A DNA stretch of 41,448 nt from Myxococcales bacterium (GTDB lineage: Bacteria; Myxococcota_A; Polyangia; Polyangiales; Houyiibacteriaceae). How positions within the stretch are numbered: the first letter of the stretch is position 1; each line of letters starts with the position of its first letter. The position numbers were made by a program, and so were the translations under genes. Shown one piece after another: positions 1 to 41,448 of the stretch. The stretch lies in assembly GCA_019637115.1 (NCBI GenBank), contig JAHBWH010000060.1, positions 1 through 41,448 of the forward strand, in the 5' to 3' direction. The notes beneath the pieces are model-generated. The model searched no databases. It saw only the letters and a program-made list of their open reading frames with translations, and was not told where the DNA came from.

Positions 1-1096
1 CGCGCACGACCTCGTAGGTGATCGGCGCGACCTCGGCGCGGGGGGCGTCGGCGTCGGGCGCGCGATAACGAAGCCGCGCGGTGGCGAGCTCGCGCGCGCC
101 CGCCGAGCGCGTGTCGACGCGCGCCTTGAAGAGGACGTCACGCTGCTGGCCGGCGAAGACGGTGCCGAGGGGGAGGCGCACGACGTTCCCGTGCACCTGC
201 GCGCCCGGCGTGAGCGTCTCGAGGATCTGCACGCCCGGGGCGGGCACGATCTCGATGAAGGCGTCGGTGGCGACGGTGCGCGCGAGGAGCTGCACCTCGC
301 CCTCGAGGATGCGCGCCAGCTGGTGCGGGTGCTCGAGGTGCCACAGGCGCCCGGCGCTCGCGACCGCCACCGCGCCGAGCGTGTGCTCGTCGTAGTCGAG
401 GCCCACGCCGACCGCGCTCACCTGGGCGCCGTGCTCGGTGCCGTTCGCGGCGAGCTGGGCGAGGCTGCGGGGGTCGGAGGGCCCGACGTTGGCGTGCCCG
501 TCGCTGATCAGGAAGACCCGGCGCACGGAGTGGGAGGGGGGCGCGAGGGCGAGCTGCTGGAGCCCGACCGCGAGGCCACCGTAGAGGTTCGTGCCGCCGC
601 CCGCGTGCAGGTAGCGGACTCGGTTCATCAGGTCGCCGCGCGTCGCGGGGCCGAGCACGGTGGGGGAGGCCACCTCCACGACGCCGTTCGAGAAGGCGTA
701 GATCGAGACGACGTCACCGTCGCCGAGGCTCTCGAGGAGGCTCGCGGCCGCCAGGCGTGCGTTCTCGATCTTCGCGCCGCTCATCGATCCCGAGGTGTCG
801 ACGACGAGCGAGACGGCCATGGGCGGGCGGACGACCTCGTACGCCTGCGTCTGATCGGGCGCGTCGATCCAGACGCCGACGTAGGTCTCACCGTCGGCGC
901 CGACGACGACCCGGGTGTGGACGGCCGAGCCGCCGATCCATTGCGTCGTGGGCGTCGCCTGCTCTCCGCCGCTGCTCTGGACGACGACCCGCGTGGTCTG
1001 CGCGATGGCCGTCCCGTCGTCACTGGCCCCGCAGCCCCAGCCCCACAGGGCGGCTGTCGCCGCCAAGACGATCGCACTCGTTCGCGTCGCTCGCAT
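1..1096 (-). CDS. Secreted VWA-domain lipoprotein, partial (C-terminus beyond window edge)
   Basis: About 365 codons are visible, read from an ATG at 1096 with a good ribosome binding site (GGAGGG, about 4 nt before the ATG). The N-terminus is a short signal peptide ending in a Gly-rich lipobox with Cys near residue 20 (GWGCG), so it is probably an outer-membrane or periplasmic lipoprotein. From about residue 85 there is a von Willebrand factor A domain with the MIDAS motif DTSGSMS, a later Thr in GGGTN and an Asp in LISDGHANVG, so the metal site looks intact. A beta-rich segment follows, as in bacterial VWA/VIT-type proteins. VWA domains bind metal and mediate protein contacts; the partner here is unknown. 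The gene runs off the left edge, so its length and C-terminus cannot be judged. Confidence 0.85.
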   Translation of the reverse strand, partial: MRATRTSAIVLAATAALWGWGCGASDDGTAIAQTTRVVVQSSGGEQATPTTQWIGGSAVHTRVVVGADGETYVGVWIDAPDQTQAYEVVRPPMAVSLVVDTSGSMSGAKIENARLAAASLLESLGDGDVVSIYAFSNGVVEVASPTVLGPATRGDLMNRVRYLHAGGGTNLYGGLAVGLQQLALAPPSHSVRRVFLISDGHANVGPSDPRSLAQLAANGTEHGAQVSAVGVGLDYDEHTLGAVAVASAGRLWHLEHPHQLARILEGEVQLLARTVATDAFIEIVPAPGVQILETLTPGAQVHGNVVRLPLGTVFAGQQRDVLFKARVDTRSAGARELATARLRYRAPDADAPRAEVAPITYEVVR

Positions 1097-1188
1097 ATTC
1101 CCTCCGATGGCTCTGGGGGGTCGGACGCGCCGCGTCGGCGTTCGATCTTCGGAGGGTGAGAATTCTTCGCCGATTGGCTCGGCAGACC

Positions 1189-1539
1189 TCAGACCTTCTC
1201 GGGGCGCCAGCGGAGGACGCGGTGGGGGAAGGCGGCGCCCGGCTCCCTTCGAGACGTCCAGAGCTGGCGGAGGAGCGCCAGGGCGTACGTGGTCACCCAC
1301 GCGGGCGCGGCGTCGAGGTCGCGGAGGGTGACCTCGCCGGTCTGGCGGGCGAGGGTCGCGTGGCCTTCGAGGGTCCGCTCCGGGAGGAAGAAGGTCACGT
1401 CGAGCTCGACCTGCTCCGGGGACTCGGCGCGCCGGATGAGGCGGACGCGGGCCCCCTCGGTGGGCGTGAGCGCTTCGTCGGTCTCGGTGGGCATGGCGCC
1501 AGGCGTGGCACGAAGGCGCGCCTTCGTCGATGCGCTCAC
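1189..1539 (-). CDS. Small hypothetical protein, coupled to the L,D-transpeptidase gene
   Basis: This is a 116-residue protein with no recognised family. The proposed GTG start at 1539 overlaps the stop of the upstream L,D-transpeptidase gene by 4 nt (GTGA), which favours translational coupling. An alternative ATG at 1494 would remove 15 residues. The predicted protein is soluble and rich in charged residues and beta-prone segments (for example QVELDVTFFLPE), with no signal peptide or membrane helix. Its position after a cell-wall enzyme suggests a related role, but nothing in the sequence proves it. Confidence 0.6.
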   Translation of the reverse strand: MSASTKARLRATPGAMPTETDEALTPTEGARVRLIRRAESPEQVELDVTFFLPERTLEGHATLARQTGEVTLRDLDAAPAWVTTYALALLRQLWTSRREPGAAFPHRVLRWRPEKV

Positions 1540-3701
1540 ATCGGCAGCGCTTCGAGCAGCGCCTGCAGGTTGCCTGCGTCGACGCCGCCGTCGCGTCCGC
1601 CGCCCGGGCCCGCGTCGGGCACGCCCGCGTCGACCGGGAGCGTGCGCGGGGTGAGGTTGCCGAGCCGATCGACGTTCACCGCGCTGCCGTCCGGCATGAG
1701 GTAGGCGCCGACCTCCTCGTCGTACTTCGGGATCGCGTGCGGGATCGGCGTGCGTCGCTCGCCGAGGATGCGCCCCTCGAGCACGTTGACGCGGAGCGGC
1801 TCGACGAGCTCGAAGACGTAGCCGCCTTGGTCGATGGCCATGGGGAAGACCTGACCGTCGACCTCGAGGTTGCGGCGGAAGGCCATCGGCTGTTGACCGC
1901 GGCGCACGTGGGGGCGGTGGCGGAGCACGAAGCTCATCAGCCGGACCGCGATGTGGTTGTGCATGCGGTGACAGCCGTGCGAGTGGCGGCGCATGATCGA
2001 CATGTAGTCGACGCTGCCGTGCATGCGGATGCCTTCGTCGTGGCCGAGGCGGATGCGGCCGTCGGGGAGCTCGGCGAAGGTCAGGTGGTAGGCCGCCACG
2101 AGGCCGTAGGCGCTCGCGTACGAGGGGCCGGTCTCGTGGTAGTTCACGAGGTACTTCGGCTCACCCGGCCGGCCGCGGCGGGGGTTGCGGCGCAAGAGCT
2201 CACGGTGCGGGGTGCTCTCGGGCGGGAGCCAGACGGGGGCGGCGACGATGCGCGACCAGACGCGCTCTCCGACCTCCGACTGCTTGTACTTCCACATCAC
2301 GGTCCCGTCGACGAGCTCGCTGCGCCAGCCGCCGATCGTGGTCCCGAAGCGCGCCAGCGCGATCCGCTGGCCGCGGTATTGCGTGAAGACCGTGACGCGC
2401 GGCCGGCGCTGCACGCCCTGCGCGCGCTGGCGCCCCTGCGCGTCGAAGGGGAAGTCGTACCAGACGTCGCCGCGATCGACCTCGATCGAGAGCGCCATCT
2501 CGGGCCCGTAATACTCGGGGAGCGCGGGCCCTCGGAGCGCGACCCGGACGCTGCGGCCGGGCGTGAGCTCGCCGAGTCCCTCGAGGAAGGCGAGCGTCGA
2601 CTCGGGGGTCTCGAGCCCGAGCGACGAGACGATCGCCTCGCGCAGGCCCTCCTCGAGGTTCGGGATGGGGTGGCGCTGCCCGTCCGCGCCCACGAAGGTC
2701 CCCGTGCGGCTTCCGTCCTCGATGACCGCCATGGTGTGCATCGCGCGCTCGGTGAGCATGCGCAGCACCGCCTCGCGCTCCACCTCGGTCGGGCTCTTGC
2801 GGAGCATCTCGATCGTCTCGCGGCCGATGAAGCCCCAGCCGAAGACCCGGTGGCGTCGCTCGAACTCGGCGAGCGCTTCGTGGGTCACCCAGTCGAGCGC
2901 GCCACGCTCGGGCCGAGCGCGTCCTTCGTAGTAACCCTCGCATTGCAGGCGCGCTTGGGCAGCTCGGATCGCCTCCACCTCGTCGCGGCGGTCGCGATAC
3001 TCGCGGAGCTTGCCGAGCTCTCGGTCGGGGATGCGGCTCTCGTCGAGCTCCGCGTCCGCCGCGACGTGTTGCTGCTCCATCCAGCGCCGCACCTGGCGCT
3101 CGAGGGTGTTGAAGCGCCGCGCGTCGCGCCGGGCGCGGTCGTTGTCTCGGTACGCCACGAAGCCCGTGAAGCGCTCGAGCGGGCCGAGGTCGAGGTCGGC
3201 CGCGCAGCTCAGCGTGCTCGCCTTGCGGAAGCGCTCGCGAAGCAGCCCGAGCGTCGGGGGGATGCCGTAGAGCTCGAGGTATTTGTCGCGCGATGCGCGC
3301 TCGCCGTGGTGGTCGTCGGGGATCTCGCCCCGCGCGAGCGCCAGGTAGGTGTCGCGGAAGGCGTTGGGGATCTGCTCGCCGGTCTGAGGGTCGCGGTCGC
3401 TGAAGAGGTAGGGGACCCAGTCCTCGCCGAGCTCGAGCACGACGAGGCCGTCGCTCTCCGCGGCGCGGCGCTCGATCTCGCGGGCCACTTCGCCGCCCTC
3501 CCAGAAAGGCACGGGATCGCGGAGCGCTTCGGTCGGCTGCGCCACCTCGGCCGGGGGCGCGTCCACCGGCTCAGGCTCCTCGATGTCCTCCTGGGTCGGC
3601 TCGGGCTCGGCCGACGAGAAGCGATCGCACGCGGTCGCGACGAGGAGGAGGGCGAGCGAGGTCTGGAGCAGTCGCGTCACGTCAGCTTCAACTTTGAGCA
3701 T
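1536..3701 (-). CDS. L,D-transpeptidase (YkuD) lipoprotein with peptidoglycan-binding-like segment
   Basis: A protein of about 721 aa. The ATG at 3701 is chosen because it has GAGG upstream and places a signal peptide directly before a lipobox (LVATAC), giving a lipoprotein; the frame stays open further upstream to 3818. After a Pro/Glu-rich linker and a long helical region, a stretch near residues 265-300 resembles a peptidoglycan-binding repeat (pattern TxxALxxFxRRH...G.IGxxT). The C-terminal part holds the YkuD catalytic signature SHGCHR near residue 574, preceded by MHGS, so the catalytic Cys and His are present. Such enzymes form 3-3 crosslinks or attach proteins to peptidoglycan in the periplasm. 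At more than 700 aa it is much longer than the usual 300-500. The small 3' gene overlaps it by 4 nt. Confidence 0.88.
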   Translation of the reverse strand: MLKVEADVTRLLQTSLALLLVATACDRFSSAEPEPTQEDIEEPEPVDAPPAEVAQPTEALRDPVPFWEGGEVAREIERRAAESDGLVVLELGEDWVPYLFSDRDPQTGEQIPNAFRDTYLALARGEIPDDHHGERASRDKYLELYGIPPTLGLLRERFRKASTLSCAADLDLGPLERFTGFVAYRDNDRARRDARRFNTLERQVRRWMEQQHVAADAELDESRIPDRELGKLREYRDRRDEVEAIRAAQARLQCEGYYEGRARPERGALDWVTHEALAEFERRHRVFGWGFIGRETIEMLRKSPTEVEREAVLRMLTERAMHTMAVIEDGSRTGTFVGADGQRHPIPNLEEGLREAIVSSLGLETPESTLAFLEGLGELTPGRSVRVALRGPALPEYYGPEMALSIEVDRGDVWYDFPFDAQGRQRAQGVQRRPRVTVFTQYRGQRIALARFGTTIGGWRSELVDGTVMWKYKQSEVGERVWSRIVAAPVWLPPESTPHRELLRRNPRRGRPGEPKYLVNYHETGPSYASAYGLVAAYHLTFAELPDGRIRLGHDEGIRMHGSVDYMSIMRRHSHGCHRMHNHIAVRLMSFVLRHRPHVRRGQQPMAFRRNLEVDGQVFPMAIDQGGYVFELVEPLRVNVLEGRILGERRTPIPHAIPKYDEEVGAYLMPDGSAVNVDRLGNLTPRTLPVDAGVPDAGPGGGRDGGVDAGNLQALLEALPM

Positions 3702-3923
3702 GTGGATCCTCGGCGCAAGTTTCAGGCGCGATTCACGCACCGGGCGTGCCACCACGAAGTGCCCGCAAATGTCGACGTTTTCGCGAAGTCGCGGCGTCTC
3801 GCGTGTCAGCCTTGCCACGCAGCGTGTCGGTGTTTGTTCGCTGCGCGCCTCGCGCTTCGCTCACGAGGCGCGCTCTTTCCTCGCGCATGCCACCGGGGGC
3901 GTGTGTTCGGCGGGTCGGGGGAC

Positions 3924-3929
3924 TACGCT
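3924..3929 (+). promoter_or_regulatory. Putative -10 element TACGCT of a near-leaderless transcript
   Basis: TACGCT lies 6 nt before the GTG proposed as start of the anion transporter. It is one of eight TANNNT hexamers placed 6-9 nt before start codons in this window. No convincing -35 is visible. Confidence 0.35.
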
Positions 3930-3935
3930 CGCCGC

Positions 3936-5330
3936 GTGGGTGAGCGCAGACGGACCATGGGGCTCGCGTTGGCGGTCGCCGTCGGCGTGGGGCTCTCGCT
4001 CGCGCCGCTGCCCCTCGAGCCGAAGGCGCATCGGCTCGCGGGGGTCTTCGGTGCCGTCGTCCTGCTCTGGGTCACCGAGGCGCTCCCCATCCCCGTCACC
4101 GCGCTGCTCATCGCGCCCCTCCTCGTCGTCACCGGCGTGGCGGGCCCGAAGGAGGCCTTCGCGCCCTACGCCGACCCGCTCCTCTTCCTCTTCGTCGGCG
4201 GGTTCTTCATCGCCGCCGCGATGGCGCGTCACGGACTCGACGTGCGCATGGCCTCGCGGCTCGTCTCCGCCCCGTGGGTCGCGGGCCGGCCAGCGCGCGT
4301 GCGCGTGGCCTTCATGGTCACGGCCGCGCTGCTCTCGATGTGGATCAGCAACACCGCCACGACGGCCATCCTCGCGCCCATCCTCCTCGGCACCTTCGAG
4401 CGCGATGACCCCCGCGCGACGGGCTCGCTGCTCGCGGTCGCCTACGCCGCGAGTCTCGGGGGGCTCGGGACGATCGTCGGCAGTCCCCCGAACCTCATCA
4501 CCGCCCGCTTCCTTCAGGACGTGACCGGCGAGCCCTTCGGCTTCGTCGCCTGGCTCTCCGTCGGCTTCCCGGTCGCCGTCGGCCTGCTCGTGCTCGCGTA
4601 CTTCGTCTCCGCGCGGCTCGCGCCGCCTGGGGCGACCGTCTCGATCGCGCCGCCCCCGTCGACGGCGCCGGCGCGCGCGTGGAGTCGGGGCGAGAAGGCC
4701 ACCATGACCGCGTTCGCGCTCGCCGTCCTCGGATGGAGCGCGCCCGAGCTGCTCGCCGCCGCGGGGGTCCCCGGAGGAGAGGCGCTCTCCCGTGCGCTCC
4801 CCGGCGGCGTGGTCGCGCTCTTCGCGTCCGTGGTGCTCTTCGTCGCGCGCGACGAGCGCGGGGACCTGGTCCTGCCGTGGCGCGAGGCGGCCGGCATCGA
4901 CTGGGGCATCATCATGCTCTTCGGGGGCGGGATCTCGCTCGGACATCAGATGTTCGAGACCGGCCTCGCCGAGGTGATCGCGCGCGGCGTCGTCGGCGCG
5001 ACCGGGCTCGAGAGCGCGCTCGCGCTGATCGCCCTGCTCACCGTCTTCACCATCTTCTTCACCGAGGTCTGCTCGAACACTGCCTCCGCCAACATGATCG
5101 TGCCGATCGCGATCGCGATCTCGGTCGAGATCGGGGTCTCGCCGATGGGACCGGCGCTCGCCGTCGGCCTCGCCGCGAGCTGCGCCTTCATGTTGCCGAT
5201 CGCGACGGGCCCCAACGCCATCGTCTTCGGCACCGGCCGCGTGCCCCAGCGCACGATGATGCGGCACGGGCTCGTGATGAACCTCTGCTGCGCGGCGGCG
5301 CTGATCGCCTTCGCCGCCCTCGTCTCGTGA
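3936..5330 (+). CDS. SLC13/DASS-family anion (dicarboxylate or sulfate) symporter
   Basis: 464 aa, a typical length for the divalent anion:Na+ symporter family. It is an inner-membrane protein with about 11-12 hydrophobic segments. Family hallmarks are present: an early TEALPIP motif, the substrate/sodium loop SNTATT in the first half and SNTASAN in the second half (the inverted-repeat SNT motifs), and GSPPNLI nearby. The GTG at 3936 is preferred because it gives a basic N-terminus before the first membrane helix and has a TANNNT hexamer 6 nt upstream; an ATG at 3957 is the alternative. The exact substrate (succinate, citrate, sulfate) cannot be read from sequence. It is divergent from the L,D-transpeptidase and followed 52 nt later by an esterase gene. 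Confidence 0.9.
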   Translation: MGERRRTMGLALAVAVGVGLSLAPLPLEPKAHRLAGVFGAVVLLWVTEALPIPVTALLIAPLLVVTGVAGPKEAFAPYADPLLFLFVGGFFIAAAMARHGLDVRMASRLVSAPWVAGRPARVRVAFMVTAALLSMWISNTATTAILAPILLGTFERDDPRATGSLLAVAYAASLGGLGTIVGSPPNLITARFLQDVTGEPFGFVAWLSVGFPVAVGLLVLAYFVSARLAPPGATVSIAPPPSTAPARAWSRGEKATMTAFALAVLGWSAPELLAAAGVPGGEALSRALPGGVVALFASVVLFVARDERGDLVLPWREAAGIDWGIIMLFGGGISLGHQMFETGLAEVIARGVVGATGLESALALIALLTVFTIFFTEVCSNTASANMIVPIAIAISVEIGVSPMGPALAVGLAASCAFMLPIATGPNAIVFGTGRVPQRTMMRHGLVMNLCCAAALIAFAALVS

Positions 5331-5382
5331 GGGCGCGCCAGCTCTGGAGCGCGCGACCCCGCGGCCGTGGTATTCCTCGACC

Positions 5383-6402
5383 GTGGCTCCCTCCCCGCCC
5401 CTCGATCGGCGCCTGCGCATGCGGATCGCGCGGCTGCTCACCACCCACGCGCTCGCTGACCCCCTCGTCCGCCGTCCGATCCGCGACGGCGCGCTCGAGC
5501 TCGACCCCTCGCTGCAGCTCTTGCTCCAGCTGCAGCGGCTCTCGGGGGAGGGCGGCTTCGAGACCAAGGGCTCCGTCGCTGCGGCCCGAGCCGCCTACCA
5601 CGAGCTCGTCGGCGGGTTCGAGGCCCCCACGCCAGCGCCCGCGATGTCCATCGATCGCGCCCTCGCGGGCGTGCGCGTGCGGGTGCATCGACCGCCCGGG
5701 CCGGGCCCTTTCCCCGCGCTCGTCTACTTCCACGGGGGCGGCTTCGTCGTCGGCGATCTCGACACCCACGAGCACCTCGCCCGGCGCTTCTGCCTGGGCG
5801 CCGCCGCGGTCGTCGTCGCGGTCGATTACCGGCTCGCGCCCGAGCACCCCTTCCCCTGCGGGCTCGACGACTGCGTCGCGGTCACCCGCGCCGTGCTGGC
5901 GGAGGCCGACGCGCTCGGCGTCGATCCCGCGCGCGTCGGGCTCGCGGGCGACAGCGCGGGCGGCAACCTCGCGCTCGTGGTCGGCCAGGTCGTCGAGGGC
6001 GTGCGCTTTCAGCTGCTCATCTACCCGACCACGAACGTCACCGCCGAGACGGCCTCGAAGGCGCGCTTCGCGCGAGGCTTCGGGCTCGATCGCCGCACCG
6101 TCGATTGGTTCACGGACCACTATCTCGCGGGGGGCACCGACCCGCGCGATCCGCGCGTCTCGCCGCTGCTCTCGTCGGAGCTCGGGCGCTGCCCGCGCAC
6201 GCACGTCGCCGCGGCCGGCTTCGACGTGCTCCGCGACGAGGGGCTCGCCCTCGTGACGCGGCTGCGCGAGCTCGGGGTGCCGACGACCCAGACGCTCCAC
6301 GAGCGGCTGATCCACGGCTTCGTCCACCTGACCCGGATCCCCTCTTGCGACGCCGCCGTGGCGGAGCTCGTCGAGATCGCGAGGAGGGGGCTCGATGCGT
6401 GA
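5383..6402 (+). CDS. Alpha/beta hydrolase, HSL (hormone-sensitive lipase) family esterase
   Basis: 339 aa. The oxyanion-hole motif HGGGF is near residue 116, and the nucleophile motif GDSAGG near residue 189 is the GDXG signature of the hormone-sensitive lipase family. An Asp in GFDVLRDEG and a His in LIHGFVH near the C-terminus complete the catalytic triad. It is expected to hydrolyse short- to medium-chain esters in the cytoplasm, as no signal peptide is visible. The GTG at 5383 is used; an ATG at 5419 is possible and would remove 12 residues. The last 8 nt overlap the next gene, so the two are probably co-transcribed. Confidence 0.9.
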   Translation: MAPSPPLDRRLRMRIARLLTTHALADPLVRRPIRDGALELDPSLQLLLQLQRLSGEGGFETKGSVAAARAAYHELVGGFEAPTPAPAMSIDRALAGVRVRVHRPPGPGPFPALVYFHGGGFVVGDLDTHEHLARRFCLGAAAVVVAVDYRLAPEHPFPCGLDDCVAVTRAVLAEADALGVDPARVGLAGDSAGGNLALVVGQVVEGVRFQLLIYPTTNVTAETASKARFARGFGLDRRTVDWFTDHYLAGGTDPRDPRVSPLLSSELGRCPRTHVAAAGFDVLRDEGLALVTRLRELGVPTTQTLHERLIHGFVHLTRIPSCDAAVAELVEIARRGLDA

Positions 6403-7225
6403 GGGAGAGCCGAGCGCGACCTCGATGCTCGTCGCGCTGGCGCGCGCGCTCGTCCCGGCGCAGGGCGGCCGCGACCCTTACGCGGCGCGGCTCCTCCCCG
6501 GCCGCTGGGCGCGGCTCGCGGACGCGGGGGCGCACGCGCCCGTCCGATCTGCTGCGCGCGTGCTCTCGGGCGGCATGGTCGACCACCTCGCGCTGCGCAC
6601 CGCCGCCATCGACGCCTTCGCGCGCGAGGCGGTCGCCGCGATGGAGCGCGAGGCGGGGGAGGCGCAGCTCGTGATCCTCGGCGCGGGCCTCGACGCGCGC
6701 GCGTGGCGTCTCGGGCTCGGGGCAAAGGTCTTCGAGGTGGATCACCCCGCCACCCAGACGCTCAAGGCGGCCCGTGCCCCACGAGAGCGCGCGCCGCGCT
6801 TCGTCCCAGTGGACTTCACCCGCGACTCGCTCGACGACGCCTTGAGCGCTGCGGGTCACGAGCGCGCGCGCCCGACCGCGTGGATCTGGGAAGGGGTGAC
6901 GATGTACCTGCCCACCGCGGCCGTCGACGCAACGCTCGGCGTGATCGCGCGCCGGAGCGCGCGCGGCAGCCAGCTCGCGATGACCTACGTCGATCCGAGC
7001 GCCGTCCCGCTCGCGCCGCTCGTCCGGCGCGCCTTCGGGCTGCTCTTCGGCGAGCCGCTCGAGGCCGGGTTCACGCCCGCCGCGCTGCGGGCGCTGCTCG
7101 CCGAGCACGGGCTCGGCGTCGTGCGCGACGGCGCGTCCGATACGTGGCCGCGCGTCCTCGGCGGCCACCCGGCGCTCGCCGCCGTCGTGCGGGCCGAGCG
7201 CCTGGTGATCGCCGAGAAACGCTGA
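6395..7225 (+). CDS. Class I SAM-dependent methyltransferase, LCMT/PPM-like family
   Basis: 276 aa. The SAM-binding glycine motif is in VILGAGLDARAWRL near residues 92-105, followed by an acidic strand (FEVDHP) that should bind the ribose. The motif WIWEGVTMYLP is characteristic of the leucine carboxyl methyltransferase-like family to which many bacterial proteins annotated as TIGR00027-type methyltransferases belong. Some members methylate small carboxyl-containing metabolites; the substrate here is unknown. Its start overlaps the esterase end by 8 nt, so a joint role in small-molecule tailoring is possible but inferred. Confidence 0.85.
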   Translation: MREGEPSATSMLVALARALVPAQGGRDPYAARLLPGRWARLADAGAHAPVRSAARVLSGGMVDHLALRTAAIDAFAREAVAAMEREAGEAQLVILGAGLDARAWRLGLGAKVFEVDHPATQTLKAARAPRERAPRFVPVDFTRDSLDDALSAAGHERARPTAWIWEGVTMYLPTAAVDATLGVIARRSARGSQLAMTYVDPSAVPLAPLVRRAFGLLFGEPLEAGFTPAALRALLAEHGLGVVRDGASDTWPRVLGGHPALAAVVRAERLVIAEKR

Positions 7226-7404
7226 ACCGCGTCAGGGCGTCAGGTCGGCGACGAGCGAGGGGGGCTCGACCGCGCTCGGGAAACCGAGCCCGAGCCGGCC
7301 CGCGACGTTCGTGCCAGGTCGCCAGCCCCTCCCCCACGGGGCATGGAGCCCTGCGGGGCCCCTCCTACGAGCCTTCGCTCGCCGCGGCCGTAAGCCGTCG
7401 GCCA

Positions 7405-7962
7405 TCAGCCGTCGGCCATCGCCGCGCTGGCGCCGACGTAACCGGCCGTCGTGATCAGCTCGGCCATCTGGTCGTACGCGGCGCGGTCGGGCGCGGGCGT
7501 GGTCGCGAGGCCGTCGACGTAGCGGTTGAACATGCAGAACGCCGCCGCGATGAGGACGGTGTCGTGGATCGCGACGTCGTCCGCGCCGGCGACGCGCGCA
7601 GCCTCGATGGTCTCGGGGCGCACCTCGCGACCGCTGCGCTGGACCTCGGCCGCGATCGCGAGGAGGTGGCGGAGCTGGTTCGAGACGGGGGCGGTGTCCG
7701 GCGCCTCGAGGGCCGCCTCGACGACCTCGTAACCTCCGTCGAGCTGGTGGGCCGCGAAGGCCGCGTGCGAGTCGCAGCAGAACCGGCATCCGTTGCGCGA
7801 CGAGACGAACGCCGCGATGAGCTCGCGTTCGCCGCGCGAGAGCGACGACGGACCGCGGAGGAGCGCCTCGGCGAGCATGTTGAGCGGACCCGCGGTCTCG
7901 GGGCGGAAGGCGAAGAGCCCGAGGATGCCGGGGACGGAGGGGGGAACCGGGACGTGGGACAT
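7405..7962 (-). CDS. AhpD/carboxymuconolactone decarboxylase-like (peroxidase-related) protein
   Basis: 185 aa. The central sequence GCRFCCDSHA contains the CxxC...H arrangement of the AhpD-like fold and the 'uncharacterised peroxidase-related' subfamily; AhpD uses such a thiol pair to reduce alkylhydroperoxide systems. It is helical, with no signal peptide. The ATG at 7962 has GAGG upstream (GAGGTTCC), which decides the start. It converges with the methyltransferase gene, leaving a 179-nt spacer in which only short imperfect repeats are visible. The physiological reductant and substrate cannot be inferred. Confidence 0.85.
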   Translation of the reverse strand: MSHVPVPPSVPGILGLFAFRPETAGPLNMLAEALLRGPSSLSRGERELIAAFVSSRNGCRFCCDSHAAFAAHQLDGGYEVVEAALEAPDTAPVSNQLRHLLAIAAEVQRSGREVRPETIEAARVAGADDVAIHDTVLIAAAFCMFNRYVDGLATTPAPDRAAYDQMAELITTAGYVGASAAMADG

Positions 7963-8021
7963 GGAACCTCGTGAGCGCTGGCGAAGGTGCGAGCGTGTCT
8001 CACCGAATCTGACATGTGCGG

Positions 8022-8573
8022 TCAGACTTGCCAGTAGGCGTCGAAGCGGGCGCCGTCGAGGGTGCGGGTCCCTTCGACCTCGACCTGGCGCCGGCCCGCG
8101 CAGAGGAGGACCGCTTCGACGGCGGCGCTGATGCCGTTGATCTGCATGACCGAGACGTCCGCCCAACCGACGAGCCGGATCTCGGCGTGGCCGGGGCCGA
8201 CGAGCTGAGCGGAGAGCTCGCCGCGGCTGAGGCCGCGCGAGAAGAAGAGCGGCGTTCGGCGGATGATGGCGTCGTCGCTCGTGAACTTGAGCAGGAGGCG
8301 CCAGATGCTCTTGAGGGCTGCCTCGACGGCGTTGCGCACGATCTCGCGATGGAGGACGAGCGGGTCGCGCCCCGCCTCCTCGGCGACCGCGTAGTAGACG
8401 GCCTCGACGTCCGCGGTTGGGATGCGCGTCATCGGCGTGATCCCCTCGTACGACGCGCGGACCTCCGGCGAGACGCGCTGCAGGGCCGCGCGGACGGTGG
8501 CCACCCCCACGAGCCGCTCGAGCAGCTCGCGCTCCTTCGCGATGAGGGCGCCGTTGGCGCGGGGGACATCCAC
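8022..8573 (-). CDS. Hypothetical protein, possibly related to myxobacterial DUF2378-type family
   Basis: 183 aa from a GTG at 8573, chosen because TACACT lies 6 nt upstream and no Shine-Dalgarno is seen. The C-terminal half shows a pattern (GWADVSVMQINGISAAVEAVL, then GARFDAYW at the end) that resembles the roughly 180-aa paralogous family abundant in Myxococcota (TIGR02265/DUF2378). That match is from memory and weak. It is soluble, with no signal peptide or obvious catalytic motif. It lies 59 nt upstream of the AhpD-like gene on the same strand and could be co-transcribed with it. Confidence 0.6.
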   Translation of the reverse strand: MDVPRANGALIAKERELLERLVGVATVRAALQRVSPEVRASYEGITPMTRIPTADVEAVYYAVAEEAGRDPLVLHREIVRNAVEAALKSIWRLLLKFTSDDAIIRRTPLFFSRGLSRGELSAQLVGPGHAEIRLVGWADVSVMQINGISAAVEAVLLCAGRRQVEVEGTRTLDGARFDAYWQV

Positions 8574-8579
8574 GGCGCG

Positions 8580-8585
8580 AGTGTA
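8580..8585 (-). promoter_or_regulatory. Putative -10 element TACACT
   Basis: On the minus strand TACACT sits 6 nt before the GTG start at 8573. It is part of the recurrent TANNNT-start codon arrangement. Confidence 0.35.
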
Positions 8586-8676
8586 GCGCCCAAACGCCGG
8601 GAGGCTCCCCGAGAGACGCGGTGAGGGCAGCCGGGGACGGCGAGGGCAGCGGGGGACGCGGAGCTGGCTTCGCGTC

Positions 8677-8732
8677 CGAGGCTCGTCGGGCGAGGCTCGT
8701 CGGCCGAGGCTTGTCGACCGAGGATGGGCGAC
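8677..8732. repeat. Four tandem copies of a 14-bp repeat upstream of the sirtuin gene
   Basis: Copies of CGAGGCTCGTCGGG or close variants begin at 8677, 8691, 8705 and 8719, giving a strict 14-bp period with increasing divergence. A second, looser duplication (GAGGGCAGC followed by GGGGACG) lies just before, around 8623-8660. Together they fill most of the 172-nt divergent spacer. Confidence 0.75.
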
Positions 8733-8745
8733 CCACGCTCGCGTC

Positions 8746-9624
8746 ATGAGGCCGGAGCCGTGGTCGTTCGAGGGCGTCGAGGGGCTCGAGTCGCTCGTGT
8801 CGCTCGTGGAAGGACGACGCGTGGCGGCGCTCACGGGCGCCGGGATCAGCACCGAGAGCGGCATCCCGGACTATCGCGGGCCCGAGACCCGGCGTCGGGC
8901 GCGCAACCCCATCCAGTACCGCGACTTCCTCGGCAGCGAGGAGGGACGGCGCCGCTATTGGGCGCGGGCGCTCGTGGGCTGGCGGCGCTTCTCGTCGACG
9001 ACCCCGAACGCGGCGCACCACGCGCTCGTCGCGCTCGAGCGCGCGGGGGCGCTGACCGGCGTGGTGACGCAGAACGTCGATCGCCTCCACCACGCCGCGG
9101 GCAGCCGCGCCGTCGTCGAGCTCCACGGGACGCTCCACGACGTCGTCTGCCTCTCGTGCGGCGACGTGTCGCCTCGGCAGGAGCTCCAGGAGACGCTCGA
9201 GCGCCTCAACCCGCACTACGTCGCGCTCGCGGCCGAGATGGCTCCCGACGGCGACGCGGAGGTCGAGCGTGGGCGAGCGCTCCGTGCGGACCAGTCCTTC
9301 GCCGACTTTCGGCTCGTCTCGTGCCGTCGTTGCGGCGGGCCGCTCAAGCCGCACGTCGTCTTCTTCGGCGAGGGGGTCCCGAAGGAGCGCGTCGACGCCG
9401 CCTGGGCGATGGTCGACGCGGCCGAGGTGCTCCTCGTCGTCGGCTCGTCGCTCGCGGTCTTCAGCGGCTACCGCTTCGTGCGCGGCGCCGCGCGCCGCGG
9501 GCAGCCGATCGCGATCGTGAATCTCGGGGAGACGCGCGGCGACCTCCACGCGACCGTGCGCGTGGACGCGCGGGCGGGGGTCGTCTTGCCGGCGCTGGCG
9601 GCGCGCGTCGCGGCCCGTGCGTGA
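8746..9624 (+). CDS. Sirtuin (SIR2-family NAD-dependent protein deacylase), class II/SIRT4-like
   Basis: 292 aa. NAD-binding motif GAGIST at residues 31-36, then [16 protein letters not shown] and the catalytic His in ELHGTL. Two Cys pairs (CLSCG and CRRCGG) form the zinc site, and [10 protein letters not shown] binds the ribose. The spacing between the Cys pairs and the segment NPIQYRDFL resemble class II (SIRT4-type) sirtuins more than the CobB type. It should remove acyl groups from protein lysines in the cytoplasm, consuming NAD+; lipoamidase-like or ADP-ribosyl activities reported for SIRT4 relatives cannot be excluded. The ATG at 8746 lacks a clear ribosome binding site. It is divergent from the minus-strand gene ending its control region at 8573. 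Confidence 0.93.
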
Positions 9625-9700
9625 GCGGGGTTCTCGTGCCGTCGCGCCAGTAGGTCGATTCGACGCGGGGATGTGCGCTCGCGATCCGCGCCGTACGCGC

Positions 9701-9706
9701 TATCCT
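9701..9706 (+). promoter_or_regulatory. Putative -10 element TATCCT
   Basis: TATCCT lies 8 nt before the ATG at 9715, and no Shine-Dalgarno is visible between them. It supports that ATG as start of the lipoprotein gene. Confidence 0.35.
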
Positions 9707-9714
9707 CCCGTACC

Positions 9715-10521
9715 ATGACACGGCGATGGTTCAGCCTGGTTGTCCCGCTCGCCCTCCCATGGGCGCTGGCGTGCGCGACTCCGAGCGCCACCGGCCCGAG
9801 CGAAGCCGCGAGCGCCGGAGGTGAGGGCGGTGAGGCGAGCGGCGAGGCGACGGCCGAGGCGCAGCGCGCCGACGCCCACGAGCGCGGCCCCTTGGGCGCG
9901 CTCCACGCAGGCGACACGCTCACCTACCTGGTGCACGACGCGACCGGCGATCACCGCGCGTATTACCTCGTGCACGAGGTCGTGCGGCGGGGCGACGCGG
10001 TGGCGGTCCGGCTCCGCCCGATCGGCGCGCCGGTCGGCGAGTCGCTCGTGATCTTCGGCGGGTGGATCGTCGCCGGCCCCGAGGGGGTGCTCGCGCTCGA
10101 ACCCCACGTCTCGCTCGGCGAGCCGGGCTTCGTGCCCATCGGCGTCGACGGGGCGCTCGTCACCGAGGCTCGGGGGATGGTCGCTTGGCGCGTGCCCCCG
10201 CGCTGGTCGAACGCCGACGCGCGCGCCTTCGAGACCGACGCCGTCGACGGCTGGCGCCTCGCGGACGTCCACGACGCGATCGAGGGGCCCGTGCGCGGCG
10301 AGGGCTGCGTGCGGCTCGAGCGCTCGGACGCGTCGATCACGACGGCGTTCGTCGTGTGTCGGAACGTCGGCGTCTTGCGGATGGAGCGGCGCGGCGAGGG
10401 CGACGAGAGCGACGGAAGCTGGCGCCTCGTCGACCTCGGCGCAGCGGCGGGAGAGCTCGACGATCAGCCGCTCGGCGCGGGCGTGGAGGGGCCGAGCGCG
10501 GACCGCGGCGCGATCCCATGA
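9715..10521 (+). CDS. Hypothetical lipoprotein
   Basis: 268 aa from ATG 9715. The signal peptide runs from Arg-Arg through a hydrophobic core to Cys near residue 20 (ALACATPS), typical of a lipoprotein. A Gly/Ala/Glu/Ser-rich linker follows, then a folded beta-rich region with two Cys (GEGCVRLE and FVVCRNVG) that could form a disulfide. No family was recognised. Its 3' end overlaps the YkgJ-type gene by 4 nt (ATGA), so the pair is translationally coupled. Confidence 0.75.
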   Translation: MTRRWFSLVVPLALPWALACATPSATGPSEAASAGGEGGEASGEATAEAQRADAHERGPLGALHAGDTLTYLVHDATGDHRAYYLVHEVVRRGDAVAVRLRPIGAPVGESLVIFGGWIVAGPEGVLALEPHVSLGEPGFVPIGVDGALVTEARGMVAWRVPPRWSNADARAFETDAVDGWRLADVHDAIEGPVRGEGCVRLERSDASITTAFVVCRNVGVLRMERRGEGDESDGSWRLVDLGAAAGELDDQPLGAGVEGPSADRGAIP

Positions 10522-10829
10522 GCGAGCTCGACTGCCTGACGTGCGGCGCGTGCTGCCGCACCGGCCACGACGGACGCATCCTGATCCCGCCGGAGGATCT
10601 CGTGCGCTGGCGCGAGATGGGGCGGGAGGACCTCGCTCTCGCCGTCCAGCCAGGGCACTTCGGCCTCGACGCCTTCGCGACCCACGAGGACGGCCGCTGC
10701 GTCCACCTCGGCACCGAGCTCAGCCCCAACGCCTGTCAGATCTACGAGATCCGAGGCACCACCTGCCGCGACTTCGAGCGTGGCAGCGCGCAATGCCTCG
10801 AGTTCCGCCGGGACTTCGGCATCGACTGA
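10518..10829 (+). CDS. YkgJ-family cysteine-cluster protein
   Basis: 103 aa. The Cys pattern CLTCGACC near the N-terminus, CVHL in the middle and CQIY...CRDF...C towards the C-terminus is that of the YkgJ/UPF0153 'Fe-S or Zn chelating' family. Members are cytoplasmic and presumed to bind a metal cluster; biochemical function is unknown. It begins inside the stop of the preceding lipoprotein gene (ATGA overlap). Immediately after its stop there is a long inverted repeat (10830-10864). Confidence 0.85.
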   Translation: MSELDCLTCGACCRTGHDGRILIPPEDLVRWREMGREDLALAVQPGHFGLDAFATHEDGRCVHLGTELSPNACQIYEIRGTTCRDFERGSAQCLEFRRDFGID

Positions 10830-10864
10830 GTACGCGAGGGAGGAGTCGCCGCCTCTGCGCGTAC
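10830..10864 (+). terminator. Inverted repeat directly after the YkgJ-type gene, possible terminator
   Basis: Arms beginning GTACGCG and ending CGCGTAC, with GGAGG and CCTC inside, can pair into a GC-rich stem of about 12-13 bp with one bulge and a loop of about 6 nt. There is no T-tract, so intrinsic termination is uncertain. It lies upstream of the metal importer and could instead be an operator or mRNA structure. Confidence 0.4.
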
Positions 10865-10949
10865 CAAGCGAGCGGGCCGCGTTCCTCGGCGACCGCGTCG
10901 TCGCCCCGCTTCGACAGCCCCGGCAGCCGTGGCATCCTCTCCGCTCCTC

Positions 10950-11894
10950 ATGCGATTCACGCTCCGATCGCCGATCGCTCGGCTCGCGCTCGTCGCGCTG
11001 CTCGGCGTGCTCGTCGGGTGCGGCGCGGAGCGTGGGAGCGCGGCCGCGACCGTGCGACCGAAGGTCGCGGTCTCCATCTTCCCGCTCTTCGACGTCACCC
11101 GGCGGGTCGCGGGGGAGCGCTTCGAGGTGCTCTGCGTGCTCCCGCCCGGGACGACGGAGCACAGCTACGATCCGGGCCCGCGGGAGGTCGCGAGCTTCTC
11201 GGACACGGCGCTCGCGATCGGCGTCGGGCTCGAGCTCGACACGTGGCTGCAGCGCATCGTGCGCGGCGTGTCGCCGCGCGCGCGCTTCCTCGAGCTCGGC
11301 CCCTCGCTCGACCCGCGGCGCATGACCGCGCCGGAGGTCGGCGTGCTCGGCCACGACCACGACCACGACCACGGGCACGCCCACGGCGGGCCAGATCCTC
11401 ACTTCTGGCTCGATCCGCGCCGGATGGAGCGCGCGGTGGACGCGATCGTGGAGGCGCTGGTCGAGCTCGATCCGGACGGCGCGGCGGGGCTCCGCGCGCG
11501 GGGCGAGGCCGAGAAGGCCGCGCTCCGCGAGCTCGACGCCGCCATCGAGGCTGCCTCGCGGCGCTGGCGCAAGCGCGAGATCGTCACCTTCCACGGGTCG
11601 TTCGGCTATTTCGCCGAGCGCTACGGCCTGCGGGTCGTCGCGGTCGTCGAGCCCTTCCCGGGCCGCGAGCCGAGCCCGCGCTACGTCCGCGAGGTCGTCG
11701 ACGCGCTCGGACGCGCCGAGGCGGCGGCGCTCTTCTACGAGCCGCAGCTCGATCCCCGGCCTGCGCGCGTCATCGCGCGCGAAGCGGGGCGCCCGATCTT
11801 CGAGCTCGACCCGCTCGGTGGGGGGCCTGGCCGCGAGAGCTACGAGGCGCTCCTCCGCTACGACGTGTCGGTGCTGGACGAGGCGCTCCGCTGA
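10950..11894 (+). CDS. znuA: Zinc/manganese ABC transporter, substrate-binding lipoprotein (ZnuA/TroA-like)
   Basis: 314 aa from ATG 10950; a GTG at 10929 is also possible. Signal peptide with lipobox LVGC near residue 24. Cluster A-I metal-binding protein: His in TTEHSYDP, His in PDPHFWLDP, His in FHGSFGYFAERYGL and Asp in FELDPLGG provide the metal ligands. A His/Asp-rich loop of about 13 residues (alternating HD and HG) sits between the first and second ligand His; such loops are typical of zinc rather than manganese binders. It captures metal in the periplasm for the ATPase and permease encoded downstream. No clear Zur or Fur box was seen upstream. Confidence 0.9.
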   Translation: MRFTLRSPIARLALVALLGVLVGCGAERGSAAATVRPKVAVSIFPLFDVTRRVAGERFEVLCVLPPGTTEHSYDPGPREVASFSDTALAIGVGLELDTWLQRIVRGVSPRARFLELGPSLDPRRMTAPEVGVLGHDHDHDHGHAHGGPDPHFWLDPRRMERAVDAIVEALVELDPDGAAGLRARGEAEKAALRELDAAIEAASRRWRKREIVTFHGSFGYFAERYGLRVVAVVEPFPGREPSPRYVREVVDALGRAEAAALFYEPQLDPRPARVIAREAGRPIFELDPLGGGPGRESYEALLRYDVSVLDEALR

Positions 11895-11916
11895 CGCTCG
11901 CGTGGCGCGCGCGCGG

Positions 11917-11964
11917 GTCGTCGCACGGGCCGTCGCGCGGGTCGTCGCGCGGAGCGTTGCGCGC
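11917..11964. repeat. Four 12-bp tandem repeats between importer genes
   Basis: Units resembling GTCGTCGCGCGG start at 11917, 11929, 11941 and 11953. They fill the 136-nt gap between the binding-protein gene and the ATPase gene and, if translated, give only an Ala/Arg/Val repeat. This is the reason for placing the ATPase start downstream at 12031. Confidence 0.7.
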
Positions 11965-12030
11965 GACGAGCGAACGTTGGATGGTCCCCCGGCCGCGGCC
12001 GCGCGGCGCCTCGACCCACCCCGATCTCAC

Positions 12031-12795
12031 GTGTCCTCCGAGCCCCGGCCAGACCCCCGACCACCCGCTCGCGCGCTCGCGTTCGAGGCCCGCGGCGTGT
12101 GCAAGCGCTTCGGCGATCGCGTCGTCCTCGAGGACGTCTCGTTCACCATCGACGAGGGCGAGCTGCTCTGCCTGCTCGGGCCCAACGGCGCCGGCAAGAG
12201 CACGCTCGTGCGCGTCGCGCTCGGGCTCCTCCGCGCCGACGCCGGAGAGGCGCGCTGTCCGGCCAGCGGCGTCGGCTACGTCCCGCAGACGAAGGCGTTC
12301 TCGCGAACCTTCCCTGCGAAGGTAGAGGAGCTGGTCACCGCGGGGTTGCGAGGGCGCTGGCCGTGGCGCGTCCGGGCCAGCGAGCGCGCGAAGGTGGAGG
12401 CCGCGCTCGCTCAGGTCGGCGCCGCGCACCTCTACGGGGCGTCGCTCGCCACGCTCAGCGGCGGCGAGTTGCAGCGCGCGTTCCTCGCGCGCGCGCTCGT
12501 GCGCGCCCCCGCGCTCCTCGTGCTCGACGAGCCGGAGACGGGCGTCGACGTCGGCGGGCGCGACGAGCTCGCGTCGCTCCTCCGCGCGCTCGCGACCGAG
12601 CGCCGGATCGCCGCGCTCATCGTGACGCACCACCCCGAGCTCGTCGCGCGGGTCGCCGATCGCGTCGTCCTCCTCGATCGCGTGGTGCGCGCGTGGGGGA
12701 CGCCCCGCGAAGTGCTCGGTTCGCTGCCTGGCGACGCGTCGTCGACGCCTCCTTCGGATCCGCGCGCGGGCCCGTCGACGGAGGAGTCCGCGTGA
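12031..12795 (+). CDS. znuC: Zinc/manganese ABC transporter, ATP-binding protein
   Basis: 254 aa from a GTG at 12031. The frame is open further upstream, but that stretch is low-complexity repeat. Walker A GPNGAGKST near residue 50, Q-loop VPQT, signature LSGGELQR, Walker B LLVLDEPETGVD and switch His in VTHH are all intact, so it should hydrolyse ATP. It fits the metal-importer ATPases that pair with ZnuB/MntB-type permeases. The C-terminal tail after about residue 235 is Ser/Pro-rich and probably disordered. Gene order (binding protein, ATPase, permease) argues for one operon, although gaps of 136 and 187 nt of repetitive DNA separate the genes. Confidence 0.92.
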   Translation: MSSEPRPDPRPPARALAFEARGVCKRFGDRVVLEDVSFTIDEGELLCLLGPNGAGKSTLVRVALGLLRADAGEARCPASGVGYVPQTKAFSRTFPAKVEELVTAGLRGRWPWRVRASERAKVEAALAQVGAAHLYGASLATLSGGELQRAFLARALVRAPALLVLDEPETGVDVGGRDELASLLRALATERRIAALIVTHHPELVARVADRVVLLDRVVRAWGTPREVLGSLPGDASSTPPSDPRAGPSTEESA

Positions 12796-12982
12796 CGAGG
12801 AGCCCGCGCGACGAGGAGACCCGCGAGCCAGGGGGCCTGCGTCACGAGGAGCCCCGTGTGACCAGCAGCTTCGCGGTACGACGGGCCCCGCGTGGGCGTG
12901 GAGCGCCGGACGCGGCCTCCGACGGCGCAACGCGTATGCCCACCGGGGGAGGCGCACGTGATCGCCCGTCGAAGGGAGCCGC

Positions 12983-13810
12983 ATGGAGCTGCTGACCGAG
13001 CCCTTCTCCCACGCCTTCATGGTGCGGGCGCTCGTCTGCGGGCTCGCCGTCGGCGCGGTCTGCGCGAGCCTCGGCGTCTTCGTCGTGCAGCGCGGGCTCT
13101 CGTTCGTCGGCGACGGGCTCGCGCACGCGGCCTTCGGGGGCATCGCGCTCGGGCTCCTGCTCGACGTCAGCGTCGCGCACGCGATGTGGGTCGCGCTCCC
13201 TTTCACGTTCTGCACCGCGCTCGGCATCGCGTGGGTGCTGCGCTCGGGTCGCGTGCACGGCGACGTCGCCACCGGCGTCTTCTTCGGCGTGACCTTCGCG
13301 CTCGGCGTGCTCTTGCTCGGGTTCCGGAGCCCCGACCGCGCGATCGTGAGCGTCGAGAGCATCCTCTTCGGGAGCATCCTCGCCATCGGCCAAGAGGAGC
13401 TCGTGGTCGTGCTCGCCACCGCGAGCGTCGTCGGCCTCGCCCTCGCCGCGTGCTGGAGCCGGCTCGCCTACGCGACCTTCGACGCCGAGCTCGCCCGCGC
13501 GAGCGGGGTGCCGGTCGCTCGCCTCGACTACCTCTTGCTCGGCCTGACCGCGGTCGTGGTCGTCGTCTCCGTCCAGACCGTCGGCGTGGTGCTCGTCAGC
13601 AGCTTCATCATCATCCCCGCGGCGACCGCGGGCCTGCTCGCGCGGACCTTGCGGGGGGTGACGCTCGTCGCGATCGCGCTCGGGACGGCGGGCGCGGCGG
13701 TGGGCCTCGTCGCGAGCTACCACCTCGACGTGGCCAGCGGCGCGACGATCATCCTCACGCTCGGCGCCATCTTCTTCGTCGCGCTCCTCACGCGCCGCGC
13801 GCACGGGTAG
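12983..13810 (+). CDS. znuB: Zinc/manganese ABC transporter, permease
   Basis: 275 aa. The ATG at 12983 is preceded by GAAGGGAG, a good ribosome binding site. There are about eight hydrophobic helices. Early motifs GVFVVQRGLSFVGDGLAHAAFGG and later VSSFIIIPAATA are typical of ABC-3 family (ZnuB/MntB/TroC) permeases; the conserved cytoplasmic loop (GLSFVGDGLAHA) contacts the ATPase. It completes the importer. The 187 nt upstream are low-complexity, with repeated GACGAGGAG-like words and no gene. Confidence 0.93.
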   Translation: MELLTEPFSHAFMVRALVCGLAVGAVCASLGVFVVQRGLSFVGDGLAHAAFGGIALGLLLDVSVAHAMWVALPFTFCTALGIAWVLRSGRVHGDVATGVFFGVTFALGVLLLGFRSPDRAIVSVESILFGSILAIGQEELVVVLATASVVGLALAACWSRLAYATFDAELARASGVPVARLDYLLLGLTAVVVVVSVQTVGVVLVSSFIIIPAATAGLLARTLRGVTLVAIALGTAGAAVGLVASYHLDVASGATIILTLGAIFFVALLTRRAHG

Positions 13811-13867
13811 CGGCGCGGCGTGCCGAAAACTTGCGCTCGACGACGGCCTCCGGGTAGCGACGGAAGG

Positions 13868-14635
13868 ATGCGGGCCCCCTTCGTCGCCGTCGCGCTCAGC
13901 CTCGCCCTCGCGGCGAGCGCGGTCGCCGACCGCGGCGGCGGGACGGATCCGACCCGCGGCGAGGACGCCCGGCCCCTCCCACGTCGAAGCCGGAGCGTCG
14001 GGCTCCCCTTCCGCGGCGCGCTCCGCGACGGGGTGCTCCTCCGCGAGTCGCGGCACGTGCGCTACGTGACGGAGTACGCCGGCACCGGCAACCACTGGGG
14101 TACGTGGGAGATGGTGCAGTTGCTCGAGCGCGCCGCGTATCGGGTCGCGCGGCGCCTGCCCGGCGCGAAGCTCTCGGTCGGTGAGCTGAGCGCGGAGCGC
14201 GGCGGCCGCATCCCCGGCCACGCCTCGCACCAGAGCGGGCGCGACGTCGACCTCGGCTTCTACATGCTCGACGCGCGCGGTCGCCCCTACGATGCGTTCG
14301 CGTTCGCGTCGTTCGGCGCCGACGGTCGGGGCTTGCCGCCCAATCAATCGCTCACCTTCGATGACGCGCGCAACTGGGAGTTGGTCGCGAAGCTCGTCGC
14401 CGACGGCGACGCGCGCGTGCAGCACCTCTTCGTCGCGCGTCACCTCAAGGAGCGCTTGCTGGCCGAAGGCCGTCGGCGACGCGCGCCGCAGGTGGTGCTC
14501 GATCGCGCCGCGGCGGTGATGTCGCAGCCCGCGGGGCACCCGCACGCCAATCACTTCCACCTGCGCATCTACTGCTCGCCCTCGAACCGTCCCGCGTGCC
14601 GAGACCAGGGCACGCGGCACCCTTGGGCGCCCTGA
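13868..14635 (+). CDS. mepA: Penicillin-insensitive murein endopeptidase (MepA, peptidase M74)
   Basis: 255 aa from ATG 13868, which has GGAAGG immediately upstream. N-terminal signal peptide ending around AVAD, then the LAS-type metallopeptidase domain. The zinc ligands are visible as His and Asp in SHQSGRDVDLGF (near residue 121) and His in HANHFHLRIYC (near residue 226). It should cleave D-Ala-meso-DAP crosslinks in the periplasm. The N-terminal segment RSVGLPFRGAL..GVLL..S is typical of the family. It follows the metal importer by 57 nt, which is suggestive because the enzyme is zinc-dependent, but co-regulation is not shown. It converges with mtnA, 7 nt apart. Confidence 0.92.
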   Translation: MRAPFVAVALSLALAASAVADRGGGTDPTRGEDARPLPRRSRSVGLPFRGALRDGVLLRESRHVRYVTEYAGTGNHWGTWEMVQLLERAAYRVARRLPGAKLSVGELSAERGGRIPGHASHQSGRDVDLGFYMLDARGRPYDAFAFASFGADGRGLPPNQSLTFDDARNWELVAKLVADGDARVQHLFVARHLKERLLAEGRRRRAPQVVLDRAAAVMSQPAGHPHANHFHLRIYCSPSNRPACRDQGTRHPWAP

Positions 14636-14642
14636 CGGTTTC

Positions 14643-15746
14643 TCAATCCTTCTTCAGCAGGGCGCGAGGCGTCTCGCCGTCGCGCGGGCGGAAGACGCCT
14701 CGTTCGGTGTAGATGGCGTGCACGAGGCGCGCGGGCGTCACGTCGAAGGCCGGGTGTCGGCAGTGGATCCCGTCGGCGACGATGCGCGCCTCGCCGATGC
14801 GCGCGACCTCGTCGCGGCTGCGCTCCTCGATGGGGATGCCCGCGCCGTCGGGGGTGCTCAGATCGATCGTGCTCCACGGCGCGGCGACGGTGAAGGGGAT
14901 GTCGTGCGCGTCGGCGAGCACGGCGACGCCGTAGGTGCCGATCTTGTTCGCCACGTCGCCGTTCGCGGCGATGCGATCGGAGCCGACGACGCACCACTGC
15001 ACCTCGCCGCGCTGCATGAAGTGCGCGGCCATGCCGTCGGTGATCACCTCCACGGGGATCTCGTCCATGTGGAGCTCCCACGCCGTCAGGCGCGCGCCCT
15101 GCAGGTAAGGCCGCGTCTCGTCGGCGAGCACGCGGATCTTCTTGCCTTGCTCGTGCGCCGCGCGGATGACGCCGAGCGCGGTGCCGTAGCCCCCCGTCGC
15201 GAGCGAGCCCGCGTTGCAGTGGGTGAGGATCGTCGCGCCCTCGGGCACGTCCGGCGCGCCGAGCGCGCCCATCGCCCGGCAAGCCGCGACGTCTTCGAGG
15301 TGGATCGCCTCCGCCTCCTCGCGCATCGCCTCGTAGCGCGCCTCCGGATCGAGCTTCGCGACGTCGGCCGCGCGCCGCCCCATGCGGGCGATGGCCCACG
15401 CGAGGTTCACCGCGGTTGGGCGCGTCTGGCCGAGGATCCGGCTCGCCACGCCGTTGGCGAGCAGGAACGCCTTGGCGTCGCCGCGCTCCTGACGCGCGAG
15501 CAAGACCAGCGCGTACGCCGCCGCGATGCCGATCGCGGGGGCCCCGCGGACGACCATGGCGCGGATGGCCTCGGCGACCTCGTCGGGCTTCTTGCAGCGC
15601 TGGTAGACGACCTCGCCCGGAAGCTTGCGCTGCTCGAGGAGGAGGACCTCGCCCGTGGCGGGCTCGTACTCGACCGCGAAGAACGCGACGGGCGCGGGGC
15701 CGCCGGCCCCGGAGAGCGGCGCGCGAGAGAGCTCGGGGAGGGTCAT
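14643..15746 (-). CDS. mtnA: S-methyl-5-thioribose-1-phosphate isomerase
   Basis: 367 aa, close to the usual length of about 350. Methionine-salvage enzyme converting methylthioribose-1-phosphate to methylthioribulose-1-phosphate in the cytoplasm. The catalytic Cys is in [10 protein letters not shown] near residue 177, and the catalytic Asp is in [19 protein letters not shown] near residue 255. The N-terminal [12 protein letters not shown] is also characteristic and separates it from eIF2B-like relatives. No other methionine-salvage genes are adjacent in this window. The start ATG at 15746 is placed by the expected N-terminus; the ribosome binding site is weak. Confidence 0.95.
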
Positions 15747-15775
15747 GGGAGGCGATAGCAGGCGCGAGGGGGCGC

Positions 15776-16978
15776 TCAACCCTCGGCGAGCACGAGGTAC
15801 TCGTAGAGGGCGCGGTTCGAGTTGCGCTTGCGCAAGACCTCGACCGTCGCGCGCCGGAAGCCCGCGCGCTCGAGCGCCTCTGCGTAGAGCGACTCGACCG
15901 GCACGAGCTCGCCGTAGAACGACGAGTTGCCGACGACGTAGGCGACGCGGCCACCCTCGCGGACGTGCGGGCGGAGCGCGCGAAGGTGCGTGTCGAGGTC
16001 TTCGAAGTAGCGCTCGAGGTAGCGCGTCAGCAGCGGCCCGTTCTTGGGGTGGGCGGCGAAGACTCGAGGGAGGATCGCCGCCAGGGGCGTGGCCACGGGG
16101 GCGCTCGGGCGCCAGCGGTCGAGGCGGCTCGTCGCGACGCCCCACGTGCCGCCGATGGCCTTCCAGTCGAGCTCGCCGGCCTCGCGCGCCTCACGGAGAT
16201 GGCCCGTCCAGTACATGTAGGGGCGCAGCTCGCGGACGTAGGAGATGCGGTTGGGGTAGGGGGGCGAGGTGATCACGAGGTCGAAGCGCGCGTCCCCGAG
16301 CGTGCGCAGCGCGCGCGCGTCGTCGCGGCGGAGGGTGGCGCTCGCGCGTGGCCGCGCGGTGGCGCCGTCGAGCACGTGCGCGAGGTCCTCGGCGAAGCGC
16401 GCGCGCACGGCCCGCTCGTCGTGGTCGGGCGCGTCGCCGAACGACATCGAGACGTGGTCGAAGCGCGCGCCGGAGAGCGCGACGACGCTGCGACAGAACG
16501 CGACCGTCACGAGGTCACGGGCGGCTCCGGCGGGGGCGCGGTCGAGCGCCGCTTTGAGGCGGCAGAGCGCGTCCAGCGCGCTGGGGCTCCACCAGCGCTC
16601 GATGCGGTGGATCGGCGGCGGCGGGGTGGGCGCGCCGCGGGTGGCGGCGACCCTCGTCCCCAGCGCCTCCGCGGCCCTCAAGGTGCGCACGTCGTGCCGT
16701 CGGAGCTTCGCCCGGCCGAGCCAGACGAGGAAGGGGTTGAGCTCGGTGGCCACGGCGTCGAGGCCGCGCTCGGCCGCGCAGAGCGGCGTGGTCGCGCTGC
16801 CGCCGAAGGGGTCGAAGACGCGCGCGCCCTCGAAGCGATCGAGCAGCGCCTCGACGATGCGCACCGAGTACGCGGGCGTCAGGCGGAGCCAGCCGTGCCT
16901 CCCGCGGGAGACGTTCCCGCGGAAGGTGAGGTCGTCGCGGCGACTCGTCGGGAGGACAGGCGGCGGTCCTCCGGTCAT
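15776..16978 (-). CDS. Putative DNA methyltransferase (amino-methyltransferase, SPPY type), no restriction partner
   Basis: 400 aa. SAM-binding motif DPFGGSATT near residue 54 and catalytic motif [11 protein letters not shown] near residue 238, the (D/S/N)PPY signature of enzymes that methylate exocyclic amino groups (N6-adenine or N4-cytosine). The order is FGG-motif first and SPPY second. In the common beta-class enzymes the order is reversed, so this belongs to a differently permuted group. No endonuclease is adjacent, so it may be an orphan epigenetic or defence methylase; an RNA or other amine substrate is less likely. Its ATG overlaps the stop of the kynureninase-like gene by 4 nt. Confidence 0.82.
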
Positions 16979-18117
16979 CGCGGCACGATCGCGCGAAACG
17001 CCGCGAGCGCGCGATCGAGCTCGTCGTCCGTGACGTAGGGGGCGGGGCCGAAGCGCAGGTGATCGCGGCGCGCGTCGGTGAAGACGCCCTCCGCGCGCAG
17101 CGCGTCGACCACGCGGCTCGCGTCCTCGACCCGCACGCTCACGAAGCCGCCGCGGCCCGCGTCCTCTCGCGGCGTGAGCACGTCGTATCCATCGAGGCCG
17201 GCCAGCAGGCGCGCCGTCTGCGCGAGCGAGCACGCGCGGAGGGTGGCGGTGTCCATCCCCATCTCGGCGTGGAAACGAACGACCGCGCGCGCGCGGTAGT
17301 GGCTCGTCGGGTCGTACGTGCTGCCCGCGAAGCGGTCGGCGCCCGTCGCGCCGTAGCGCGTGGGCCCGGTGGGGGGCGCCGCGAGCGAGGCGAAGTCGCT
17401 GAACCACCCAGTGTAGGCGGGCCGCAGCGCGCAGCCCGGCGGCACGCGGAGGAAGCACGCGCCCTCGCCCCATTGCGCGTATTTGTAGCCGCCGCCGGTG
17501 ACGAAGGCCTGGGGGTCGATCTCTTCCCACGGCAGCGCGCGGAAGTGGTGGTAGGCGTCCAGCAGGACCTCCGCGCCGTGGTGGTGCGCGGCGCGGCAAG
17601 CCTCCGCGAGGTGGGGGACGACGGCCGAGGTCTCGAAGAGCACCGTGCTCACGAGGAGGGCCGCGGTGTCCGGGCGCAGCGCGTTCGCGAGCCGCTCGGC
17701 GAGCGTGCCCACGGGCGCGGCGGGCACGCGGGTCACCTCCACGCCCTCTTCTTCGAGGCGCGCGAGCTGCCTCCGGAGCGAGTGGAACTCGCCGTCGGTG
17801 GTCACGAGGTGCCGACGCTCGCGCCACGGCAACGCGGACAAGAAGCGTGTGACCAGCTCGTGGGTGTTCTGCGCGAGCGCGACGTCCGAGGCCTCGCCGC
17901 CGAGCTCCGAGGCGACGAAGGCGCGCACGGCGTCGGCCGCCGCGGTCGCCGGGCCCCACTTGTCGTCCACGTGCGCCGCGGCGTCGTCGAACGCCTCGAC
18001 CACGCCCTCGAGCGCTACGTCGGGCCACGCCTGGTGCGAATGTCCCGTGAGCAAGACGCGACCCGGGGTCGCGAGGAAGCGCGCGTAGTGGGGCCGGAGC
18101 CCGGCGGGATCGAGCAT
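16975..18117 (-). CDS. Kynureninase-like PLP-dependent enzyme (aminotransferase class V fold)
   Basis: 380 aa. Fold-type I PLP enzyme. Asp in LLDAYHHFRALPW and the Schiff-base Lys in GGGYKYAQWGEGACFL (near residue 209) match the kynureninase pattern (GxGYKYxxxGxG). Kynureninase splits kynurenine into anthranilate and alanine, but tryptophan 2,3-dioxygenase and kynurenine formamidase are not neighbours, so a related carbon-carbon lyase or cysteine-desulfurase-like reaction remains possible. Start ATG 18117 has TATGGT 8 nt upstream and no Shine-Dalgarno. It is the first gene of a coupled pair with the DNA methyltransferase (ATGA overlap). Confidence 0.82.
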   Translation of the reverse strand: MLDPAGLRPHYARFLATPGRVLLTGHSHQAWPDVALEGVVEAFDDAAAHVDDKWGPATAAADAVRAFVASELGGEASDVALAQNTHELVTRFLSALPWRERRHLVTTDGEFHSLRRQLARLEEEGVEVTRVPAAPVGTLAERLANALRPDTAALLVSTVLFETSAVVPHLAEACRAAHHHGAEVLLDAYHHFRALPWEEIDPQAFVTGGGYKYAQWGEGACFLRVPPGCALRPAYTGWFSDFASLAAPPTGPTRYGATGADRFAGSTYDPTSHYRARAVVRFHAEMGMDTATLRACSLAQTARLLAGLDGYDVLTPREDAGRGGFVSVRVEDASRVVDALRAEGVFTDARRDHLRFGPAPYVTDDELDRALAAFRAIVPR

Positions 18118-18125
18118 CGCGCGGG

Positions 18126-18131
18126 ACCATA
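18126..18131 (-). promoter_or_regulatory. Putative -10 element TATGGT
   Basis: On the minus strand this hexamer is 8 nt before the ATG at 18117 of the kynureninase-like gene. It fits the TANNNT-start arrangement. Confidence 0.35.
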
Positions 18132-18159
18132 GCGGCGCGAGGGCGCGATGACGAGGCGC

Positions 18160-18537
18160 TCAGCGCAGGACGTCGTCGACCGACGAGGCGAGGAGGACGC
18201 GCTCGGTGAAGCGGTCGAGCTCTTCGAGCGAAGCGGCGGAGACGCGGGCCGTCGTCGACTCGTCGAGGGGTCCGAATTTGAGCGATAGGAGCTTGAGGAG
18301 GACACACGCGGCCTGCTGGTGGCGGCCTTCTTCACGACCTTCTGCGCGGTAGGCGTCTGCGATGGTTCTCATGGAGTGCTCCTGGGAAGGCGGGCTGAGC
18401 TGGGCGAGGGTGTCGTCGAGGAGGGAGCGGTCGTCGTCGCGGAGCGCAGACGCAAGGTAGCGCAAGATCGTGCCGATGGCCTCGGCGCCCGAGCGTGTGC
18501 GGAGGAGCTCGTCGAAGAGGTGAGCGACGTGCCGCAC
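18160..18537 (-). pseudogene. C-terminal remnant of a Rpn-family (PD-(D/E)XK) recombination-promoting nuclease
   Basis: About 125 codons remain. The sequence from AYRAEGREEGRHQQA through LLKLLSLKFGPLDE and SLEELDRFTERVLL to the end is the familiar C-terminal tail of Rpn/putative-transposase proteins in myxobacterial genomes. The N-terminal nuclease domain with its catalytic Asp, Glu and Lys is missing. The frame stays open upstream to 18633, but there it runs across the 3' end of the HNH gene and no longer resembles the family. Possible starts are a GTG at 18537 or internal ATGs. It is likely a fragment created by recombination with the HNH locus, though a stand-alone regulatory tail cannot be excluded. 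Confidence 0.7.
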
Positions 18538-18577
18538 GGTCTTTGGTCCATCTCGGCGCGAGACGCTCCGGTGCTCG

Positions 18578-19597
18578 TCAGACAGCGCTCGAGCGGTCGG
18601 ACCTCTCGAATCGGTCTGCCGCTTCCGAGTCACGCGCGCGCGTGTCGCGGCGCTCTCGTCCTTCGACGATCACGATCGGCGTGCGGCCGATCTCCCAGCG
18701 GAGGTTCGGCGCTTCTCCGCGGATCCGGAGGCGCCCCTCGTGCTCGCCTTCGAGGTGGCAGAAGTCGCAGGGGCTCGTGAGGTTCTCCGGCTCGTCACCG
18801 CCGCGATGCGCACGATACCGCACGTGGTGGCACGTCACGTTGCGGCTGTTGCAGACGGGGCTCGTGCAGCGCATCCGGTCGCGCACGTGAATGCCGTGGT
18901 ACTTCCGCTCCTCCGCGATCTGCGGCAACGCGACGTGGAAGAACGCCGTCGCCGCGAAGCGCAGGAAGCTGCCCGGCAGGCCCGCGCGCTCGTAGCTCAC
19001 CTCGAGCTGCCGGAAGTACAGCGCGACGTCTTCGGGGCAGCGCACGCGCAAGGTCGTGTGGCCGAAGCGGCGCCTACCACTCGCTGCCCTCACGTCGCTT
19101 CCGTCGGCGCTTCCGGCGGCCTCGACCCGACGATGCTCATCACACCCGAACATCTGCGGCGCTTCGGGCGTGACCGTGCGATCCGTACGTTCGAGCGTTG
19201 CGTCGTCGCTGGCGACATCGACTCGACGGTGGTCGTCACACCGGAACATCTCCGGCGCTTCGGGCGCAGCCGCGCGATCCGCCCGCCCGAGCGCGGCGTC
19301 ATCGCTGGCGACCTTGACGCGACGGTGGTCATCACACCCGAACATCTGCGGCCTTTCGGGTGCGACCGTGCGATCTGCACGTTCGGGCGTCGCGTCGCCA
19401 CCGGTGACCTCGAGGCGACGCTCATGACTCCCGAACATCTGCGGGCCGTCCGACGACGCCGAGCGAAAAGCGTCCACCCCCTGGCTCGCGGACGAGGCCC
19501 GCCCGAGCCCACGTGAGAGATGGAAGAGCGCGTCATCCGCGCCTTCGAGCGCGTCGCGCGTCAGCCCCTCGCCCCAGTCGACCCCGCCCCTCGCCAC
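18578..19597 (-). CDS. HNH endonuclease with Cys-coordinated HNH domain and internal 32-residue repeats
   Basis: 339 aa from GTG 19597, with GAGG 6 nt upstream and an excellent promoter. The C-terminal half has an HNH domain near residues 240-290: CTSPVC, HHVRYRAHRGG, DEPENL and CDFCH, i.e. two zinc Cys pairs around the catalytic His and Asn, followed by the family's WEIGR..IVIVEGR tail. The domain appears catalytically complete. The region around residues 50-165 is unusual: 3.5 copies of a 31-32-residue unit with the core PQMFGCDDHRRV. In related myxobacterial proteins, as I remember them, this position holds a long helical domain, so the repeats may have replaced or expanded a linker. It lies between two gene remnants, suggesting a mobile or rearranged locus. 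Confidence 0.8.
   Translation of the reverse strand: MARGGVDWGEGLTRDALEGADDALFHLSRGLGRASSASQGVDAFRSASSDGPQMFGSHERRLEVTGGDATPERADRTVAPERPQMFGCDDHRRVKVASDDAALGRADRAAAPEAPEMFRCDDHRRVDVASDDATLERTDRTVTPEAPQMFGCDEHRRVEAAGSADGSDVRAASGRRRFGHTTLRVRCPEDVALYFRQLEVSYERAGLPGSFLRFAATAFFHVALPQIAEERKYHGIHVRDRMRCTSPVCNSRNVTCHHVRYRAHRGGDEPENLTSPCDFCHLEGEHEGRLRIRGEAPNLRWEIGRTPIVIVEGRERRDTRARDSEAADRFERSDRSSAV
19148..19452. repeat. 96-bp tandem repeat inside the HNH gene
   Basis: The word GAACATCT(G/C)CGG recurs at 19148, 19244, 19340 and 19433, giving periods of 96, 96 and 93 bp. Flanking bases are also conserved (TCACACC before, CGCTTCGGG after). The period is a multiple of three, so copies preserve the reading frame. 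Copies differ at about 10-25% of positions. Confidence 0.85.
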
Positions 19598-19615
19598 GTC
19601 GAACCTCGTGCAAGG

Positions 19616-19644
19616 ATACTAGTGCGATACTGAACGGATGTCAA
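19616..19644 (-). promoter_or_regulatory. Near-consensus sigma70 promoter for the HNH gene
   Basis: On the minus strand TTGACA (19644-19639) is followed by exactly 17 nt and TAGTAT (19621-19616). This puts transcription start near 19609, about 12 nt before the GTG at 19597 and just ahead of its GAGG. The local sequence is clearly AT-richer than its surroundings. Confidence 0.75.
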
Positions 19645-19684
19645 GTTATGGGCTGGGCGGACGGCTCGGAGACGATGCGTCGAG

Positions 19685-20094
19685 CTAAGAGACGACGAAG
19701 CCGCCGAGGCCGAGCGCGGTGCCCTCCCCGAGCCCGAAGGGCTCGGTCCAGCGGAGCACCTGCCCAAGCCGGGCCGTCGGACCTTCGAACCGTGCGTGAC
19801 CGAGCGTGCCCTCGACGCGGTGGCGGCGTCGTTGTCGGGAGGACCAACGTTCGCCACGGAAGCGACGCCACTGCTGCGCTGCCACGACGACGTCGTGGGC
19901 GAGGTGGTCGGCGAGATCGCCGAGGTGCAGCTCGGCGACGGGGTCGCCGAGCGCCTGCCGGAGAGCGACGAGGCGACGTACCGCCGCGAGCGCGAGGTCG
20001 ACCACGTGCGGCTCACGGAGGAGCTCGCCTACGTCGACGGAGATCAGGTGCGAGGGTTCTTGATGGAGCAGCGGCGATGGGAGATCGATCCGCC
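19685..20094 (-). pseudogene. Cas6-like CRISPR endoribonuclease remnant (C-terminal half, no usable start)
   Basis: The open minus-strand frame runs from a stop near 20185 to the stop at 19685. It has no ATG, GTG or TTG before a GTG at 20005. The recognisable part starts with PSPLLHQEPS and continues through a helical segment (VDLALAAVRRLVAL) to RWSSRQRRR...VEGTLGHARFEG and the Gly-rich end TEPFGLGEGTALGLGGF. Cas6/RAMP proteins carry the same order of signals: a 'PL' strand, a hydrophobic helix before a basic segment, RYSxRQ, GxxGxxxxxG and a C-terminal GxGTxxGLG loop that binds the crRNA hairpin. The N-terminal ferredoxin-like half with the usual catalytic His is absent. It is probably a decayed gene; from 20005 a 106-aa product is conceivable. 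No CRISPR array or other cas gene is in the window. Assignment by eye only. Confidence 0.6.
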
Positions 20095-20148
20095 GGGGGC
20101 GTGAGTGTTGCGGGAGGAGCGGTGAGACGGGACTGGCGGGGGCGGGCG

Positions 20149-20177
20149 CTGACGACTTCGCCGGGATGTCGTAGCCT
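20149..20177 (+). promoter_or_regulatory. Putative promoter CTGACG-17-TAGCCT
   Basis: TAGCCT (20172-20177) lies 7 nt before the ATG at 20185, with CTGACG 17 nt upstream of it. It would give a nearly leaderless transcript of the lipoprotein gene. Confidence 0.4.
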
Positions 20178-20184
20178 CCCGTTC

Positions 20185-21021
20185 ATGATTCGCGGGATGC
20201 TTGGGTTGGGGTTGATGTTGGGCTTGGCTTGCGGCTTCGGCTGCGGCGGTGACGACGGTCCGGGGGACGTCGACGCAGGGGGGGGAGGCACGGACTCAGG
20301 GGGCGGCGAGGTAGATTCTGGTGGTGGCGAGGTGGACGCTGGCGACGGGATGGACGCCGGGACTGGGATGGACGCTGGGAGCGGGATGGACGCCGGGACC
20401 GTGGATGCAGGACCGATCTTGCCCGACTACGACGCCGGGAACCCGTTTGGGGACGCTGGGACGCTCGGGCCGCCGGAGTGGGCAGACCTGACCATTCACA
20501 CCGATGGCACCGAGTGCGACGCGCTCGATCCGTGTGGGGGCAACGAGGTGGGCACCTGGGATGTCAGCGGCGGGTGCGTCGAGGTCCCGGTGCCCGCTGA
20601 TCTCATGCGTTGCCCGGGAGCCACGATCTCCGCGTCGGGGCGAGCGCGCGGTCGTGTCGTCTTCGACGGCGAGGTCGCGGTGCGGCGCGCCCAGGCCGAG
20701 ATCGAGGCGTCGATCTTCATCCCGTCGATCTGCGCGCTCTTCGCGGGCGGGTGCGGCGCGATCGAGGATGGGCTTCGCATGGCGAGCGAGATGTCGCGGT
20801 GCGTGACGACGGCGTCGAGCGACTGCCTCTGCGCGCTCCGCGTGGTGAACGTCATCGACGACGGCGACGCCTACACGATCGAGGGCAACCAGATCGTGTC
20901 GGCCGCCCTCTCGAAGCGGTGGAACTACTGCGTCGAGGGTGGCGAGCTCCGTTACGAGGACGTGAGCGAGAGCGGCGAGCGCGAGCCGGGCATCATCGAG
21001 CTGACGCGCCGTGGGGAGTGA
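20185..21021 (+). CDS. Hypothetical lipoprotein with Asp-Ala-Gly repeat linker
   Basis: 278 aa from ATG 20185. The signal peptide is rich in Gly/Leu/Met and contains Cys at residues 16 and 20; either may be the lipidated Cys. Residues about 25-85 are a low-complexity linker of DAG, DSGGGE and GMDAG(T/S) units, a common style in myxobacterial outer-membrane lipoproteins. The folded part (after about residue 95) has around ten Cys, including CDALDPC, CVEV, RCPG, ICALFAGGC and CLCAL, so several disulfides are likely. No family recognised. The last 11 nt overlap the next gene. Confidence 0.75.
   Translation: MIRGMLGLGLMLGLACGFGCGGDDGPGDVDAGGGGTDSGGGEVDSGGGEVDAGDGMDAGTGMDAGSGMDAGTVDAGPILPDYDAGNPFGDAGTLGPPEWADLTIHTDGTECDALDPCGGNEVGTWDVSGGCVEVPVPADLMRCPGATISASGRARGRVVFDGEVAVRRAQAEIEASIFIPSICALFAGGCGAIEDGLRMASEMSRCVTTASSDCLCALRVVNVIDDGDAYTIEGNQIVSAALSKRWNYCVEGGELRYEDVSESGEREPGIIELTRRGE
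20347..20400. repeat. 18-bp tandem repeat (3 copies) encoding GMDAG(T/S)
   Basis: Units of the form GGGATGGACGCCGGGACT start at 20347, 20365 and 20383 with one to three differences. They encode the flexible linker of the lipoprotein and are a plausible site of copy-number change. Confidence 0.8.
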
Positions 21022-22192
21022 GGTCGTGACGCCGAGGCTGGGGGATCGCTCGCTCTTCCCGAGCCTCGCGGCCACGAGCTACCTCGCGCACGCGGCCATC
21101 TCGCCGCTCTCCGCGCCCGTGAAGGCGCGCGTGGACGCGCTGACGGCCGACTACGCGGCGCGCGGGATGGAGGCGTTCACCACCTGGCTCGCCGCGCGCG
21201 GGCGGCTGCGTGGGGAGCTCGCGGCGCTGGTGGGCGCGTCGGCGGAGGACGTCGGCCTCGTGCAGAGCACGACGCCCGGGATCGTCTGGCTCGCGTTCGG
21301 TATGCCGTGGCGCGCGGGCGATCGGGTGATCCTCTTCGAGGGGGAGTTCCCCGCGAACGTGACGCCCTGGCAGCGCGCCGCCGAGACCTTCGGGCTCGAG
21401 CTGGTCTTCGTGCCTATCGCCCCGTTCTTCGAGTCGCCCGAGGCGGGGCTGGCCGCGCTGGAGCGCGAGCTCTCGCGAGGGGCGCGGCTCGTCGCCGTGA
21501 GCGCGGTGCGCTTCCAGGACGGGCTGCGGATGCCGACGCGCGCGATGGGCGCGCTCGCCCACCGCTACGGCGCCGAGCTCTTCGTCGACGCGATCCAGGC
21601 GCTCGGCGCCACGCCCTTCGACGTCGAGGAGGTCGACTACGCCGCGACGGGCGGGCACAAATGGCTGATGGGCCTCGAGGGCGCCGGCTTCGTCTACGTC
21701 GCGAGGCGCTGCGTGGAGGCGCTCGTGCCGCGCCTCGCGGGGTGGCTCGGTCACGAGGACGCGCTCTCCTTCCTCTTCGACGGGCCGGGTCATCTGCGCA
21801 CCGATCGGCCGCTGCGGGCCGCGGCCGACGTCGTGGAGCAAGGCGCGCTCTCGGGCGCGAGCTTCGCGGCGCTGCAGGCGAGCGTCGAGCTGCTCGCGTC
21901 GATCGGGGTCGACGACATCTTCGCGCACGTGCAGCGCTGGCACGACGCGGTGGAGGGGGAGCTCGAGGCGATGGGCTTCCGCTCGCGGCGCGCGCGCTTC
22001 GTCGAGGGACGGAGCGCGTCGCTCTGCTTCGTCCCGCCGGATGGGGTGTCGCTCGCGTCGCTCCACCGCGCGCTCCTGGCTCGTGGCGTGGTGGCGTCGA
22101 CGCCCGACGGTCACTTGCGCCTCGCGCCCCATTGGCCGAACGCGCTCGACGAGGTCCCGCTCGTGGTCGACGCGATCGCGGCGGCGCGCTGA
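21011..22192 (+). CDS. Class V aminotransferase-fold PLP enzyme (cysteine desulfurase/selenocysteine lyase-like)
   Basis: 393 aa. Fold-type I PLP enzyme. Asp and Gln in FVDAIQALG bind the cofactor pyridine and phenol oxygen, and the Schiff-base Lys is in TGGHKWLMG near residue 218. The sequence VQSTTPGIVWLAFG fits the class V phosphate-binding strand. No catalytic-loop Cys typical of IscS/SufS was recognised, so the reaction (desulfuration, lyase or other) is open. GTG 21011 overlaps the upstream lipoprotein gene by 11 nt; another in-frame GTG at 21026 is possible. The next gene begins 2 nt after its stop, so the two are likely co-transcribed. Confidence 0.85.
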   Translation: MGSEVVTPRLGDRSLFPSLAATSYLAHAAISPLSAPVKARVDALTADYAARGMEAFTTWLAARGRLRGELAALVGASAEDVGLVQSTTPGIVWLAFGMPWRAGDRVILFEGEFPANVTPWQRAAETFGLELVFVPIAPFFESPEAGLAALERELSRGARLVAVSAVRFQDGLRMPTRAMGALAHRYGAELFVDAIQALGATPFDVEEVDYAATGGHKWLMGLEGAGFVYVARRCVEALVPRLAGWLGHEDALSFLFDGPGHLRTDRPLRAAADVVEQGALSGASFAALQASVELLASIGVDDIFAHVQRWHDAVEGELEAMGFRSRRARFVEGRSASLCFVPPDGVSLASLHRALLARGVVASTPDGHLRLAPHWPNALDEVPLVVDAIAAAR

Positions 22193-22194
22193 TC

Positions 22195-22962
22195 ATGGGC
22201 ATCGCAGAGGCGATCGGCGCGATCGTGACGCTCGGGCTCGCTTTCCTCGGGTTGCGCGTGATGTCGGGGGAGATCTCCCTCGGCTTCGGCGGGAAGGCCG
22301 ACGCGCACGAGGTGCTCGGCGCGAAGCTCGGCGATCTCGACGTCGCCGTCGTGGTCTTCGGCGTCGAGGAGCGCGCGCGGGACTTCGTCTGGCGCGCGCT
22401 CGACGCGATCGAGAAGGACGCCGAGCCCAACCCGATCAGCCGGCGCAAGACGCTCGCGGCGTACGTGAAGCTGCTCTCGTCGGTGCGGGCGGCCTGGCTC
22501 TGTGGCGCGGCGCGCGACACCGTGCCGATGCCGGCCGAGCTCGCGCGCGACGCGTTCGAGCGCGTGGTCGAGGACTATCGCGCGCGGGCGCGGGGGATCG
22601 TTCCGACGGACGCCGTCGCCGCGCCCAAGGGATACCGCGACGCGGCCCCGCGAGCGCAGGAGCTCTGCACGCTCGCGCTCGTCGTCGTCACGTCGGCGCC
22701 GATCCGCGACGTCGACGCGCCATCGTCGCGGGACGAGCTCGAGCACGCGCTCCTGCGGCTCATCGACGGCTCGACGCTCCATCGCCTGGCGCTGGTGCGC
22801 GGGCCCGAAGGATCGCGTCGGCTCCGCGTCGCGGAGCTCGAGTCGCTCCACCCCGAGCTGGTGCCGCTCGAGGACGCCGAAGGTTGCGTCATTTGTCACG
22901 CTTGTGGCGGGCCGAACGTCGACGGGGGAGCGCGCTGCCGGCATTGCGGCGTGGGCGTTTAG
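22195..22962 (+). CDS. Hypothetical membrane-anchored protein with C-terminal zinc ribbon
   Basis: 255 aa from ATG 22195. An N-terminal hydrophobic helix (residues about 3-23) is followed by a mostly helical cytoplasmic-looking region, and the end carries CHACGGPN and CRHCG, a CxxC-x(n)-CxxC zinc ribbon. The middle part (about residues 45-210) has no motif I can assign; a distant resemblance to DUF1517-type proteins was considered and is weak. It directly follows the PLP enzyme gene (2-nt gap). Confidence 0.7.
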   Translation: MGIAEAIGAIVTLGLAFLGLRVMSGEISLGFGGKADAHEVLGAKLGDLDVAVVVFGVEERARDFVWRALDAIEKDAEPNPISRRKTLAAYVKLLSSVRAAWLCGAARDTVPMPAELARDAFERVVEDYRARARGIVPTDAVAAPKGYRDAAPRAQELCTLALVVVTSAPIRDVDAPSSRDELEHALLRLIDGSTLHRLALVRGPEGSRRLRVAELESLHPELVPLEDAEGCVICHACGGPNVDGGARCRHCGVGV

Positions 22963-23065
22963 TCTGCTCGAGCACTCGTGTGTACGGGAGCGCTGCGCGG
23001 CATCGCCGACTGGCCGTCGAAGCGGCCGAGGCGGGGCACGTCCGGTCGCGAGCTGCTGATCGGGT

Positions 23066-23173
23066 ACGCGCACGCGCACGTGGACGTGGACGACGTGGAC
23101 GTGGACGTGCACGCGCACGTCGTGGACGTGGACGTGGACGTGGACGCGCGCGCACGTGCACGTGGACGTGGAG
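23066..23173. repeat. GTGGAC/GCGCAC hexamer array
   Basis: About 108 bp of hexamers based on GTGGAC, broken by CACGTC and GCGCAC. A matching array with the same left flank (TGATCGGG followed by a GCGC word) occurs at 27755. The arrays lie in spacers, here the 235-nt convergent gap between the zinc-ribbon gene and the cyclase gene. The remainder of this gap holds nothing recognisable. Confidence 0.8.
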
Positions 23174-23197
23174 GTCGGGGCCCGTCGGTGGGCGCGC

Positions 23198-24802
23198 TCA
23201 GCGCAAGGGGCGGAAGCGGATGGGCTCGGCGACGTTCTTCACGCGCGCGTCGCGCTCGGGGCCGAACGCGGTCTCGTCTCCGTAGGCCTCGACGAAGGCG
23301 TCCATGCACAGGATCTCGTCGCAGGTCGCCACCGCTTGCAGGCGCGCCGTGTTGTTCATGCCGCTCGAGAACGCGGTGTAGTCCTCGTGGGGGCCGAAGA
23401 GGCCGACGCTCCCGCGCGTGTAGTGCAGGCCCGAGGCGACGCCGATGGGCGGCGTCACGCCCGCCAGCTCGGGCAAGAGCGCGCCGTCGTTCAGCGTCCG
23501 GGTGTAGTCGCGGATGCGACGCGCGGCGCTCGCCGCGCGGCGGCACGCCTCCTCGGGGCTGAGGTCCCCGAAGGGCGGGCCCCAGAGGGCGATGACACAA
23601 TCGCCGACCATCTTGTCGAAGACCCCGCCCTCGTCCCAGACGATCTCGACGACCTCGCGGCCCCAGCCGTTGACGAGGTCGCCGACCTTCGAGGGCTCGC
23701 CGAGCACCTGCTCGGTGATGCGCGTGAAGCCGCTGATGTCGGTGTAGAGGATGGCCGCGTCGACCTCCCGCGGCGCGAGCCAGCGCTCGACGTAGTCCTC
23801 GAAGGTCAGCAGGCGACGCACGTGGCTCGGGCAGAAGATGCGGGAGAGCGACTTCCACTCGCGGTTGAAGTCCGCGACGCGCTGCCGGAGGTAGTCGGCG
23901 AAGAGCTCGAGCAGGTCGCGATCGTAGCTCGCGAAGTCGCCGTGCTCGCTCGTCACGACGATGCGCCCGACGATGCGTTGGTCGCGCAGGCCCGCGATGA
24001 GCACCTCCTCGCGGCCGCGGTCCATCCCGAAGCGCGAGAGCAGCGCGCGCGACTCGCCGCGGAGGAGGGGCGCCGCCTGCGTGCGGACGAACTCGTCGAC
24101 CTCCATGTCGGGGCTGCGCGAGTCGTGCGTGAGCACGCCGTCCTCGATGATCTTGTAGTGCAGGCTCGCGCCGCGGAGATCGTCCTCGTAGCGGAAGACG
24201 ACGAGCATGTCGTCGAAGGTGACGTGCTCCTGCAGCACCTCGATCGCGCGGCGCACGCCGACGTCGACGAGCGGCTCGCGGAGCGCCTCGCTGAGCCTCG
24301 TCGTGATGACGTGCTTGCGGCGCGCGATGGCGATGGCGGCGAGGTAGTTGTCGAGCTCCTCGCACCAGGTGTCGAGCAGCGTGCGGTAGAGCATCGTGCG
24401 CTCAGCCTCGAAGCGCTCGGCGTCGATGGCGATGGCCGCGACGCCGAAGTCCTCCCCGGCGACGTCGATGGTCTGCGCGACGACGAAGTGCGCGCCCGCG
24501 CGTCGGACCAGCACGGTGCCGTCGCGCGTGGCCACGTCCATCGTGTCGCCTTCGATGGGGAAGGGGGTGGCCTCGCTCGTGCCGAAGCTGAACTCGCGGA
24601 GCGCGAGCGACTCGTCGTAGGTCCGGATCCACGCCATGTCCGCGCCGAGGTGGGAGCAGAGCAGGGGGAGCACGTTCTCCATCGTCTGCGCGAGGGGGAG
24701 CCGGTCCCGCTGCGCGAGCTCGAGCGCGGCGTCGGTCGCGTCGTTCAGCTTCTGGCGCGCCTCGAGCATGTCGAGGCGTTCGCGGAGGCGGTCGTCGTCC
24801 AT
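23198..24802 (-). CDS. GAF-domain class III adenylate/guanylate cyclase
   Basis: 534 aa. Residues about 20-160 and 170-310 look like two successive GAF-type sensor domains, and residues about 345-534 are a class III cyclase domain. Catalytic residues appear complete: metal Asp355 (YTDISGF), Lys397 and Asp401 (FDKMVGD), the purine-selecting Asp474/Thr476 pair (EDYTAF) and Asn484/Arg487 (MNNTARLQ). The Lys plus Asp/Thr combination favours ATP, hence cAMP. No membrane segment, so it is a cytosolic sensor-cyclase. The ligand of the GAF domains is unknown. ATG 24802 has TAGCCT 9 nt upstream and no Shine-Dalgarno. The kinase and Fic-like genes lie upstream on the same strand. Confidence 0.9.
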   Translation of the reverse strand: MDDDRLRERLDMLEARQKLNDATDAALELAQRDRLPLAQTMENVLPLLCSHLGADMAWIRTYDESLALREFSFGTSEATPFPIEGDTMDVATRDGTVLVRRAGAHFVVAQTIDVAGEDFGVAAIAIDAERFEAERTMLYRTLLDTWCEELDNYLAAIAIARRKHVITTRLSEALREPLVDVGVRRAIEVLQEHVTFDDMLVVFRYEDDLRGASLHYKIIEDGVLTHDSRSPDMEVDEFVRTQAAPLLRGESRALLSRFGMDRGREEVLIAGLRDQRIVGRIVVTSEHGDFASYDRDLLELFADYLRQRVADFNREWKSLSRIFCPSHVRRLLTFEDYVERWLAPREVDAAILYTDISGFTRITEQVLGEPSKVGDLVNGWGREVVEIVWDEGGVFDKMVGDCVIALWGPPFGDLSPEEACRRAASAARRIRDYTRTLNDGALLPELAGVTPPIGVASGLHYTRGSVGLFGPHEDYTAFSSGMNNTARLQAVATCDEILCMDAFVEAYGDETAFGPERDARVKNVAEPIRFRPLR

Positions 24803-24811
24803 CAGGCGCGG

Positions 24812-24817
24812 AGGCTA
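24812..24817 (-). promoter_or_regulatory. Putative -10 element TAGCCT
   Basis: TAGCCT on the minus strand is 9 nt before the ATG at 24802 of the cyclase gene. It is part of the recurrent TANNNT pattern. Confidence 0.35.
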
Positions 24818-24970
24818 CACCCGCGCGCGTCGGCTCGCAGCGATTCCTCGTGACGCGGGCACCAGCGGGCGGGCTCACGGAGCGCCCGTCGTTCTCGCCC
24901 GCCGCCGAGAGATAGGCGGAAGTACGCGTGCGCGAGGCTGCAGCCGTCGCGATTCCGCGGAGGAAGGCGA

Positions 24971-26518
24971 TCAGCGGAGGAAGGCGTACGCGAGGCCGCC
25001 CAGCACGAGGAGCGCCGCCAGGGCGAGCACGGCGATGATGCGGAAGAGGGGGACGGGGGCGTCGGCGACCCCTTCGACCTCGAGCGCCGAGAGGTCGTCG
25101 CCGCTGCGTCCGGGATCGGAGAGCGCGCGGGCGAGCAGCGTGCGGGACGTCACCTCTCGCTCGTCCTCGTCGGGTAGCGGCTCGAACTCCAGGTCGTCGG
25201 CCCGCGGGCTCGTCTCGGAAGGGCGACCGGGCTCGGGGGGCGTGACGGCCGCTCGGCGTTGCCCCTCGGGTGGCGTCGAGGCGACGAGCGCTCGGCGTCC
25301 TCCCTCCGACGGGGTCGAGCCCGCCGACGGGGGCGAGCCCTCCGATCCGGCCGCGCCCTCTGGCCGCGTCGAGGCCGGGTCGCCGGAGAGCTCGCGGGCG
25401 AAGGACGACGGCGGGTCGCTCGGAGGCGCGATCGGGTCGAGGCTGCGGTGGAGCCCCGCTGGCGGGGTGGAGATCGTGCGTGGATCCTTGGGCCCGCCAG
25501 GAGGCGGCGGGGGTGGCGTCGAGGGACGCAGGCCCGCGACGGGCTCACGGCGAGGCGCGCTCCGGAGTGAGCGCAGCAGATCGGCCTCGGTCCACGTCGA
25601 CGCCGAAGGCAGCGCGCGCGCGAGGCCGTCCGCGAACGCGCGCGCGCTCGCCGGTCGCGCCGCCGGCTCGGCGTCGAGGCAGGCCTGGACGAAGCGGGCG
25701 AGCGCGGCAGGCTCTCCTTCGAGCGCGTCGCGCGCCCACTCCCGAGCGGCGTGATCCGGCTCGGGCGCGTGACCGCTGAGGAGGTGCGCGACGATGGCGC
25801 CGAGCGAGAAGATGTCGGCGCGCTCGTCGATGGCGGCGTCACCGAGGTGCTCGGGGGCGGCATAGGCCGCCGCGGCGCTGCGTGGGTGGGCAGCGGGCGC
25901 GCCCCCCGCGTGAGCCAAGGGCAGGGTGGAGCCGAGGTCGATGAGCTTCACCTGCCCGCGGCGCGAGATGAGGACGTTGCCTGGGTGGAGGTCGCCGTGC
26001 AGGTAGCCGCGGCGCTCTGGCGCGGACGCCCCGTGCAGCGCGCCGAGGGCGCGCGCGAGGCGGAGGCCGATCATCACCGCCAGCTCGGGCTCGAGGCGCC
26101 GCTCGCGGCGCGCGAGCGCGTCGAGCACCGTCCCGAGCGCCAGCCCGTGGACGTGCTCGCGCACGACGAGCGGGCTCTCGCGCCAACGCCCGACCTCGAG
26201 CGCCCGCGCCATGTTCGGGTGCGAGAGGCCGAGGAGCCGTGCCTCGTTCTCGACGAGCAGCGTCCCCTCGTCGAGCGCGAGCGCCGACGGCACGCGGAGC
26301 ACGAACGTCCGCTGGCCGTGGGCCCGCTGGGCGACGAGTACGCAGGTCTCGCTGGAGGACAAGACCTCCTTGACCTCGAAGGCGCCGATCAGGTCGCCGA
26401 CCTCGGGGTCGGTCGCGCTGCGCGTGCGGGTGCCGCTGACGCTGCGCGGGCTCCCCTGAAGCTCGCTCGGAACGTCGGGAGGGTGGGACGGGGTCGCGCT
26501 GTCGAGCACCTTCGTCAC
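24971..26518 (-). CDS. Atypical Ser/Thr protein kinase-fold membrane protein (probable pseudokinase or divergent kinase)
   Basis: 515 aa from GTG 26518; the frame is open to 26635, but that extension is basic low-complexity. A kinase fold spans about residues 40-300. The Gly-rich loop is not recognisable, the beta3 position reads FVLRVP with Arg where Lys is expected, the alpha-C Glu is present (VENEARLL), the catalytic loop is LHGDLHPGN (HGD instead of HRD, but Asp and Asn kept), the metal loop is DLGS instead of DFG, and APEH is kept. A Pro/Ser/Thr-rich region (about 330-490) leads to a C-terminal membrane helix (VLALAALLVLGGLAYAFL), so the kinase domain faces the cytoplasm. The lost Lys makes normal phosphotransfer doubtful. 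Confidence 0.82.
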   Translation of the reverse strand: MTKVLDSATPSHPPDVPSELQGSPRSVSGTRTRSATDPEVGDLIGAFEVKEVLSSSETCVLVAQRAHGQRTFVLRVPSALALDEGTLLVENEARLLGLSHPNMARALEVGRWRESPLVVREHVHGLALGTVLDALARRERRLEPELAVMIGLRLARALGALHGASAPERRGYLHGDLHPGNVLISRRGQVKLIDLGSTLPLAHAGGAPAAHPRSAAAAYAAPEHLGDAAIDERADIFSLGAIVAHLLSGHAPEPDHAAREWARDALEGEPAALARFVQACLDAEPAARPASARAFADGLARALPSASTWTEADLLRSLRSAPRREPVAGLRPSTPPPPPPGGPKDPRTISTPPAGLHRSLDPIAPPSDPPSSFARELSGDPASTRPEGAAGSEGSPPSAGSTPSEGGRRALVASTPPEGQRRAAVTPPEPGRPSETSPRADDLEFEPLPDEDEREVTSRTLLARALSDPGRSGDDLSALEVEGVADAPVPLFRIIAVLALAALLVLGGLAYAFLR

Positions 26519-26657
26519 GCCTTCGTTGTCGCACGAGTGCTGCTCGCGTGTCGACCGGAAGCGTCGTTTTCGCGGGCCCCTCGCCGAGCGGAGACGGTGC
26601 GATGGAGGCGCTTCGCGTGTGCGCGACCGCGTCACGCCACGACGTGCGGACCGGCGC

Positions 26658-27470
26658 TCATTCCTCCGGTTCTTCGACGTGCTCGAAGAACCGAATGGCG
26701 CTCTCGACGCTCGCGCCGAGCGCGTTGTGGATGAGGCGAGAGACGCCCTCGTCGGTGCCCTTGAGCGCCTCGTAATACCGCTGCCGCTGCGTCGCGTGCA
26801 CGATGACGGGCGGGTAGCCGTGCCGAAGTAGGATGAGGTTCATCACCAGCCGCGCGACCTTCCCCGTCTGGCGAGGGAAGGGGTAGATGTGCAGCATCTG
26901 GTAGTGCAGCTTCGCGGCGAGTCGGATCGCGTGCGTCGAGCGCTTCGTCTCCGGGGCGTTGGCCCACTGCACGAGCTGCCGCATCTTGTAGCTGATCTTG
27001 TCGGGCGGCGAGATGTCGTGGAAGTACAGCCGGTGGAGCGGCATGTCCTTGCGGTAGGTCGGCTGACCGCGGCCCTCGAGCTCCTCGGGCGCGAGCTGAG
27101 CGTAGAGCTTCTTGATGACGTCGAGCGTGATGCTGAAGCGCTTCCGCTCCGACATCTCGTAGATCATGTCGATGGCGGTCTTGTGGTTCCGGATCTCGTC
27201 GAAGACCGGGACCATCGCCGCGTCGAGGGGTTGGCCATCGACGAGCGCCGCGTTGAGCTCCTCGGGCGTGTAGACGACGCCTTCGAGCGCGCTGTCGTGG
27301 TAGATCCACGACATCTCGAGCAGGCGTCGAAACTCGGCCAACTTCTCGGGCTCGGCCACCTTCGTGAGCTCTTGAAGGCGCGCCACGCGAGACTCGAGGC
27401 TGCCACCGTGCAGCTGCTGGACCAAGCCGTACCCTCCTGAGAAATGCCGTGGCGAGGACCCCGTCCTCAC
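26658..27470 (-). CDS. Fic-fold protein with degenerate catalytic motif
   Basis: 270 aa from GTG 27470. The Fic fold is recognisable from the SALEG-type segment near residue 60 (the usual inhibitory helix motif, S/TxxxE plus G/N), the central helical region and the hairpin-helix LHIYPFPRQTGKVARL near residues 190-207. Canonical Fic enzymes read HPFxDGNGRxxR there. Here the catalytic His is Tyr, the acidic residue is Arg, and GN is QT, while Pro, Phe, Gly and the final Arg are kept. AMPylation by the usual mechanism is therefore unlikely; a neighbouring His two residues earlier could act instead. The inhibitory motif also lacks its Asn (SALEGV). A promoter with an overlapping palindrome precedes it. 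Full-length and intact, so not an obvious pseudogene. Confidence 0.83.
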   Translation of the reverse strand: MRTGSSPRHFSGGYGLVQQLHGGSLESRVARLQELTKVAEPEKLAEFRRLLEMSWIYHDSALEGVVYTPEELNAALVDGQPLDAAMVPVFDEIRNHKTAIDMIYEMSERKRFSITLDVIKKLYAQLAPEELEGRGQPTYRKDMPLHRLYFHDISPPDKISYKMRQLVQWANAPETKRSTHAIRLAAKLHYQMLHIYPFPRQTGKVARLVMNLILLRHGYPPVIVHATQRQRYYEALKGTDEGVSRLIHNALGASVESAIRFFEHVEEPEE

Positions 27471-27475
27471 CCGAT

Positions 27476-27489
27476 ACCCGAACTCGGGT
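27476..27489. promoter_or_regulatory. Palindrome ACCCGA-AC-TCGGGT, candidate operator of the Fic-like gene
   Basis: Perfect 6-bp arms separated by 2 bp, 6 nt upstream of the GTG start and covering the predicted transcription start. It fits repression by a dimeric regulator, but chance occurrence in GC-rich DNA is possible. Confidence 0.4.
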
Positions 27490-27494
27490 CGCGG

Positions 27495-27523
27495 ACTCTA
27501 TCAGGCGACGGTCCCCGGATCAA
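27495..27523 (-). promoter_or_regulatory. Putative sigma70 promoter TTGATC-17-TAGAGT for the Fic-like gene
   Basis: On the minus strand TTGATC (27523-27518), a 17-nt spacer and TAGAGT (27500-27495). Predicted start of transcription near 27488, inside the palindrome and about 18 nt before the GTG. Confidence 0.5.
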
Positions 27524-27754
27524 CGAAGAGCCCCGTCCGCGGGCAGGGGCAAGGGCGTGGTTGGCGGGTGAGTATGGTGCAAGTGTAATGATTCTGGATG
27601 TTTGAAGGATTGGTGCGGGCGTGACTGGTGGCGCTGGCTGGGGCATGTTTGGCGTGTCGATGGGCGTCGGTGGGCCGGATGTGGCGTGTCTGCTGACGGA
27701 CTCAACTCTGGCGGAAACCCGCATGAGTTTCTGATCGGGCATGCGCGCAGGTGG

Positions 27755-27806
27755 TGCACGTGGACGCGCACGTGGACGTGGACGTCGTGGACGTGGACGT
27801 GGACGT
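27755..27806. repeat. GTGGAC hexamer array, second copy
   Basis: Hexamers GTGGAC with GCGCAC and GTCGTG interruptions, as at 23066. The left flanks of the two arrays share TGATCGGG and a following GCGC word, pointing to a dispersed repeat family rather than independent slippage. Confidence 0.78.
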
Positions 27807-27990
27807 ACGGCCCCGGCCCCGGCTCCGGCCCCGGACACGGCCCCGGACACGGCCCCGGCCCCGGCTCCGGCCCCGGCCCCGGCCCCGGACACGGCCCCGG
27901 ACACGGCCCCGGACACGGCCCCGGCCCCGGCCCCGGCCCCGGACACGGCCCCGGACACGGCCCCGGACACGGCCCCGGACCCCGCCCCGA
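27807..27990. repeat. CCCCGG / ACACGG hexamer array
   Basis: About 180 bp made of the hexamers CGGCCC and CGGACA plus rare CGGCTC, arranged in higher-order blocks such as CCCCGG-ACACGG repeated two or three times. The minus strand has many G4 runs and may form quadruplexes. Confidence 0.85.
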
Positions 27991-28023
27991 ACCGGTCCGG
28001 AGCCAGGAACCGTCCCCGCAGAT

Positions 28024-28051
28024 TTGACCGCGCAACCCGCCCAATTACAGT
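28024..28051 (+). promoter_or_regulatory. Putative promoter TTGACC-16-TACAGT, leaderless
   Basis: TTGACC at 28024-28029, 16-nt spacer, TACAGT at 28046-28051. The ATG at 28058 is 6 nt after the -10 element, so transcription would start at or next to the start codon. Confidence 0.5.
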
Positions 28052-28057
28052 GCGATC

Positions 28058-30799
28058 ATGACCTTCGTCGCGCCCCACCGCCGGCGCTCCCCCGTCGTCC
28101 TCGGGCTCCTCGTGACGCTGGCGCTCGCCGTGCTCGGCGCCCCGAGCGCCAGCGCGCAGAGCGCGCGTGAGCGGCTCGCGCGCCTGCAGGCCTCGCCCCC
28201 CGAGGGCATCCCGGAGGGCGCGATGCTCTCGATCGCGAACCTCCTCGACACGGCCGACCGCATCGAGCCGCGGCACCCCGTTCAGGCGCCGCGCTGGCGC
28301 GCGCGGGCCGAGCGCTACCTCTCGCAGCTCGAGTCCGGCACCGACCCCTTCCCGCGAGCGAAGGGCGAGATCGTCAACCGCGGCTACCGCTCGCCGATCT
28401 CGGAGGTGCTCCAGGGCTACGCGATCTACCTCCCGCCCGACTACGACCCCTCGCGCGCCTACCCGCTCTACATCGCCCTCCACGGCGGCAGCTCGAACGG
28501 CAACCTCTTCCTCGGCGTCGTGCTCGGCAACAACATGGACTGGCAGGCCTACGACCGGCACGTCTACGACGACTTCACGCCGCGCTACATGCCGGATTGG
28601 ATCGTCGTCGCGCCGACGGGCTTCGGGCAGATCCTCTGGCGGTGGATGGGCGAGCGCGACGTGCTCGACGTGATCGAGGACGTGAAGAAGCACTACTCGG
28701 TCGACCCCGATCGCGTCGTCCTCGGCGGGCTCTCGAATGGCGGCCTCGGGGCCCACGCGATCGGCATGCGGCACGCTTGGCGCTTCAGCGTCGTGCAGGC
28801 GATGGCCGGCGCGCCGAGCTGGGTCCAGTACCTCGGCGGCATGGGCCGGCTGCGCGACGCCGAGCGCGTCGAGGTGCTTCGCTACAGCGGGCTCCACCTG
28901 CTCGAGAACAGCTGGAACACCGACTACCGCTACTACCACGGCCGCGTCGACCCAGGCCCGATGCGGCCCCGCTACATCGAAGAGCTCGACCAAGAGGTCG
29001 CCCGCCTCGGCGCGCCCGCGCGCGGGACGTGGCTCGATGCCGGGCACGACATCCTCTACATCGTGCACCGTCACGGGCGGCATTACGCGAACCTCACGGA
29101 CATCCGCCGAGACCGGAGCCCGCGCGAGGTGCGCGTCGTCAGCGGCGACTACCGCGCCGCGCGGCAGCATTGGGTCGAGATCACCCGCTTCGAGCGATAC
29201 CCCGAGCTCGGGCGCGTGCGCGCCGTCGTCGGCGACGACGGGCACCTCGAGGTCGAGACCTCGAACGTGCGCGCCCTCGCGCTGCACGTCGGGGACGCGC
29301 CGCTCGGCGCCGACACGCGCGTGCGCATCGACGGCCAAGAGGTCTACGTCGGGCCCAAGGCCGCGCTCGGCCACCGCTGGCACGTCCGCCGCGAGGGCGA
29401 CGCATGGCGCGCAGGCTTCCCGAGCGAGCCCGCGCGCGCCAAGCGACCGGGCCTGAGCGGTCCGGTCACCGACACCTACTACGGCCGCATGGTGCACGTC
29501 TTCGGCACGCAGCGCGCCGAGACGACGTCGACGCTCGAGCGGGCCGCCCAGCGCGGCGCGCGCGGCTGGCCCCTGTGGAGCTGGGACCTTCGCCAAGAGG
29601 TCGTGCGCGACACCGACGTGACCGACGCGTTGATGCGCGAGGCGACGCTCGTGCTCTACGGCACGCCCGGCGACAACGCCGTGCTCGACCGCATCGCGGG
29701 CGCGCTGCCCATTCGCGTCGAGGACGACGCGGTGGTCGTCGGCGCCACGCGACACGCGGGGCGCGACGTCGCCGCGCGCTTCGTCTACCCCAACCCGCTC
29801 GCCCCCGAGCGCTACGTCCTCGTGAACACCGGCGTGAGCGCCGAGGCCATCGCGGCCGGCAACGGCCTGCCCGAGTTCTTGCCGGACTACGCGATCTACG
29901 ACCGCCGCAGCCTGAGCGGCCGCCAGGATCGCGTGCAGGGACGCAGCCGGATGCTCGCGCAGGGCTACTTCGATCACCTCTGGCGCTTGCCGGGCGCGCC
30001 ACGCGCGGAGGCGGAGGGCGCGGGCCCCGACCAGGGAGGCCCAGCGACCGACGCTACGGGCGCGACGCCACAGACCTTGCCCGTCCCTCCCGCGCCGCCC
30101 GTGCCCGGGCCGCCGGCGCGCTTCGCGGCGCCAGCGAACGACCCAGCGGGCCGCGCCGCGCGCCGGATCTGGGGGCGCGTGCCGACCTTCCAGAACTTCC
30201 GCGCCGAGATCCCGGGCGCGACCTGGCGGACCGGCCGCCAATACGTCTGGAGCATCGGCCCCGAGCGCGAGTGCCACGAAGCGCTACGCGAGAAGGGCGT
30301 GCGCTTCCGGGCCCACTCGCCGCCCAACGCCTTCGTCGCGTCGCCCGTCGAGATCCTCGGGCCCATCGACGGCGTGTGGTTCCGCATGTTGCACGAGGAA
30401 GACCCCTTCCTCGTCAGCTGCGAGCTCGCGCTGCGATTGCCCGAGCTCGTGGCGAGCTGGAAGCGGCACGGCGTCCGCGGCGTCGAGGTCATGTCGAGCT
30501 GGCGCTCGCACCCGTACACGAGCTTCCACACGATGGGCCTCGCGCTCGACCTGCCGCGCTTCTGGACGGACGAGGGCTGGCTCAGCGTGCTCGAGCACTA
30601 CGAGGAGACGCCCTTGCGCGAGACTTGCGCCGGCCCCGACCCGCGCGACCCCCGCGCGCGCACGCTGCGACGCATGGCCTGCGACATGGCGGAGAGCGGC
30701 CTGCTCTCCAGCGTGCTGACGCCGAACTACAACGCAGGCCACCGCGACCACTTCCACGTGGACATCCGGCCGGACGACCCGCGGATGTTTCTGCGTTGA
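28058..30799 (+). CDS. Secreted esterase (PHB-depolymerase/LpqC-like) fused to extensin-like LAS metallopeptidase domain
   Basis: 913 aa. Signal peptide ending at ASAQS near residue 34. Residues about 105-350 are an alpha/beta-hydrolase: LPPDYDPSRAYPLYIALHGG, nucleophile Ser in GGLSNGG near residue 225 and a His in LDAGHDILYI. A beta-rich middle part (about 370-640) is unassigned. A Pro-rich linker follows near residues 665-695. The C-terminal domain (about 715-913) resembles extensin-like/D,D-peptidase LAS proteins: ECHEAL, GVEVMSSWRSH, SFHTMGLALDLP and GHRDHFHVDI give the His, Asp and His zinc ligands. It is thus a two-enzyme exported protein, perhaps acting on cell wall and on an ester-linked polymer. 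The leaderless promoter supports the ATG at 28058. Confidence 0.83.
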   Translation: MTFVAPHRRRSPVVLGLLVTLALAVLGAPSASAQSARERLARLQASPPEGIPEGAMLSIANLLDTADRIEPRHPVQAPRWRARAERYLSQLESGTDPFPRAKGEIVNRGYRSPISEVLQGYAIYLPPDYDPSRAYPLYIALHGGSSNGNLFLGVVLGNNMDWQAYDRHVYDDFTPRYMPDWIVVAPTGFGQILWRWMGERDVLDVIEDVKKHYSVDPDRVVLGGLSNGGLGAHAIGMRHAWRFSVVQAMAGAPSWVQYLGGMGRLRDAERVEVLRYSGLHLLENSWNTDYRYYHGRVDPGPMRPRYIEELDQEVARLGAPARGTWLDAGHDILYIVHRHGRHYANLTDIRRDRSPREVRVVSGDYRAARQHWVEITRFERYPELGRVRAVVGDDGHLEVETSNVRALALHVGDAPLGADTRVRIDGQEVYVGPKAALGHRWHVRREGDAWRAGFPSEPARAKRPGLSGPVTDTYYGRMVHVFGTQRAETTSTLERAAQRGARGWPLWSWDLRQEVVRDTDVTDALMREATLVLYGTPGDNAVLDRIAGALPIRVEDDAVVVGATRHAGRDVAARFVYPNPLAPERYVLVNTGVSAEAIAAGNGLPEFLPDYAIYDRRSLSGRQDRVQGRSRMLAQGYFDHLWRLPGAPRAEAEGAGPDQGGPATDATGATPQTLPVPPAPPVPGPPARFAAPANDPAGRAARRIWGRVPTFQNFRAEIPGATWRTGRQYVWSIGPERECHEALREKGVRFRAHSPPNAFVASPVEILGPIDGVWFRMLHEEDPFLVSCELALRLPELVASWKRHGVRGVEVMSSWRSHPYTSFHTMGLALDLPRFWTDEGWLSVLEHYEETPLRETCAGPDPRDPRARTLRRMACDMAESGLLSSVLTPNYNAGHRDHFHVDIRPDDPRMFLR

Positions 30800-30883
30800 G
30801 GGGACCGACCCCCAGCCAAGCTCCTCCGGGTGCGGTCGTACGGGCTCGACGGCGCATCGAATGCGCGATAGGTCAACGCTGCG

Positions 30884-32023
30884 ATGAGCATCGAAGTCCG
30901 CGAGCACGCCCTCGGGTCGAAGGAGGCGATTCGGGCCTTCTTCGAGGTCCAAGACCTCGTCTATGCAGGCGACCCTCACTACGTCCCACCCCTGCGGATG
31001 GAGCTCGCGGACCGGCTCACGCCGGGCAAGAACCCACTCTGGGAGCACGCCGAGGGGGTGCTCTTCACGGCGCACCGGGACGGCAAGCTCGTGGGGCGCG
31101 CGTCCGCGCAGATCGACCGCGAGCACCTGCGGATCCACCAGGACGACGCAGGCTTCTTCGGCTTCTTCGACACCATCGACGACCAGGCGGTCGCCGACGC
31201 TTTGCTCGAACGCGCCGCCGCCTGGCTTCGCGCGCGCGGCATGAAGGTGATGCGCGGGCCCTTCAGCTTCACCATCAACGAAGAGTGCGGCCTGCTCGTC
31301 GAGGGCTTCGACACGCCTCCCGCGATCATGATGGCGCACCACCGGCCCTACCAGCAGCACCTCCTCGAGCGCGCGGGCTTCGTGAAGGCCAAGGATCTCC
31401 TCGCGTGGAAGTATCTCGTCGAGGAGCCGCCGCCGCGCGCCGCCCGCGCGTGGGAGCAGGTTCGAGGGCTCCCCGAGGTCCGCTTCCGCGACGTCAATCC
31501 GTCGCGCATGCGTGAGGAGCTCGACCACATCCTCCACATCTTCAACGACGCTTGGGCCAACAACTGGGGCTTCGTCCCGGCCACGGATGCCGAAGTCGAG
31601 AAGATGGCGAAGGACTTCCAGCTCCTCATCGATCCACGCCTCGCCTTCTTCGCCGAGGTGAAGGGCAAGCCGATGGGCATGGTCATCTGCCTGCCGAACC
31701 TCTCCGAGCCCACGGGCGACCTCGACGGCAAGCTCTTCCCCTTCGGTTGGGCGAAGCTCGTCTGGCGCCTGAAGGTCGCGAAGAGCGTGAAGTCCGCGCG
31801 CCTGATGCTCCTCGGCATCCGGCGAGAGCTGCGTGGCCAGAAGCGCTACGGGCCCCTGTCGACCGCCATGTACGCGGAGCTGGCCTACCGCGGCCTCCGT
31901 GCCGGTTACCAGTGGGCGGAGCTGAGCTGGACGCTGGAGGACAACCGCCCGATCAACCTCGGCATCCAGGCGATGCGGGGGAAGGTGTACAAGACGTACC
32001 GGGTGTACGAGCGGGCGCTTTGA
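30884..32023 (+). CDS. GNAT-superfamily (YghO-like) acyltransferase
   Basis: 379 aa. A GNAT-like fold is suggested by the N-terminal FFEVQDLVYAGDPHYVPPLRMEL segment, seen in bacterial N-acyltransferases of the YghO-like group, and by the ending WTLEDNRPINLGIQAMRGKVYKTYRVYER, which matches the conserved C-terminal part (ENN..N.... MG....K.Y..Y). Cytoplasmic, no signal peptide. The acyl donor and acceptor are unknown; relatives often occur near lipid genes, which is not the case here. The ATG at 30884 has no clear Shine-Dalgarno. The GC-poorer kpsF-like gene begins 30 nt after its stop. Confidence 0.78.
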   Translation: MSIEVREHALGSKEAIRAFFEVQDLVYAGDPHYVPPLRMELADRLTPGKNPLWEHAEGVLFTAHRDGKLVGRASAQIDREHLRIHQDDAGFFGFFDTIDDQAVADALLERAAAWLRARGMKVMRGPFSFTINEECGLLVEGFDTPPAIMMAHHRPYQQHLLERAGFVKAKDLLAWKYLVEEPPPRAARAWEQVRGLPEVRFRDVNPSRMREELDHILHIFNDAWANNWGFVPATDAEVEKMAKDFQLLIDPRLAFFAEVKGKPMGMVICLPNLSEPTGDLDGKLFPFGWAKLVWRLKVAKSVKSARLMLLGIRRELRGQKRYGPLSTAMYAELAYRGLRAGYQWAELSWTLEDNRPINLGIQAMRGKVYKTYRVYERAL

Positions 32024-32053
32024 GCGTCGCCGCCGATGGGCAGCGAGGATCGC

Positions 32054-32986
32054 ATGTCGAAAACCGGACCCTCACTCGACGATGTCGCAGCCGAAGCGCG
32101 CGCGAGCCTTCGCGAGCAAGCCGCAGCGATCACGACGCTTTCCGAAAGGATCGATGAGCGCTTCACGCGTGCCGTAGAGATGATGCACTCCACGTCGGGT
32201 CACGTCGTCGTTGCGGGACTGGGAAAGTCCGGACACGTTGGCGCGAAGATCGCTGCGACACTCGCTTCTACTGGGACGCCGAGTTTTTTCGTTCATGCGG
32301 CTGAGGCGTTTCACGGCGACCTCGGCATGGTGACCAACAGAGATAGTGTGATCCTGATCTCGTACAGCGGGGAGACGGCTGAGGTCGCTGGGTTGCTTCC
32401 TCATTTGCGCGATCGGGCCGTTCCGATGATTGCGCTCGTGGGCAACCCATCATCGACCCTGGCGACGGGGGTCGATGTTGCATTGGACGTGTCGGTCGAG
32501 CGCGAGACCGATCCGAACGACCTCGCGCCGACTTCATCCACCTTGGTGACGCTGGCAATGGGCGACGCCTTGGCGATGGCGCTGGTGCGGATCCGCGGTT
32601 TCCAACCCGACGATTTCGCGCGCCTGCACCCGTCCGGGTCGCTAGGGCGGCGCTTGTCGAGGGTGGCGGATCATATGGGTCCGCCGCCGCCCGTTCTGGA
32701 CCCGATGGACACCATCGCGGATGCACTTCTCGCCTTAGCGCGGTCGAGTGTACCCTTCGTTGCCGTTGTCTCCCACGGCGTCCTCTTGGGGACAGTGAGT
32801 GAGGTCGACCTGAGAGATGCGATCGCGAGACGCGATGCCTTGCGAAATCGAGTTGGAGGTTTTGTCGTTCGCGAAGTTCCGTGCATCAGCGTGAGCGATC
32901 TGATCGAAAGTGTTCCGGCTGAAACGACGATCGTATTAGACGAGCGAGGTGTCATCGTCGGAACGTTTGCTGCTGGGACTCGATGA
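32054..32986 (+). CDS. kdsD: Arabinose-5-phosphate isomerase (KpsF/KdsD family)
   Basis: 310 aa from ATG 32054, chosen over 32036 because GAGG sits 7 nt upstream. An SIS domain (residues about 40-175) has VAGLGKSGHVGAKIAATLASTG, FHGDLGM and ISYSGET for sugar-phosphate binding, and the active-site region LHPSGSLGRRL is typical. Two CBS domains fill residues about 195-310; the second is somewhat shortened. The enzyme interconverts ribulose-5-phosphate and arabinose-5-phosphate, the first committed step of Kdo synthesis for LPS or capsule linkers. GC content is visibly lower than in the preceding gene. It converges with the KpsC-type operon and likely serves it; KpsF-type (capsule) or KdsD-type (LPS) cannot be separated by sequence alone. 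Confidence 0.92.
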   Translation: MSKTGPSLDDVAAEARASLREQAAAITTLSERIDERFTRAVEMMHSTSGHVVVAGLGKSGHVGAKIAATLASTGTPSFFVHAAEAFHGDLGMVTNRDSVILISYSGETAEVAGLLPHLRDRAVPMIALVGNPSSTLATGVDVALDVSVERETDPNDLAPTSSTLVTLAMGDALAMALVRIRGFQPDDFARLHPSGSLGRRLSRVADHMGPPPPVLDPMDTIADALLALARSSVPFVAVVSHGVLLGTVSEVDLRDAIARRDALRNRVGGFVVREVPCISVSDLIESVPAETTIVLDERGVIVGTFAAGTR

Positions 32987-33054
32987 GTCTCGCGGCAAGT
33001 GCGCGCAGTTGCACAGCATTGAGGGCGAGATGACCGAGCCGGATTCCGTGCGGG

Positions 33055-34299
33055 TCAATGGAGTGGCGCAATGGTCGTGGTGGGATACCGAGTCACTAAA
33101 AGATCGATGCCACCTCGGTGACCGATCGTTTCGGTCGGGCCGAGGTTGATATTTCGGCCGAGCGTTACGGGTCCATGGGGCCGCGGATGACGCACCAGGA
33201 AATCTGAACCGACAATGATTCGCGGGCCATCGCCCATTGGATCCACGAACCAGTTGTTCGCAACGACTTGATCGCCCGACAGGATGACTATGTCGCGGAG
33301 ATTGTTTCGGAACAAGTTGCCAAGAATGGAGACTCGCCGCACGTCGTCAAATTGCTCTCCCGAGTCCGTAGTGGGATCCGTGCACATGGTGCGGAAACAA
33401 TCGTGTTCGCGACTGGAGAGACCTTGTCGTGCGGCGACCATCACCGCAGCACCGTCCGGGTGGGTGTGTCCGCGGAAAACGTTGGCTCTGATCTCGACGT
33501 TGCGAACGGGCCACGGGCGTGGCGTTTCCGATTCCCCACAGTTCTTGTAGAGAGCTATCGCAGCGTACCTATTGTTCTCGAGGATGTTCTCTTCGATCCG
33601 ATGATTGGATGAGGCGTCTATAGCAATGCCCTCGCGGCCCAGAGAGCAGCCGGAATGTCCGTTGTTCGAGACAAGACTTCGTCGTACTGTGACGTCTGAT
33701 GAGTTGGCATCAATGTAGATTCCCGTTGTGGTAGAGTCCGATATTGTACACTGATCAATTGTGAAGCGTCGGGAGTGTGGGCCCACATAAATTCCGGCGC
33801 CTCCCGATCGTGAGACGACGACGTTCGTGATTCGAAAGTCCGATAGCGCTCGTTCTGTGCTCTCTTCTGCGACGTTCGGACCCGTAAGGACGAGTCCGGC
33901 GGCGTAGTTCGCGAAGCCGCAATTGCGGATCGCAACGTGTGCGATGCCGGGCGTGGACCGATCGACGTCCAGGGCGCGAGAGATCGACCCTCCTCGAATC
34001 GAGCCATCGAAACGAACGCCATCACAGTCGAGCGTCACATGCCCGTCGCGGACTTTGAATCGGAAGCCGTGCACAGGCGCCGTTGTTCTGCACAATCGAA
34101 CGGACGCGCCCGCCATCCCCGCACCGTTACCGAGGTGTACCAACCGGATTCCGTCGACGAGCTGGTACGGCAGATCATGCACGTTGATGCAAGAAGGTCG
34201 CGCGGACACGACGACTTCCTCTGACAGCGAAAGCGGCCGTTGAGCGGTCGTGCACGCGCTGAGTGCACTGATGGCGCTAACCAATGCTGCGGATCGCAC
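33055..34299 (-). CDS. Right-handed parallel beta-helix lipoprotein
   Basis: 414 aa from GTG 34299; a TTG at 34305 is the alternative. It overlaps the upstream KpsC-type gene by 23 nt. Signal peptide with lipobox ALSAC near residue 16. The body has repeated short strands of the type seen in beta-helix proteins (DFRITNVVVSRSGGAGIYV, FTIDQCTISDSTTTGIYI, VTVRRSLVSNNGHSG, HRIEENILENNRYAAIAL), i.e. the NosD/pectate-lyase-like PbH1 repeats. Such exported proteins are often polysaccharide lyases, hydrolases, epimerases or binders. No catalytic site can be named. As the last gene of the glycan operon it may modify or bind the polymer at the cell surface. Confidence 0.82.
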   Translation of the reverse strand: MRSAALVSAISALSACTTAQRPLSLSEEVVVSARPSCINVHDLPYQLVDGIRLVHLGNGAGMAGASVRLCRTTAPVHGFRFKVRDGHVTLDCDGVRFDGSIRGGSISRALDVDRSTPGIAHVAIRNCGFANYAAGLVLTGPNVAEESTERALSDFRITNVVVSRSGGAGIYVGPHSRRFTIDQCTISDSTTTGIYIDANSSDVTVRRSLVSNNGHSGCSLGREGIAIDASSNHRIEENILENNRYAAIALYKNCGESETPRPWPVRNVEIRANVFRGHTHPDGAAVMVAARQGLSSREHDCFRTMCTDPTTDSGEQFDDVRRVSILGNLFRNNLRDIVILSGDQVVANNWFVDPMGDGPRIIVGSDFLVRHPRPHGPVTLGRNINLGPTETIGHRGGIDLLVTRYPTTTIAPLH

Positions 34300-35800
34300 G
34301 TACAATTTTGGCGTCTCGGAAGAAGGAGCGAGGATCTCGTTGTAGCTTTCGGAGCTTTCTTCGAGCTACTTCCAGGACGGCTGCGGGGGGTTGGGGTTTA
34401 TCTGAGGCGGCGTCACGCGTTCTCGGTGGTCGAATCTCCGCACGGCCCTCGATGCGACGTCGGATGGACGCAACGCCCGATGGTCGGTCAGTAACGCAGT
34501 GGTATTGAAGATACTTGGTGAGAAACTCGTGCAGCTTATCAAGCTGAGCGAGGGTCAAGTGAGCCGAATGGCCGGTCGAGTGCACATGGGTGATGAAGTC
34601 ATCAATTGATGAAAAATCGTCCGAGAAGCCCGCGTGACCGAAGAATGGAGTCCCGAACGTGCTGGGACGCATGCCGCAGTGGAGCGCGAGCTCGAGGCCT
34701 GCCTGCGAACTCAATAGGGCAACGCGGTCAGTGGCGCGACCCAGTATCATTAGGTTGTCGTTCTCGCGGAGCGCGAATCGGTCGCGGAGGTGTGGCGGAA
34801 GTTTGGTTCGAAACTGTTCGAGCGCGAGCTTTGTCTTGGGCGCACGAACATGGATCTTCTTGTGCTCCCATGGATGTCCCTTGAAAATGACATTGAAGTC
34901 CGTCTCGTTGAGGCAGCGAGTAACTAGCTCGCGATAAAAGGCAATCGTCGATAACCACCCTTGTCGTTGTTCAATGATAGAGAAGTCGTTGACAACCTGG
35001 CCGATGATTAGGAGCGTCGGGCGTTTAGGATCTGAGAACTCTGGAAGATCGGCATGGGTTGGTTGCTCGACGTTTTTGTTCTCCGCGAGATCGATCCTTT
35101 GAAGCGCCTTTGCAACGGCGCGATGACGTTCAACTAGGTGGTCTGGAAGCGCTATCGCGCTCCGAACGGTCCGGTGCCTGATGTCGCTGCGGTTCGCGAT
35201 TGGAGAGTAACGCTCTTCCAAGTAAAACTCGTGGCCAGTGAAAGTGGACTCGACTACCAACGACCGTGTTCGATAGAACCGACATAGCTCCATCAATGCA
35301 CGCGTGTAGATCATGGAACCGCTGAAGATTATCGCATGGCTAGCAGCGGGAGAAGGGGAGTCGAGGAACCGACCCATTTCCTCCAACCAGAACGCCGCGG
35401 CGGCAAGATTGTCGAGCAAGATATCGCGATCGGAGTCGTAGAGGCGTTGAAATACGTCGGGGGACCCTGCCGGGACCGGGTTCTGGTGCCAGTGGTCACG
35501 CGTCGCGAGCGAGAAACACAGCGCCTCAGAAGAGCATATCTTCCAGAGTTGAATCGGGGTGGTCTTGAACGTGCTTTGCCGTTCGTAGAGTTGATCGGCG
35601 TCGAGGTTCTCGAGCGGCCGTCGGTGCGGTTCGAGGCGTGGCCGAAATCGAGCGTAGTCGCCGAAGGCTTGTTTGAGTTCGCGATCTCCAGTGTGGGTAA
35701 CGGTGCGGCAGTCGCTCGAGTCGAAATATCGGAACAAAGAGGCAAAATTTCGGCGATGAATGTGGATGTCATCGGAGAGCAGGATGGTGCGCGTGGTCAT
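34277..35800 (-). CDS. KpsC/KpsS-type capsule glycosyltransferase (Capsule_synth family, putative beta-Kdo transferase)
   Basis: 507 aa, one GT-B module. The C-terminal signature SQAGLELALHCG followed by FGTPFFGHAGFSDD matches the KpsC/LpsZ pattern (GFEAL..G..V..(F/Y)G.PFY.GWGLT.D), and VIFKGHPWEH corresponds to the (K)PHP motif of the donor site. KpsC usually has two such modules (about 670 aa) and KpsS one of about 400, so this is a single-module member with an enlarged N-terminus (IIFSGSMIYTRALMELC). KpsC/KpsS build the poly-Kdo linker on phosphatidylglycerol for ABC-exported capsules. The nearby arabinose-5-phosphate isomerase supplies the Kdo pathway, which supports the reading. Its start overlaps the GT4 gene's stop by 4 nt. 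Confidence 0.75.
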   Translation of the reverse strand: MTTRTILLSDDIHIHRRNFASLFRYFDSSDCRTVTHTGDRELKQAFGDYARFRPRLEPHRRPLENLDADQLYERQSTFKTTPIQLWKICSSEALCFSLATRDHWHQNPVPAGSPDVFQRLYDSDRDILLDNLAAAAFWLEEMGRFLDSPSPAASHAIIFSGSMIYTRALMELCRFYRTRSLVVESTFTGHEFYLEERYSPIANRSDIRHRTVRSAIALPDHLVERHRAVAKALQRIDLAENKNVEQPTHADLPEFSDPKRPTLLIIGQVVNDFSIIEQRQGWLSTIAFYRELVTRCLNETDFNVIFKGHPWEHKKIHVRAPKTKLALEQFRTKLPPHLRDRFALRENDNLMILGRATDRVALLSSQAGLELALHCGMRPSTFGTPFFGHAGFSDDFSSIDDFITHVHSTGHSAHLTLAQLDKLHEFLTKYLQYHCVTDRPSGVASIRRRIEGRAEIRPPRTRDAASDKPQPPAAVLEVARRKLRKLQRDPRSFFRDAKIVRAIRSIG

Positions 35801-36762
35801 CGGCGTCCCTCTGCAATGCTGCGGTACAGGTTGACATAGCGCTCAACGACGTCAGTCCACGTTGGGACTCGCTCTGCGAGCGCAGCCGCGCCGCGGTCGA
35901 TGGCGACAGTAAGGCTATCGGACGGGTCAGAAAGCCGCATGATTCGGGGGGCGTCAGCTTCCGGATCCTCCGTCAAGAACAGCGAATCGTGGCCATCTGT
36001 CAGAAAGTCGGGGGCGAATCCGACTGGAGTGGCGAGTATGGGGGTGAGGGTCGCCATCGCCTCCGGGAGGTTGGCAGGGCCACCCTCGAAGGTGCTGCAC
36101 ATCAACAGGTAATCGATTGCTTCGTAGGCTTCTTGGAAGAGCCTATACGGGAGCCGCTCGTAGAGGCGAACCTGATAGCCGAGTTCGGCGAGGCTTTCCG
36201 CAGTGATGAGGCGGCGCTCGCCAACGAGCACGAAGTCGAAAAGCCGAGGATCAAGATGCTTGACGAGATCGCCAAGGTACGCCTCTCCTTTGAATCGCCG
36301 ATCGTAGTACTTTGAGAAGATGCCGAGCGTCGTGCGATTGTGTCCACGTCGTCGCGGTGAGGTGACTTTTGGCCTAAGCACGGCATCGTTGTACCCGTGC
36401 GGGATGACGGTCGTTGTGAGTACGCCTTGCGTTTTGAGGAACCGTTGTTGGCCACGGTTGAGGCACACAACGTGTGCTGCTTCGAGATACCGTGGGCGAA
36501 ATTTCTCGAAATCGAGCCACGGATCCGGATCGTACAGGTCGTGGTGAACGGTTGCGACAGAGCGCGCAGGGAGATGTGATTCTAGATGTGGGCGGTGGAA
36601 GTGATATATGTCGGCACGGGGGTCTGGGTGGATCGTGATCGTGTACCGAAGGTCGGGCGGTGAGTGCTTGTGAAAGTACTCGAAGATTGCGTTGAATATG
36701 CCTGAGACTGTCTCGCTCGAGAGTACGTGGTTGATCAGCATGGTTCTCACCGGAAGAGCCAT
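35797..36762 (-). CDS. GT4-like (GT-B) glycosyltransferase
   Basis: 321 aa. The C-terminal donor domain has STFEGGPANLPEAMATLTPILATPVGFAPDFL near residues 222-255, the E(x7)E motif of GT4 retaining glycosyltransferases, preceded by a basic segment (FSKYYDRRFKG) that binds the nucleotide-sugar phosphate. A short N-terminal domain contains IYHFHRPH. Cytoplasmic. It is somewhat short (GT4 usually 350-400 aa). The sugar transferred is unknown. ATG 36762 overlaps the methyltransferase gene by 16 nt and the following KpsC-type gene overlaps it by 4 nt, so the three are one transcriptional unit. Confidence 0.85.
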   Translation of the reverse strand: MALPVRTMLINHVLSSETVSGIFNAIFEYFHKHSPPDLRYTITIHPDPRADIYHFHRPHLESHLPARSVATVHHDLYDPDPWLDFEKFRPRYLEAAHVVCLNRGQQRFLKTQGVLTTTVIPHGYNDAVLRPKVTSPRRRGHNRTTLGIFSKYYDRRFKGEAYLGDLVKHLDPRLFDFVLVGERRLITAESLAELGYQVRLYERLPYRLFQEAYEAIDYLLMCSTFEGGPANLPEAMATLTPILATPVGFAPDFLTDGHDSLFLTEDPEADAPRIMRLSDPSDSLTVAIDRGAAALAERVPTWTDVVERYVNLYRSIAEGRR

Positions 36763-37475
36763 TCTCTCAGGCGACGTAGGTGGGTCAAGGCTGACTGGCG
36801 TTGCGGCGTGGGGCCGTGGCGCGCTGAGGTGTTGGCGATCCGAGCGATGGCGTCTGCTTCTTTGGCTACGCCCAAGTGCTCGCGGACATATCCGCGTCTA
36901 CGGCGTTCCCAATAGCCGATGAACTTGATCGAGTGCCGGCGGATGAAGACGGTCTCGAATCCGGGAAACATCTCGAATATGTCGTAGATGGTAAAGGATT
37001 GGAGGTGGTCTGTGCCGATGATGTCTTTTTGGTCGTAGGGGAAAGAGAAAAATGCGGCGTCGACGTTCTCCATTACTTTGGTCTTGAAGATGTGAAGCGT
37101 CGTGTCATCGAGGTGCTCCAGTACCTCAAGGGCTACGAGGAATGTTCCTGGTTTGAGTTCGTTGGCGAGTGTCTCGAGTGACGCCGGTTGAACTGCGAGT
37201 TCAAGGTTTGTGATCGTCCCGAAGTGGCGGCGTCCGTATTCAATCGCTCCCTCGCTCATGTCTACGCCCCGGAAACTCAGGTCGGGGCGGCTCTTCGCGA
37301 GGTGGCTCAGGCCCACTCCCACCCCGCAGCCCAACTCGACGACTTGCCCGTGGTCCGGCAGGAACTCGGCGGCGCGCTCATACCGGAAGCGCACGTAAGG
37401 CGGGACTTTCGTGAAGTCCGTGGTGGTCGTTCGGTACTGGCCGCGGGCTGCATCTCGGTCGGTAGAGGATGGCAC
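36747..37475 (-). CDS. SAM-dependent methyltransferase of the glycan operon
   Basis: 242 aa from GTG 37475. SAM motif VVELGCGVGVGLSHLA near residues 45-60, acidic loop FRGVDMSEGAIEYG, and post-motif VALEVLEHLDD typical of small class I (Methyltransf_11/23-like) enzymes. It is likely to methylate a sugar or lipid-linked glycan, judged only by its being first in the operon with two glycosyltransferases. The C-terminal tail is basic (RRRRGYVREHLG, then LTHLRRLREWLFR). Base composition is lower in GC than the flanking genome. No clear promoter was found in the 95-nt divergent spacer, where a TATCAC word lies shortly upstream. Confidence 0.83.
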   Translation of the reverse strand: MPSSTDRDAARGQYRTTTTDFTKVPPYVRFRYERAAEFLPDHGQVVELGCGVGVGLSHLAKSRPDLSFRGVDMSEGAIEYGRRHFGTITNLELAVQPASLETLANELKPGTFLVALEVLEHLDDTTLHIFKTKVMENVDAAFFSFPYDQKDIIGTDHLQSFTIYDIFEMFPGFETVFIRRHSIKFIGYWERRRRGYVREHLGVAKEADAIARIANTSARHGPTPQRQSALTHLRRLREWLFR

Positions 37476-37570
37476 CAGGGTGTGATAGGCGATTCTGGAA
37501 AAGTCGGCACGGATTTCGTCGTGGTGGCAGCTCGCTCGACCTCTGGTGACCGGGTGGTATCTACCGCGTC

Positions 37571-37999
37571 ATGTACATCCAGTGGCTCAAGGTGCTTCAT
37601 CTCGTGGGTGGGATCGTCTGGCTCGGAGCGTCGGTCGCGGTCGGGCTCGTCGCGGCGGCGGCTGCCGCTGACGAGCAGTCGAAGGTCGCGGGGCTCGCGC
37701 GCCGAGTCGCTCGTCGGGTGGTCACGCCGGGCCTCGCGCTGGCCTTCATCGGGGGGCTCACGATGCTCGCGCTCGGGTGGGGGGCCTACGCGCGGGCGGG
37801 GTGGATGCACGCGAAGCTGCTCGTGGTCATCATCGCGGCTGGGCTCCACGGAGCGCTCTCCGCGAAGCTCCGGAAGGCGGCCGAGGGGCAGCAGGTCTCC
37901 GGGCTCGCGGGCCTGTCGTACGCCTTCCTCGTGCTGCTGACACTGATCGTGGTGCTCGTCCTGATGGGGCCGACCTGGATGCCTGCCCGCGTCGGGTGA
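37571..37999 (+). CDS. Small four-helix membrane protein, HemJ/CopD-like
   Basis: 142 aa, four hydrophobic helices with an early WLKVLHLVGGIVWLG segment and WMHAKLLVVII in the third helix. The His in helix 1 and the Lys after helix 2 resemble HemJ (UPF0093, protoporphyrinogen IX oxidase) and the CopD-type fold, but the sequence is too short and divergent for a firm call. Inner membrane. It is divergent from the glycan operon and has host-like GC content, so it is probably unrelated to it. Confidence 0.6.
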   Translation: MYIQWLKVLHLVGGIVWLGASVAVGLVAAAAAADEQSKVAGLARRVARRVVTPGLALAFIGGLTMLALGWGAYARAGWMHAKLLVVIIAAGLHGALSAKLRKAAEGQQVSGLAGLSYAFLVLLTLIVVLVLMGPTWMPARVG

Positions 38000-38152
38000 C
38001 CATCTGGCCCACGTTTTCTCGGGGTCGCGCTCGCGCCGCCGTCAGTGCACTCGGCTGCGCTCGGTCCGGAGAACGGTCTTGCACGTCCGAAGCTCGATTC
38101 GGTGCGTGAGGCGTGGGACGAAGAACGATCCGGGCTTGCGACGGGAAGCTGG

Positions 38153-38197
38153 CTGCGGGAGTGGGGGCTGCGGGAGTGGGGCCTGCGGAAGTCGGGG
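38153..38197. repeat. 15-bp tandem repeat, 3 copies
   Basis: CTGCGGGAGTGGGG-type units start at 38153, 38168 and 38183. They lie in the 225-nt convergent spacer between the HemJ-like gene and a lipoprotein gene; nothing else is recognisable there. Confidence 0.75.
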
Positions 38198-38224
38198 CGT
38201 CTAGGAAGGGGAGGGCTCCGACCC

Positions 38225-38719
38225 TCAGTCGACGGTGCAGCCCTCGAACGCCAACTCACCCGTGGCACGCGCCGTCGCCCCTGCGGGCCCCGCCAGATCG
38301 CAGTCGAAGGTCACTCCCGCGATCGCGTCTCGGCGGATCACGTAGTCGAGCGCCACGTCGCAGCGCGACCCTGCGGCGAAGCGGTCCGCCCCCAGGCGTG
38401 CCTCGACCTGCGTCGACGAGCCCGCGCGGACGAAGAAGCGCTCGATCTCCACCCCCTCGCGGGCGCCGGGCGCGCGCTCGATGGACATCGCGACCACGTC
38501 GCCACCCGCCTCGTCGCGAGCGATGCGGCAGCTCCCACGCAGCCGCGAGTCGGTCGGTTCGGCGAGGTCGGCCTCGAGCAGCGCGGTCGGGCGTTCGAAT
38601 ACGAAGCCGGTCGGCGTCCCGTCGACGTCCACGGAGACCTCACCCCGGACCACGAGGCCGTCGTTGCCGCCGCAGGCGAGTCCGAGGAGAGCGAGCGAGA
38701 TCACGAGCATCGAGCGCAT
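38225..38719 (-). CDS. Hypothetical lipoprotein
   Basis: 164 aa. Signal peptide with lipobox LGLAC near residue 16, then a beta-rich domain with three further Cys (GSCRIA, SRCDVAL, TFDCDL) and a final one (EGCTVD), compatible with two disulfides. No family recognised. It resembles many short secreted lipoproteins of myxobacteria. ATG 38719 has TAATCT 7 nt upstream and no Shine-Dalgarno; an in-frame ATG three codons later is possible. Confidence 0.72.
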   Translation of the reverse strand: MRSMLVISLALLGLACGGNDGLVVRGEVSVDVDGTPTGFVFERPTALLEADLAEPTDSRLRGSCRIARDEAGGDVVAMSIERAPGAREGVEIERFFVRAGSSTQVEARLGADRFAAGSRCDVALDYVIRRDAIAGVTFDCDLAGPAGATARATGELAFEGCTVD

Positions 38720-38726
38720 GTCGCGT

Positions 38727-38732
38727 AGATTA
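38727..38732 (-). promoter_or_regulatory. Putative -10 element TAATCT
   Basis: TAATCT on the minus strand (overlapping GATAAT) is 7 nt before the ATG at 38719. The area is locally AT-rich. Confidence 0.4.
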
Positions 38733-38875
38733 TCAAGAGTCGTGCCATTCGAGAATCACGAAGGTTTCTGGGCAGCGCCCGCAGCGCGTGCGAAGCGGAG
38801 TTCACAGGATCGCGCTCGATCGCACGGGAGGCGACGCTTGCCTTCGGACCTTGGGCGACGGTCTGAACGCTCCCT

Positions 38876-41254
38876 TCAAGGAACCCCTTCGACCAACGTC
38901 CTCCGCCCGGGCGAAGCGTGGCTCCACCACTGGATGGTCTCCCCGTCGGTCTCGACGATCACGCCGCCTTCGCGGCTGGTGAGCAGCAGCGGGATCCCGA
39001 GCGCCTCGTAGCGGGCGACGACGTCCGCGTGCGGGTGGCCGTAGCGGTTCGCGCGGCCTTGGCTCGCGATCGCGACGCTCGGCTCCACGCGCCGCAGGAA
39101 CGCCTCCGACGACGAGGTGCGCGAGCCGTGATGCGGGACCTTGAGGATGTCCGCGCGGAGGTCGTGCGCGCTCGCGACGAGCTCGCCCTCGGCGAAGCGC
39201 TCGGCGTCGCCCGTGAAGAGGGCGCGGCGGCGTCCGTGCGTGAGCCGCAGCACGAAGCTGTTGTCGTTGGCGTCATAACCAGCGTCGAACGCGGGGCAGG
39301 GCCAAAGGACCTCGACTTTCGCGCCGCCAATCGTGCGCGCGCCGCAGACCTCGTCCGTGCCACGGACTGGAATGCCGCGGCGCCGGATCCCGCGCAGGAG
39401 CGCCGCCGCTGGCCCGTGCGGCAGCTCGGCCTCCGCTTGGCCGCCGTCCCAGACCTCGCCGACGCTCATTCGGCCAGCGTCGACCTCGTCGAGCACCGCT
39501 CGCAGGCCGTCGTAGTGATCTGGGTGTGGGTGCGAGAGGATCACGACCCGGAGCTCGGCGCGGCGGCGCGCACGCAGCAGCGGCACGAGCGCGCGGGCGC
39601 CGGGGTCGGGGCGGCCGCCGCCCACGTCGACGAGCATCGCGCTCCCGTCGGGGAGATCGACGATGGCGCCGTCTCCTTGGCCGACGTCCACCTGGGTGAT
39701 GCGCAGGACGCCCGTGGGCTGGCTGATGTGCCGGAGGTGGAGCTCGGCGGCGCCGAGGGCCAGCGCGGCGGCGATGCACGCGACGAGGATGTGCTTCGGC
39801 TGGCGCAGCGCGAGCGCGAGCGCCGCGCCGAAGGCCAAGATCCACCCCTGGGCGACGCTGGGCGGGGGCAGCGCGCGGCCTGGGCTGACGGCGGCGAAAG
39901 CGTCCGCGGCGCCTACGAGCCCGTCGAGCGCGAGGGTGAAGAGCGGTGCGGTGAGCGCCTCGAGCCCGAGCGCGAGCGCGAGCGCGTGCGCGAAGGCGAG
40001 CGGCACGAGGACGAGGGTGCCGAGCGGGAGGAGCACGACGTTGGCGACGACGCCGAAGAGTGGGAGCTCGCCGAAGCACCAGATGACGAGCGGCGCCGTG
40101 CCGACCGTGCTCCTCACGCTGACCGCGAAGGCGTCCCGGAGCGGCGAGGGGCGCTCGGGGGGCGCGGTGATGTCGAGGACGGGGCGCGTCGTCAGCTCGC
40201 CGAGGCGTGGCGCGCTGACGATGGCGGCGGTGGCACCGACGGAGAGCAAGAAGGCCGGCCGGAGCGCGTCGTCGGGGCTCACGATGGCGAAGAGGAGGAT
40301 CGCGAAGGACGCCACGTCGACGGGGGAAGGGCGTCGTCGCGCCGCGCGGAGGAGCGCCGCGACGATGGCCATGAGCGCTGCCCGCCACGCGGAGGGCGCG
40401 CCTCCGGCCATGAGCGCGAAGCCGAGCACGAGGGGGATGGAGGAGAGCGCGGCGACGCGGGCGGGATCGACGACGCGGCCGCGGAGGGCTCGGTCGAGCG
40501 CGAGCAGCGCGACGGCGGCCACGAGGGCCACGTGCAGCCCGGAGACCGCGAGCAGATGCGCGAGGCCCGCGCCGCGGAGCGCGTCGCGCTCGGGCTCGTC
40601 GATGGCGGGGGAGTCGCCGAGCAGGAGCGCGCGCGCGACGCCCGCGGCGTGGCGCGGCAGGCTGCCCTCGAGGCGCGCGCGGAGGCCCGCCCGTGCGGCC
40701 TCGAGGACGCCGACGAGGCCACCGTCGTCCAGGGGCTCGAACGCCCCGACGAGCGCGGCGTCGGCGTCGAGAGGTCTCGTGTCGGGCCAGTCGGGGTGTG
40801 GGCTCGGGTTGCGGAAGTCGGCGTGAGGGCGAAGGCGCAGCAGCGCTCGGACCCGCGCACCGACGGGTGGCGCGTCGCGGACGGCGCCCACGCGGACCCG
40901 AAGGTCGGCGGGAATCGGCGCGTCGCCGTCGTCGATCCGCGCGCCCCGCTCGAGCACGAGATCCACCCGGGGCGCGACGCCGTGGAGCACGCGCTCGACC
41001 CGGGCCTCGACCCGCGCGAGGCCGGGGGGCACGACGGAAGCGGTGACCGAGCGCCCGGCCGACGCGCCCGCCGCGACCGCGAAGGGCACGAGCAGCACGC
41101 CCCAGGTGCGGGCGCGCGCGTTCCAGAGGAGCGCGTAGACGATCACCGCGGCCGCGAGCGCGACGAGCGCCGGCCCGCGAGACCCTTCGCCGACGGCGAG
41201 CCCGACCAGCCACGCGAGCGCGAAGAGGGGGAGCCAGCTGCGCTGGAGGTGCAT
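38876..41254 (-). CDS. comEC: ComEC/Rec2-family DNA-uptake channel protein with metallo-beta-lactamase domain
   Basis: 792 aa from ATG 41254, chosen because it places the first membrane helix (SWLPLFALAWLVGLAVG) at the N-terminus; the frame is open to 41356. Order: N-terminal helices, a soluble OB-like region (VEARVERVLHGVAPRVDLVLERG), the Competence domain with about eight helices beginning at LLLGDSPAIDEPERDALRGAGLAHLLAVSGLHV (residues about 230-460), and a C-terminal MBL domain with SHPHPDHYDG, FTGDAE and VPHHGS. It should transport single-stranded DNA across the inner membrane, with the MBL part as nuclease; all three zinc/His motifs look intact. No comEA or other competence gene is in the window. 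Confidence 0.93.
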   Translation of the reverse strand: MHLQRSWLPLFALAWLVGLAVGEGSRGPALVALAAAVIVYALLWNARARTWGVLLVPFAVAAGASAGRSVTASVVPPGLARVEARVERVLHGVAPRVDLVLERGARIDDGDAPIPADLRVRVGAVRDAPPVGARVRALLRLRPHADFRNPSPHPDWPDTRPLDADAALVGAFEPLDDGGLVGVLEAARAGLRARLEGSLPRHAAGVARALLLGDSPAIDEPERDALRGAGLAHLLAVSGLHVALVAAVALLALDRALRGRVVDPARVAALSSIPLVLGFALMAGGAPSAWRAALMAIVAALLRAARRRPSPVDVASFAILLFAIVSPDDALRPAFLLSVGATAAIVSAPRLGELTTRPVLDITAPPERPSPLRDAFAVSVRSTVGTAPLVIWCFGELPLFGVVANVVLLPLGTLVLVPLAFAHALALALGLEALTAPLFTLALDGLVGAADAFAAVSPGRALPPPSVAQGWILAFGAALALALRQPKHILVACIAAALALGAAELHLRHISQPTGVLRITQVDVGQGDGAIVDLPDGSAMLVDVGGGRPDPGARALVPLLRARRRAELRVVILSHPHPDHYDGLRAVLDEVDAGRMSVGEVWDGGQAEAELPHGPAAALLRGIRRRGIPVRGTDEVCGARTIGGAKVEVLWPCPAFDAGYDANDNSFVLRLTHGRRRALFTGDAERFAEGELVASAHDLRADILKVPHHGSRTSSSEAFLRRVEPSVAIASQGRANRYGHPHADVVARYEALGIPLLLTSREGGVIVETDGETIQWWSHASPGRRTLVEGVP

Positions 41255-41382
41255 GGGCGAGCACGTGAGCACGGCGCGTGCCGGGCCCCGCGGCGCGCGG
41301 ATCGCCCGCGAATCGCGAGCGCACCACCTGGCGTCCGCCAGTTTTCGGGTGTGCATCCGCCACCCAATCCGCCAATGGCATG

Positions 41383-41448
41383 ACCGGGTCCCGTGCCCCT
41401 GCCCCTGCCCCCGCCCCCTCCCCCTCCCCCCCCCCCCCCCCCCCCCCC
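41383..41448. repeat. C-rich array ending in a run of 23 C at the window end
   Basis: GCCCCT-type hexamers degrade into CCCCCT and then an uninterrupted C run from 41426 to the last base. It resembles the low-complexity arrays elsewhere but the pure homopolymer also suggests a contig end or sequencing limit. Confidence 0.8.

Follow-up and report, generated by a model that had tools for sequence, protein, structure and literature searches.

A most likely displaced and non-functional cas6 fragment of probable type III-B origin in a Myxococcales genome

The window analysed here, a stretch of 41,448 nucleotides from a Myxococcales bacterium (contig JAHBWH010000060.1), carries on its minus strand a cas6 gene of which only the 3' ~37-40% is left. 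We interpret this sequence as a non-functional, displaced relic of the cas6 of a type III-B system whose effector genes were lost, and assign a probability of roughly 87% to this account as a whole. The relic is most likely a dead pseudogene fragment of a known Cas6 kind, and nothing about it requires a new type of system. The features of the region are as follows.

18122 to 20184, no strand assigned: inserted block of ~2 kb between a kynureninase-like gene and a lipoprotein gene, absent from the related genomes G022 (same genus) and G017 (same family)
18160 to 18633, minus strand: Rpn tail (Transposase_31 and DUF4351), the last ~137 residues of a protein whose copy on contig C21 has 393 aa
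18578 to 19618, minus strand: HNH nuclease relic, consisting of ~30 N-terminal residues and the C-terminal HNH part
19616 to 19644, minus strand: sigma-70-like promoter (TTGACA-17-TAGTAT), located past the 3' end of the Cas6 relic and ahead of the HNH gene
19688 to 20050, minus strand: Cas6 relic, the last ~114-121 residues with RWSSRQ and the glycine-rich loop, identified by profile, homology, tree and fold; it corresponds to the C-terminal RRM-like domain and is truncated at its 5' end
20051 to 20184, no strand assigned: junction, made up of the insertion boundary and the region upstream of the lipoprotein gene, with no Cas6 homology

The original prediction held that a minus-strand frame encodes the C-terminal part of a Cas6-type protein devoid of its N-terminus, and this was borne out by profile, tree and fold. 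The frame runs without interruption from 20182 to the stop codon at 19685-19687 (165 codons), its first ATG, GTG or TTG is the GTG at 20005, and the motifs RWSSRQ, GTLGHARFEG and FGLGEGTALGLGGF quoted in the prediction are all present exactly. Homology to Cas6 extends from ~20029-20050 down to 19688, and the part of the frame between 20050 and 20182 is not Cas6. In profile searches the relic matched the PADLOC Cas6 profile PDLC01477 with an E-value of 4.4e-18 over positions 183-294 of 296. The comparison with Pfam PF10040 (CRISPR_Cas6), which had been suggested as a check, gave a partial domain match with an E-value of 5.3e-5 and 24.3 bits, 0.7 bits below the cut-off of 25 bits. NCBIfam yielded only a weak Cas6 match to the relic (E 0.057), and a PDB sequence search with the relic did not find Cas6 and returned chance-level matches only. 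A frame on the opposite strand (19796-20104, plus), favoured by a crude GC3-based caller, was set aside because the Cas6 homology lies on the minus strand.

Among 184 genomes of the same order, in which the window's own genome is G000, a full-length version, which the original prediction had proposed to look for, was found, together with its neighbours, in the metagenome-assembled genome of Sandaracinus sp. NAT131 (G017). This intact Cas6 of 306 residues matched the relic with an E-value of 4.4e-31, the last ~115 residues being 54% identical. Further intact homologues were retrieved from Sandaracinaceae ACE_MYX11 (G174), Myxococcales HKST-UBA22 (G023), Myxococcota SKYG91 (G062) and contig C182 of the window's own genome. 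In a tree of the C-terminal parts the relic groups with the NAT131 Cas6 (support 98/92), apart from the Cas6 proteins of C182, ACE_MYX11 and SKYG91. By these profile and sequence comparisons, the resemblance to Cas6 is far beyond chance; profile, tree and fold rule out an unrelated glycine-rich protein, which had been considered as another identity for the frame.

An intact Cas6 uses two RRM-like (ferredoxin) domains to cleave CRISPR transcripts inside the repeats. Its N-terminal domain supplies the catalytic histidine, and the C-terminal one contributes to RNA binding with its glycine-rich loop. Instead of two such domains, the relic covers only residues ~182-302 of the 306-residue NAT131 Cas6 in the alignment, a truncation relative to intact homologues that is characteristic of a pseudogene. 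The N-terminal domain is absent, and with it the HGALG stretch. All five intact homologues have the histidine of this stretch, which is the catalytic histidine of Cas6. The N-terminal half, or any other part of the relic's Cas6, was not found anywhere in its own genome. A model of the full-length Cas6 contains a strand at residues 174-179, in our reading the first one of the C-terminal domain, so that the truncation would fall at or inside this strand. With its N-terminal domain missing and the first C-terminal strand gone entirely or for the most part, the relic is unable to work as a Cas6.

The structure prediction proposed for the translated frame likewise pointed to Cas6: an AlphaFold model of the relic (mean pLDDT 81) has Cas6 structures as its best matches in the PDB, as does the model of the intact relative. 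Both the RxSxRQ motif and the glycine-rich GxGxGTxxGLG loop are retained, as RWSSRQ and GLGEGTALGLG, and the relic keeps all 11 positions conserved across the Cas6 proteins of the order. Three positions that are otherwise invariant differ in the relic from all five of its closest homologues. One of them is in the glycine loop, where the relic has glutamate in place of the lysine (GKGT) shared by the five closest intact homologues. These differences are by themselves no proof of decay, because two intact homologues depart from the rest at three positions of this kind as well.

These features bear on whether the fragment could be a working small protein, i.e. a catalytically dead RNA-binding Cas6 domain that, for example, binds repeat RNA and modulates its processing. 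The open frame with a GTG at 20005, the retention of most Cas6 signature residues and the model with its Cas6-like fold speak for such a protein. However, this GTG lies inside the C-terminal domain, past its first strand, and there is no start codon at the beginning of the domain. The only promoter-like site found within 19400-20400 is that at 19616-19644, located downstream and facing the HNH gene, and the want of a start codon and a promoter for the relic argues, on sequence grounds, against expression. Moreover, the loop lysine is exchanged for glutamate, part of the glycine loop is modelled with low confidence, the neighbouring genes are broken, and no second copy of the truncated form was seen at this locus, which is absent in the two relatives. 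We therefore consider a working protein very unlikely. The suggestion in the original prediction that a Cas6-derived domain may have taken on another job found no positive support, given the missing start and promoter, the loss of the catalytic domain and the change in the loop.

The frame contains no stop or frameshift across 121 codons, and the branch of the relic is only slightly longer than that of the intact NAT131 Cas6 (0.60 versus 0.46); the pairwise NG86 estimates are dN 0.40 and dS 0.67, with both branches mixed. The relic would accordingly be young or not visibly decayed, which counts against the reading as a dead fragment. The intact frame is, however, a weak counter-argument because GC-rich DNA rarely forms stops.

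The kynureninase-like and lipoprotein genes that flank the ~2 kb block are direct neighbours in both G022 and NAT131. The block is most simply an insertion in the lineage of the window's genome, the alternative being loss in both relatives, and its absence from these two genomes implies that the Cas6 fragment was carried to its present site. As judged from this comparison, a CRISPR locus never stood here. Target-site duplications at the edges of the insertion are not definable, since the flanks are only ~66-78% alike between the genomes.

All three genes of the block are fragments, and the HNH gene (18578-19618) and Rpn tail (18160-18633) lie where the original prediction located them. Compared with its intact paralogues of ~760-890 aa, the HNH gene is missing the central part, and its two retained parts are linked by a 96-bp tandem repeat of 3.5 copies (19115-19444). 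Both the HNH and the Rpn family are repeated in the genome. The longest frames of the HNH family measure ~760-890 aa, and about a dozen matches, mostly with 63-84% protein identity over the HNH part, are spread over contigs C279, C21, C12, C424, C380, C38, C33, C111 and C246; several of these copies carry stops or sit at contig ends. On C21 (L064, positions 1347-3988) a broken HNH gene is immediately preceded by an Rpn gene, and the same pairing of an Rpn (Transposase_31) gene with a broken HNH gene recurs at 18160-19618 of the window. It looks as though Rpn elements either insert themselves into HNH genes or move together with them.

The frequent location of HNH copies at contig ends in this assembly also raises the question of an artefact, in which a chimeric join at repeated HNH sequence brought the cas6 piece from another contig. 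This is a highly improbable explanation: the flanking genes are neighbours in G022 and NAT131, which indicates that the contig runs through the site correctly; no other HNH copy exceeds about 85% identity at the DNA level, and the missing half of cas6 is on no other contig.

A separate feature of the window is a block of low GC content at 32000-37500 (0.58 versus ~0.73), with genes for a SIS-CBS sugar isomerase-like protein, a beta-helix protein, a capsule-synthesis protein and a glycosyltransferase, and a methyltransferase-like frame. This block is probably a transferred surface polysaccharide cluster.

In NAT131 the intact cas6 is part of a complete type III-B locus in the order array (46 copies), cas2, cas1, PrimPol, TPR, cas6, cmr6, cmr4, cmr1, cmr3, cas10, Csx1. 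The window's own genome has a similar arrangement on contig C53 (L035, positions 1-7604), where an array, cas2, cas1, PrimPol (adaptation polymerase) and TPR are followed by a Csx1-like gene (CARF-HEPN-Csx20). The cas2, cas1, PrimPol and TPR products of C53 are 51-60% identical to their NAT131 counterparts, the relic being 54% identical, and the first 21 bases of the array repeat are common to both. Identity between the Csx1 proteins of C53 and NAT131 is only 23%, which weighs against a link of the C53 locus to the relic. Within the family the TPR gene was found only in the window's genome, NAT131 and HKST-UBA22, and cas6 adjoins it in the latter two. On C53 no cas6 or cmr gene was found between the TPR and the Csx1-like gene, and cmr fragments were found neither in the insertion nor on the tested part of C53 (4501-12000). 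A match to the NAT131 Cas10 was not found in the window's genome, whereas G025 and HKST-UBA22 have one. The C53 locus, in which cas6, cmr and cas10 were not detected, is apparently an orphan type III adaptation module.

No array or effector accompanies the relic as it would a functional Cas6, in agreement with its original description as a stand-alone gene: the window contains no repeat of the C53/NAT131 type, and in a whole-genome search RAMP-family genes were confined to contig C20. Neither an Rfam family nor a tRNA gene was found close to the relic. No other cas6 of the branch formed by the relic and NAT131 was found in the window's genome. Contigs C20 and C182, which are probably neighbours to judge from the gene order in ACE_MYX11, are read as a type III-D system with its own Cas6. 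Another contig, C92 (L034), carries an array of at least 20 repeats (GCTTCAACGGGGCCGTCGCCTCGCGGCGACGGAGAG) along with cas1 and a candidate type I-G set of large genes, and its end holds the N-terminus of an HNH-family gene. The earlier reading of the fragment as a relic of a lost CRISPR locus needs a qualification: that origin is favoured, but the locus did not stand in the window, and CRISPR-Cas systems persist elsewhere in the genome. A more specific role, in which a kept but catalytically dead Cas6 RNA-binding domain tunes crRNA processing for the III-D system or for the orphaned C53 array, appears very improbable.

We infer, as the simplest account, that the III-B effector genes were lost from C53 and that the tail of cas6 survived in the window. 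An ancestor would have possessed a III-B system resembling the one in Sandaracinus sp. NAT131. The part with cmr, cas10 and cas6 would then have been lost, leaving array, cas2, cas1, PrimPol and TPR on C53, and the cas6 tail would have moved into the window, probably via recombination among the repeated HNH/Rpn elements of the genome. The link between C53 and the relic is suggested by similar identity levels and by gene content, the two having no junction in common.

CRISPR loci move between genomes, and the relic might instead have arrived by horizontal transfer together with the insertion, without ever having been in a III-B locus of this lineage and with no relation to the adaptation genes on C53. 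This possibility, clearly the less likely one, agrees with the absence of the block from the two relatives and with the finding that G022, which is only 89% complete, has neither a Cas6 nor a matching Cas10 or TPR gene. On the other hand, the other two genes of the block belong to families repeated in the same genome, matching adaptation genes occur on C53 at similar divergence, and no relatives of the relic were found in phage or plasmid records. Horizontal transfer contests only the origin of the fragment and leaves the verdict that it is dead unaffected.

By itself the relic teaches little. As a fossil of a displaced III-B cas6 it suggests that the effector of a CRISPR system can vanish while the array and the spacer-acquisition part stay, and it cautions annotators that a match to Cas6 does not equal a CRISPR locus. 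Whether the III-D Cas6 processes the C53 array in trans is a fair question, provided that this array is still transcribed.

In Myxococcus, loss of myxobacterial III-B loci has left residual sequence behind, and myxobacterial III-B clusters are reported to lack Cas6 and the adaptation module often (PMC11237760). The residual III-B and MxI-B sequences described there remain in the region of the locus, whereas the cas6 tail reported here lies elsewhere in the genome. Among known families, the relic matches the C-terminal part of PF10040 and PDLC01477 and has nothing that corresponds to their N-terminal part. The III-D Cas6 of the same genome (C182, with C20) belongs to the same Cas6 clade, with ~42% identity over the C-terminal part, but is intact (300 aa), adjoins a CARF-HEPN gene and has a locus most like the III-D locus of ACE_MYX11. 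The closest counterpart is the Cas6 of the III-B locus of Sandaracinus sp. NAT131 (G017:C59, PABA01000048.1), which is sister to the relic in the tree and has RxSxRQ, GxLG and FGLGxGTALGLG in common with it. In contrast to the relic, that protein is intact, with 306 aa, the N-terminal domain and the histidine, and is encoded within a full CRISPR-Cas locus.
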